DNA from: Nymphaea colorata
Taxonomy: Eukaryota > Streptophyta > Magnoliopsida > Nymphaeales > Nymphaeaceae
Assembly (NCBI RefSeq): GCF_008831285.2
Contig: NC_045151.1
Span: 6,835,682 to 6,899,681, forward strand
Length of the DNA stretch: 64,000 nucleotides
Direction: 5' to 3'
The position numbers and the translations under genes are program-made. Below the pieces are notes generated by a model. It made no database searches. It was not told where the DNA came from and worked only from the letters and a program-made list of their open reading frames with translations. Shown piece by piece: positions 1 through 64,000 of this stretch (the first letter of the stretch is position 1; every line of letters begins with the position of its first letter).

Positions 1-295
1 TGCATTCCTCTTAACTAATACTGGAACTCTATTCCTTTTAAAACTGTCCCTTTTTTATTAATTATTTCTGGCCATGTTAGAAACTGCACATGCATAATAT
101 CCAGTTTGTGGCATAAAAAAATGGAACCCTCAAATTGGCTTCAATTCTATGAAGGCAACTTAAAACCTTTCTTGATTGTTTGGAACAATCTTAAATGATA
201 GCTAATGTTCTTTGTTACCATGTCCCATCTCTGAAACTTATTTTGCAGTTTCAATCTTTCAATTTGTTAACTTATGATTTCAATTGTTGCTGCAG

Positions 296-489
296 CTCAC
301 ATCTAATCTTTTTGGTGATCTCATTGACTTTGTAATCATAGATGTTGCATCTGAATGCCATAGAGTGGCAAGGCTAGGTCTTGACCTCAATTTAATTGAT
401 GAAGAAGTGGAGTGAAGGCTCAAAGCACAGACTCGGGCAATGGTTGGAACCGAATTGGTGATATTGTGAATCTGAATTTAGAGAATGGG
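296..489 (+). pseudogene. SGF11: Decayed SGF11-like exon (SAGA-associated factor 11)
   Basis: The exon-like block is bounded by a good acceptor (TTGCTGCAG ending at 295) and a good donor (GTAAGT from 490). Its first frame reads LFGDLIDFVIIDVASECHRV and then ARLGLDLNL, which resembles the N-terminal helix of plant SGF11, the small subunit that anchors the deubiquitinase module to the SAGA coactivator. The frame is broken by TGA at 413-415, where the family has an EELRL-like stretch. Past it, the family-like residues GDIVNLNLENG appear in another frame, so there is also a frameshift. The zinc-finger exon with its CxxC motif was not found downstream. Intact splice sites with broken coding suggest a duplicated genomic fragment, not a processed copy. 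Bases 1-295 would then be the preceding intron. The assignment rests on remembered family sequence. Confidence 0.65.
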
Positions 490-1132
490 GTAAGTAGCTG
501 CTTTGGATTTGTTGAGTTTGTATTCTTATGGAGAGTAGACCAATTGTTGAATCTACTTGCATACAATGTCTCTGCTTTTTAATGATACATTTATTTATGA
601 AAATGTATGTAATTAGTTATGGTAAGATTCCCCATGTATGAAGCCTCTATATGCTAATCTTTAGAGGATATCAGATCCAATGCTTTCACAAGCTTACCCA
701 AAAAATTAAAAGCAGTGCATAGGAACCTTACAACAAGAGAAGATCTTCCATGGGGATGTAGTTCGATATTAAGTGATGCAATATTTATTGGAAAACAAGC
801 AACATTAGGGAAAAAAATCATTAGTCAATGACATCAAAACAAAAGGCAAATAAAATTATAAATTAAATGGCTTATTCTTCAACAACTATGAACAGATTTA
901 GGCTGTTACTTTTGTTCTATTTTTCAACCAATAGAGGAGATAGAAATACATTCTTTTAATATTGTTTCATGCACATAACAACACTCAGACACTATGCTGT
1001 ATCTTTTTATTTTGTCTCTAGTAACTTACTGTTTAGTAAGCTATAAGTTCATTTGATAAGATGAATAATGCATTATTAGAATACATGTTCCTAACATTAC
1101 TTTCAAGAATACTATATTTTTGTTATACAGAA
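490..1132. other. AT-rich non-coding stretch
   Basis: This follows the SGF11-like donor site and probably derives from its intron. No reading frame, repeat boundary or RNA gene was recognised. Confidence 0.4.
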
Positions 1133-1178
1133 AATAGTGTGATTATGTCATTTGGCTAACACATGGCTTCCACATGTA

Positions 1179-1181
<3 letters not shown>

Positions 1182-1263
<82 letters not shown>

Positions 1264-1275
1264 ATATATGTATAC

Positions 1276-1308
<33 letters not shown>
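1182..1308. repeat. (TA)n with GTAT and CA interruptions
   Basis: About 69 bases of pure TA are followed by three GTAT-type units, a second TA run and a short CA run. It sits inside the first unit of the local duplication. Confidence 0.97.
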
Positions 1309-1515
1309 TGAACTTTTATTTTTCAATGCTAAAAACAATTGCAAATCATGCATTTAGTTGTCCAAACCATGACCAGAGATTGGCTAGTGCGGAATCCACC
1401 ATTTGTGACATTTTTTTTAACATCACAAAATTTAGTTTTACCCATCCATAGACGTTGGCTGGTTGATTTCAGTGAAAATAGTGTGATTATGTCATTTGGC
1501 TAACACATGGCTTCC

Positions 1516-1575
<60 letters not shown>
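1516..1575. repeat. (TA)n(CA)n compound microsatellite
   Basis: About 25 bases of TA are followed by about 35 bases of CA, at the equivalent position in the second duplicated unit. The CA part is far longer than in the first unit, so the two have drifted independently. Confidence 0.97.
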
Positions 1576-1578
<3 letters not shown>

Positions 1579-1807
1579 AATTTTTATTTTTCAATGCTAA
1601 AAATAATTGATGACCAGAGATTGGCTAGTGCAGAATCCACCATTTGTGACATTTTTTTTAACATCACAAAATTTAGTTTTACCCATCCAGCAATAGACGT
1701 TGGCTGGTTGATTTCAGTGAATGCACCATTTGTGATACTTTTTAACATCACAAAATTTAGTTTTACCCATCAAGCAATGGATGTTGGCTGGCTGACTTTG
1801 TTTCCTC

Positions 1808-1858
1808 ACATACACACACACACACATATATAATGTGTGTGTGTGTGTGTGTGTGTGC
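1808..1858. repeat. Self-complementary (CA)n / (TG)n hairpin
   Basis: A CA run is followed by a short TATATAAT centre and then a TG run, so the two arms can pair into one long hairpin. It lies just past the third partial copy of the local duplication. Confidence 0.9.
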
Positions 1859-3921
1859 ATAAGGGAAATGTGTTATAAAATAGAATTTTTTTATAATACG
1901 CCCTTTACTTGACTGTACATGGTTCATGGAGTTGAGAATATCTATTAACCATATACCTAAATGTGGTTAAATGAGATGGTTTACAATTTCTCAAGTGATT
2001 TTCTTGAGTATTGACGTTGTTCCCAATTTTGCTTGTCTAACATGTAAATGAATAAGTGAAAGATATTGATGTCTAAAGCACTTATTAATGTTGAAGAATA
2101 AAGAAAGTACAAGGTCATTTTTCTATGTTAAAATAAATTTAACAAAGTCTTTCACCTAAACAAGCAATGAATGGTCAACAGATCATCTTTGAAGATGACA
2201 AAACATATAGGACTGTTTTCTTGCAACATGCTATGTTTACATGTGGATTACTTTGCTATGCATTGTGAATTTGTCTTGTATACATGCATTTCTGGTATTT
2301 TTGAGTGAATTCTTGTATCATTTAAACTATTTTGTCATCTTTGTAGGTCGATGTGCCTTCTCACATTGTTGCCTTTGTGTTGATGACTATAAGCTTCCAC
2401 TCCTGGTTTCATACTTCTAGGAGATGCATTTAATTTGTGTCATCCTTTAATAGGTGGAGGAATGATTATTGTATTATCTAATATATTGTCCTCATAAATC
2501 TTCTTAAGCCTCTTCAAGTTTTGAGTGATGCTTCATCACTTTGCAAGTATTTGGAATCATTTTACACCTTTCATAAAGTATGGGTGATGGTTTGGATGAA
2601 ATAATTTGCGTTTAAGTTGAAATTTTGATCGCACCTCCTATTAATTCAATCAACTACCTTTTTCTTTTTAATTTGTGCCACGTAGAAGTTTTAAAAGCTA
2701 ACAACTTGGTGGAGCCGTTTTACTTGTGTATTTCTATTCCTTAAATTAACTTGTTTGTAGAAGAATTAAATGTTTTGTCTTCAAGGATTAACTTGTTGGT
2801 TTTTCATGGTTGTGCAATTACAAGATATTGCCATTTATGATGATCATGTGAGTTCTGGACAAACTCAATCATTTTATTCTTATCCAACCATTTCTTTCAA
2901 GATTGGAACAATTAGAACATGAGATAAGCCACTAGATAGGTAGTTTTAGATTTTCGGTATTTTATTTGTGTTCCAAGTTTCTAACATGGCCATCACCATA
3001 GCCCTTTCACATTATGTTAACATGTGCCTTAATTCTCTTTTGGAGATGTGTAATTGGTATCTCATAATAATTCATATCATATATTTAAAATGATTGTATA
3101 TTGCATTTGAATCATTTGGGCTGCCAACAGTTGCAACAGCTATCTATTGGTAGTAGGTGCAGCAACAGTTAGCTACTACTACAATAGGGATGTTTTGTGC
3201 TTTATGAAGGGAGTTTTGCCATCATTTGTGAAAAGGTGACCATTTTCTTTACTTCTCTCATCCCAAGCACCAGTGAAAGTGTTCCAATGTGTTCATGGCC
3301 GATGCTAGTTTAACACCAGGAAACTCCTCTCGTGGCTCTTAATAAATGTCGGGAAAGGCCTTTTTTGCTGATTTTGCCTCATTTGAAGGTGAGTCCATAA
3401 CATAATTTTTACTTGTAGGCTTTCCAATCTATTTCATGATTCATGGTCCAGCTTCTTATGATTAGCTGATATGGATGCAAGAGAAATTGATTGTCTCACA
3501 ACTATCTATGGTGAAGGGAAGGACTGCATGTGTTGATAGAGCTAGAAAATTTGGCTGGAGGGGCACTAGTTCGACCTTTCAAGAGAACTTATATATATAA
3601 ATAATCAAATATTTCAAAACAAAAATATAAAAATAAACAAATTTTGTGCCATGTGGATCTGTCACTAACTGCATGGAAAGAGGCTTTAAGGTTGGAAGCT
3701 ACAAAGAAGAAACTGTCTCTTCAACAGCTACAAATCGAGAGAAAGATAGACATCTATGTGTTGCTTGATTGCTTCATAATCTATATGCTTGAGTGTGGAA
3801 CTGATGGTAACGATTTTCATTTTATGCAACAGGGTCCTGCGTAGACGAGTATGGAGTGCTCCAAAGTATAGGAGAGGAGTTTAGCTCTAAACAAGGAGCA
3901 CGTTGTGCAGAAATTGTATTA
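1859..3921. other. AT-rich region without recognisable genes
   Basis: No frame here matches a family that I recognise. A 66-residue frame at 3644-3844 has a lysine- and leucine-rich part (KKKLSLQQLQIERKID) that could be a relic exon, but it has no clear splice sites. Around 3130-3180 there is a short imperfect repeat of CAACAG and TAGCTA motifs. Confidence 0.35.
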
Positions 3922-4503
3922 TGGCATTGAATATTTAGCAGCTAGAGGCCATACAATGTCGATTTGATATGCTTTCATGATTATTTTGTATATCATTTAA
4001 TAAATTGATCCAAGGAGCTGAATTGGCATCTTGATGAACAATTGGTAAATGCACACATTTATTTGTCATGGGATGAACAGCGAGGATGCTATAATTACCT
4101 TGAGAAAGCCTCTAATACTTCACAACAAGTAAGAATTTTCTGTTTAGCTAATCAATGGAAAATGAGATCTATGATTATCCATCAATTGTAATATAAATTT
4201 TTTGTTTGTTTGTATTGTGTCATTGAATATTTAGCAGCTAGAGGCCATACAATGTTCATTTGTTATGCTTCCATTATTGTTTTGTTTATCATTTAATAAA
4301 TTGATCCAGGGAGTTGAATTGGGATCTTGATGAACAATCGGTAAATAGACACATCTATTTGTCATCGTATGAATAGCGAGGATGGTATAATTACCTTGAG
4401 AAAGTCTCTAATTCTTCACAACAAGTAAGCATTTTCTGTTTAGCTAATCAATGGAAAATGATATCTATGATTATCCATCAATTGTAGCATAAACTTTTTG
4501 TTT
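3922..4503 (+). repeat. Tandem duplication of a ~290-base unit containing an exon-like block
   Basis: Two copies (about 3922-4208 and 4219-4503) both start at CATTGAATATTTAGCAGC and end at a TTTTTGTTTG-like stretch. Each contains a block that follows an AG and ends at a GTAAG donor. In copy one it reads ELNWHLDEQLVNAHIYLSWD and continues RGCYNYLEKASNTSQQ without a stop. Copy two reads the same way but has a stop after LSSYE. This looks like a duplicated exon with intron flanks from a gene I do not recognise. Neighbouring exons were not found. Confidence 0.7.
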
Positions 4504-5742
4504 GACTTGTGCATCACCTTTTTGTCATTCAATGTTGATGCTTGAAGATAAGTTTCTTATTTATACTTTGCTCATAGTTGTATAAATCTATTATAATGAT
4601 ATTCATTTGTTGATGTTTGAATGGTTCTAGAATAATTTTCCTTGCCCAAGAAGTACCATAGAGCTTCATTGTTAACTATAGTCACATGCATCAATAGGCA
4701 ATAGGTAAAATCCCCATCTTTAAGTTCCATTACCTAGAAGATGGTGAAAGCTTTGTATTTAAGTTTCACTACTTAAAAGATATAGAATCTATGTTTGAGT
4801 TTTTTATTTCAAAATGTGATAATTAAAATTTCTAGACTCAGATGTGCACTTGTACTAAAATGTGGAAGAATGGGTTTTGAATTTTTATCATGGAATGGAT
4901 GTGTCCAGAACGTTGTATAGATGAGCTTTTAATAATTGGAGGAAACAACTTTGAATTCATCTCTCTATGTGTTGATTTAAAGGACAACAGTTCATGAATA
5001 TCCTGCTGGCAACATCTTTGGCTTCCTAGCTTTGGAATGACATGTCAATCAACAATTGTATGGAAAACCTTGTAATTGTATTTGAAAAAAACATACAATA
5101 GCAAGAGTAAAATTAAAAGTTGATTTCATATTCATGTGAGAGATGTTAGATTACAGCCATGAACCATAACTTAACCATCTTATAATATATGTGAGGTCCC
5201 ACTCATTCGCCATGAAACAAACTTTTGGACGTTTCTAATAAAATGGTGTTAGAAAATAAATTTTCACTAATCTAGAACAAAACCTACCAAGTTTGGTAGG
5301 TGAATCCAAAATGCTAGTTTATGTCTCACTAAACACTTTCTACGAGGCACATGAAGATTGATGCATACAAGCCTTACAAAGTAACCCTTAAAATAAATTC
5401 TAAAAAGTGAAAAGCTTTTTTGTTTAATGCTCTCGCACTTTCTCTTTGATCTCCTTGAGTTGTTGGCGTAGGAGGATTCTTTAAATCAGTAGTCCATCCC
5501 CAACATATCTTTTCCCTTTACTAGTTTGCATGTTCATTTGTGAATGAATGCTTCACTAATTAAATGTGATGAGCTTGTGGTTTCAAAAAAAAATAGTCCT
5601 ATGCATATGGCCTCCACATGCCAAATTTTAAATATTTAGGTTGACAAATATGTTCAACTCTTATTTATTCAACAGGTTTGTCATTCATGTTAGAAACATC
5701 TTCTAATAGCCATTTTTAATCGACATAAGAAGCACATTGTGG
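4504..5742. other. AT-rich non-coding stretch
   Basis: No coding frame, inverted-repeat end or RNA gene could be supported here. Confidence 0.35.
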
Positions 5743-5750
5743 TTTTCAAG

Positions 5751-5921
5751 TAGGGCTGGGCATCGGGACGGCCCAGCCAACTCTGAAGAGGGGCTTGGGC
5801 CAACTCATTAGTTGAGCCCCGTGTTGGGCTTGGGCCTGGCCATCAAAGCCTGATACTATTTTCACAGTCCAAGCAGGGTAGTTAAAAGCCTGTCGAGTAC
5901 TTGGCTCGATACCCATTTCTA
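5751..5921. mobile_element. hAT-like MITE, 171 bases
   Basis: The left end is TAGGGCTGGGCATCGGG. The reverse complement of the right end is TAGAAATGGGTATCGAG, so the inverted ends match at most positions. The 8-base flanks TTTTCAAG (5743-5750) and TTTTTGAG (5922-5929) match at 6 of 8, as expected for an old hAT target duplication. The interior is rich in GGCC and GGGCTTGGGCC motifs. A 92-residue minus-strand frame over it is not a gene. Confidence 0.7.
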
Positions 5922-6208
5922 TTTTTGAGTAGTCATGGTATTTCATGGTGTTAGTGGTTGCTTCCAAACCTGTGTGGACATTTGAAGTGAAGATACCCAT
6001 ACAATTTGCCATTTCAATTTGCAAAAGCTAAACCACATGAGGGTGATATTGTATCTAAGCAATGATGCATCAAATGGAACATGATATCAGAAATTTGAAA
6101 ACAACATCAAATTCTTCCGTCATTTCCTTAAAAAATATCAAAGGGATGTAAGATGAATTTGAGACATGTGTTGATTTCATGTTTTGCTGTCATGACATTG
6201 TCATGAAT

Positions 6209-6761
6209 TGTTGTGTGCCTTGAACCCTACGTGAGAAAAAAAAATTCACATTTGAGGATTTAAAGAATAAACCAAAGTTTGTGGAGTCATAAAGAAAAAA
6301 AGAAACCATAAATGGGACTCTCCCCTTTATGCATTAGGTTGTGGGAGTTTCTTTCCTTAAAAAAAAAGTAAGAGAAAGAAAGGCTTTTGCTTTTCACTTC
6401 CGATGAAGACCCCATCTTTGATTTAAGCTATTTTCTTGAGGTACTTTCTTATATTTTTCTAGTTTAAGAGAGAGAAAGCTATTGTCTTCTTCTTTTTGGG
6501 TTTTCTCTTTTCTTGTTGTTCCCTTTTGGGCTTTGCCAATTTGAGTTTTGAGAGATTTATTATATTGTCTCTTTTAGCCTCTATTTGACTTCATTAATAG
6601 TGGAATCATGCTCTTCCTTTGCATGTGAATGTAGGCATGCTGATGAAGCACCTATACGTTATGTTGGTGTGTTACTCTTGTTCCTTGCAGTTTATTTTGC
6701 TTCTTGTTTGATAATTTCTATGGTGGATTATTTTTATCAAATAATATTATTTGCTTTAACA
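6209..6761 (+). repeat. 5' LTR of the Copia element
   Basis: It starts TGTTGTGTGCCTTGAACCC and ends TTTGCTTTAACA directly before the primer site. It matches 10371-10979 along its length, sharing CACTTCCGATGAAGA and TGTAGGCAT-type motifs. LTRs contain the promoter and polyadenylation signals of the element; no clear TATA box could be chosen. Confidence 0.92.
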
Positions 6762-6764
6762 AAA

Positions 6765-6776
6765 TGGTATCAGAGT
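6765..6776 (+). promoter_or_regulatory. Primer binding site
   Basis: TGGTATCAGAG lies three bases after the 5' LTR. It is the usual Copia site complementary to the 3' end of initiator tRNA-Met, where minus-strand DNA synthesis starts. Confidence 0.9.
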
Positions 6777-6799
6777 TTAGTTGGATTGATTGAACGACT

Positions 6800-7560
6800 A
6801 TGTTATCAAAAATGAAGTTTGATATTGAAAATTTTGATAGCATTATAAGTTTTAGTTTATGAAAAGTACAGATGCTCGCTATATTGAGTCGACATGGGTT
6901 GAAGAAAGCATTATTTGAAAAAGCAAAAAGATTGCCTACCATGAGTGAAGATGATTGCAATGAATTAGACGATAAAGCTCTTGTTGTCATTCAGCTTTGT
7001 TTGACTATTGATATTCTCCAAGAGGTTATGCTAGAAATGATTGTCGCAAGCCTTTGGAAAAAACTATCAGAGCTATATTTAACAAAGTCCCTCACAAATC
7101 AATTGGCCCTAAAGTAGCGTTTATATACCCTTTGCAAGTTAGAAGGTCTGTCTATTAAAACTCTCTCAATGAATTTAGTTCTATTATTATGAAGTTGCAA
7201 AATATAGATGTGAAAATTGAAGATAAAGAACAAGCTTGTTATTGTGCTCTCTGTCACTATCCTACAAAAATTTTAGAAAAACCAAAATTTGTGGCTGAGA
7301 GTCGATTCCCATTGATGAGGCCAAAACAATGCCTATGAGCAAAGAAAAAGTTGACAAGGAGTTGACAGTCACAGATGGCAATGAGCCAACTGTTGGTTTG
7401 GCTCCTAGAGGGAGAACAAATAATGAAACGTGAAAATGGAAATTCCGATCCAAGTCAAGAGGTAAAACTTTGCTTTGTAATTATTGTCGCAAAAAGGAGC
7501 ATGAGATTTTCAATTATTATAAGTTGAAGAATAAGCAATAAAAAGGAGAAAAGAAGGAGA
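6800..7560 (+). pseudogene. Copia gag remnant
   Basis: The probable start ATG at 6800 opens MLSKMKFDIENFDS. The best stretch is 6872-7117, with a run like SEDDCNELDDKALVVIQLCL typical of the helical capsid region of Copia gag. Around 7464-7540 a degenerate zinc knuckle reads CNYCRKKEHEIFNYY; the last cysteine of the CX2CX4HX4C pattern is replaced by tyrosine. Several in-frame stops lie between these parts. The product would package element RNA into virus-like particles, but this copy is not functional. Confidence 0.8.
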
Positions 7561-7861
7561 AGAAAAGGTAAGAGATTCAAGTAGAGGCTAGTATTGAAAA
7601 AGATAACAATGATGTTGATGTCTTTGTTGCAATAGGTGAGAGAAATGGTCTCAAGATCAATGGATTCTTGACTTTGGTTGTTCTTTTCACATGTGACCTA
7701 ACAGAAAATGGTTTTCTACTTATGCACTTGTTGACGGTGGTTCTGTTTTGATGGGTAATAATGCATCATGTAAAATTAATGGTAAATGTAATGCACAATG
7801 GCATGATTAGAACATTGTCTAATGTAAGTTATCCCTTAATTTAAAGAAGAATCTTATTTCT

Positions 7862-8840
7862 TTGGGTACTTTTGATGAAAATGGTTGCAGGTACTCAGCT
7901 AAAGGTAGAGTTGTAAAAGTCAACAAAGGTGCCCTCATTATAATGAAAGAGAAGAAAATTGAAAGTTTATATGTTTTGCAGGGTTCCACAGTGATAGAAT
8001 TCAGTTGTCATAGCTTCCATATGAGAGTCAGACATCACCAAATTAGACACATGAGGCTTAGTCACATGAGTGAGAAATGAGTGAGTATTTTGAGCAAAAT
8101 AGGTCTTCTTTGTGGTCAAAGAATAGGAAAGATGAACTTTTGTGAACATTGTGTGTTTAGTAAGTATAAAAGAATTGGTTTTGTTGTTGTAGTGCATAGA
8201 ACAAAAGGCACTTTGGATTACATTACTCAGATTTGTGTGGTCCTGCATAGGTGACTTCAAAGGTGGTGCTCATTATATGCTCACTTTTTTTATGATTAAA
8301 AATGAGGTATTTGTGATCTTCAAGAGATAGAAAATCTTAATTGAAAAATAAACTGAGAATCAAATTAAAAGATTTCCTAGTGATAGTGGACTTAAGTTTT
8401 GCATTAATGAGTTTATTGACTATTGTAGAGATGAGGGCATTGATCAGCAATGCACTGTTGCTAAAACTCCCCAATAGAATGGGGGTAGCTGATCATATGA
8501 ATAGAATTTCATTGAAAAAGACATATCTTATGTTATCTAACGTAGAATTTGGAAAGAAGTTTTGGGCCAAAACAATTAGTATGGTCTACTATGTGGTAAA
8601 AATCAATCTCCTAATACTTCAATTAAATGCAAGACAAAAAAAAAAGTTCTTTTACAGATTATTCTAATTTAAGAATATTTGGTTGTTCTGCATATATTCA
8701 TTTTGATCAAGGAAAACTTAAGCCTAGAGCTATAAAGTATATTTTTCTTGGCTATACATCTAGAGTAAAGGGATATATGCTTTGGTGTGATGATTGTAAG
8801 TCTCTCAAACTTATTTTTAGTATTTATGTAATCTTTGATT
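7862..8840 (+). pseudogene. Copia pre-integrase and integrase remnant
   Basis: The first part (7862-8080) keeps the pre-integrase pattern with LYVLQGS and an RLSHMSEK-like end. The frame at 8341-8667 covers the end of the integrase core, with PNRMGVADHMNR in place of the usual PQQNGVAER-type motif. The frame at 8627-8842 continues with LRIFGCSAYIHF and FLGYTSRVKGY, hallmarks of the Copia integrase C-terminal region. The parts lie in different frames with stops between, so integrase is inactive. Confidence 0.85.
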
Positions 8841-9239
8841 AATCACCTTTTTTACATAAAAAATGTGAATCTTCTACTGAGTGGAACCAGCGGAAATACA
8901 AAATACAACTTGTTCAAGAAAAATTATAAATTTTGAAGTTTGAATTCCAACCCATGATCGGTCACTAACTTCTGCACATGCACCTTCAGTGTAGCATTTC
9001 ATTCAAGATGAAGCTGATGAAGTCCATCAAAATCATGAGCAAACAAAGAAATGTATTGCTAAATGCTGGTAAAGGAAAGATCTAAACTCCACAATTTTAT
9101 GTGTAATATGATATATTCGCTTATGCTTTATTAGTTGCAGAGTCAATTGTTAATGAAGAGCCCTCATCATTTTCAAAAGCAATGAATTGCACTGATTCTC
9201 CTAATAGTTGGTTCTGATGCATGAAGAAATTACTCTTCA

Positions 9240-9750
9240 TAATAATCAAACATGGAAGCTTGCAAAACCACCTAAAGACAAGAAAATAATTGGTTGCAAA
9301 TGGGTCTTTAAAAAAAAGGTACATTAGGATTTGCAGATGCAAGGTATAAAGCATGGTTAGCCGCAAAATGCTATAGTCAGATAGAAGGAATTGATTTTAA
9401 CGATATATTTTCTCTTGTTGTGAAAAGTAGTTCTCTATGTGCTCTACTTGCTTTATATGAAGGTTTTGTTGTCCAAAAAAAAGAAGACCATATATGGTTT
9501 CTAAATATATCATTGTATGGCTTGAAACAGTTCCCTAGGAATGGTATAAAAGATTTGATTCCTCTATGTTAAATTTTGGTTATTGCAGAAGTTAGTATGA
9601 TAGTTTTGTCAACTATTGAAGGCTTCAAAATAGTTCTTTTATCTATTTATTGCTTTACATTGATGATATATTGATTACAGCAAAAGATATTTTAGAAATT
9701 AAAAAGTTGAAAGTTAGCCAATGAGTTTGAGATGAAGAAAGTTGGCAAGT
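9240..9750 (+). pseudogene. Copia reverse transcriptase remnant
   Basis: Translated pieces include KDKKIIGCKWVFKKK (usual Copia KWVFK start), KAWLAAKCYSQIEGIDFNDIF, SLYGLKQFPR and the active-site box LLLYIDDILI with YIDD at 9656-9667. The last aspartates are intact, but the domain is split by stops and frameshifts. No long frame covers it, so it has to be read piecewise. Confidence 0.88.
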
Positions 9751-9751
9751 T

Positions 9752-10290
9752 GTGAAGTGGATTCTCAAATATGTAAAGGGTACATCAGAGACTTGTTTAG
9801 AGTCTGGCAAGAGTAGTGAGGGCTTGGTTAGTTATGTTGATTCATATTATGTAGGTGATGTTGATTTTTCTCTCTTGAAAGTAGTCCTATCAATTGGAAA
9901 GCTACTTTACAATCTACTGTTGCATTATCCACTATAGAAGCCAAGTATATGACAATCAATGAGGTAGTTAAAGAAGGTATTTGGTTGAGAGATATGTTAT
10001 CTGAACTTTATATAAGTCAAACAAAACATATTATTTATTGTGATAGTCAAAGTGTCATTCACTTGGCCAAAGATATTTGTATTGCTAATTATTATTTATT
10101 GTGACAGTCAAAGTCCCTCAAGATCAGGTACTATTTTATTTGAGATATTATTGCATATTGTGAAATTATTGTGAAGAAGATTAGTACTGCTAATAATCTT
10201 GTCGATGCTTTAACCAAACCAGTTCCAATTACCAAATTCAAGCAATGCTTGAACTTGATTGGTATTTTTTACTCCTTGAGACGAGTCCTT
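9752..10290 (+). pseudogene. Copia RNase H remnant
   Basis: Pieces visible in order are ILKYVKGTSETCL, a degenerate GYVDSDWAGD-type motif reading SYVDSYYVGDVD, STVALSTIEAKYMTINEVVK, IIYCDSQSVIHLAKD, and NNLVDALTKPVPITKF near the C terminus. These are the standard RNase H landmarks at the end of a Copia polyprotein. Frameshifts separate them. The purine-rich tract AAGGTAGAGA just before the 3' LTR is the likely plus-strand primer. Confidence 0.88.
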
Positions 10291-10370
10291 TTTCGGGCTA
10301 TTTTGGTGAAGGTAGAGTATGCTAGCTATTCTGTAAAAACTATGATGGTGTTCAAGTCAAGGTAGAGATT

Positions 10371-10979
10371 TGTTGTGCGTGCCTTGAACCCTACATGAGA
10401 ACAGAAATACTTTTCAGATTTGAGTGTGGGAGTTTCCCCCTTATGCAGTAGGGTGTGGGAGTTTCTTTCTTTTTTAAAAAAAAAAAGTGAGTGGAAGAAA
10501 AGCTTTGGCCCACTTCCGATGAAGACTCCATCTTTGATTCAGATGCAATTTGCTTGAGGTATTTTTTTATATTTTTCCTTTTTAAGAGAGAAAAGTTGTT
10601 TCCTTTAGGGCTTTACTCGATTTGGGTTTTGAGGCTTCATATATTCCCTCTTTGTATCTTCTATTTAACTTGATTAATTGGGCTATCATGCTACTCCTTT
10701 GCCCGTAGATGTAGGCATATAAGCCAAACCACGTAGAACTTTGATTGGTGTGTTGCTCTTGTTCTGTGCAGTTTATTTTGCTTGTTATCGGATAATTCAT
10801 ATGGTGGATTTGCCACAGTCATGAGCGCCACCGATCGGGGGCCATGTCCTGTTGTATCTTCTCTAGGAAATCCAGAAGGCTGGCTTTGACTATTTCCTGT
10901 GCTTACTAATTGAAGACTTGACAAACAAATGCCATTAGTACTCACTTATTTCGATTGGATAGTATTATTTTCTTTAACA
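10371..10979 (+). repeat. 3' LTR with an internal insertion of about 150 bases
   Basis: It starts TGTTGTGCGTGCCTTGAACC and ends TTTTCTTTAACA. It aligns with the 5' LTR up to about 10813, then carries roughly 150 extra bases (about 10814-10960) that the 5' copy lacks, and aligns again over the last 20 bases. The extra block contains GATCGGGGGCCATG and no recognised ends. Confidence 0.88.
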
Positions 10980-10984
10980 TGAAT

Positions 10985-11573
10985 TCAAACTCATGTCATG
11001 AATATCTTGCTTCCACTATGGTTTGTTTTAGACCTGCAAGACTTTGATTAAGTTACATCCTAGTCCTTCTCAATCAAATGCCACACAAGATTTAGCAAAT
11101 CTGATAAACTTGATGCAACATCAATCTTTTAATTAGTTATCTACTTAGAAGAAGTGAAGGGGGTGTCGAAAAACTTGCCAGACAGTTTGATCTCATATCA
11201 ATGGCAGAACCAGGATTTTCTTTTCTGGCTGAGAGGCACTAGAGTCACCAGCCCAGGTCTGGCATAGGCACCTTATGTAATTCTTCAGTTACCATGTTCT
11301 AATTTTAAGCATTTCAATGAAAATTTAATGGATTAGTGTGGTCAGTGGCCCACATCAGCGCCCATGTACCTCTACCACTGTCTCATATGTCACTGCAAGA
11401 ATGAGCATCTCATTTGACTTCTTATAGGATAAAGTGATCGCCATACTACCGGTTTTTGCGGTCTGATGCCACTAATGGATATTTTATCATTACTCTAGCT
11501 AATTTCTCATTGACTCAAACCAGGGAAATTACTTGAGATTACCCCGCCGTTAGTAATAGTCAAGGCCAGCCTC
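10985..11573. other. Spacer between two Copia elements
   Basis: No gene or repeat boundary was recognised. Confidence 0.35.
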
Positions 11574-11973
11574 ATAAAATGAAAGCTCAGCCTCGTGGAG
11601 ACCAAAGTGAAAGTGAAGGCAATAAAATTATAGAAGAAGCCATTGAAGATAGAAGCAATAATGAGGCAGTTAGTAATGAAGGAGCATTTGTAGACGATAA
11701 AGAAAAAATAAAGAAAATGCCATTAAAGATGGTGCAGCAAACCATATCGAGAGCATTGGAGAGGGTAAATGTTGCATGTTTTAATGAAAGCATTGGCCCC
11801 AACAAAGAGGAAATTAAAATGGGAGTTAATTACGGTTGAGAAAATATGTATAAATATGCTTGTATTTAGAGGAATCTTTCAATATGAAAAAGAATTCCTT
11901 TCCTTATGTGGATGTAGGCAAAAGTATCAAATCATGTTGCCTTTGTTTTTTCTCTTGTTACCTTTTTGTATTA

Positions 11974-11985
11974 TGGTATCAGAGC
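11974..11985 (+). promoter_or_regulatory. Primer binding site of the second Copia
   Basis: TGGTATCAGAGC is a perfect match to the common plant Copia primer site for initiator tRNA-Met. Confidence 0.88.
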
Positions 11986-12007
11986 TGTTCCATTCTAAGT
12001 TGTAGTA

Positions 12008-12905
12008 ATGGCAGGATCAAGTTCTTCAACTTCGTCATCTTCTCCAAAATTTCCCTACCCAGCAACTTTAAATGTTGCCAATTTTGTCTCAATCAAATTG
12101 ACTCACTCCAATTACCTGCTATGACGTGCACAATTGCTTGGACTTATTGAAGCCAAGACTTGCAGTCATTTATTACCAAACAAAGCCCCATTCCAGAAAG
12201 GTTCATCATCAGCAATGTGTCCAAGTAGAAAATCCATATTATGCATCATGGAGAAAATCAGATCATCTGCTCCGATGATGGATTACTGGAACTTTATCTG
12301 AAGAAGTACTAGGCTTTGTTGTAGGTTTTAACGTTGCATTACAGGTATGGACCTTTTTGAAAGAAACCTTTGCTTTCGACTCTCAAGAACGTGAATGTTT
12401 TTTACTTCAAAAGTTCCAGTCATTAAAAAAGGGAAGTCAAACTCTTGCTGAGCACATTAGTGCTTTTAAATGCACTTGTGACGAGCTTACTGCAATTAGG
12501 AGACCAGTTAATGACAAATCAATGGTTTTTTCCCTGCTTAATGGCTTTGGCCCTTCATATGACGCTTTCATCACTTTCATGATGAATCCTCCTATTCCAT
12601 CATACAAACAAGTTGTGGCACTTCTCCAAAGCCATGAGACTTAAGTCTTTTCAATCTTTTGAGTCGTCATTAAACTCTCCAAACCATAGTATGGCCAACG
12701 ACAAGGAAACCAAACAAGCTTTAACAATAAGCGTGGAGGCCATTCTAATTTATCTTCTTCTAAAGGTCGTGGGCTCACTACTCATGGTCAGCAATCGTCT
12801 CACCAAATGTCGCAAGAAAATCATCAATACAATGTCCAATCAGGACCTAAGGATAAAGTGATATGTCAGATATGCTTTAAGCCTAATCATACAGCTATCA
12901 AGTGT
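12008..12905 (+). pseudogene. Copia gag (second element)
   Basis: The probable start ATG at 12008 opens MAGSSSSTSSSSPKFPYP, a typical serine-rich Copia gag start, followed by LTHSNYL. A clean 95-residue frame at 12357-12644 covers the capsid-like part with AEHISAFKCTCDELTAI, VFSLLNGFGPSYDAF and a VVALLQSHE end, matching the UBN2 type of gag. A perfect CX2CX4HX4C zinc knuckle (CQICFKPNHTAIKC) is at 12864-12905. Stops and frame changes separate the pieces. Confidence 0.88.
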
Positions 12906-13389
12906 TATCACAGGTTCAACCAGACTTATCAAGCTGGAGTTATTCCACAGGCTTTGGTTGCATTGCAAATTTCAGGTGGTCAAGATCATGCTTGGTTTCC
13001 GGATACCGATGCAACTTTCCATTGAACAGCTAACCCAGTATTCTCCCTAATATTTCTCCATTTAATGGATCTCAAAAATTATGGTTGGAAATGGTTACCA
13101 ATTAAAAATATTTCATGTTTGGTGAGACAACACTACAACTTGAAAATGGCTTTATTCATTTACAAGATGTTCTTGTTGTTCTTGATATCAAGAAGAATCT
13201 CTTATCTGTTGGTCAAAGACATCAGATATGAACCTAATGTTCGAGTTCTATAATGACCATTTTAAGGTAAAGGACAGGACCACACCACAAGTGATAACAA
13301 CTGGGCGAAGGAGAGGCGACCTCTATTGTTTCATGTGAATGGGATTTCATGAACATGAATATTGTTCTTGGGATCTTGCCTCAAAATCC

Positions 13390-13760
13390 AAGAACATGAA
13401 TATTGTTTCATGTGAATGGGATTTCAAAACAAAAATTAAAGCCCATGGAAGCTTGGATCATCTTAAGGCACTGTTAGTGGCATGTGGATTCATTCAAGTG
13501 CCTGACATGGATTTTATAGAAACTTTTTCCCAAGTGATTAAACCCACAACTGTACGTGGGGTTTTAACAATTGCTTTACATGACGAATGACCAATTAAGC
13601 AATTTGATATAAAAAAATGCCTTCTTACATGTGACTTTGATTGAACCAGCTTTTATGAAGCAGCCGCAGGGATTTGAAGACCCTTATAAGCCTCATTATG
13701 TTTGCAAGTTATATCGGACACTTTATGGTCTTCGAAAATCTTCTCAAGCATGGTTTGATA
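13390..13760 (+). pseudogene. Copia reverse transcriptase fragment (second element)
   Basis: The frame through 13590 reads LVACGFIQVPDMDFIETF and VIKPTTVRGVLTIALH, the usual reverse transcriptase N-terminal region. Downstream, in other frames, are PIKQFDIK, a QPQGFEDP-like stretch and LYRTLYGLRKSSQAWF. The sequence stops before the YVDD active-site box. Just upstream (13329-13427) GTTTCATGTGAATGGGATTT occurs twice, marking a small local duplication. Confidence 0.85.
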
Positions 13761-13870
13761 GATACATTTTGGTCTCAGAAATCTTCTTGCATCATGCAAT
13801 GTCGCCCTGATTTGGTCTGGCAATTGGAGCAGGTGGGCTTCACAATAGATCATGCATTTTGAAAGAAAAT

Positions 13871-15105
13871 GATATATTTGACAATTTGCATTGCATTGAC
13901 AGCACCTCTCTTCGTTGATAATCAGAGGTCGGCAGGCTAATGAAATCTTCCATGGTTCATCAAGCTCCAGTGAATGAATATTTATGTTTGTCAAGAGGCA
14001 AGACGATCTCAAGTGTGTTTTCCAAACTGTTCCTACTGCTACAAGTCCTTCCCGACTCATCCACTGTGATAGGTAGAAGGAATCTCAAGCTTCTATCTTA
14101 AAAAAGAGCAGTATGTTTCCTTAATATTGTATTAGAAGCACCTTGAATTTTAGTTATGTATCACACATCTGCAGCATATGGGCTGTTAGGAACTTCTTAA
14201 ATATGATTTATAACCAATATAATAGTACAAAGAATGAATTTCAAAGTCAGGTCCCACAGAATCAGAAAATCAACTCCCTTATTTATAGTGTCAGTTTGAG
14301 TTCCAATAAAACAAAAAACGAGGTACCATCCCCTTTCTCATTTTCCTCTTCACCCTCCTCTCCTTTCCCTTTTCTGTTCCTAACATATATTCTTCTTGTT
14401 GTTTGTTGCTACATCAGTTTTTTCTTCCTATCCTTTTTGTGTTTCTTTTAAGTTGATTTAATGGTTTTTGCTAATGCATTTCTTGTGTAGTTGCTGTCAA
14501 ACTACGCATATTCAGTCATTTGATAATATTAGTCAAATATGGTGATTTTGAAATAATATATTGGTCAAATTTTGTGTCCTCAGTATGGATCTTGTTTCAC
14601 ATTATTAGTCGTTGTTTTAGTCTTAAATGCTTATATGTCTTCAGTTTTCTTCCATTTCTCTTAAGACATGGCATGGAGTCTCAATTACGTAATATGCATA
14701 TTTTCGTTTTGTAGAGCTATGAATATGTCTAATCTTCATTTCTTTTCTTTTCCAGATTAATGTACCAACAAACCTGTCACGTTCTTCATGCCTTTTGCAT
14801 GTATGCCACAATGTGTGAATGGTATTTTTTATGAGGTTTGAATATGCATATACACGTTAGATTTAAATCCGCGTTGCTTTTCTTTAGATCATTTCTTAGA
14901 TATGTTTGAATACGTTGCGTTTTATGTACTTGCCATATTGTATATGCCACGTCAAAGGTTTTCCCATTTATTCATGAACTTATTTATTTGCATTTTCTCT
15001 AGGACTGCCTAAAGCTGCTTCCCCCTTAATTCTTCCCATTTCCTAGACGAGGTTTACCACTTGAAACTGCCTAATTCTTTTCACGTCAGAGTGGAATAAA
15101 ATAAT
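13871..15105. other. Non-coding stretch downstream of the small membrane-protein gene
   Basis: No gene was recognised. A TATA-like TTATTTATA at 14279-14287 sits about 40 bases before a pyrimidine-rich tract, and a good acceptor-like TTTTCCAG ends near 14756. These could be relics of a plus-strand promoter and first exon, or an LTR, but nothing coding follows. The 135-residue minus frame at 13653-14060 shadows the Copia remnant. Confidence 0.3.
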
Positions 15106-15111
15106 TTTATT
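15106..15111 (-). terminator. Possible polyadenylation signal
   Basis: AATAAA on the minus strand, about 200 bases after the stop codon of the two-exon gene, is at a normal 3' UTR distance. Plant signals are loose, so this is only a candidate. Confidence 0.5.
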
Positions 15112-15306
15112 ATAAAATAGAAGCAGAAAAAGCAAATGATTACTAAAAGCAAACTCTGTGCATTGTATATTACACAAGATCTGCCCGAAAAATGTGCAAC
15201 TTTTTGGAAAGGTTAACCAAAAAAAACTGAACCAGATACATGATCCCAACTAGAGTCTATATTACACAGAATAACATGCAAGTCAGAGAATTACATTGCT
15301 CTTGAG

Positions 15307-15489
15307 CTAGTCTGAATTTTTCTCAGCTGGCCCGCCACTTTCCTTGGGGACTGGTTGAATCCTAACATAAGGTTTTCTAGTCAGTGTTTCACCTCTCAAA
15401 GCAGCCACATACCGATCATTTGTGTCCTCCTTCCGCTGCAACTCCCCCAAAAACTCAGCTAGTCTCTCTTTGTTGGTTTGTCCCATCAT
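15307..15489 (-). CDS. Exon 2 of a small single-pass membrane protein gene
   Basis: This exon encodes the last 60 residues of a 127-residue protein, starting MMGQTNKERLAEFLGELQRK and ending RIQPVPKESGGPAEKNSD, with stop TAG. A perfect acceptor (TTTGTAACTAG) precedes it on the minus strand. It joins exon 1 in phase 0, with no frame problem. The C-terminal half is charged and probably forms an amphipathic helix followed by the tail VAALRGETLTRKPYVRIQP. From memory, plants have a conserved uncharacterised small protein with this tail, so the frame is very likely real. Function is unknown. The uninterrupted, low-redundancy frame contrasts with the decayed elements around it. Confidence 0.85.
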   Translation of the reverse strand: MMGQTNKERLAEFLGELQRKEDTNDRYVAALRGETLTRKPYVRIQPVPKESGGPAEKNSD

Positions 15490-15494
15490 CTAGT

Positions 15495-16490
15495 TACAAA
15501 GTACACAAGACCATCCTCAGTGGAAGCAGAGATGGACGAGGTAATGACAAGTTTCAACCTGACAATATTTTGCTCGAGCAAGAACGTTGATGCAGTCATA
15601 AACAAGCCATGCTCACTACAGGAAACCATGCTCACTAATAGCAAAGTCTGGATGCACATATGAAACCCGAAAACCAGATTATAATTTTTCATGTGCCTTG
15701 AAAAAAATATTTTTCTTACAAAGCAAAAAGGCCATGATTTGGTTGTCATCTTTTCAAAGGGTGGTCATCTTTCCAGAGGCAGGACGTACGATATCTACCT
15801 CTCACCATATAAAGTATCAGATGCACACAAATTTCAGCGACCAATTATAGGAAATCATCGATAAATAGCATGTACTTCAGGGCATTGTGCTTCTAATAGG
15901 GAAGAGAAAACATCGGGACCAATATAACAGAACTGAGAAGAGAAGCATACGTTAACACTTGTCAAATGTCATGCAAAACAGGTTTAGGCTTTAGCAGTTA
16001 GTTAGGGCAATGGAACACCTCAGTAGATTAAATCAGATAGAAAGTGAAACGTTTGATTGCAAACTAACCCTGAAACAACAAGAGAAACCAAAAAGGTGGA
16101 TCAGTCGGACTACTGAAATTGCCGGTTGAGCATAGGTTTGGTTTTGCACGTCAAACGTGAGGGAGAAGACAGAAAGAGTTCCTTATCAAGAACATTAAAG
16201 ATCTAGCACAGTAATCCATGTGTAGTTCATTAGTTCTGCGCATAGATTTCCTAACGACACCATATACCTCGTCTCTTATTCGTGCAGAATTCTTTAGAGG
16301 TGCATCCGCTCCTTTATTATAGTTTTTTCCATTTTTTAGAAATTCATGATGGAAAACTGAGGTGGAAGCAAAAAATTAAGTATACTCTGCAGCATTATAC
16401 CCAATGCATCATCCATGGTAGCTTTATTAAGTCACAAACGGTAAGTCCTCTCGGAATCTCAGATTTTTAGTTAGTGCTCTTATAGGTTGT
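15495..16490. other. Intron sequence without recognised features
   Basis: Lies between exon 2 and the first inserted element. Plus-strand frames at 15384-15663 are shadows of exon 2 and flank. Nothing else was recognised. Confidence 0.4.
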
Positions 16491-16511
16491 TAATTAACAA
16501 CTATGTCACAC

Positions 16512-16538
16512 GGGTACTCCTCTTAAGGAGGAGTACCC
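16512..16538. repeat. 11-base-pair hairpin in the left end of the element
   Basis: GGGTACTCCTC pairs perfectly with GAGGAGTACCC around a 5-base TTAAG loop. It sits just inside the left inverted repeat. Confidence 0.9.
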
Positions 16539-17450
16539 GCACGGTACGGGTACGGTACCGGTACGCCCGTGGGTGTCGCAGGGTGCTGCATTGACCGTAC
16601 TCGTACCAGTACCGGTATGGGTACCGATACGCCCGTGGGTGCCGCAGGGTGCTGCGTTGACCGTACCAGGTACGGTCAACGCACCCAAGGTCATTTTCGA
16701 CCTATTTCAGACTCGGTCAAAGTTGACCGAGTCCATTTCCGTTCAATTTTAATGTTAACCTTTTTTACATTTTCACGTTTTAAAAAATTTAACGTTAAAT
16801 AAATCGAAACCCTAAAACCCTTTTTCGTTTCGTTTCATTTCGTGTGTTTTTTCTTCTCTCACCGACGACCACTGACGGCGCCCGGCGAAGGCAGGGGCGG
16901 AGACCGGCTGCTGCAGGCGACGAACGACAACGTCAGACTATCTTCGGCGATGGCAAGCGCCGAACAGCGATGGTATTTGATTTTTTTCATCGTTTTCTCA
17001 TTTTCTCGTTCATTTTCAAGCGGCAAACAGCAACCTTTTTCTGAATCCTCTTTTTTGTTCGTTGCCTGCAGTCGGTTCCCTTTTTTTCGTTCGTTTTTTT
17101 TTTTCTGTTCTGTGTTTCCTCTTTTCTTTGTCATGTTACTTATGTTAAGCACGTTGTTTGTAATTTTTTGAGCTTCTGCTGTGATTGCCATTGTCTTGTT
17201 TAGTGTAAAACAAGACAATTCTTGGAGGGAAACCGTGTTTAGTTTAAAACAAGTGAATTTTTGCAGTCGGTTCCCTTTTCATTTTTTGTTGAGCAGTATA
17301 TTTTTAGTCGTCTGCAGTCGGTTCCCTTTTTTTTGTTCGTTTTTTTTTTCCTGTTCCGTGTTTGTATGCTAATATATTTGTATGTTAGTTACTTCCATAC
17401 TATGTTTTGGATCATGATTTATGAATATGCTATTCTGTTTGTAGTTTGTA

Positions 17451-17452
<2 letters not shown>

Positions 17453-17539
<87 letters not shown>

Positions 17540-17569
17540 AATATGTAATTTTGTTTGAAATTTCTTGAC

Positions 17570-17622
<53 letters not shown>
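17453..17622. repeat. Two long (TA)n tracts and a (TG)n tract
   Basis: About 66 bases of TA plus 20 of TG (to about 17539) and a second TA run of about 50 bases (17572-17622) lie inside the inverted-repeat element. Open frames across them on both strands are Tyr-Ile repeats and not genes. Confidence 0.97.
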
Positions 17623-17625
<3 letters not shown>

Positions 17626-17754
17626 GCGTGTGCATATGGCCGTACCCCCGCACCCAAATTTTTTGAAAATGGTCCGTACCCGTACCCACACCGGTACCCG
17701 TACCGGCACCCATACCCGTACCCATACCCGTACCTGTGTGACATAGATTAACAA

Positions 17755-19067
17755 CATGAGACACTCGACATGGTTCTAATGCAGTGAGAAATGCAGACTT
17801 TTGCCATCCAAATGGTAACCAGCCTAGACTAAGAACATTTCAATTGAAATTTTCTAATGATCGATACTATGAGCTGCAAATAATTCATGTGCTTGGGGTG
17901 CCAATTCACCACAAAAGTTAATCCCAAGCAAGGAGTCAACAGACAACTTCTACTAAGAAGCCAAGGGTGTGTTCTATGGGGAAATCATCCAGGGTCCCAA
18001 TGTCCTAGATTAACTGACCAGGGTTCCAATCCTTTTCCATGTAAAAATGGAAGTCCACAATGCCAATCTCGGTAGTAATATTTTACCATGTTCTGGACAC
18101 AGCTGTCCAGAGCGGAAAACCATCCACCAAAACAGTTATCTTGCCCATCAAACATGCTCCAACTCATCAAGTTCCATTAGGATGGATCACAGCTTAATCC
18201 AGGGAAAGGGATGGATGATGTACAAAATTGCGAGCAAAAAAAAGCAGTCCAAGTGCATAAGGATGTGTTGACAGGGAAACCAAGTTAATGCAAAAATAAC
18301 GAACTTAACCTGGAGAGGACTAGGAATGGCAGTTTACAAATTAATGAAAAACCTTGCTTTCAGATCTTATAAAGTAATCTCTGAACTATTGAAAAGACTG
18401 CACTATTTTAACTGTATTCACAACCAGTGAAGCTCTAGTGTCTAAAGAGCAAGACAGCATGCAAACTTTGACCCAGTAGAACAAAACATTCAGCTAGAAC
18501 CAAACCTACCATGAATACAATAACCAAGATGCATGGAGACTAGATTAACATTTAAAATTAAAATTCTACACTTGATTCCCTTAAATAATACAGTTAAATA
18601 AACTATTCATACAAATCAATGTGCTGTTTGGTTGCATTGGAGTACGAGGTACACACAGTAAGGAACGAACTTTTCGCATACTTTCTTTTTAATTTCCATT
18701 TGGCAGGATTTCATGTTTGCACGAATTAAAGCCTTCCTGCATGCTTGTTAATTATTCAACACAAATGGCCATATGATACAGAAACTGCATATATCATGCA
18801 AGAACTACATTTTTCCACGCTTCACAGGGCATAAGGTGCTAGAATTAGATAACTTTCCTTGCAGTTTTACATAGAGGTATTGGATACACACAGACCTCTA
18901 ATGTGCAGAAGACTTGATTAGAGAACAAAAAAACGAAATACCAGCACAAATGCTGAACCATGCAGCAGACGGATCAGCCACATTAAGTGGTAAAGGCCAA
19001 TTTGCTTAAGCTACACCACAGCTTGAAATGCAAAACTAGTCCAATTTCTGGAAAAGTAGGCTGTCAC
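17755..19067. other. Intron sequence without recognised features
   Basis: Nothing coding was recognised. A GGGTTCCAATCC stretch near 18022 resembles a tRNA B box but has no tRNA fold around it. Confidence 0.35.
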
Positions 19068-19070
19068 TAA

Positions 19071-20583
19071 GGCCACGTTTGAAGCACAGGGATTTTACTG
19101 TGCATCAGGGTAAAATTGCCGATTTTGTACGGCTTTTCGTGATGCAATCAAACGCAGTAAAAATCTCCTCGCCGAAACCGATGGAGCAGGGTAAATTTAC
19201 CCTGAAAAAAAGTCGGACCCTGGAGGGTCCGACTTTTTACCGTGGATTTTTTTTTTGCCCGTTCGGGCTTTGTCTGTTCTCACGCCGCACGCGATGGAGC
19301 AGCCACCGGCGATTCCACCCTGGCTTCTCCATTTTCATTTTCGCAGTGGACAGCCTGCGAAGTCTCCCTCTCCGCGCAGGGGAACTCACTCTCCGGCGAC
19401 CACTTGCTTTTCCTGCGACAAAAAGTTCTCCTGCAACGTGCGGCTGATCCAGGTGAGGCTCTATTTGTTATGCCCGTGTTAAGATGGGCTGTTTGGGAAC
19501 CCTACCGCCTCTCTTCTTGCTCATCTGGTGAATAGAGGAGGAGTTAAGAGAGAATGAGGAAGGGAGAGAATGAGAGCCAAAGAGAGCGAGAGAGAGAATG
19601 AAAGAGTGAGAAAGGGAGCACGAGAGACGAGGAAGGGGGACGGAAGAGAAGAGGGGGGGATAGAGAGAGAGAGAGGAACGCGAGGAAGAAGAAGGGCACT
19701 AATAGTAATGGTAAAATCGTTTGAGATTTTCAATTTTTTCTTTTAATCGTTAATTTTTCTTTTGGATTAATGGTTTGGGCAATTAGCTTGCCCATCTGAA
19801 TAAAGGAATTCCAGTTTTAACAATTGATGGCATGAGTTTTGTGACCTAGAAAAATTAGTACGTTGGGTAAATTTTGGGGTTTTCCTTTCGATATGAAGAA
19901 AAATTGAGTGATGAGTGTGGGAGAGCCTTGTAACAGTATATGAATCACTCTTTTACTCTGCTGGCTTCGATTACTGCCTGCTCATGTATCTTTTCTGCAA
20001 AACTAAGGAAGCTTCGGTCAGCTTTCAAGGATGGGGGTTCTGTTACTGCTGCATTACTAGCGGATTGTGTTATATGATTTATTCCCAGTAGTTGTGACAT
20101 AGTGTCCAGTTCAAAACATTTGCTGCACATGATGCTTTTAGTTTGAATAATTTTTTCTGATGTTATGGGGAAAAGAATCATCACGATTCTGTGTTTCTGT
20201 GAGGTTTTTTTTTGCTAGCCAAGAAAAACGTAAACTTTATTCTTGTTCTGCTTAGCTTATGTTAGATCTCTCCAGCTTCCCGAACACATTTTCTTCTTAT
20301 TAATGTCAAAATACCAAGTTACCTGCAGGTAGGAGGATTTCTTTTCAGGCTTGTAGTGACAGCAACGATAACAACTTTGATAATGCAACGGTCAATTTTT
20401 TTGTCCATGAAAAAGTTTTCTTGCATACCAAACATTGAATATTTTACCCTTTAAAAAAATTCCAGGCCATCAAACATGGCCTGAAACAAGGAAAAGAAAA
20501 ATTTACCCTCTTTTCAGTTTACCGTGGAGAATTTTCCTTGAAAAAATTTCCCCTCAAAAAAATCCAGGCCATCAAACGTGGCC
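19071..20583. mobile_element. PIF/Harbinger-like non-autonomous element A, 1,513 bases
   Basis: The left end GGCCACGTTTGA and the right end TCAAACGTGGCC are perfect 12-base inverted repeats. TAA flanks both sides (19068-19070 and 20584-20586), the 3-base target duplication of Harbinger/Tourist elements. A second end-like motif (ATCAAACATGGCC) lies about 100 bases inside the right end. The left part has GTCGGACC/GGTCCGAC arms (about 19212-19238) around a short spacer. Coding-like GC-rich sequence follows (about 19256-19460), ending at CCAG/GTGAGG, which resembles a splice donor. No transposase was seen. Confidence 0.85.
19242..19535 (+). other. GC-rich exon-like cargo in element A
   Basis: An open frame of 97 residues, and a second of 75 residues in another frame with CFSCDKKFSC, cover a GC-rich island inside an AT-rich element. 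The island ends in a plausible donor. This could be a captured host 5' exon, as in Pack-type elements. No family was recognised, and the two overlapping frames mean neither can be preferred. Confidence 0.3.
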
Positions 20584-21226
20584 TAAGGTAAGAATTTAAC
20601 ATGGTAAATTTACCATGGTAAATTTTTTTAGAAAAATTTACAGGATGAAATTTCTCTCTCTTCCAATCTGAGGCCCTGTTTGATGCGCAGAAAGAATTTA
20701 ACGTGGTAAATTTAACCATGTTTGATGCACAGGGTAGAAAAATGAAGAGAATTTTTTCAGAACTGTTAGTAGTTGTTTTTTTTTTTTTTCTTCTCCTCCC
20801 CAATAAAAGGAAAGAGCATAAGAGAGTAGATTCGAAACTCGATGCCGTCATGGTGCGACCTAATGGTCAGCCATGAAGTTGGTAATTGGATTCCTAACAT
20901 GACATGCTTTTCCCATCTATTTTTTTACTTCTCTTGATCATATGATATCTCATTCAAACAGCGATTCCTGCTGAAGATACTTATTAGATTTTAACAATAC
21001 AAATTAACTAGATTTTTTATTAGCAGAAAGAAAATAAAAAGGTTCATGTGTTCTTAACTTAACAATTTATGCAATTGTTTCAAGCCGATTCTTCGGAGAA
21101 TTGTTTCGAGCCAATTAATAATTGGTTCTCTACTTATCTGACGATTCCCTCTTTAAGCCACGAATAAGCTGACCTCCTCCTCTTCTCTGCTCTTCTCCGA
21201 GTCATCGGATAAGAAAATCCAAAGGC

Positions 21227-21250
21227 AGAGAGAGAGAGAGAGAGAGAGAG
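21227..21250. repeat. (GA)n microsatellite
   Basis: Twelve GA units lie inside element F, upstream of the coding-like cargo. Confidence 0.95.
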
Positions 21251-21394
21251 CAATCCCTGCTGAGCAGCAGCGGGCTGGCATCTCCTCCAAATTTAGGGGG
21301 TTCCTGCTGCTCCTTCCATGTCCACTCAGGCAAATCCCAATAGTATGCGGATGAGAAGATAGACAGGAAGAGTCTCCCTCTTGCTCTCTTTGCC

Positions 21395-21930
21395 ATGGCG
21401 TCCTCCATTAATGGGCCTTCGGCGCCCCAGTATTCTGTCACCCCAGCAAAGGCATCCCAAGTCTACCAGAACCACCATCTTCAAAACAACCACCACCACC
21501 AGAGCAATTTTCACAACCATCACCAGCACCAGCAAAGCCAACACCAATGGAAAGACCTCCTCATAGAAGCTCGCTCCGAGACCGCCGTCAGCCACCGCCG
21601 CTGCCGCACCTGCCGTGCCCTTACCAGGTACCCACTCGCTTTCCCCGCAATTGCAATCTCTCTCCTCCAGCACCCATCTTGGTTCCGACTTCTGCGGCTG
21701 GAAATCTACCCGATTCGTCTCCAAATTCCACGCCAACCTTCCCCAAGGCCGGCCCCATCAAGCGGAGCTCCTTCGCCGAGCCAGTGTTGGAGCAGATTTG
21801 CGGCCAGGAGAGCGTTGAGGAGGTGTTGGGGCTCTGGGATTTTAAGCTCGCGGTGCCAGAGGACTATTTTGGGGAAGATGGGCGTGAGAGGGAAAAGATC
21901 GAGCGGGTGAAATTTCACCCACTCGATTAA
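21395..21930 (+). other. Coding-like cargo of element F, possibly a captured host exon
   Basis: A plus-strand frame starts MASSINGPSAPQYSV after CCATGG, a good plant start context. It continues through a Gln/His-rich stretch to WKDLLIEARSETAVSHRR. A donor-like CAG/GTACCC lies at about 21629. The downstream frame (21547-21930) contains VEEVLGLWDFKLAVPEDYFG, which looks like real protein, and then runs into the element end. The interior differs from the related element at 32011, which has pyrimidine-rich sequence at this place. I do not recognise the source gene. Capture of a host fragment is an inference. Confidence 0.4.
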
Positions 21931-22053
21931 AGGAAAAACGGGTGAAATTTCACGCCGTTTGATACATCGTGAGATGGGCGGGTGAAATTTTACCCGTCCG
22001 TACAGATTTCACCCGCTTTTCTCATTTTGCCCGGGCAATCAAACGGGCCCTAA

Positions 22054-24240
22054 ACAACCAGGTTTGGACTTTCTATAGTTTTTAGAACCCATACATAGGG
22101 GAAAAAAATGAAAAGGAAAAGAACTACAACTAATAACACTTCACAAATCTTATGGAAAAATCATCTTTCTGAGACATCGTTTTAAAAAATCTAATGTAAG
22201 AACCATGAGGAACTTTGTTTTAAGAGTGTAACAGATTACATGCTAATGTTATTCACAGAAATCATAAAACACATTCACATACACATCACTTAAATAAGTA
22301 ATCATGACATAAAAAAGGGATTCACAGCATTTTGAAGGTCAACCATACTTTAAGCGAAAAGCAACTCTCCTTAGGACGTAATACGACCTCAGAGCATTTC
22401 AAACGTTCACAAAAATGTACAATTAAAAACATATAACTACTAAATGAGAAAAAAGGTGAAAAATAAGGTAAATTTAAAAAAAATAAAAAAATCTTAAAAA
22501 ATTAGGGAAAATAAAATAAACGACAAACCTTTAAGACAACATCAAAATAACAAGTAGATAAGCAACAAATAAAAATTACAAAATGGAAACAAGCAGCTTG
22601 GCATTAAAAAAATGTGAAAAAAAATATATCAAGTAAAAAAAGGGGGAAATGTGTTTTTCCATTTTGTTGTTTTTTTCCAAAAAAACGGCGTTTTTTGCCA
22701 CTTTTTTCAGCTGACTCATTTTTTGTGTTTTCAATGTGTTTTCTGTGACTATGATTTAATGTAACCAGAATTGGAAGATTTCTAGAAGGTGTTCATAACA
22801 ATTATATATTATTCCTGAGTTTGACACTCCTCTTTTGCTTGGCACTGAAACACTATGACAGTTGTTGTTTGTCCCAACACCTTAGGTCTAGACAGTAGGT
22901 CCTTTTAAAAGTTAAAACTCATGGTCGAAGGAGTCAACTTGCACTCTAGGAACCTTACCACCACCTGGCTCTCTCAAGCAGGAATACCCTTGATCCAGTA
23001 AAGTGCACGTGCATTGGATGCAAAGGTCAACATTACTATTTAATTTATATGTTCATAATTCTAAAGCATAGATTATGCAGATCACTCACAAATATTCATT
23101 ATGCAATGTTTCCACGCACAAGTGTAACTTTTAATAGCCTTATTTACAAGCCTTATAGCAGTATGATATAGCAAAAGAAAATCACGGAAAGTGGAAACCA
23201 AGTGATCTGAATGGCTTAATCTATGCAACCAAGGCATCTTTTTGGTGTACCATAACATACTCCTAGAGGAGGTATCCCACTTTCCGACATTGTTAGTACC
23301 TATGTTGTCAAAAGCACCAGATGTAACCTAGATGATAATTTGAGCACAAAGCCTGGGGGGACTACATAGACCTAAGCAGCATTGGGTGGTCCACGAAGGT
23401 GGGGTGGGGGGACGAAACTAACAAAGCGTATATCAAAGGTGAAGATTAACAACAAAACTGAAGCATTTGTAAATGAAAAGCATATGGCTATCAACTTACA
23501 AGTCAAAAACTAAAATACAGATGAAACTAATATCAAATTTAGTTCATAACATGATAATAAAACATAATTATATAAATCAACACATTTAGGAAACAGGATT
23601 ATTTATCAAAAAGCTCCTCAATGTTCATAAGAGCAAGTTTAGGTATACTAATATTTTAATATTTTAAGTATTTGCAGTTTAATGTGTATGCACACACATT
23701 ACATACTAATACATATCAAATATCAAATATGTGTAAAGATTATGAAAAATAATTGGAAGGCCTAATGCATATAGCCATAAATTGCATAAAGAATGAGAAG
23801 AAAAAGGAAAAAAAAAATCTAAAAATTGGAAGAAGAAAGGAAAAGGAAGAAAAAGGATTTATAAAGTGTAAAAGGCTAAAAGCTATATTGTAAATGGTGC
23901 GCCTAGGTGGGCCTGGGCATGCCAGGTAGTGTTCATTGCCTAGGATGAATTGGTCTAGGCAATGAGTACTGAAAGCGCAGGCCATCACCTGGGCTCACCT
24001 AGGCAAATTCATGTCAAAAGCCTATGTTATAGGCTTTTTATTATCCTAATCCTCCTGCCATTATCCATGGGAGGCCTTTACTTGCATAAGCGCCCCATGC
24101 AATGCATATAGGGGCATGTGGATGTCATGGAATTCCTATGACCAAACGCTGGCCATGGCAATCCATGACACACACATATATAATGTTATTATATGTTAAT
24201 GACTTGTGAGTAACTTATATGTTATATATGTATGCGTATA
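22054..24240. other. AT-rich intron sequence
   Basis: No coding frame or element boundary was recognised except the inverted repeat at 23901-24004. The 82-residue minus frame at 23740-23988 is low complexity. Confidence 0.35.
23901..24004. repeat. Short inverted-repeat element with GCCTAGGTG ends
   Basis: GCCTAGGTGGGCC at the left pairs with GGGCTCACCTAGGC at the right, with one mismatch over the first dozen bases. A second nested pair, TGCCTAGG and GTCTAGGCA, lies between. It could fold into a cruciform and may be the core of a small MITE. No target duplication was found. Confidence 0.55.
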
Positions 24241-24246
24241 TGATAC

Positions 24247-24462
24247 TGTTAGATATCGAATATGGGATCACAGGCCGGGCCAATTGGACGGACCTGATAA
24301 CCTCCATAAGTAAGGTCAGTAAGGCCAGATTAGTGTTGATCGCAGCTTTGAGAGCGTCTTACCTCTAGGAGGAAGAAGCCCTAATCTGGGATGAGGGTGT
24401 GGGTGTCCGTTTGTCATCTTGGGTTTTCTTGTAAAGGGTTGGTGAGTTAGCAGGGGCTAACA
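24247..24462 (+). repeat. Short LTR with TGTTAG/CTAACA ends
   Basis: It is 216 bases long and abuts a primer-site-like sequence. That length is within the range of TRIM-type elements and far shorter than the 553-base Copia LTR nearby. Confidence 0.6.
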
Positions 24463-26490
24463 AGGTATCAAAGCGTTGGGAAGACGACGGCAGCCATAGC
24501 AGACAAAGTCACGGCTCGAGAGTCTGTGGCAGCTGTGGATGCCTATCGCGTGCACATGGAAAAGGAGATAGGAGCAGCGGATGGAAGAATTCAGAAACTT
24601 GAGCAACGGATGGAGGGCATTGATGTTAGACTCAACGCGATCTTCACAGGGAAATAAGCTCTAGTGATGCTGCTGCGAGAAGCTCTTCATCAAAGTAACC
24701 TTCAAACCTCAAGTACTAGAGACTAGAGAGTGTCGATCGTAGAAGATGGAGAGTACAATTGCAAGGATTGACCAAAAACGAGATGGCGTAAATGAGATGT
24801 GGGAGACTATGATAGCATAATACAGGCGGACGCATCTGATGCTAGAAGAGTTTTTAGATGGCAAATCTGAAGAAGATGCTCCAAGTGTTGGGTCAAAAAT
24901 TGTGCTCGTAGGCAACACTAGAAGGAAACATCGCGCAGTTCAGAAGGATGAAGTCACTGTTCTTCCACTTCGAGTCTTGCCACAACGGACGATTGATCGT
25001 GTAGACAAGCACCAAATCAGAGACGATAACAAGAATGTTGAAGCTAGAGGCGAGTTCTCAAGAGATGTAGACGAAACAGATGGTGACTCTCCAGTCCCAT
25101 TCCACTCTAAGAGAGCAATCCTCTGCCATCGCGATAAACAGGGTATGCAATGGAAACCTCCATGGATACACCATATGACCTCAATGCCATCTAAATCAGA
25201 GGGGGGGTAGCCTACATCGTTGTTCACATATCGGCAACTATGGGACCTGCAAACGACTAGACATTCAAGAGGCAAGTGGGCTAGAAGCGAGCGATTCTTC
25301 ATCCAAAGTCCAGCACAGCAGGCGGAGGAGGATACCCGAGATTGGGATAATGGGCAGGTGACGCAACCAGGGAAGCCCCCATGGTTACTTAACGACGATA
25401 TTGACATTCTCCGACTATAGGGTTTCATTGATGAACTCATTCGGGTCCCACATAGTCATGGTCCTGCATCATGTTAGTGGTCACAAGGCCCACGAGGGAT
25501 GTTACGCCATCCCCCACACTTGATTCCTAATAGCAGTGAGCAACCAATAAGGTTCACCTGGCTCTCAAAGGAGGAAACCCTAGATGTCGTCAACAAGATT
25601 ACTCCCTATTGGGAATCCAGAATCTTGTTTTGCATGAAGGCAAATGCAATGGGGAAAGGGAGGAAGGGTCGAGCAAAAGCCCTCCTGGTTGGAAGCCATG
25701 GAACCACGAGTGATGTGGCCTCTTACATCAAGAACAGCTAAGAATTTCAAGAAGGAACGCACACAAGGGGAAAAGGGACTTTTGGAATCAAGTAGGAAGG
25801 TGGATAACATCCCTCCGTTGTGAGGCTTCACGACCCTACAAGATGGGCTATAAGAAGAAGTTCTCACATCTGATGAGACAGATCAAGAGGGGGCAGAAGT
25901 TTGTCCTCCACCTCTTACTTGGAGAGAGCGGGAAGCTACTTGCATGTGCAACTAAGGTGCTGGAGCAATGTTTGCTGATGTAGGGGCAGTTAAAGGTGTG
26001 TTACTTTGCTAGGTCCTTCAATATTCAGGTACAATAAAAAGATTGCTTCCACTGAACATTATGGAAACAGGGAGTTTAACTTTAATATGATCAATAAAGA
26101 AGGGGCAAGAGGAAAGGATTCTCTTCCTCTTGCTTGCTCTAAGGAAGAAACCGGAAAAGTGAGAGAGCTTGCAAAGAATCAAACCCAAGGCAGAAAATCA
26201 ACAGAGTTTTAGTTGATAGGTTCAAACAGTGGCCATGTTTTCTGCTTCTATTTGCTCCAAAGTGCATATATACTACACATGGATGCCCAAAAAATGGGTG
26301 CACCTATACTCTGTCAGACGCAAAACCATGGGGTACTCAAGAGCTTAGAATGACACTAATAATGAGTCACCCAATAACACAGAGGTAAAAATTGGAAGGG
26401 AAAATGAACCTCATCTGGGTTTTGGAATTAACATTGTTCTAGTGACCATTATTGAAAATGTTCCTAGTGATACCATGGAAGAGATAGATA
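24247..26490 (+). mobile_element. Short-LTR retroelement, 5' part only
   Basis: A 216-base LTR (24247-24462) begins TGTTAG and ends CTAACA, perfect 6-base inverted ends. It is followed immediately by AGGTATCAAAGCG, close to the tRNA-Met primer site. Next comes a coiled-coil-like stretch (HMEKEIGAADGRIQKLEQRM) as at the N terminus of many gag proteins, then fragmented frames at 24839-25210, 25220-25420 and 25499-25741 with no recognised protease, reverse transcriptase or integrase. No 3' LTR was found. The right limit is a guess. Other frames on the minus strand here are shadows. Confidence 0.6.
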
Positions 26491-26494
26491 CTAT

Positions 26495-28090
26495 TTTAGC
26501 TCATGAAGAGGCATCACGTGAAACCAAGAAGGTTGGAACCTGTTCGGCAGACTATGAGGGACCTCTGTTTAGGTGGGAATGCTGCGTTAAGCCAGCCAGC
26601 TAGCTGCATACTGAGACCCATGATCAGCTTGTTTGTAGCATTAAATGGAATTTTTGTGTGGCTGCAATCGGAGACCTGCTTGAAGGTGAGAGAGACAGGG
26701 TGCTGAATGCGATGGATATCACTTGTCGAGATCATATTGAACACTATTATATTATGTTATTATAAGTTGATTGATTTCACAAAAAAAGGTTTGATTTGTT
26801 TGTGGAATGTAAACATTTAATGTTGCAATTTATTAGTTTTATCTTCTTGTTGTACCTAGTTCTGCCTACATACAAACCAATACCGAGGGGCTCTGCCTAA
26901 TGCTTTTAACAACATTGTGTACAAGAAGAGGAAAAAAGACAAGATAACATAAGAGGGAAAAAAGAAAGGAAAAGAGCAAAAACATGGAAGAAAAAAGGGA
27001 CAGTAATGAAAAAAGGCAGAAAGGAAAAGGGAAAGAACCAAAACACATAAGAAGAAAAAAAAAATGCAAGTCAAACTTTTTAATTCTTTTAGTCAAAATG
27101 CCTCGGTTGCCTTTAACCTTGGTAGTCCTAGACAACTAAGCAACAGTTGGCTTGGGAGACTAACTGCACCTTTCACAACATCGGTTCGGAAAGAGAATGA
27201 TTCAAGCAAGCCTTTGACTCAACTAAATTTTGGAAATGCCCAAAGATATTCCAGAGTGTCTAAGGTTTTCCATGAATCTTCCCATTCATTTCTCCTATAC
27301 CTGACGTAGCATATGATGAAAAAAATTGTTTCACTCATCCATCATCTTCTTCATTTTGTTTTGAAAAGCTCCTGACATTTAGTTCTTCCTCTATAAGGCA
27401 AATAACCAATTCATTGAAGTGTTTGTAGTCTGTGCCAGAAAGATTCTTGCCCTTCTGGTCTTTGAAGGCTATGCAACTTGGACCCTTAAAGCCTCAACAG
27501 TAAAAACGTATAATTGTGCTACCAAGCTGTTTAGGTCAGCCATAGGATGAAAGCAAAGCTACATGCAGCATTCTCAGATATTAAATCTTGGAACCCTCTT
27601 TTTCCATTTTTCTCATTTTAAGTTTTCAATGGACTTGAGTCTGGCTACACCTGATTGGACATTCTTCCAAAATTACTATCCTCATTCTTTTTTGCACTAA
27701 AAGCAAATTTTACAAGCCCCACTAGATCAGCAATAAGCAATAAATTTTATTAGAAAAAATAGAGGATGGAGGGAGTCCCCAATTTTCTCTATCCACAAAA
27801 AGAAAACAAAGGCTAGTGGACTGGAAGACAATAATTTCCAACACCACAAAATAGCCATCACATATTGTTGATTGTTTAACCAACAACATGTGAATGTCGA
27901 TGAAACTTTGCAACAATCAACCATGATCAATAGGTGAAAATAGCAAAAAGTTACCAATCAATCAACTGGATTCATCAGTAACATAAGTTTAACCCAAATA
28001 AATCAACTACCCATCTATAAACTGCCACCAAAATCACTAATTAAACTAGACTGGGATTTACAATGTTAAAAGCGATGGAGCCTGCAACGC
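26495..28090. other. Intron sequence without recognised features
   Basis: Purine-rich low-complexity runs occur around 26920-27065. The lysine- or phenylalanine-rich frames across them are not genes. Confidence 0.35.
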
Positions 28091-28199
28091 AAAGTTAACA
28101 CCAACCCAAGACCAACAGCAACATAATAATAATAATCTCAGCCATGATCATAGCAACGAAAAATGAAAGTGGGAAAGAAGGAGAAAGGAGGGACAGTAC

Positions 28200-28400
28200 A
28201 AGAGATTCGGGTCGAGCTGTCTTCCTCAGTTGGGCCTCCAACTGCTCATTGCGGGAGCTGGTGAGTTGCATGATGCCGTAGCCAATGACCGCGGGGACGA
28301 CACCGCAGGCCATCGCGAAGGAGAAGAAGAAGGGCTTCGATTCGCGCGTTCTCCGAACGAGCCACCGCCACGTCGCGCTCTTCTCCCAGAGGAACGACAT
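28200..28400 (-). CDS. Exon 1 of a small single-pass membrane protein gene
   Basis: This exon encodes residues 1-67, starting MSFLWEKSATWRWLVRRTRE. The ATG at 28400 was chosen because the 11 codons upstream in frame are a GA-rich low-complexity run that resembles 5' leader. Residues about 23-45 form one hydrophobic segment (FFFSFAMACGVVPAVIGYGI) preceded by arginines, which suggests one membrane span with the basic N terminus on the cytosol or matrix side. The exon ends ARPESL at a GTACTG donor, in phase 0 with exon 2. Organelle location is plausible given the short arginine-rich start, but unproven. Frames on the plus strand here are shadows. Confidence 0.85.
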
Positions 28401-28433
28401 CGCGCCCCCTCTCTCCCTCTCTCTCACTCCCAC

Positions 28434-31400
28434 GCTTTCTGGCTAGTATCGGGAAAACATGCTTGACACTCCCAGGGCTTAGTGGACCGGGATCACGGTT
28501 CGAATCCACGTGGATCTGGACTTGAGCAATGGGTCGGTAGTGGTGTCAACGGACTTGAGCAAAAACGAAAACTCCAAAAAGCTAGGCCGAAGGATCCTTC
28601 AATATTTGAGATTGAGAATACAATGTGCTCAAGTATAAAATTTTTTGAGATAAAGAACATTCATCGGATCAGGAATCTTAACCCGATCGGCATCAATTAG
28701 CTGATAGAGTTGTTGGGTAAGACTTTCAGCATATGGTCTTTCTCAGTTTGATGCCCACTTTTCGTGGTTACTCGTTGAGCTGCCAATCCCAATACCAAGT
28801 TATTGACTCAAAATCTTCTTTCAATAGCGGCCTTGTTATATTGCTTTGCAATTCTTTACCGATAAGCTTCAACATGTTCGGTTGCTCGTAACTTTTTCTT
28901 ATCCAAGATATCCAATTGTGCCAATCTCTTCTACTTGTATTGGTCAAGTGGGAGTTCTATCAATGCTGCAAACTTCATTGCTGTCTTTCGAACATATAAT
29001 GGAAAAAATTTGTCTCGTGCATGAATTTAACTAGAGTGGCATTTGTTGGTGTCTAGATACAAATGTGTCATGGATCTGCATGTGCCATCTTGATCTGTTG
29101 CATGAAAATTTTATATTAAATGTTTCATTTTGTCTTATCTTACAAGAATAATAAAAAAATTTATTTGGGTCTAGATATTATTATTACATCATGTTCATAT
29201 AATATTTGAATTTGGATTTGTGCATGTTCTACGTCCATACATGTTATATTTTGACATTATTTGAGCTCAAATCCATGTTCACATGAAGTGAATCTCTATA
29301 TCTATTTGGAAGTTGGTTTTGGATCTAAACATTATTTGAGATCCACATTTGCATTCAGTTAGGTTCATTATATATTCACATTTAGATTGCCTTGTTTTTT
29401 CATCTTTGGCTGCAAATATGTATCCCATTTATAATGGATCCACTATATTATGTGGTTTGACCTTTTGATCCAATCATTCTAAACATCTATTGAATAATAC
29501 TTTATTGTTTGTTTTCTATTGAAATGGATTTGACTTCAATATCTACTCATGGAGTGCAAGATAACACTCTTGAACATGACGAAGTCTATATTAGTAGGAA
29601 TATTCTTATTCGGAAATATGTAGCACTGAAGTGCTAGTGTGTGTAATTTTATTTGCTTTTATGAATAATGAACAAGTATGGCTTTTCATCTGCACTATCT
29701 AAAAGATAGAATTTTATAGTGCACGTAAAAATCTACATTCAAAAATTGACTACCATGTTTGTAAAATGTGAGTACCTAAAGATCCAAAATGATCTATAGT
29801 GTTTCTTATATGTGATTGATTGAGAGTAGAGATGTATAATTCTTTCAAGAATCCAAATATGGTGATCCTATTAATGATGAAGTTTGATCCGTTGAATATT
29901 TTAATGAACAATCTGGTAATGAGCCACTGTGGATCAATTTGGCAATGAACCAACTGAAGCTTAATAATGAATTCAATGATCATCTGGTGGATCGGTTTAT
30001 GGCTCAATTAGGTAAATAACCAAGTCCAATATCTCTAGTTCATAAACCTTAATAGGTCATAAAGGTCTACAGGTTCTCAGCATGTCTGAATGACTATTGT
30101 GCATATCTATTGACTGAGTTATATTTTTCTTTTCAATATATCTTCTCGATGGGATTGATATTCTGACATGCTAGCAAATGATTAACTCACATACTATGAC
30201 CTGGATATTGGTAGTTGGATATGTAAATTGTTTTCCTAAGTGATGAGTTGGACAAAATTATTTTTATAGAAGCATATATTAATAAAGATAACATGTTCAA
30301 GTTGAAAATTTTTGTGCAACATAATTAATTTGAGCCATAGTGATTGTCCAGGTTGAGGAGAACAAAGTTAAATATACCATGTGCTTAGATTGATGGAATA
30401 TGATATTTATATTATGTTGTGTACAAGACCGTAAGCTTTTGTTTGGTCTTATTAATTGATTATTAGCAAAATCTAGTTTGGTATCATAGTAAACAATAAA
30501 AGAATATTTAGAAATATGAAAAGAACAAAAGATATATTTATATGATTTCTAGCATTCCCATAAAGGATTTCATGATGAAAAATACATTTGAAAAGTATTT
30601 GTTAACATGTCATGATGAGAAAACTTATATATGGAAAAACTCGTATCAGTTCATGCTTAAGTGTGTGAGTTGCATTGGGAAACTAATATATAGAAAACCA
30701 TGTAACTATTTCACAGGAAACCCATGATAGTGGTAACGAGCAGATAGTTTCGTGACCAAATAAAAGATGTTAGTCAGTGGCCATGAGCCATATCCATGGC
30801 CCATAGTGCATGAGAGGGCCTGCTCATCCATTATGAGGTTTGTTACTACTTTATTGAAGCAATTACAAATAAAACTAAAAAGGAGTTACCTACTAGCCTA
30901 TAATTGCTACGTATGGACATATGGGGAATCGAAGGTAGCCGTTTATTTATGCCCAACATTCACTTTTTGCCATAGAGACTAATTGGTTTATGCAGGTGGT
31001 TCCTTGAAGCAACCCAGCAAAATCCTACAAACTCACTTTGTTTTCCCTATTAATCTCTCTCTATCCTCTGCTTTGTCATTTTTTGTGCATTGTTGTTTTC
31101 ATGCAGGTTCAATGTTGTAGATTAATGCTTCAATCAGATCCTAGACATAACCACAAAGTTTGAATAGTTACTTCTGTTGATAGCTGAACTTCTTGCCCAG
31201 AAGCATAAAAAGCTTGATATGATAATAGAGTTGTGTAAACAATCACTAGAAACTAAATTCAACAGATTAGGTTTGTGGTCACGATAGAAGATCCACATTT
31301 ATATGATTGTTTACGAGTAAATTCACATAAGTGGACAAATGGAAAAGGAAAAGAAGGAAGAATAAGGCCACAACATCTTCCATTGTTCAAGTTTATATAC

Positions 31401-32007
31401 TAAAAAAATTACAGACAAATAGACAAACAAAAAGAAGAAAGGAGAGATGGGGGATTGTGGAGGAGGAAGAGGGGGTGGTGAGCACCTTGCATCCCTCCAT
31501 CCTTCGGAATCCCTAAACTCCTCTTGCACCACCCTGAAGCTATATGACTCAGTAGGTCACTTATATGGCAAGTAGATTGCTCTGCTGGATAGTCTGGTTC
31601 TCTAGTAGTAAGGCGATACAATCCTCTAGCAAAAACTGTCTTGCACATGAAATGCTTGATTGAAAAGTTTCAAGTGATGAGACGTTATTCAAAACATAAA
31701 AAGTTTTGTGGGTTATTATCCATCATGGCTTTTTCCCTAAGGAGGGGCCATGGCAGCGAAACCTAATTATTGTAGTGGTAGAAGTCTCCACTATCTAGCA
31801 AATTTGTCTATAAATACCATAACTATATCTGGCACGTCATAAACATTGGTGCTATATCACATCTATTGAAGTTATATTCAAGTTAGGAATCATCTTCGGT
31901 AATGCTAATTCATCGTTACAAGCAACAAGTTAGAACAATTTTTGGAATAGCCTAAAAAATGACCTCTAGAGCACAATCTGGTAAAAATATCACAATCTAT
32001 GTTTCGT
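28434..32007. other. Upstream flank of the membrane-protein gene; no gene recognised
   Basis: The gene promoter must lie at the left end, but no TATA box could be chosen. CGGTTCGAATCC at about 28496 resembles a tRNA B box; an A-box-like GGGCTTAGTGG precedes it by too few bases for a tRNA. The rest (28700-32000) is AT-rich with no supported frame, although TTGGTATCATAG near 30479 resembles a decayed primer site. Confidence 0.35.
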
Positions 32008-32010
32008 TTA

Positions 32011-34598
32011 GGGCCCGTTTGATTGTCTGGTGAAATTTGAAGGAGGGGATGAAATCTATATGGACGGGTGAAATTTCACCCGCCCGTCTCACGCTGTACC
32101 AAACTGCGTGAAATTTCACCCGCCCGTCTCACGCTGTACCAAACGGCGTGAAATTTCACCCATTTTTCGTTAAAGCAAGCGGGTGAAATTTCACCCGCTC
32201 GATTTTTTCCATCTCACGCCCATTTTCCCCTCTTTTCCCTCTTCGTCGACGGCCTTCTTCCCCTTTCCTCTCTCGCTCGCTGCCTCACCTCTCTCGCTGC
32301 CTCACCTCTCTCGCTCTCTCGTTCCTCTCCTCTCTCGCTGCCTTTCCTCTCTCGCTGTTCTTTCTTCTCTCGCTCTATCGGTCCTCTCTTCTCTTGTTGT
32401 TATCTTGCTCTCTCCTTCCTCTCCTCTCTCGCTCTCTTGTTCCTCCTCTCTTTTCCCGACGTCGCCTGCTTGCAGCAACAAGTGAGTCCATGATCTTGTC
32501 GCTCTCTCACACGCTTGTTGGTGAAAACCCATCTCTCCTTTAACTGTTTTGTATTCACAGGCCTTCTTCTGCAACATGAGATCTGGGTTAATCCCTCTTC
32601 GCTGCTCCTTCATTCAGGTATGCCTCTCACAACCGACAAATTAGCTCTGCTCCTCCCTCTCTTCTTTCCTTTCTCTTCTGCAACAGGGGGATATCCTAAA
32701 CAACATGTATGATTTTTTTTTTAACTGTTAGTTCTCTGTTTTGCTAATTTGCTGCATATGTTTTGCTAAACAACATGGTTCCATGCATTAAGACCACCAA
32801 AACCATGTTTGGAATATCTTAGACTGATGCTGTGCATGGAAGATCAGAGGCTTTTTAGATAAGCCACACATGACACAACCATGTTTGGAATTTGTGCGTG
32901 TGCCCAACATTCTTCCTCAGTTGTCATAGATGACAAGTCAATAATATATATTTGGTGTTTTCCTGCTGGTTATTTAAGGTTTTTATGTATTACAATTGTG
33001 CATTTTTTTAGCTGCTATCCAAGTTTTTAGTTCTTGTTCGTAAAATGCAAACTTGTATCCTGTACAAAGTGCTCATTTTATGTTAATGTTTTGAGGTGCT
33101 TTTACATGATTATGTTCTATTATTCTTCAAACTTCTGTTTTTCTTGTATCGTGCTGATAACACCTTTTTCTTCTTGTTTAATATAGTCATTGTTCACCAG
33201 CATCGAAGGAGGTAGAAAGTGTCTTGTTAACAATAGAAAAGGTAATTTCCTTTAACTTTTGCTTTGTTTCTTGATTTCTTTAGCTTCTCTTGCTTATCAG
33301 TGGAGAAATACCAAGTTCTGTTTTCTTTCGTAAGACACAGTGATCTTTGTGATGCTAACTTCATGCTACTTGGTGTTCTATTTCGCAATATATATTTGGT
33401 GTTATGTTTTCTTTTCTGTAAACTTGGCACTGAGATGGATTTACCTGATCTTAGCTTTTCAGTGATGCAACACATTTAATGAATGTATCTTACATTATCC
33501 AGAGCAGTCATGTCGAATTGAAGTTAACATATCCACTTTATGCTACTTCAACATGTTGTAAAGTCTACTTTGGGCTAATTTCTTAATGTAGAGTATGTTG
33601 TTATTAGATGTTTTTGATCTCTGAGCATAAACTTTCATCATCTGAAAGGAACTGCTTGTGAACCTGTTATGCCCCAAATACTCCACATGTTTTTGGAGAT
33701 TATGATTGTAAATTGATGCAACATCTGCTTAGAGTTGCAGAGTACTTATAACTATTGTATGGAATAAAGGAATGTGTTTATGCCAACAGGAGCTCTGCCC
33801 ACCTGAATAAGACAACTCAAAACTTCCAAGTTGAAGGATAACCAATAATGTGCTAAGAAACTCCACGTCTTCATGGATTTCTAACACTGTCACATTATGG
33901 AATCTTTCTCCCCAAAAACGTTTGTTGTAAAGTTAATGGCTTTCCATTCAAAATTTGTCTTTTGCTGTCAACTTATAGAGTTAGTTCCCAATATGTGTAT
34001 CTTTTACTGTAAAAAATGGAGTTTACTCTTGATTTTGTACCACCGGCTTCCTGTGGTCACTTGCCTTCCTATTTTCTAATTTTTTTAACATTTGAGCCTG
34101 CCATGTATGGTTCCAAAGTCCCCTTTTTTCTATGTTTATGGTTGCATTCTTCATGTAGCATGCATGAACTACTAGGAGATTCACTATATAATGTATTGCA
34201 TCATACATTGTACAAAACAACTGTTCTTCATGCTAGATTTCATCAACTATATTGCATTGTTTGATGTCATGCTTTTAATTGTGTTATTTTTTCTTTTACA
34301 TAAAATTGTTGTTGGTACCCTGTGCGTCTTGTTGTTTTCTGGATGGTAGGGAATACACCCTCAACATTTTGTTGTTTTGGAAGATGATCTACCCTGTGCA
34401 TCAAACAAGGTTAAATTTACCACGTAAAATTCTTCATGTGCATCAAACATGGTTAAACTTACCATGTTAAATTCTTCCTGTGCATCAAATAGAGCCTCAG
34501 ATTAGAAGGAGGAGAAATTTCATCCTGTAAATTTTTTCAAAAAAATTTACCATGGTAAATTTACCACGTTAAATTCTTCTTGTGCATCAAACGGGCCC
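32011..34598. mobile_element. PIF/Harbinger-like element D, 2,588 bases
   Basis: The ends GGGCCCGTTTGAT and ATCAAACGGGCCC are perfect 13-base inverted repeats. TTA flanks both sides (32008-32010 and 34599-34601). The left 170 bases contain four GGTGAAATTT-type blocks, mostly as palindromic GGTGAAATTTCACC, and two copies of CCGTCTCACGCTGTACCAAA. Next comes a pyrimidine-rich tract with CTCTCGCTG repeats (about 32250-32460), then splice-like junctions (CAACAAGTGAGT, TTCACAGGCC, TTCAGGTATG). The right end carries tandem copies of the terminal motif. No transposase was seen. Confidence 0.88.
34395..34592. repeat. Four copies of the terminal motif at the right end of element D
   Basis: TGTGCATCAAAC (last base varies once) occurs at 34395, 34437, 34479 and 34581. 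The last three copies follow AAATTCTTC. The first three are spaced 42 bases apart. Only the last is the true terminus, so the end sequence has been amplified inward. Confidence 0.85.
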
Positions 34599-34601
34599 TT
34601 A

Positions 34602-36690
34602 TTGATATAGTGGATCAAAAGCTAAATTGATTCCCATAGTTTATTTCTTGTGTGCTACGAAAAATGAACTTAAGCTCCTATTGATAATATGTACAACAAA
34701 GACAATGTTGTTATTTACAATAAAAAATTATTAACATGAATTGGCCAATTAAATTTTCAAATGAACAATTCACAGGCTAACCTTCACAAACTGAAAAAAG
34801 TGGCTGTCGAGATCACAAGGTGCATTCAATAAAATGATATATGTTTATTGCAATCTTTCGTAACCTTAGCAAGTTCAAGTGTTAGGCCTACCTTCAAAGT
34901 AGGAAACAAAAGAAATAATTCGTGCATTCACATGAAGATCATGTTTATGTTGAATCCTTGATCCATAATAGCCATGAGTGGACAAAATAGAAGTATACAT
35001 AGACGTATATCAACAACCATGTTCTACATCACTTTTGAATTACATGAAAGAATCAAACATTAGTAAACAATCATGTTGCCAATTGCATGATTCAGAAGGA
35101 TGTCGGGTATGTGGTGAAATATCTTAGTATAAGAGTATTGTTACAAGTGAATTCAAGTGCTTTCACAAACTTTGATTGTACTTCCATAAGCTGGAGAATA
35201 AGCAACTCCAGTTACCTCTTCTACAAATACAACCCACTTATGACATAAATTAGATCTAGAACCTCATTTGATAGCAAGAAATATAAAAAATATCTGAATA
35301 GCTTGCTGAGTCATGTAATATAAGTGCACAATGGCCAATACGAGTAGTTGTCATGCTTCAATGATATAACTGTAGAGATAGGTGTTTCATGTGCACTTCT
35401 ATTACATGATTCAATGTATCATTTTGTAATGGAAAAAATAATAAATGGCTGCATCAAAGTGACAATATTGTACATTCTTGAATCCAAATTTGAACAGTGA
35501 TTTGTGTTTAACGCATCACATTTGAGTGTCTAAAAGAGGCTTCATCAACACATGTCAAATCCATTTGTATTGAACAAACTATTGACATATTCATCCTACA
35601 GATCTGGAGGTAATGCCTATGAACTCTTTTTTGTCCTTTTGCTTCGTAGACACCCCAAATTTTCACAAGTTGAAGCTGTCATTTTACCCTCATAAATGGG
35701 ATTTTGAACTAGTTTTCTAAAAGACTTTCAAATTTTGAAGTCATGAACTACATCAAATCAAATCATATGCTCTCGATATCAGACACCATGACTCAGATCA
35801 CCCCAAGTTGTTGCCACCTAAAAAAATGATTAAATTTGCCCCTAATTGTCCCATTTTCATCTGTTCTTTTAGAGAAGTCATGTCTATCATAAGAATTGTT
35901 TTACACAAGATTAATCAAGGATGTTTCCATTCCACAAGTCATCGAAAACCCTCCAAACAAGTCTACATTTTACATTTGGTTCAAATAGTCTTGAAATGGC
36001 CCATTTCTTATTATTTTTCACCATTTCTCATCATCATAACACTTGTGGACCATATTAGACTTGCAATAGGCCCTCTCAAGTGTTAGCAAGTATTTCCAAC
36101 TACATTTCTAGCTTTCAAGCTTAAATTTAAGTGTAACCATTTCTAAGAAATGGCACCCCACAATGTTGTTAAGTGCATGCACTTTGAGGTGTGAACCGGA
36201 TGCTTCAAGTGCACCACCACAAAATGTACTTCATATGTTATATTGAGGTGTACCTTTATCTAATATGTGTGCCTCCTTGGTGTGAGGTGCATGCATAAGT
36301 GTGGTGCTCACAATGTGCCTAAAGCACACACTTTAGGCAAATTAAAGGAACTTTTAGTCAAACTTGGCATGCCCACTAAGCTGAACTCACTCTACTCTCT
36401 GGTATGGCCAAACTACCTACCTAGCCTCATAAAGCTCAGTTTTGTGCAAAGGGCAAATTTATTATTTATATATACGTGCATTATTGCTGTATAAACCTAA
36501 GTTTAAAGTTACAAAAACTAACCCAGGGTATTCCTATGCAAGGCCTGAGCCCAGTAAGGCTCATGTAGGGTCTGGGCCTGCCTAGAGAAGAGCTCAACTA
36601 GCTTCAAACTTAGTTGAGCTTGTTTGACTTGAGCCCAATCTGATTTGCATCCAGCTGAGTCCAGACCTAGATCAAGCCTAAGTCTACCTA
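34602..36690. other. AT-rich non-coding stretch
   Basis: No gene recognised. Around 36170-36340 there are GTGCATGCAC and GTGAGGTGC-type motifs in both orientations that may be a worn inverted-repeat element. Confidence 0.35.
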
Positions 36691-36699
36691 TTGAACACT

Positions 36700-39600
36700 A
36701 AGTATGAGCCCACAAGTACCACACTTAGTCTTGTTTGGGCGGCCAGATCTCATGTCATTGATTCAAATCATAATACCAGAACTCAGATCAATCCAAACTT
36801 CAAGTTTAGATCAACATAGCTAAATCCTCAATTCAAGTAATGATATAGACTTTTAATCCAACTCCTAGGTCCAAATTCTTCTCCAAATCTCAATTCATAT
36901 CTCTTCCAAATCTATATCATAATTTGAATATGCATTAGAATCCAATATTCACATCCAAATTAATTTGGTACTGACATATGTCAAGCATTTAACCTTTTAG
37001 ATGGATGACACATGTCACCCATCTAACTTTTTATAATGATGACACAAGCCTAAATTCTTTATAATTCTGACATGGGTCAGAATCTTAGAGACTCCATCAC
37101 ATTTGGGACTTTCTAATTCTCAATAAATAGAGAAGCCCTAGGAGGTGGACAACCCATCTGAAATCTCTCATGCTCAAGTTTCAAGGGTCAATGGATGCTC
37201 CCTCTCTTAGTTTTCTATTTTGATTATGTTTTTCAAGTTTAAACATACTTGAATTAATGATTTGTAAGGTTTAGGTCATGACATTTGAGATTCTATGTGT
37301 TTTCTAGTCTTAAAAATATAACTTTTTGAGTTCATGCAAAATTTGGATATGCGAAAAATTTAGAATTTTGAGTAACTTCAGAAAGCTATATCTTTCTAAC
37401 TAGAAATCAGATTGATGATCTGTAAGAACCACGAGTTTCTCCTACATACCTAATTTTTTTTCCAAATTTCATCAAATTCTAAGTGTTTGGTCCTTCTATA
37501 TTTGGTTATTTTCTCAAAGTCCATTTTTTTACAACTTTCAAACTGTAGAAATCTGATTATGAAATTTGTCTAAATTGTAAAATTTATAACTTTTGTTTGG
37601 GAATGCCAATTTACATTCTGTAAAAGCCAGAAGTTATACTTATGTGTCTAGATTTTCTCCACCAATAGCTAATTCCAAGCTAATTTGGCTCGTCAAATAG
37701 ATGATTTACTTGGAATGATTTTTCTACAGCTTTTTTGCAGAATTGTGTTTCTTGCCAACTTCGTGATATCATCTCTTCCTCTCTATTTAACTTTTTCAAA
37801 ACTTTCAATGCCTGTTGTTTTTAGTCATGTTAAGAATATATCCCCAAATTTTCAGATCAAGGGGATATCTCTAATGCAATCAAACCCCTATTGTGAAGTT
37901 AGCCATTTAACTTGTTTTCCTGTAATTTCTATATGTATCAAATTTCTGCTCTATCTTTGTCAGATCATAACTTCTTGATTCTTTTATGTTTTCTATTTCT
38001 ATGATTTTTTGTTGATTTTTGTTATGAAAAGAATATATAAACCAATTTTCAAGGCAAACCAAGTCAATTTGATACCATTTTAGTCGTTCCAAATGTGGTC
38101 ATTGAGTCATTAAGCCAATTTTGTTTTATAATTTTGTCATTTATATTTCTGCTCTTTCCAATGCCATAACCTTTTACCACGTGAATGCTTTTCTACTCTG
38201 TAAACTCTTATTGTTTCTCTGTTATGCAGAGATTCTACATATCAATCCAAGTTGATTTGATAGGATTTTAGTTGGACCAAATGTAGCTGCTTGACCTATT
38301 TTTTGGACTATGTTTTCTACAATTTCATATTTTTATCATAGGTTTTTAGTCCTATATCTTTTAGATCCAAAAAGGTTTTTCAAATCCATCATTTGGAGCT
38401 GATTATCTCATGTATAAAAATCTCCCTTCCAAATTTTGTGTCCATCTAATATGGTCAACATAGTTTTTGAAACGTCCAAGTCACCCACTAAGTAATGTTC
38501 TCATGTTTTTTAGACAACCGAATTTTCATGCTTTAGGTGACTAGACTAGGTCCAATCCGACTTAAGTGTCTATCCTTGATTTCTTTTGTGTTTTAAACAT
38601 AGTTATGGTTTGTAACATATACTAATTTTTGTCTAAGTTATCTAGGCTTGCAAATCTTAATTTAACATGTTAATTTATGTTCCAGTTATTATGAATATTG
38701 TGTTTGATTTTAATATCACAATGTTCATTTGATTTCAAATTTGCATCCGAATTCACTAAGAAACTCGAGCTTACTCATCACTTGATTCATGACAATCATG
38801 CTTTCATGTGTATTTTTAATTTAGCCTCACCCTTACATGGATTCAATTTTCAAAAGTCATGCATGTTATAATTAGATGTGTTGTGTTATATTATGTTTGA
38901 TGTACATTCATGTTTTTTACCTTCACTTTACATCATGCACTCAATATTAAACACTACACCTAGAAGTAGGTCCATTTGAGAATCAAGTCGGATTATTAGC
39001 TACATGCATGCGATAATAGTCATCGCATGCAATTTGTCTATATTAACCTTCAGAAGGATACATGTTTTCAAAAACATGTCCTTGAACTATACAATTCAAA
39101 ATTAAACCTGTTTTCAAACATGTTTTCCAAAATCCTAAGCTTAGATATGATTAGAATGTAAACCCTATCCCATGTTGGAACTAGGCTAAAACCATCATTA
39201 TAGCTAGGTTTATCTAAGTCCTTTTGAACCAAGGTAAGTTTCATCGTGCAACCTAGAATGGTTCTAGATCTCATGAATTGGATTTTAGATCTTTGAATAT
39301 GAACTTAGATCTAATTAAATCTGGATTTACAATTTTGATCTTAATTTTGATATTGCATTTGGAACGTCAGATCTAGATTTCAAGTAACTTGGATCATGAT
39401 TTTGGATCTTATACAAAATTGGGTTCCATTTGGGTTTTGGATACTATATCTAATCTAGAACTTTGGATCTCAGATCTTTGAATTTGGATCAAAATTTCCA
39501 ACCTTATAGGATTAGATCCTAATTTGGATTTTGGATTTTAGACCTCTATGTTATTCAGATCAAGAACTCATATCATACAAGTTTGAATTTTAGAATTGAA

Positions 39601-40190
39601 CTTAGATCTCAACCTTAGTTGACCCTAAATTATCACCGCTCATGCACAGAGCTAATCATACAGAACCCTCCAAAACCTCAATGTCTAATGTTCAAGTTTA
39701 GATCTCTGAATTGGATCAAAAGTACAAATTTGGATTTTTCTTGAATCAGATCTTGAAATTAAATTTGGACCTCAATAATTTGAATTTCAAATCATAGATT
39801 TCTTTATTTCCATATTGCAAAAACCTTAGAAACCAGATCTCAAGTATGTCTAGACTGAGTTTGCATCCTTTCATATTAGATCTATGAACTGTTGCAAGAA
39901 TTTATGATGATACAAATCATGAACTACATCTTGGGAACCAAATTATTTTCTTTTAGTTCATGCACTCTAATTTATAGTGGTCTTTTTACTAAAAACTCAA
40001 TTTTCCATAATTAGGGCACATTATAATCAATATGGCAATCATAACTCCTAAGCTCGAACACATAGTCTAGTCCTTGATCTGATTACCCTTGGTGAAGGCG
40101 CTAGAAATTATGAGATCTCATTCTTTCTGGTCGGATCCTATCTCTTGTAATTTCTCACCATAGATAAGGAGGCAAGATTTTTTTTTTTTC
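36700..40190. repeat. Non-coding retroelement-like sequence, copy 1
   Basis: The sequence is dominated by variants of TTGGATCT and AATTTTAGATCT. Near 37120 CAATAAATAGAGAAGCCC looks like an LTR promoter and start region. The last part (about 40070-40165) has CTTGATCTGATTACCCTTGG and GGCGCTAG, and ends GGAGGCAAG. The same landmarks recur with divergence near 44250-44355. There is no coding frame. It may be a long LTR or untranslated part of an old element; the boundaries are uncertain. Confidence 0.4.
37350..38480. repeat. Degenerate quasi-tandem repeats of roughly 200 bases
   Basis: Recurring phrases include TCAATTTGATACCATTTTAG / TTGATTTGATAGGATTTTAG, CCAAATGTGGTC / CCAAATGTAGCT, and 'CCAAATTTT...TCA' stretches at intervals of about 150-220 bases. 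The repeats are too diverged to set exact unit borders by eye. Confidence 0.45.
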
Positions 40191-40199
40191 CATATGACT

Positions 40200-41590
40200 G
40201 GTCATGTGCAAGATAGCGAAATTATGCTTCTAAACATGCTTCAACCTCTAATCTTCAATCTGCACATTGAGAGATTGCAAATAAGTCTTTAAAAAAATAA
40301 AGACAATTAATCAGGACATATCTCTACAAAATTAGAAAATTGAGTGCATCAATTGGGACCATAAAAACTTCAAAATTAAATTTAAATTGCATGAAAGTTT
40401 GCTGGCATCAAAAGCCAATCAAGATAAAAAAGAAATGAACTTGACGGGAGCTACTTATATTATCAAAGTACCATTTTTGGTTTTCCAAAAGCTTAATGGA
40501 AGGCCACAATCAAATGAAGGACACCACAATTTCTCAGCAAATATATCTTTTTGCTCACAGAAAAGAACTTATGCAAGAAAAACAAAGTAAAATAAACGTT
40601 GAAACCTATACCCAAATGCTAATACTTGTTGTAATTTCAATGAAGTTCATTCAATTGACAATTCAACTATTGTGTAATTTACTATGATGGAGTGAGAGCA
40701 TCCAAGAGCTGGATTGATCTGCTAACTTGCATAGAACCATTGGCTACTACTTTCATCTAATGAAAGACTTCATACGGAGATTGGCCCCTCCACTGGGATG
40801 TGAAACATGATAAATTGCACATGTATATACTATCTATGCATATATCTATGGAAACTAAATTAAAGCTAGAATATGAGAACATATGCACAAAAGACTGTCA
40901 CCCACTTCTTTAATGGATTCACCACATAAGTCATGAGATTTGCCTATTTTTGGTTCTCAAGAACATAAGTTTCTTGGATATTTCAATTAGGTAGTGTTTG
41001 CTCCTCATAATAAAAAATTAGAGGGCCAACTCTAGAATTTTGACACTGGTACTGATGAAATGGGGAAGAGGATGCCATTTTCCAAAACCTGGTCAATTTG
41101 CATTTTGTGGAACCATTTCTTTGGAAAGAAGTTTCCATATTTGATGGGCATGAAGGATGAGAAAATGAATGAACGGTTGGCAATTATGTGGGGGCAAATG
41201 TGAAACTTTTATACAACAGATCCATTGGTTCATAGTCATGTTCTCCCTCTTTTCTTGAAGGGTTGAGAGTAGAGATGTCTGCCTTGCCAATAAGCAGTAT
41301 TCTCTGGTGACCAGTGAACCCTGTAAGACCTCCATCCTCTCAGTTGAGGGTTTCAGCCAATAAAACCCTTGCATGCCCGATGCCCTTTTTGTTGTGAGGG
41401 TTTTTGTTTTTATTTTTGTGTGGTAAAAATGGGGGAAACCATATTGCCTTTTGCCGGTCGTCGAGTGGGTACTTGCCTGGCCACATACTAATTTAGTCAG
41501 ATTGAGAAAATTCATCTAAAACTCAAAAAAAAAGAATACATGGGCAAAATGGTTATTTCTTGTTTGAGCCATATTTTTCTCCATAAACTT
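40200..41590. other. AT-rich stretch between the two non-coding copies
   Basis: No supported gene. The longest frame (41093-41515, minus, 140 residues) has no recognised motif and lacks neighbours, so it was left out. Confidence 0.35.
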
Positions 41591-41599
41591 AGGGTATAG

Positions 41600-44370
41600 T
41601 TCCATGCTATTTTTAGATCTCTATTTCATATTTTTTAAATTACGTATGCAAGTATTATTTCCATGTCTTGATCTCATATCCAAGCCTCGGATCTAATCTA
41701 TCTTTATAGAACTAGTTCCATTATTTTCATTTCAAATCATGGACATCCATTCAAAATCCAAATTCTAATACCATAACTGGATCCATCATCTTATAGAATT
41801 TTCCTTGGATACTTGACCTTGATTTGGTTCTCAACATCAAACCTGGATCTAGGGTCCACATGGGAGCCTAATGCACACTATATCTAAAAAATGTAACATG
41901 CTTAATGTCAATTCACACATAAGCACTAGAAACATGTGAAATTCTTTGCTAAGTATTATGGTGCATACAGAATTGAAGTTGGTATCCATATATGCCTGCA
42001 AAAAACATTTTTTTGACTTATACCAAGTTTTAGAATAAGGTTTAAAAGTGTGTTTTCTCCTCTTCATATTCTTGTGTCATTCATTCTTCATGCTCGGTGT
42101 CAATCAGAATATTTTATCAATAATCAATCAGCACTTGTCCATACACGCATGGCTTTTTATGCAATCAAATTTGGAGTCTGGGCTAGATCCCAACAAGCAA
42201 AATTCAATTGAAAATATACTTTTAACCATGGTTTTGTGTTGAGAGAGGAGAGAGACTGTGCAAATGTTTTGTCATGCATCGATGGTCACAAAAAAAATTG
42301 TCACTTCTCTCCCTCCTCTTTGGCACTACAAACTTGAGCTATTTTTAGAGAAGCCCATAAAGTTGGTAAAATTTCAACTAGATACTCAAAAAAGGATTAA
42401 CTGAAAACAAGTTAAATTTTTAGAGTCTTTGTCAAGTCTTGGTTTGGGATGCATTAACGTCAACCTAGACCCAACCAGACTCGGTGGAGGGGTCGTGGGA
42501 TCGGGCTTAACCAAGGTGATAGCTTCAAGTAATTTCTTTTTTCCTTGTCTTTCTTTTATTATTTGCAATTTAGTGGTTTTTCTATATGTATGTTTAGTTT
42601 AATTTTCCTTTCTCTTTTAGCATGTTCAGTTTAGTTCTCCTTTTTTATTTTAGCATGTCAATCTTAGTTTATTTTTCTTAGTTTATTGTGTTTTAGCATG
42701 TTTATTTTTTATATTAGATTTATTTTAATGTCTTTAGGGTAAGCATGGTGGTTAGATATGCCCCTCTCTTCCTTGTCTCTTTCTTTTAAATTCTTTGTTT
42801 TTGATTATTTAGTTTTACTTAAAGATTACTTAGTTTTACTTAAAGCATGCATATAAAATATAGTTTTCTTTCATGTTTTCTTTAATAATGCATTGTACTT
42901 ATGTTTTAACATGCACTAAACCACCTTGCACCCACATGTACCCTTGTTTGAAACCAGATTAGGTTAACAAAGTAGCATACCATATGTACATCAGCCCAAG
43001 TATGTGAAAACTTGAATCTAGCCTAGTTTCATACAAGAACCATTTCAAAATCATAGTTTTCCAAAATATTTTCGGAAATCAACTTCTTTAAATGATTCTA
43101 AAAACCCTAGGTCATGCATGCATGAAGTCCAAACCTAACTCAATTCTCTAAGACCTATTTCAAACTAACCTTAAAGCTCACTACATATGAAGCTAGTCCC
43201 ATAACCTAGATTTAGCCAAACTCCTTTAAACGCACATTCATATGAAATGAATGAGTACATATCATATATCACATGGTTTGACCAAGGCCAAACATATTCA
43301 CTACAACCAAACCTAGCCTTAGATAGGTTTAAACCTAGCGTAGGTAAGACTAAATTGTAGCATTTGGATTTAAATCATTAACCTTATATTGATCCAAAGA
43401 TTGATACTAAACCTAATTCTATTACATTTGATTTTCAATCTCAAGGATTATATTTTAGATCTCAAATATTGGATTATAGATCATAGATTGTGGATCATGG
43501 ACTATGGAAGTTTGATTATGGATCTTGTACTTTGGATCTTGAATTTCAGACTTTAGATTTTGATTCAGATTTCATATATGAGTCTCAAATCATAAAACTT
43601 AGATCATGGATATTGGGTTTATAAATTTTAGATTTCAAACTCTAGATTTTGGATACTGGATTTCATATTTTAAATTTCAAATCTTGGATCTTGGATCAAA
43701 TGTCAAAGCAAATGAATGTTTGAACATAAACTTGTGACCAGTTCCTACATAATCAGACCAAAATATAGGATATTAAACCATGTAATCATCAGATTTGGAT
43801 CTACCCTTTCAAGAGTTGGGATCTTAAGAGATCCAATAATGGATGCAAACCTACCGGATTTATCACATTATACTTTGGATCGAGAGTCCCATTGCATGAT
43901 ATGAGATTTTTGATTTTTATTGTATCTCCCATTTTAAACTTGTTATAAATCTCAATGATTTCAATTTTTGGATTCAAATCTAGATTTCCCTTATTTGGTC
44001 AACATCCTACACTTTAGTCCTAGTAGAGACCAGATTCCAGGTCTACATGACTAAGTTTTTCTGCACATCATATTAAATTTAGGATCTCAAATTGCATTGA
44101 TCCATGATGATCAGAACATGAATAGACTTCAAATTAATTTCTTATTGTTCATCAGTCCACTTTTTAGATCTAGTCAGATTTTAAAACATGCATGCTTTCA
44201 AAAATTAGGGTATGTTTGCTTTCTTAGGTTTTGGTCGACATTTAGTTTAATCCTTGACTTGATTACCTCTGATAAAGGTGCTAGGAACGGTCAAACATCA
44301 TACTGATAGGTTGAGTTCTGTCTCTAGAAATCCTGCACAAGAAAAATAGAGGCAAGTACAGGTAATGATA
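41600..44370. repeat. Non-coding retroelement-like sequence, diverged copy 2
   Basis: Shares the order of landmarks with 36700-40190: AATTCTAATACCATAACTGG near 41760 (AATCATAATACCAGAACT near 36770), then repeated TTGGATCT phrases, then CTTGACTTGATTACCTCTGA and GGTGCTAGGAAC (about 44258), ending AGAGGCAAG. Similarity is patchy and was judged by eye. Confidence 0.35.
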
Positions 44371-44379
44371 TCTCATTTA

Positions 44380-45530
44380 TTACAGTCTTCACGTGATATT
44401 AAAAAATTTCACATGTAAACAAAAGTGGCAACCATGATGGAACATGTCAATGTCTAACTACTTTTCTAAGTTTTAAATGTCATCTCATCCTTAAAGCCAT
44501 CTAGGTATCTTCATTTGATGTATGTATATATTTCTGATGTGTATTAAGACATTGAATTGATAGATTTTTTATGTTCACATAAATATATGATTACATACTA
44601 CCTCTCTCAATTCAGAAGTTGTTTGATACAATGTTTACTTTTCTCTTTGATTTTAAGATCTATCTTAAGCCGCACTATATTAAAGCCAATAGCTTGTGCA
44701 TCTGATGTCATATTTAAAAATTTCTTCTCACCTATGTGTCTTGGTCCTCACATTGCATAATACTCCTTGTATGCATTAGCTTAGGTTGGTCCAATGGCTA
44801 AACTAGCCCACTAGAATTCGGTATTGGCCCTCCCCTCACCTGTACTAAGGCATTAGCCTGGTATATTGGTGAGTGACCAAGAAGAATGAAGAAACTTACC
44901 CTCTTAGAACTCCATTTGGAGGAGTCTATGCCACAGACTATGGGCCTATTGTTCATGTATATAGGAATATCTAGTATATGCAACAACTAAAGATTTGAAA
45001 TAATCCTAAGATATCCAATTTTAGGTGACCAAACTGATTTCAATTATTTGCAGGATAGAGATGTGTCGTTAGAGGTGAAGCTTGAAGTAATTTGTGTATA
45101 TCTTGTTTGATTATACGTTTATTTCTTTGCACTTTATTTACTAGTATGCACCAATTTTTTCATCAAAAACTAGATGGATTGTTCAAAAGCATTGTTTTTC
45201 ATTGTCAAAATCATCTAGAATTTTCCTTTTGAATGTCATCATGTAGGGTCTCTTCTACTTGTCAAGGTCAAAATTGTCATTTTCAATTGAAACCTCCTAT
45301 TAGGTCAACCTTGACTGACACAATTTCATTACCTAGTCTAGCCATTCCCTATTTGTATGTTCATTTGCATGTTTGACCTAGACCTCCATCATGTCATTTT
45401 TGTCAATCACCATGATCATGATGTTCCTTCAATGACACATTATACACTCTATTCTTAAAGGTAACCCATATACCACATCTATCCTAGCAAATGGACCGTG
45501 TCAGGCTGGTATCCACAGCGGTTTGAGCAG
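44380..45530. other. AT-rich non-coding stretch
   Basis: No gene or element boundary was recognised. Confidence 0.35.
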
Positions 45531-45538
45531 TCCAAGGA

Positions 45539-45871
45539 TAGGGTTGCACATGAGTCGAGTCGAGCTTGACTTGGGCCAGCTCGAGCTCGATTTGACTTAA
45601 AAAACTCGACTCGAACTCATTTATGTTAAGCATGTTTTGTTTCTTTTAAATCATTATCTTGTTTAGCTTGATTAACTAATCTAGTTGCTACCTATTTAAT
45701 TATTTTCTCATTATGATTTAACATCCATTATGTAGTCGAGTCGAGTTCTTACAACTCAAACTCGACTATTTAACATTTTGAGCATTCATTTGGACTTGAG
45801 CTCGATTTGTTTATAAATTGGTGGAGTTTTAGACAAGCGAGTTTGAGTTGAGCTCAAGTTGTGTTTCCCTA
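45539..45871. mobile_element. hAT-like MITE, 333 bases
   Basis: The left end is TAGGGTTGCACATGAGTCG. The reverse complement of the right end is TAGGGAAACACAACTTGAGC, so the inverted ends are worn but clear. GAGTCGAGTCGAG and GAGCTCGA motifs are typical of a widespread plant hAT MITE group. The 8-base flanks TCCAAGGA and CTCATGGA match at 5 of 8. Confidence 0.65.
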
Positions 45872-45899
45872 CTCATGGAGGTCTTCCCCCATCACCTAG

Positions 45900-47160
45900 A
45901 TGACTGTGGTCTCAAGACCTTATTAGCAGGATGTCAGATCAATAAACATTTGGTTTATGCATTGGCTGAGATGTGGAACCCGTACATGTCCATATTTAGG
46001 TTCTCTTTTGGAGACATGACACCCCCTCTTAGATGAGTTCACATACATTTTAGGTCTTCTATAGCCAGTGGGAGGAGCAACTTTGAGTTTTCCTCCATCA
46101 TTAGGTCTCTTGGTCAATTTCCAACACTTATCTCTCGCATGGTTCTCCTTTTTGCAGTAACTGCAGAATAGTTTTTTCTTTCTATTCCTTAGTATTTTTG
46201 CTTGTACTTTGTCTTGATTCTTTCTTGCTCACAAGAGCAGTATTGGAGTCACTAGTATTGGTGTCCTTGGTGGACAGGTTCATGACCTGTCTTCTACACT
46301 ATTCACGCATAATAATAGAACATATAGTGTTTCATTTTGGTATGTCATCAGTTATAAGTACCTAGCTGCAAAAGGTTCATATTTTGAGCAAAGAGCAGCC
46401 AGCATTTTCATTATTTTTTCGTGTTCGTGATTTTTCTGCAAGGTGGCTGTGGGGGTATATGCTTCCCACTCATCCCATGAAGCTCACAATTGACTCATGT
46501 ACTCACAAAATGCTGTATCTCCCTGATTCAGTTTGTTAATTTCTTGAGTAATATGGAATCTTCTAGCCACATTATATTGTTGGCTAAACATTTCACAAGC
46601 AGCATCCCATACTTCTTTTGTCGTTTGTAGAAAGAAGAAACTACATGCGATCTTCTTGTCCATGAAAGTAATTAACTATGAAATGATAGTATGATCGTTG
46701 GATTCTCATTCTTCTATTTTTTGGATCTCCATCAGCTGGCCTTAGTTTGCTTCTAGTAACATGGACTAGCTTGGATTTGCCGCTAAGAAACAACTTCGCA
46801 GATTTTGCCCAACTCAAGTAATTGAACTGATTTGGGGGTTCTGAGGTGATCTTTAATGTAGTATTAACACCATCTGGTATTCCACAATGCTTTCAATTCT
46901 GATCATTGCTTTCTCCACCAGTATTTTGCAATTAGGATGCCATGAAACCAAGTCAAAGCACAGTATGGAACCTTTCTTGGATACCATGAAGACAAGAATA
47001 ATATGAAATGCTCAAGTAAGGTCAAAAGAAAAAATCACGTCATACGTCGTTCGGCTTTTCATGCCTACATCCACAAGAAGGTAGAGCTTCTTAGTTTCCA
47101 TTCTTACTCTTAGCACAAATTACAATGTCATATATAAAAGAGCTTCGGATTCGCATTCTT
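45900..47160 (-). mobile_element. Minus-strand Copia fragment: LTR part, primer site and gag
   Basis: Read on the minus strand, a TATA-like TTTTATATATGA (about 47130) and GTGGATGTAGGC mark the LTR. TGGTATCCAAGA near 46975 is a primer-site variant. Gag then runs in pieces: TSEPPNQFNYLSWAKSAKLF, QQYNVARRFHITQEINKL, then a perfect zinc knuckle CSYCKKENHARDKC followed by WKLTKRPNDGGKLKV near 46100. It is broken by stops and ends before protease. The frame at 45923-46117 is its last open part. Confidence 0.8.
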
Positions 47161-47163
47161 ACA

Positions 47164-48031
47164 CTCGCTTAGACTACTAGATTTGGTGAAATTTCACCCA
47201 AAAAAAAGTCAGACCATGGGGCCTAACCTTTTAACAATGATTATTTTTTCTGCCCATTAGGGCTTCGTCCGGATGCTCTCTCTCACTGCCACTTCTCTTC
47301 CTCAGCGTACCTTCTTCAGCAGCACCATTCGGTAACTTCATTAGCGCCATCCAGGTAACAAATTCAGCATTCATGAATCTCACTCCAGTTATCCAGGTAA
47401 CAACTCCAACTTCTTCATGAATCTGTCTCCCTCTCACCCTTTCTCTACAGATGACTGGATACATTTCATTTGTGTGCTTCTCTTGGTTATCAAGGACCAA
47501 TTGTGGGGTTTTTTTTTTTGTTATCAATGGTATAAGTTATATACTTGTAGCTGCTTTTAGGGTATTTATTGTGAGTCTTGGTTGTTGGTTTTTTTACTTT
47601 TGGGAAGATTGTTTGATGATTCTTGTAAGAAATGGATTTTAAAAAGATGTTTGTTGGGTCCTCGTTCTGGAGCTCCTGAGAGGTCAAAGTTTTTGAGCTC
47701 CCATTGTGTGAAATTTTCATGGTTGAAAATTCACTTGTGGATTTGAAACAAGAGACATTTTGTTGCATGTCTGCACCTACTTGTTGTTGTTCATGTTGCT
47801 CTCCTTCCAAGTATGCATCATCTTCTTCATCTGGTATAGTTGAAGCAGCCCAAGATGGTATGACGTTAACCCCATGTACAAGGAGCTTCTTTCAACCAGT
47901 GGAGATATCAATCAAGAACCATTTCCTTCTTGAAAACCATAGCTAGTTTGTTGATTTTACCAAAACAAAATCAATCAAGCTGGTTCATTGATTTTTTTGT
48001 AAACAACAATGTCGTTGGGCTGTATGAGCAA
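47164..48031. mobile_element. Harbinger-like copy C, truncated
   Basis: It starts at CTCGCTTAGACTACTAG and runs to ATGAGCAA, matching 48323-49156 throughout. It keeps AAGTCAGACC and CTGCCCATTAGGGCTTCGTC, which match AAGTCGGACC and TTGCCCGTTCGGGCTTTGTC of element A. Both termini are missing. Two CAG/GTAACA junctions resemble splice donors. Confidence 0.7.
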
Positions 48032-48220
48032 TAAGGCTGGTCATCGGGCCGGGCCAAGGTGGCCCAAAGCTCAACAAATTCAGGCTTGGGCTGGCTCGAA
48101 GCCTTTGTTGGCAGCCCGATCCCAACGCACTTAGTTATCAGGCCAAGGCCCGATCGTCAACTTTATACCCCTTGGGTACCCAGTTCGGTGTCCACCGATA
48201 TTTGAAACTCTTAATATTTC
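48032..48220. mobile_element. Partial hAT-like MITE inserted at the end of copy C
   Basis: The left end TAAGGCTGGTCATCGGG matches the MITE at 5751. The interior has GGCCGGGCC and GGCTTGGGC. No matching right end was found before the next element. Confidence 0.5.
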
Positions 48221-48231
48221 TTATTTTAATA

Positions 48232-49374
48232 GGGAATGTTTAATGCATAGGAAAATTACTGTGCATCATAGGAAAGATACCTTGTATGGATTATCTGTGC
48301 ATCATCAAACACCAAAAAAATCCTCGCTTAGACTACTAGATTTGGTGAAATTCCACCCCTACATTTTTAACAATGATTTTTTTTTTCTGCCCACTAGGGC
48401 TTAGTCTAGATGCTCTCTCTCTCTCTCTGCCTCTTCTCTTCCTCAGCGTACCTTCTTCAGCAGCACCATCCGGATAACAACTCCAGCATTCACAAATCTC
48501 ACTCCCATTTTCCAAGTAACAACTCCAGCTCCTTCATGAATCTCTCTTATTCTGACCCTTTCTCTATCTCTCAGATGAATAGATAGATTTTGTTTGTGTG
48601 TTTCTCTTGGTTATCAAGGATCAAAATTTTGTGGTTTTTTTTTTGTTATCAATGGTATAAATTATATACATGTAGTTGCTTTTAAGGTATTTCTTGTGAG
48701 TCATGGTTGTTGGTTTTTTTTACTTCCGGGAAGCTTGTTTGCTCATTCTCATAAGAAACAGATTTCAAGAAGATGGTTGTTGGGTCCTCGTTCTGGAGCT
48801 CCTAAAAGATCAAAGTTTCTGAGCTCTCATTGTGTGAAATTTTCATGGTTGAGCATTCACTTGTGGATTTGAAACAAAAGGCATTTCGTTGCATGTCTGC
48901 ACCAATTTGTTGTTGTTCATGTTGCTCTCCTTCCAGGTATGCATCATCTTTTTTGTCTGGTGTAGTTGAAGCAGCCCAGGATGGACCCCATGTTCAAGGA
49001 GGCTCTTTCAACCAGTGGGGATATCAATCAAGAACCAATTCTTTCCTGAAAACAACATCTAGTTTGTTGATTTTACCAAAAACAAAATCAATCAACCTGG
49101 TTCATTGATTTTTTTTGTAAACAACAACATTGTCATTGGGATGTATGAGCAATGATAGCCCAAATATACCATGCGGCCATATAAGCAATGATCCATAAAT
49201 TTATCCACGGTTAACAAACTGTGAAGTTTTTTTTCTTAAGAAAAAAAAATGCAGGCCATCAAACATGGCCTGGATTTGTCAAAAATTAAATTATTCCAGC
49301 TAGACTTTTTTCCTACATTTTTTTTCCCTAGAAATTTTACCATGCAAAATACTTCCTCTCAATCAAACACAGCC
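48232..49374. mobile_element. Harbinger-like copy B, relative of element A
   Basis: The left end GGGAATGTTTAATGCATAGG and following TACTGTGCATCA align with the start of element A. The right end CAATCAAACACAGCC is followed by TAA (49375-49377), with a second internal end-like motif GGCCATCAAACATGGCC at about 49255. The interior from 48323 repeats copy C. The left TAA is not adjacent to the end, so the boundary there is worn. The frames at 48594-49108 match those of copy C and are probably non-coding. Confidence 0.65.
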
Positions 49375-49377
49375 TAA

Positions 49378-50394
49378 AGTCTAATATTGTCAATTTCCTT
49401 GTGCATGATATGGTAACCGTGTTCAATGAACAAAATTGAAGCTCTTCCTAAAATATTGATCTTCTTCACACCTTGACTTGTGTTCACCCAAGTTTGGCTT
49501 GGAATTATCGGCAATTGCCATAGTAGCGAATACAGTAGATGACAATATTGTTGTAGTGTCACTAACCTTCCAAGTTGCACATTGCTCTGACTTGCACAAA
49601 AGTTTTTGAGTGTATTGCTATGAACCTCTCAAAATCTACAGTGACACATTTAAGCATCGATAGAAGGTTTCCAATGTCACACTCTTTTTGCATGATGATC
49701 TACATATATACATAGCATACGTAAATAATGTCACTCAAGAGAATCACATGATCTACTTTCAGTGGCAATTTCTACGACTCAATAGTTTTCCCAATAAATG
49801 CTTTTAGTGACACTTGACCAGTGCCATTGAGAATTAATATTTTTGTTGCATCTCCCATTCCACAACTTCTTTCCATTTTTCCACCAATGTTATATGTCTC
49901 AATGCCTATATATGTTGGACTTAAAAAGGAGTATTAGAGATGTCAATAGTATTGTTTTACTTGATTTTGGCTAACTATGTCGATGTTTACTTAGTCTTGT
50001 TTGTGAAAGAAAAACAAGCACCATTCCATTGTTTGTTAGATTTTAACTTGGTATAAAACTTTGCATCCACAACTAATATCCAACTAGGTCCAGACCCATT
50101 TATCCCTAAATATGATTCCTCAAATACAAACTCTGCATAGGCCATGGCCAGAATCCATCCCAAAACTTATCCTCTGATTACATTTTGGCTGTGGGAATGT
50201 AGATCTTTTGAAGAGTGGAACTTGCGGGCAACAGATAGGTTACCTATTAGTTGGCAAAATGTTATTGTTTGATATGCTCTAGGCACAAAATTAAGCCTCG
50301 TACTATCCAAAATATTGTTGAAAATTTCATACTCTTAATAAAGTATTAAAGGTGCATGTATTGCAAGAGGCTGCAATCAATATTTCTGCAGATA
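49378..50394. other. AT-rich non-coding stretch
   Basis: No gene recognised. Repeated phrases such as AGTGACA and CAATGTCAC near 49640-49680 are too short to define a repeat. Confidence 0.35.
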
Positions 50395-50411
50395 AAGAAA
50401 TAAATAAATAA

Positions 50412-50495
<84 letters not shown>
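50395..50495. repeat. (AAAT)n(TA)n(GA)n compound microsatellite
   Basis: Five to six AAAT units, then TA to 50470, then GA to 50495. On the minus strand this directly follows the LINE 3' end, so the (CT)n part is probably the LINE tail and the rest grew from it. Frames over it are repeats, not genes. Confidence 0.95.
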
Positions 50496-51320
50496 CCAAT
50501 AAAATGGGAAGGCATAACAAAATTTGGGAAGAAGAAGTCTTATAGATGCAAGAACAAACCGCAAACAAAATGGAAGAAGGAAATATACAAGACAACTACA
50601 CAATAAAACATAATAAGAGGAGTTGAGAGAGTGGATAAAGGGAGCGGTAGATCACCCAGCAACAAACAGAAGATGGTGTCATAGCTGAATAGCAAAGTGG
50701 ACATCTCTCTGCACAAGGCGTGCCATAGAATCCAGCGATGAGAAGGTGTCCCTGAAGACCCTATTGTTGTGCTCCTTCCAAATGCACTACAAAGAAGATA
50801 TGAGCCACAACCTCCAAACACGACCCCAAGAAAAGGGTATGTGGGGGAAGGACAAAAGAGGAGAAGAAGGTGAATGGAGGGCGGGTCTGGAAGGCTACTA
50901 ACAAATAAATGTCATACAGAGGCAGGAACACATTAAAAAAAAGGGCATGAGGTAAAAAGGTGAACCCGAGACTCAGCCACAACGAGACAGATGAGACATT
51001 GGTTAGCTAAACTAATGCTAATGCACTATAAGTGGTCAAATGTATTGATGCGACTAGCAAGAAGAAGCCAGACAAAAATAATGGCTTGAGGAGAGGGGTC
51101 AGGAGACCAAAGGGACCGTTGTGGGAGCATCGCAGTGGAAGAACCAAAGGAAGCCAGGTAGCAAGAAGAAAAAGTAAAACCATGTGAAGGCGAAGGAGGC
51201 CAAGATGGGGGGCGAGCGATGGGAGGTCAACAAGGTAGAGGAAAAGCGGAAGGTAGAAAGCAGGCTGCACCAAAAGTACGAGGGAGAAGTGCGAGAGATG
51301 GAAATATTCCAATCACTAGG
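50496..51320 (-). mobile_element. 5'-truncated LINE copy, minus strand
   Basis: On the minus strand the translated pieces (HIFFVVHLEGAQQ, SGTPSHRWILWHALCREM, SYDTIFCLLLGDLPLP) match the 3' end of the plus-strand LINE at 57570-57900 (SGAPSHR, SYDTIFHFLLSD). It covers the zinc-finger-like C-terminal region of ORF2 and the 3' UTR, ending GGCTCTCTCTCTC like the other copy. 5' truncation is the usual result of incomplete target-primed reverse transcription. Confidence 0.82.
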
Positions 51321-52340
51321 GGATGACAGGTTATATTTGGAACAGATGAGAGAGAGAGAGAGAGAACATTGGAAGAGACGTATAATCTATTGCCCTTCCA
51401 ATGTATTGGACAAATGCCATCAAGGCTGTTGGACGCGTCTTTGTTGAAAGGCTCTGACGTCGTAGAAAAAATGCCCTCAAGGGGTCCCTGCATCCGAAGC
51501 CATTTCCTCCTTTTTTTTTACCTTACCTCTCTCTCTCTCTCTCCTCTCCCTCCCGCTCTCTCCCTTTCTCCTCCCTCACACCAATCTCCTTGCCCTTTGT
51601 CATCCTCATTAGTTGATGGAGAGCACCACCAGGGACGACCATCTTACCAACAAGAGACGACCGGCCTAGCTTTGAATGGTGATTCAATGACAGGGGCGAG
51701 CAAAAGAGATTCCTCCTTTCTATGGTTTGCATCCCTCTTTGCTTTTGGCCCTCCTATGGCCGACTTTTCTTTCCTTGCCCTCTTGTTCATTTGGTTCGCA
51801 TCGACAATCCCATGGCTGATGCCCTTGCACTTTGTGTATTTTGGTTTTCTTTTTTTCACTTTTTATCAATCATTATTTGCAGCCATGGTGGACATTACCA
51901 TTATCTACAAATTTTCCCACAAAAAATTGTCAGAATTGAGAAGGTTTAGATTCACATAATCCATTAGAACATCAAGGTACAGCTTGATTTGAAGACAAGG
52001 AGAATGAAACTAAAGTCATTGAGTTGAATTCCAAAAGATATCTTCAGTTTGACATCAAAATTTGGAACTGATGGACATGTGCAAGTAAATTTCAGTGATT
52101 ATTACAACTGAAACATTGCAACTATTCATCTCTCTCTCTACTCTCTCTCTCTGCTCTCTCTCTCTTTCTCTCTCTGGCCTTCTCTTCAACTTGCCTCTCG
52201 CAGCAGCTGCTGCCGCATTCCCTACCAACGACCAGCACAAGAAAAGAAGGTTTCTCACCTCTCTCGTTAGGAGAAAAAGAAGGAAGAAGGCAACACATGC
52301 TCTCTCTTCATTCAGCTCTCCAAGTGTCATTCAGTGAACC
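51321..52340. other. Pyrimidine-rich sequence between the two LINE copies
   Basis: Contains (CT)n-rich tracts at 51525-51560 and 52129-52178. It may include the 5' UTR of the plus-strand LINE. The 196-residue frame at 51369-51959 has no recognised motif and is biased by the tracts. AAATGCCATCAAGGC and ATGCCCTCAAGGGG near 51413 and 51470 are unexplained. Confidence 0.4.
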
Positions 52341-52379
52341 TTTCGGCCCTCACTCCACTAATGGCCGGATGATGGTATC

Positions 52380-55252
52380 TCTACCATCAGACGATGTTTT
52401 TGAAGATGACAGCGACCGATTTGCAACTTGCTCCACCAACTTCCTCACTCTTCCTGGGATTCTCATTTGACCATGGGGTTTCAAAGGTAGATGTTTCTCT
52501 AAGGCATTTTCTCAAACACCTTCTGTGCATCCTAGCATCATGTTGGAGAACCTGGTTCGCTACCACCATCAATAGGGTGGTGGTGAATCTGATATTGCTT
52601 GAATTGTGTAGTGAACATCTTCCCTTTTCACATCCTTTTTTTGGTTATGCTAGAGCCAAATGTTGCAGCTCTAGCTCCAAAGCGAGATGGTCGGTGTGTC
52701 CATTTGAGGGTTGGCTATATTGCAAGAACTTGCCCAAATCAGTTTTTTTGTTGACCCAATCATCTTGAGCAACTTTCCTGCACATTCCTGGTGAGCGAAC
52801 GATCGTTAAACAGTGAAGGAATGTTTGAGGAATCTATCTCCAAAGTTTTGTCCTGAAGAAGACGAAATCCAGCAATAATTCCTGCCAAACCAGCTTTTTC
52901 TAGTGATCTCGATAGTTCGGTCAGCAGTTTCCTGCTTAAGTGTCCTGCATCACCGGAATAACGTGTCCTGATGTGTGGCATCACTCGTAGGGCATGTTCT
53001 ACCAATTGTCCACCACTATAGCCTGTGGCATTTATTGTTTTGTCTTCAACAGCCTTGCAAACCACTGCTGTAGCCGCCACTACAACTTATGCTCCCCACA
53101 CCTACCTTTGGAGCCTATTATTAGTTGCCTGGTCCTCCTTCGGTGTTTTGCCCTCACGTTGTACTAAGTTGTGCCTCACCAGCTTGTGGGGCGGTGCTCA
53201 ACTTTAGTTTTGAGTGGGTTCGGATGCAACTGCCCTTAGTAGTGCGTGGACACACCCATGTACTTGGCATTGTTGCTTTTGGTTGGCCTTTTTGTTCTTA
53301 CACATGATCATGCAGACCCTCTAGAGGCTTCTCCTTCTTTACGGCGGTGCATCTTATCCCCGGTCATAGCCCTGGGAGGGTTTGGGGGGCCTCGGCAAGT
53401 TTGGTGCCATGGCCACCCTCCCTCCTCCTCTGCCATTGCATCCACCGCATAGCGCTTGGGTTGATGGTCCCCGTCTTTGTCATATTCGGCCAAGCAACCA
53501 CTTCCCCATAAATCGCTTGCTTCGTCGTGCTGTTGTCAGTTTTCTTTGCTCGTCTGAGGCGGCTCATCAAGCTTTGTCATTGTCATTCAACTGGCAGTAT
53601 ACCATATTCAATTGTGTTTTCACCAGCTCACTTTAGCCCCAGGACACTCGTGGCCTTCTCCAAGTCTTCCTCCCACCTGCACGCTGTGAGTTTCTCCTCT
53701 TGCAGATGGGTGACTATTCCTTGTAGCCGAGGCACCCCAAGGTAGTCTCTATTGGTCGGCCGGCCCCCTCAGTTTGGTGTGCCCCCTCTTCTCATCGTGC
53801 TTCTAGGCTTCACCACCTACTTCGATCTGTTGCTTCTATCCACATCAGATGGGGTCAATGGTGGTGTCAGAGGTGTACTACCTTGAACGGCCATCAGGCT
53901 GCCACGTGTTTGCGCTGCTGCTTTCCTGCTTGACAGAGTGATCAATGACTTAGCAGTCAGTGGCACGGCTTTGTGGTCTTTTCCTCCTTATGGATTCAGG
54001 TTCCTCTACCAGCTACCCCTCAGTAGCCTACTTCTCATGTAAGTCTATTTACTTTGGCTATATCTGACTTCCTTGGCCTGGGCCTACTTTTCCTAACAGA
54101 AAGGGGTATGCCTTTCTCGGCAGAGGTTCCTTAAGTGATTTGACCAAGTGGATGGCCAAACCAATTCTCCTTGCATGCCAAGCTCCTGCCATCACAGCTC
54201 CTGCCCTTGCTTCCCTCACTGCGGAAGCCGACCTTGCCTCCTCGGTGGTGCCCTGTCTACTCTCTGCTGCGCTCCCCTGAGGTACCTTACTTGCCCCTTC
54301 CTTTTTCTTCTTTGCGAGCTGGGGGTTCACATTGGACCGCCTTGGGATGCCCCAACTCGATGTTGCTTGCTGCTCTATCTGCTCTTGGTGACATCCGGTC
54401 TTTTGCGCCTTCACAGTCGGCTGCCCACCCATTGGATGATTCGCCACCCTATGCCCCGATGGACCAACCTTACTCGATCTCCCCCACTTATTTATCTTCC
54501 CATGTGCTTCTATCGACTGCGGGTCGCCCCCTTGAGGTCACTGTTGTTGCTCACTCTTCTTCTACTGCGACCACGGTTGCTTTCCCTTTGTCGATACATT
54601 ACCTCTTGTCAGTTCATCTCCCTTTGTTGCCTTTACCTTGCCCTTTACCCATGTTACGGGCCCCACTTTGCCCCCTCTACCAACTGGGACCTCCTCCTTT
54701 GCCCACCTGCTTCGATCTTCTTCCATTTTCCTTGATAGGATTATTGCCACCTACTTAGTCTCCTTGCATGCACTACGCCCTACACTCAATTGCAACTGTC
54801 CTTACACCCCCACTTGCTTGTTCCCCACCCCCTCCTCTTGCCTTGCCCTCCCCAACATCCCTTGCATTAACATTGTTTTCTCAGCTCTGGGTTCTAATTC
54901 TACGTCCACCCCTGCCTCCCTTCCATCTCTTGCTCGGTTGCCTGGTTCCACCACCATACCCTCTGTTTGTCCTCTCCCACCCAGTAGGTTGCCACCTATT
55001 TCTCCCTTGTTAGATGCTAAATTGGGCATTCCCCTTCCATATGTGCTTGCCTCTCTTAGGGTTTCACTTCCACAAAATCAACTCGACTTCTTGTATTCAT
55101 CTTTTGTTGCCATTGTTGTGTCGACCTCCAACTCTAGCTTTGTCAGGTTGTGGCAGGAAACACGAAGGATCGGGGCTTCCGCATTTTCCATCCTCCCTCC
55201 CTGTGCTACTAGGATGGCTAGGCAAACATCGCTTCACATGGTTTCCCTATGA
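52380..55252 (+). pseudogene. LINE ORF1 remnant
   Basis: A worn zinc knuckle near 52690-52736 reads RCVHLRVGYIARTC, where plant LINE ORF1 has a CX2CX4HX4C knuckle ending HIARTC; one spacing residue and the histidine are lost. A long proline-, leucine- and serine-rich region follows (54148-55252). The last frame (54638-55252, 204 residues) ends SLHMVSL with TGA at 55250-55252. The protein would bind LINE RNA. Frames in three registers overlap in the proline-rich part, so the true frame is only clear near its end. Confidence 0.6.
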
Positions 55253-55980
55253 GGGTTGCTTGCTAGAATGTGCATGGCCTTAATGCCCGTTATTGGCATA
55301 GATACCTCTCTTCTTGGGTCCATCAGCATGGGTCTTACTTGCTTATCATGTTGGAGACCAAGTTGTCTATGGTCTCTCATGTCTGCATTTGTACCTTATT
55401 GTGTTAATCGTCCTTTGGGTACCTTCCAGCTAATGGTCCTGCTAGCAGCATTCTGTTGGCACGGTCTCTGCTTCTTACAGGGGTTGTTGTGCATGTTGGT
55501 AAGTATTCTATCTTGACTATCCTCAATGGTCTCTGGCCCAATAGCTCGGTCTTAGTAACTACGGTTTGTGGCCCTTGCATTGGGGCCATGCGTGACTAGC
55601 TGTGGGCTGAGCTTCATCTTGCTCGTGAGCTTGCTTCTTCACCATGGCTTTTGGCAGCGGACTTCAATTGTCTACTTAGTCCTGCTAACTCATCCTCCCC
55701 TATCACTTTTGGTTCGTCTATGTCTGTCTTTCACTCATTTGTTGATGAGTTTGGCCTTTTCGACGTGCCTCTGAATAATGAGACATTTACTTGGTCCAAC
55801 AATAGGAATCCTCCCATTCTCCATAGGCTGGACCGTGTCTTCCTCTCACCTGAGTTGTTCTCCGTTTTTCCATCATCATCCTTAGTTATTGGACTAAGAC
55901 ACTTGTCTGATCATGCTCCGCTGCTCCTTTCACTTCTTCAGGGTAGGGTAAGAACCAAGCGCACCTAGTTCCGCTTTGAG
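55249..55980 (+). pseudogene. LINE ORF2 endonuclease domain
   Basis: ORF2 starts at ATG 55249, overlapping the ORF1 stop as ATGA. The opening MRVAC*NVHGLN has a stop where the family has Trp. Landmarks of an apurinic-type endonuclease follow: LETKLS, WLLAADFNCL (family GDFN), TFTWSNNR, LHRLDRVFLSPEL and LSDHAPLLL. The metal-binding acids and the SDH motif are kept; stops and frameshifts kill the frame. This enzyme nicks target DNA to prime insertion. Confidence 0.85.
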
Positions 55981-56519
55981 CTTTGGTGGCTCTGGAACGA
56001 GTCCTTTGTATCTGTCGTCCCTAGGTGGTGGGCTCGCACCATCAAAGGCAGTTGGGTGCTTTTAGGCTCTCACGTAAGCTGCATTGCATTAGGAGGGAGG
56101 TTATTGCCTAGAAATGCATTTTTTGGATCGACAAGTTTTCTAAGGTGATTACTTGGGATGAGAAAATCCTTTCTCTCCAGTCAACTGACAATTTATCTAT
56201 TTATCAGTCTTTCATTCTCTTATGTCTCCAGTGCATTGCTCAGGAGTGGCGGATTAGGGAGTCCATCCACTGGTAGCAACATTCAAGGTTGGGTTGGCTT
56301 TCGTATGGAGATCAAAACTTTAGGTTCTTCCACTTGGCTGCCTCTCAAAGGTGCCGTCAGACGTTACTCCACTCCATGGTTATTGGGCACAAGGTATTTC
56401 TTGGTGTTGACATTCTCCTAGCTTTGACTGTTCATTTTCGTGATTTCTACTCTAAGCTTCTTCGCTTTTGTACCCCATTGTCAGACATTCACCTCGCACC
56501 TTTTAGGAGGCTTATAGCA

Positions 56520-57310
56520 TTGATGTGCTCACCTTTTATAACAAATTGACTTTCAACTCTGCCTTTTTTAAGGAATTTAATCATGTCACCTGTGTCTTGG
56601 TACCTAAGCATCCTAATCCTATGGTCGTCAGTCACTTTTGCCCAGTCTTCATCTTAGGTGCACCCTACACGATTATCACTAAGTTACTTTTCAAGCGGCT
56701 TGCGTCTGTTATGCCTTCTATCATATACCCCTTCCAGGTTGCATTTATCAAAGGTCGACATTTGCATAAGCTTCCTTTGTCTTAACCAATGAGATTGTTC
56801 ACTCCCTCTATTATTTACGTCTTCCTTCATTCATCCTTAAGTTGGACATCTCTAAGACCTTTGATTCAGTTAGTTGAAAGTTTCTATTTGACCTCTTCAC
56901 CCACCTTGCTTTTGGTATGTCGTTTCGGCAGTAGATCATTTTGTTTGTCACTAGGGCCCAGCTTGTGGTCTCCTTCAATGGGATGTGTGGTGAATTCTTC
57001 TATCTCGGTCGTCAGGGTTGTCTGTTATCACCATTGCTTTTTAACTTAGTTGTCGAGTGCTTTTCTGTCTTATTTCATCACGCTACGGTCATTGGCTTCC
57101 TCACACCACATTCACTCCACCACTTACAAGCATTCTCCACCCTCCAGTATGCTGACGACTTTCTCCTATTTGACACTGCTTCTTGCCAACATATTGTGAA
57201 AACATTGCTCATCCTTCGAGTTTTGGAGTTCATCTCGGGTCTTTTTATTAATTGCTCCAAATGTTACATTTCTCTCATTCACGCGGATCCGACCACGATA
57301 GTTCTTGCAT
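56520..57310 (+). pseudogene. LINE ORF2 reverse transcriptase domain
   Basis: Visible motifs are VLVPKHPNPMVVSHFCPVF, PFQVAFIKGRHLH, KLDISKTFDSVS, RQGCLLSPLLFNLVVE and the active-site box LQYADDFLLF with YADD at 57148-57159. These are in the right order for an L1-type enzyme but in different frames. About 57380-57680 encodes the C-terminal zf-RVT-like region (FHPAAAEFQVHLFSSCPFF). Confidence 0.88.
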
Positions 57311-57920
57311 AAGCTTCCTTTGAGTATAGGGCTACTGGCCTGCCTATGGACTACTTAGGTCTATACGTACAACACATTGACATTAGTTTAACTAACCAGT
57401 GTCCCTTCCATCCCGCCGCTGCTGAGTTTCAGGTTCACCTTTTTTCTTCATGCCCTTTCTTCTATAGTGTTCTTATCTCTGTATGGTCTTCATTTGTTCA
57501 AAGCCTCTATACCTGCCCTCAATTTGCCTTCTTTCCCTCTATTATCCTTCCCCCCACTTACCATTTTCCTAGAGTCGTGTTTGAAAGTTGTGGCTTATAT
57601 ACTCTTGGTAGCACATTTGGGAGGAGCGCAATAACAGGGTATTCAGGGGCACCTTCTCATCGCTAGATTCTGTGGCACGCGATGTCCACTTTGGTATTCA
57701 GCTACGACACCATCTTTCATTTTCTGCTGAGTGATTGTATTGCTTCGTCTATCCACTCTCTCCCCACCCTCCTTATTTTGTTTTATTGTTGTTGTCTTGT
57801 ATATTTCATTCTTTTATTTTATTTTTACGGTTTATTCTTCTATCTTGGGGACTTTTTGTCCCCAAATTTTATTATACATTCCCAGTTTATCGGCTCTCTT
57901 TCTTTCTCTCTCTCACTCGT

Positions 57921-59000
57921 TTATGATGTCATGGAAGAGAGTGTTTGAACAAAAGTTGTATGCCATGGATTTGAGAGGCGGGCTACCAGATTGTATATAG
58001 GACCTGTGTGCGTCATAGAAGCTTGCAAAAAATGCCCTGCATTGTCACCAATGCCAATTTTCCTGTAACAAGGAACAACACATATTAAGCAGTAATCAGC
58101 AATATCTATATATGGTGCATTTATTCTGATAGAGAGACTAACCATTCATTCATTTGATTTATGAATGTTTGGCAGAGAACTCACCCTAGTGCTAAACCAT
58201 TGAATGTAGGTTCTAAACCGAAGAAGGATCCTTCTTTTGCTTGTGATCCAGGGGTAATGAAATCCATGTATCTCATAGTCTCAACAAACCTACAAAAGGA
58301 CAACGGGATTAGACGATCCATAGTTATTTGCTTGGATGTTTAGAGGGTCGCAAGTCAATCTACCCCATTAGAATCAGTTGAACAATAAATAGTGTTCGTG
58401 TGTTGGCGAAATCAAAATTTACTACTCCAGCTTCATACCAAACTGGTAAATCATCGACTCATGTTACACAGAGTAACTGCAAACCACAGGAAGATGTCTG
58501 TCGGCATAATGTAGGAAAATAATTTGGATACCGCATCAGAAAGGCTTTAAATTGTTGAGTAGTGGAGTAACTGCAAACCTTAGGAAGAAGTCAGTTGGCA
58601 TGATGTAGGAACAAGTTTTGGAAAAGGCTTCAAAATGGCTTAAAAGTTCTGAACTAGTAACTATCGCTCAAACAAGTTTTCCACCAGAGCTCCAATTGCA
58701 TTCTTGTTAAGCTCCAAACGTATCATAGTGGTTTGAACAATGGTTTATTCAATCTACAAACTTGCTCATAGATGTGCATTAATGATGACCATGTATGCTC
58801 AAGCATGTAGCTATTCTTGTCCGAAACACGTTAGACGTTGGCATGGAAGCAATATTCTCAAACGAGATAGGACCTGAATGAGTTGAAAAATGGAAAACAA
58901 TAATTGTCACAGTGGCAAATATAACTTGCTTTAGAAGTAGCTTAGAGGAATGGCCTCTTGACCATAGAAGCCCTAGCATAGGCGAGATGGACAACTTGCC
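57921..59000 (-). pseudogene. LHCA5: LHCA5-like photosystem I antenna pseudogene
   Basis: On the minus strand three exon-like blocks appear. The middle (58289-58185) has consensus splice sites and reads ETMRYMDFITPGSQAKEGSF then FGLEPTFNGL, close to the chlorophyll-binding protein Lhca5. The last (58062-57921) reads LQASMTHTGPIYNLVARLSN then PWHTTFVQTLSSMTS and TAA, the family C terminus; before it KLALVTMQG lies in another frame. The first (about 59000-58874) has worn SPMLGLL and FATVTIIVFHF pieces. The exon with YPGG and the third-helix chlorophyll ligands is missing between the last two, so the copy is dead. Retained introns show it is not a processed copy. Confidence 0.75.
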
Positions 59001-59059
59001 TGGAGGGTTAAATTTCATATAAAATTTTTTGGAACCTAACAACTTCTGATGGATCATTC

Positions 59060-59716
59060 ACAGGAATTACGAATTAGGTGTCTGCTTGATTCTTCAAGAA
59101 ATGAAAAAGAAAATGTTATAACAACAGAAAGACAAGAAGATTATGTAACAACAGTAAGACAATGAAATTATCTCTTAAATGCAAGTGCTGAAAAAGTAAA
59201 CATTCTCATGGACATTTTATGTTCACCTGAATATCCGATGCAAGCTGGTTGGGGGTTTCCCGTGATTTTTGTTGCCAAAAAATTGTAGTTACCAAAAAAC
59301 TATACAAAAAAATAAAGATAGAATGTTATCAAAGGTTGAGTTCATTATAAAATCAAGCTTCAGCAGGTCGATCCCATCCTCTTAACAAAATTTAGGGGAA
59401 CCTAAAAACAAAGAAGCTTTAAGACAAAACAATCAGCATTCCTTTGCTGCAAAATCACCCTCTCTCTGATTGGACAAAGAGCATTCACACCAAAACCTTG
59501 ACAATTAAGCCGTTGAGCTTCTCTTCTGATGACTTCCCTCCATGTAGTAGGGTCTGCAATCAGTTCTCCCATTTCTTCTGTAACTTTAGCAGGATTAGGT
59601 CATATTTGATTCGAATTGTTGAGCGATTCAAGCATAGGTTGAAATTATATATTAATAAAAATAATATATGCCACCGGATCTGATTATAATCTCATTCAAC
59701 TTCTCATAACTAAAGG
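59060..59716. other. Upstream flank of the LHCA5 remnant
   Basis: Earlier LHCA5 exons were looked for and not found. No other feature was recognised. Confidence 0.35.
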
Positions 59717-60088
59717 CAGGGATGCCAATGAATCCGATATATATTTTATTATATCCATTTTCTCATATATCTATATATTTGGATTCCAATTTTTTTTATG
59801 AAGACCAAGTCTTATATCATATCCAAATCCATAATCTGAATCTGATTTTTAAAGTAAATACATACCATATTATGGACCTTGATGATAGGATATTTATTTA
59901 AAAGTATATCCATTCCGAATTTAAATCCCAATCTGATCAAATATTTACTTAAATCTGAATCAGAATGAATGTCATTCGGTATATCATGATCTGATTCTTA
60001 ATCGGATGTCAAAATTCTGTTCATATTCTATTTTTTCTATGTAGTTTGATCTGATATTCGATTTAAATAGGATTTATTGACATCCCTA
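59717..60088. mobile_element. hAT-like MITE, 372 bases
   Basis: The left end is CAGGGATGCCAATGAATCC. The reverse complement of the right end is TAGGGATGTCAATAAATCC, matching at 16 of 19. The 8-base target duplication is ACTAAAGG / ACCAAAGG (7 of 8). The interior is AT-rich with ATATCC and GGATAT motifs that pair across the element. Confidence 0.85.
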
Positions 60089-60123
60089 ACCAAAGGCTCA
60101 CAAGTAATCTAGCTAAGAAAAAC

Positions 60124-60203
60124 TAAGGGTGTGTTTGGATGCCCCCTCAAAACGACGTTTGAGAAGGAAAACAGTATTTTGCTTTCCAAACGCCATTTTG
60201 AGG
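60124..60203. repeat. Harbinger-like end followed by a strong hairpin
   Basis: After TAA, GGGTGTGTTTGGATG resembles the ends of the Harbinger group. It leads into CCTCAAAACGACGTTTG (60145-60161), which pairs with CAAACGCCATTTTGAGG (60187-60203) with two mismatches; an inner GGAAA/TTTCC pair extends it. No matching right end was found. Confidence 0.65.
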
Positions 60204-60406
60204 ATTTTTTGTAAGATCATTTGGTGGGCCGGCATATGTCTATAAGGAATTTCAGACATTATGGTTGTCTTAACGTAAATATCCGCTTAAGTGCTTGCAA
60301 TTTGGGATATTACGTCATTTTAGATGGTATGGGGTAATTTTGAAATGTATAGATACCAGTACGCAATTACGGACTCTTTGATGGGTTGAATCTATAATTA
60401 TCCTCA

Positions 60407-60414
60407 TTATATAA
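60407..60414 (+). promoter_or_regulatory. TATA box of the LTR promoter
   Basis: TTATATAA lies about 260 bases before the LTR end, as expected for the U3/R border of a Copia LTR. A TTTCTAGGGTTTTCTC leader-like stretch follows about 40 bases later. Confidence 0.5.
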
Positions 60415-60673
60415 TGGTAGTGGTTCCTGGGGTCGTGCATATAGTTGCTTTTGGTTTCTAGGGTTTTCTCTTCCCCATCTGAGAGAGACCTGACGCGCAC
60501 TGCACGTACTCTGGAAGATCCTACCGTGATCTACTGTCTGTGCACTTTAGATGGATTCAGGTACGCTACCGCTTCAGTTTAAGGTTTTGTTTAATTCAAT
60601 TATTTAACATGAGTATGATCCTGTTTTAGGGTATAGCGTTTGTGTATGCATGAAGGGAAGAAATCCCAACATT

Positions 60674-60687
60674 TGGTATCAGAGACC
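60674..60687 (+). promoter_or_regulatory. Primer binding site of the fourth Copia
   Basis: TGGTATCAGAGACC starts two bases after the LTR end CAACA. It is the standard Copia tRNA-Met site. Confidence 0.9.
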
Positions 60688-60818
60688 ATGTTCATTGTTG
60701 AATCATTGAATTTTTTGTAATTTTGTGCGTTCTTCCCTTTCGGATTTTCTCTTTCGTTCGATTATGTCAAAAAATCTGCATCACTGGCGCGCGTGTCCCT
60801 TGCTGTGGGCGATGGAAG

Positions 60819-61103
60819 ATGGAAGCCGTCGGGCTTCCATTGAAGCCACACAATGAGGAACGGGGACAAGCGGCGACCGAAGGAATGGGCGATGGAAGCC
60901 GTCGGGCTTCCATCGCAGCAGCAGAGAGAGGCAAAGGGAGGGGCGACGGCCTGCGAGGTCACTGTCGCCGGAAGGGACCGTGCGACCCACCGGCCGTCGG
61001 ACCTCCATTGTGAGCGATGGAAGCCATTGGGCTTCCGTCGCAGCCAGAACAAAAGAACAGGGAGAGGGAAAAGGGGAGCCGATGGAAGGCGTTGGCCTTC
61101 CGT
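60819..61103. repeat. Array of four near-identical hairpins
   Basis: GCGATGGAAGCC-loop-GGCTTCCATCGC or a variant occurs at 60819-60840, 60889-60916, 61014-61041 and 61082-61103. The second is a perfect 12-base-pair stem with a GTCG loop; the third keeps pairing through one G-T wobble; the first and fourth keep 9 pairs. The fourth has compensating changes on both arms (GGAAGGC / GCCTTCC). Confidence 0.9.
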
Positions 61104-61310
61104 TGATGGGCGACGACAGGGAAGGGAGGCCACCGGCGGGTTCGCCGTCGTCGGACGGCACCGTGCGACCCACCGGCGCCCACCCAAGTCATACGGAGCC
61201 CTACCGGTGCAGATCTGCCGATCGGTCTGCCATTTGGTGCTTGCCTGACCGAGCGGCAGTCTCCCTGCCAGAAACCGGACGGCGCCGTGCGACCCACCGG
61301 TGCCCACCCG
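60978..61310. repeat. Three copies of CCGTGCGACCCACCGG in GC-rich leader
   Basis: The motif is at about 60978, 61162 and 61287, spaced about 125-185 bases. Together with the hairpins it suggests the leader grew by local duplication. Open frames of up to 255 residues here occur on both strands and are explained by high GC, not by coding. Confidence 0.75.
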
Positions 61311-61696
61311 CAACCTGCCAGTGGCGTGCCTACTGTCGTTACAGCCGCCCATTCCAGTCGAAAGGGGCGGAAATCATGAAAGGGGGCAGAATGAAGAAGA
61401 AGGGGAAACCGGCCAGAATCGGCCGGTTTCCGGCAGGCGTCGTCCGGCCATCGTGGCGGGCGACGGCCGGTGGCCCTGGCAGCACCCGCCGGTGGCCACC
61501 CACAGTGTTGGGTGGCCTGCTAGTGGAGCTTCACCGCCCGCCTCCCGTTCGGCATGCGAGCGGTGGAGGCGACGCACTCGGGCGGTCGAGCTGGGTTGGA
61601 CCGGGTCAGGTCTTGACAGACCCGATCCGGATCCATAAGGATAACAAAACCCCTTCTTTTTTTGCCGCCCGCGCCTCTGCGTTTAATTTTTCGGAC

Positions 61697-61724
61697 CGGG
61701 TCGGGTCCTATCGGACCCGACCCG
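61697..61724. repeat. Perfect 12-base-pair hairpin
   Basis: CGGGTCGGGTCC pairs with GGACCCGACCCG around a TATC loop. It marks the switch from the GC-rich leader to the ACCGGTTCA array. Confidence 0.9.
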
Positions 61725-61767
61725 TATCCATGCGGTTTAACTTTTGAAAAATGGTTCATTTTTGTCA

Positions 61768-62350
61768 AACCGGTTCTGAAAAGAGTCGAACCGGTTCATT
61801 CGGTTACAGACCGATTCAACTCGATTCAAAACTGGTTCGGACCTTTTGGCAGACCGATTCAGATCCTTTCTGGACCGGTTCAATTGGTTTTCAGACCGGT
61901 TCGAATCCTTTTAGAACTGGCTCACACTTTTGGGGACCGATTCAGACATTTGGTGGACCGGTTCATTCAGTTTCAGAACCGATTCGGACATTTAAAACAC
62001 GATTCAGACCAATTTGGGACCGATTCATTTAGTTTTGAAACCGATTCGGCCTTTTCCAAACCGGTTCATTCAGTTTTGAAACAATTCAGACCATTTTCAA
62101 ACCTATTCAGGGCTTTTCAGACCGGTTCATTGAGTTTTAGAACTTATTTTTGCCATTTTTAACCGGTTCATTAGGTTTTGGAACCGATATGGTCTAATTT
62201 TGAACGGTTCGCCCAGTTTTTGGACCGGTTCAATCCTGTTTAGGGCTATGTGGGTGTTTTTGTTGTGGTTTAAGACCAATACGGGCCATTTTAAGGTCGA
62301 TTCAGTGGTTCTTGACCCATTTAAACATAATTATGGTACCGGTTCATGAA
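61768..62350 (+). repeat. Array of about two dozen ACCGGTTCA-like motifs
   Basis: Variants of GACCGGTTCA or GACCGATTCA recur every 20-30 bases, often followed by a T-rich spacer such as TTTTGGA or TTTTCAGA. The core ACCGGT is a palindrome. Spacing varies, so it is not a simple satellite. A 166-residue frame (61662-62162) runs through most of it with FRTGS, DRF and PVH repeats. It may be translated by accident; no family matches. Confidence 0.88.
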
Positions 62351-62959
62351 ATTTTGGACTGTTTTGGGCCCATATCATTGAATCATTTGGTTTTGGATTC
62401 AATGTAAGGTAATTTTTTATGTATCACATCATTGAATCATTTGGATTTAATGTAGGGCAAAATTTTGCATGTAATTTGGTTTAAGCATCATGTTTTGCAT
62501 ATTGTTAATTTGTGGGTGTACTTTAGATGAATGTTTGGAATGTGAATTTGAACTTTGGCCATGTCTGTTGTTCGAGATGAGTATGTTTGTACTTTATGTC
62601 GCCAAAGTGACCTCTGTTGTACGAATTTGCCTGTTTTGAACATTAGATGATAGTATACTTGATCCATGCGGGCAATGATCAACCTAAAGGAGGATTGTTG
62701 CTTGGTCAGGTTTAAGTATACAGGGCAAAGAATATGTGATAATTTTTTAGGTTTTCATGTGAATAGCGAGTCAATCCAAAGATAGGCTCGTTGTTTGACA
62801 GTGTTAATTATCTATATTTATTGTTGACCAAGAATATCACTTGCAGTTAGTATTTCAATCCAAAGATTGGATATTAATGTTGCACCGGTACCTTGTGATG
62901 GGATTTAGGCCATTGTATTTAAATTCATTTATATTTGTTATTTCATCTTTGTACATGTT
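62351..62959. other. Leader sequence between the motif array and gag
   Basis: ATCATTGAATCATTTGG occurs twice (about 62377 and 62427), each time followed by TTAATGTAGGG-like sequence, a small duplication. Gag capsid sequence expected here was not found. Confidence 0.5.
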
Positions 62960-63292
62960 TTGATTCTGAGCATGTGTGGTATTTTTGTTCTTTGTACAGT
63001 GAGTTCTGCTTCCATGATATTTACAAATTTAAGTACTATTACTGAGATGAATGATTCGATTCTTATAAGTAAGAAAAGAAAGACTGTTAAGGAAGTTGCC
63101 GTTGACCAATCATCCATTAAGAAACAGAAGAAGCATAAGGAAGGCCTATTAGGCTGCTTCTTTTGTAAGGGTGAATGTCATATGAAGGAGGATTGTACTG
63201 AGTATCACGCATGGCGTGAAAAGAATGGTACACTTCTCACTTTGGTTTGTTCTGAGGTTAATTTAACTTCAGTACCCGGAAACACTTGGTGA
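62960..63292 (+). pseudogene. Copia gag C-terminal part with zinc knuckle
   Basis: A 110-residue frame has a lysine-rich stretch (ISKKRKTVKEVAVDQS) and then a perfect zinc knuckle CFFCKGECHMKEDC (63155-63196), followed by YHAWREKNG as in related Copia proteins. It ends with TGA at 63290-63292, exactly where the family has a second tryptophan before the protease. The capsid part is missing upstream. The ATG at 62960 is probably not a real start. Confidence 0.82.
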
Positions 63293-63841
63293 GTAGATTC
63301 AGGTGCTACTACTCACATAAGTGTCTCTATGCAAGGTTGCCTAAATTGTCGAACGCCAAATGATGCTAAAAGATTCATCTATGTGGGCAATGGCAAGAAG
63401 GCAAAAGTTGAAGCAACAGCAGATTTTCGGTTATTGTTAAAGACTGGTTGTTATTTGAATTTGACAGAAACTTATGTGGTGTCGTCTTTTAGACGTAATT
63501 TAGTTTCTATTTCCTCATTAGACAAATTTGGTTATTATTGTTCATTTGGAGGAAGTAAATTTAAGTTGTTTCTGCACTCAAATTTGATTACCGCTGGTTC
63601 TTTGTCTGGTAGCGATAACCTCTATTTGCTTGATACGGTTGCTTCATATAATGAAACCTTGCATGTTACGTCTAGTGGTACTACAAGAAAATTAGTCAAT
63701 GAGAATTTTGCTATGTTATGGCATAGGCGCTTAGGACATATCTCTGAAAAGAGAATAAAAAGGCTTATGTCGAATGGAATTCTTGAGTCCCTTGATTTTG
63801 CAGACTTTAATGTTTGCATTGAAAGTATAAAGAGAAAATGA
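63293..63841 (+). pseudogene. Copia protease and pre-integrase region
   Basis: In the same frame as gag after the TGA, VDSGATTHIS is the aspartic protease active site, near-consensus. IYVGNGKKAKVEATADFRL and NLVSISSLDKFGYYCSF follow, and the pre-integrase ends with MLWHRRLGHISEKRIKRLMS. About 180 codons are open without any stop, much better kept than the other Copia copies here. It ends at TGA (63839-63841) just after a CIESIKRK motif, where the family has CIKGK. Confidence 0.9.
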
Positions 63842-63849
63842 ACAAACAT

Positions 63850-64000
63850 TAAGAGGTTATAAGTTTTATAATCCAATTAGTAAGCCTTTCTTTGAAACGG
63901 AAAATGTCCATTTCTTTGAGGATATTGAGTTTGGAGAGGTGATTAGGTTAAACATATTGTCTTTGAAGAGAGACGTGAGTCTACTCATACAGATGTTGTA
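63850..64000 (+). pseudogene. Integrase C-terminal tail after an internal deletion
   Basis: In a shifted frame the sequence reads GYKFYNPISKPFFETENVHF then FEDIEFG, the Copia region just past the integrase core. The whole core with its catalytic D, D and E residues is absent between 63841 and 63852, so the deletion joins the pre-integrase end to the tail. The element continues past the window. Confidence 0.8.

Follow-up and report, generated by a model that had tools for sequence, protein, structure and literature searches.

A conserved small membrane-protein gene of the water lily Nymphaea colorata with a 12.7-kb intron carrying mobile elements

The stretch of DNA analysed here, hereafter called the window, comprises 64,000 nucleotides of the Nymphaea colorata genome (contig NC_045151.1, positions 6,835,682 to 6,899,681 of the forward strand), and positions are counted from its first nucleotide. 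On the minus strand, two coding exons flank a long intron and join in phase 0 to one frame of 384 bp with 127 codons and zero internal stops (Table 1). Recomputation reproduced exactly the exon coordinates and the phase-0 join to a 127-codon frame that had been proposed in an initial annotation made from the sequence. The gene structure described here is that of the coding sequence alone.

Table 1. Coding exons, intron, and mobile elements within and near the intron (positions in the window).
Feature	Position	Strand	Description
Exon 1, coding part	28400-28200	minus	201 bp, 67 codons, residues 1-67; ATG at 28400
Exon 1, content	28200..28400	minus	basic N-terminus and membrane span
Intron	28199-15490	minus	12,710 bp, phase 0, GT...AG
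Exon 2, coding part	15489-15307	minus	60 codons and TAG, residues 68-127, conserved tail
MULE-like element	16502-17746	no strand	inverted ends (C)TATGTCACAC; ATTAACAAC on either side as a direct repeat of 9 bp
PIF/Harbinger-like element	19071-20583	no strand	ends GGCCACGTTTGA, TAA on either side
Second PIF/Harbinger-like element	20587-22050 (left limit approximate)		truncated on the left; ATCAAACGGGCCC as right end, then TAA
LTR-like stretch	24247-24462	plus	starts with TGTTAG, ends with CTAACA
LTR/gag-like remnant	24247-24660	plus	LTR-like part, then primer-binding-site-like AGGTATCAAAGC and start of a gag-like frame
Complete PIF/Harbinger-like element outside the intron	32011-34598	minus	2.6 kb, GGGCCCGTTTGAT ends, TAA on both sides

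For the identification of homologues, the 127-residue product was compared with 5.8 billion proteins, which yielded 417 matches at E <= 1e-3, the best of them with an E value of 3e-64 (Telopea, 83% identity). The best 120 of the 417 matches were listed; they showed 71-85% identity and covered 87-100% of the product, and every organism named among these 120 is a flowering plant, some rows being nameless. Residues 61-75, which span the splice junction, formed one ungapped block in 119 of these best 120 matches, the sole exception among those listed being a maize protein (P0078) with an insertion exactly at the junction. The protein search that had been suggested in the initial annotation was thereby carried out, and both halves were found in one protein across the plant homologues; homologues with the two halves in separate genes were not present among the matches seen. 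Also, some of the junction-spanning homologues sit on contigs of 604-1334 bases, as would be expected of spliced transcripts. Because of this homology, with 417 proteins and a best E value of 3e-64, a chance join of the two exons is excluded.

In an alignment of 120 homologues, 65 columns, which is about half of the protein, were conserved to at least 95%, and the window protein carries the majority residue at 63 of these 65 columns, departing from it only by A37 and I43. The earlier claim of an intact coding part is borne out by this agreement and by the open frame. The locus is a real gene for a conserved small membrane protein of a flowering-plant family, with one copy in the genome. Labels on the homologues read 'centrosomal protein', 'transmembrane protein' and 'like AT1G79390', and by the label on one homologue (P0038, Hibiscus) the product is the orthologue of Arabidopsis AT1G79390. 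The AT1G79390-like family is widespread in flowering plants. The window gene resembles this family in the degree of identity stated above for the best 120 of 417 matches, in full-length similarity across the splice junction, in the membrane span, in the tail, and in the position and phase of the intron (phase 0, after residue 67). It differs in A37 and I43, which depart from the majority residue at two of the 65 highly conserved columns, and the intron length of 12.7 kb is a figure for the window gene only.

With respect to the protein itself, a single membrane span had been claimed, and the hydropathy profile agrees with this, showing a peak of 1.84 at residues 25-43. The net charge is +4 before the span and +1 just after it. 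We guess, tentatively and with somewhat less than even confidence, that the protein resides in the membrane of an organelle or in another internal membrane, the basic N-terminus facing inwards. The tail, which had been noted as looking conserved, corresponds to the family consensus RGETLTRKPYVRIQP (26 sequences). The statement that no function could be named also stood, as nothing significant came out of the searches by sequence, profile or fold. Compared with Pfam, the product had no match above threshold and one below it (E 0.2), and the 26 family members together hit nine families (best E 0.019), none of which occurred in more than 6 of the 26 and none of which was convincing. Sequence and profile searches of the PDB gave nothing significant; NDUFA13 came up with two chains at E 0.8-0.9 in the sequence search and at 0.14-0.17 in the profile search, 0.14 being the best profile value, and was rejected as not significant. 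Structure prediction with AlphaFold for P0001, the Telopea homologue, gave a weak model (mean pLDDT 70.7, pTM 0.30), and a fold search with this model returned no significant match (best E 7.8), be it to NDUFA13 or to any other fold. A resemblance to complex III assembly factors (UQCC3, BRAWNIN) was considered and dropped, as no signal was obtained. In the comparison with the UQCC3/Cbp4 group, represented by one UQCC3 sequence, hhalign returned a probability of 0.17% and a score of 10.8, which 145 of 200 shuffles attained. A literature search by the gene number At1g79390 found no paper in the collection searched, and among the papers listed for complex III assembly, UQCC3 or CBP4 and Arabidopsis, the titles and abstract starts contained nothing on the protein.

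The splice sites had been described as consensus sites. This holds for the GT-AG termini of the intron, but the donor is weak: CTT/GTACTG agrees with the donor consensus MAG/GTRAGT at only 4/9 positions. The interval 28400-27401 holds 62 GT dinucleotides, this donor counted in, of which 41 score equally well or better. Therefore, the splice sites are fixed by homology and not by their own score. The acceptor reads TAACTAG/ATG with 65% pyrimidines upstream. The weak donor and the distance of 12.7 kb would also fit two separate genes whose exons are joined only because the frame permits it; this reading is practically refuted and keeps a negligible probability, as the homologues hold both halves in one protein and as the two exons align with a common protein at one locus, on the same strand and in the right order. 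For the two-exon gene, we infer from sequence comparison that splicing across the 12.7-kb intron takes place in N. colorata and is tolerated there, as initially proposed, in which case the long intron would be transcribed through and excised by normal U2-type splicing.

For the age of the intron position, a second search was performed with a 66-residue query across the junction, for which the best 120 of 241 matches were listed. By a length rule, this search was confined to short proteins (about 36-115 residues; up to 119 among those listed). A gymnosperm protein (P0138, Cryptomeria) covers 98% of this query. Among the best 120 of the 241 matches, 41 spanned the junction, 47 covered exon 1 only, 29 covered exon 2 only, and 3 were of another kind. 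In 45 of the 47 exon-1-only frames among these best 120, the homology ends at residues 66-69. Residue 68 is V, as encoded by GTN when the donor is read in frame, in 28 of the 47 exon-1-only frames, V being missing in 19, and Q, as encoded by the CAG of an acceptor, stands immediately before exon 2 in 24 of the 29 exon-2-only frames and is missing in 5. Some of the frames lacking the V or Q mark may represent gene models that continue differently. The one-exon matches as a whole would be reading frames that stem from the genomic DNA of other plants or from their gene models. Since the exon-1-only frames break at the junction and the V and Q marks are found beside it, the intron position is old, and the frames show the same phase-0 intron after residue 67 in many of these plants.

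At least four mobile elements had been counted in the intron, and this number is reasonable. Two of the four stand firmly, showing a target duplication as well as both ends; the other two are weaker, one having one clear end and, some 10 kb off in the window, a relative that is complete, and the other being an LTR/gag-like remnant. A 9-bp target duplication is made by MULEs, and a TAA-type 3-bp (TWA) duplication by PIF/Harbinger elements; the family names used here were assigned by such rules on ends and duplications. The MULE-like element combines a 9-bp target duplication with terminal inverted repeats and contains AT and GTAC-rich simple repeats. Stretches resembling it (77-88% identity, 42-186 bp) were present in 2 of 20 sampled 10-kb pieces of the genome; this 200-kb sample, about 0.05% of the genome, contained three matches, all of them to 17423-17725 of the element. 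For the MULE-like element, the three plus frames gave no Pfam match, and the single minus frame covered gave none to a transposase.

The first PIF/Harbinger-like element has matching ends and a 3-bp TWA target duplication, and it contains an extra end-like sequence (at 20481); the frames scanned showed no transposase domain. The second one retains its right end and the adjacent TAA, its left end being truncated. It has both end regions in common with the complete element outside the intron, in the same order and on opposite strands; the interiors of the two do not match each other, that of the intron copy being GC-rich. Inside the second element lies a GC-rich gene-like stretch (21395-21910), possibly a captured gene fragment, for which no Pfam match was found in the one frame tested. 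In the LTR/gag-like remnant, the LTR-like stretch is followed by AGGTATCAAAGC, which we take to be tRNA-Met primer-site-like, and by a presumably gag-like frame, after whose start the frames are broken. Since no second copy of the LTR-like stretch was found within the 64-kb window, it is described only as an LTR/gag-like remnant, and the four intron frames scanned contained no Pfam match supporting the gag and primer-site reading. In these four of the six intron frames (three plus, one minus), Pfam revealed no transposase or polymerase domains, the only signal being a sub-threshold one to DUF7859 (E 0.025). Much of the intron length would consist of insertions of DNA transposons and retroelements that took place later than the fixing of the intron position.

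Further repeats were observed elsewhere in the window. Another PIF/Harbinger-like end (GGCCATGTTTGATGGCCTG) is located at 49270 on the minus strand. A LINE-like remnant at 55651-57312 has a match to the reverse transcriptase family RVT_1 at 56941-57312 (E 7.9e-8), whereas its endonuclease match at 55651-55968 is weak and stays below the cut-off (E 0.0068). A Copia-like gag-pre-integrase domain was detected at 63329-63841 (E 3.7e-14). In addition, a direct repeat of about 0.85 kb with 82% identity (47164-48032 and 48323-49153), an inverted pair of about 550 bp with 77% identity (50471-51023 and 57375-57918), and a 296-bp unit duplicated in tandem with about 91% identity (3914-4504) are present. 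Rfam gave nothing at gathering scores over the 64-kb window.

For the analysis of copy number, the product was compared with its own assembly (407,766,735 bases, 783 contigs). Three candidates were scored, and the 2 matches at E <= 1 were the two exons described here; the gene is single-copy, this being the only copy found in the genome. A correct water-lily gene model would be expected first in the product search. No protein named for Nymphaea or Victoria was found among the best 120 of 417 or the best 120 of 241 matches, and proteins of both genera are present in the same protein database: a PPR frame of this genome has 96% identity to a Nymphaea thermarum protein there and 85% to a Victoria cruziana one. 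The gene may therefore be absent from water-lily protein sets, and this absence probably is an annotation gap, likely caused by a failure of gene prediction to bridge the intron.

The same lack of water-lily proteins among the listed matches, the 4/9 donor and the 12.7-kb intron with its several insertions could also be expected of a decaying gene, in which the exons persist but a poor donor and an intron full of repeats no longer permit efficient splicing. We consider this very unlikely, as the frame is intact, nearly all of the highly conserved columns are retained, no replacement copy was found in the genome, and a long intron on which gene prediction fails explains the lack of annotation equally well. 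Because the gene is single-copy and departs from the majority in only two of the 65 conserved columns, an intact gene with an intron filled by mobile elements is the best reading. Taken as a whole, the locus is very probably an ordinary nuclear protein-coding gene of the water lily that contains mobile elements in its intron.

Transcripts ending early in the intron were considered as well. Beyond the donor, the exon-1 frame runs on for 34 codons without a stop, over an intron stretch rich in hydrophobic residues, and an AATAAA is located about 450 bases into the intron. Reading through from exon 1 would give a protein of 101 residues that has a second hydrophobic stretch but lacks the conserved tail, so that the gene could have two products or a regulated switch. 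For Arabidopsis, proximal polyadenylation at intronic heterochromatin has been described (PMC7472560). On the other side, AATAAA is common by chance, and the exon-1-only frames of other plants run into unrelated residues, i.e. the extension is not conserved. Early ending of many transcripts appears unlikely, but it is compatible with the intact two-exon gene and not exclusive of it.

According to the same study, the Arabidopsis ASI1-AIPP1-EDM2 complex supports full-length transcripts over silenced intronic repeats (IBM1 and others; PMC7472560). The genes handled by this complex resemble the window gene in having mobile elements within the intron of an expressed gene, expression of the window gene being assumed here, and the resemblance is one of architecture only. 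Under the favoured reading as an intact two-exon gene, formation of the full-length mRNA may, by analogy, need read-through of silenced repeats. A silencing-dependent switch in water lilies, in which 127 residues would be made when the elements are read through and otherwise an early end would lead to the 101-residue form with the second hydrophobic segment replacing the tail, is a more distant prospect still, and we regard it as improbable.

Long introns filled with mobile elements are documented in plants, including Chloranthus and magnoliids (PMC8626473). As described there, mobile elements have extended these introns, like that of the window gene, with little difference in coding length; LTR elements are named in that study as the main contributor (PMC8626473), whereas the best-defined insertions in the window intron are DNA-transposon-like. 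Since the intron position is old and such introns are documented, the long intron is less special than the initial annotation implied. A long intron laden with mobile elements is ordinary for plants and not a new kind of system. The AT1G79390-like family merits functional study, since about half of its columns are conserved to at least 95% and the searches made here assigned it no function. This strongly conserved small gene provides a clean example from an early-diverging flowering plant of an intron position that is widely shared while the intron collects DNA transposons, and long introns of this kind may hide conserved genes from annotation and from counts of gene loss.
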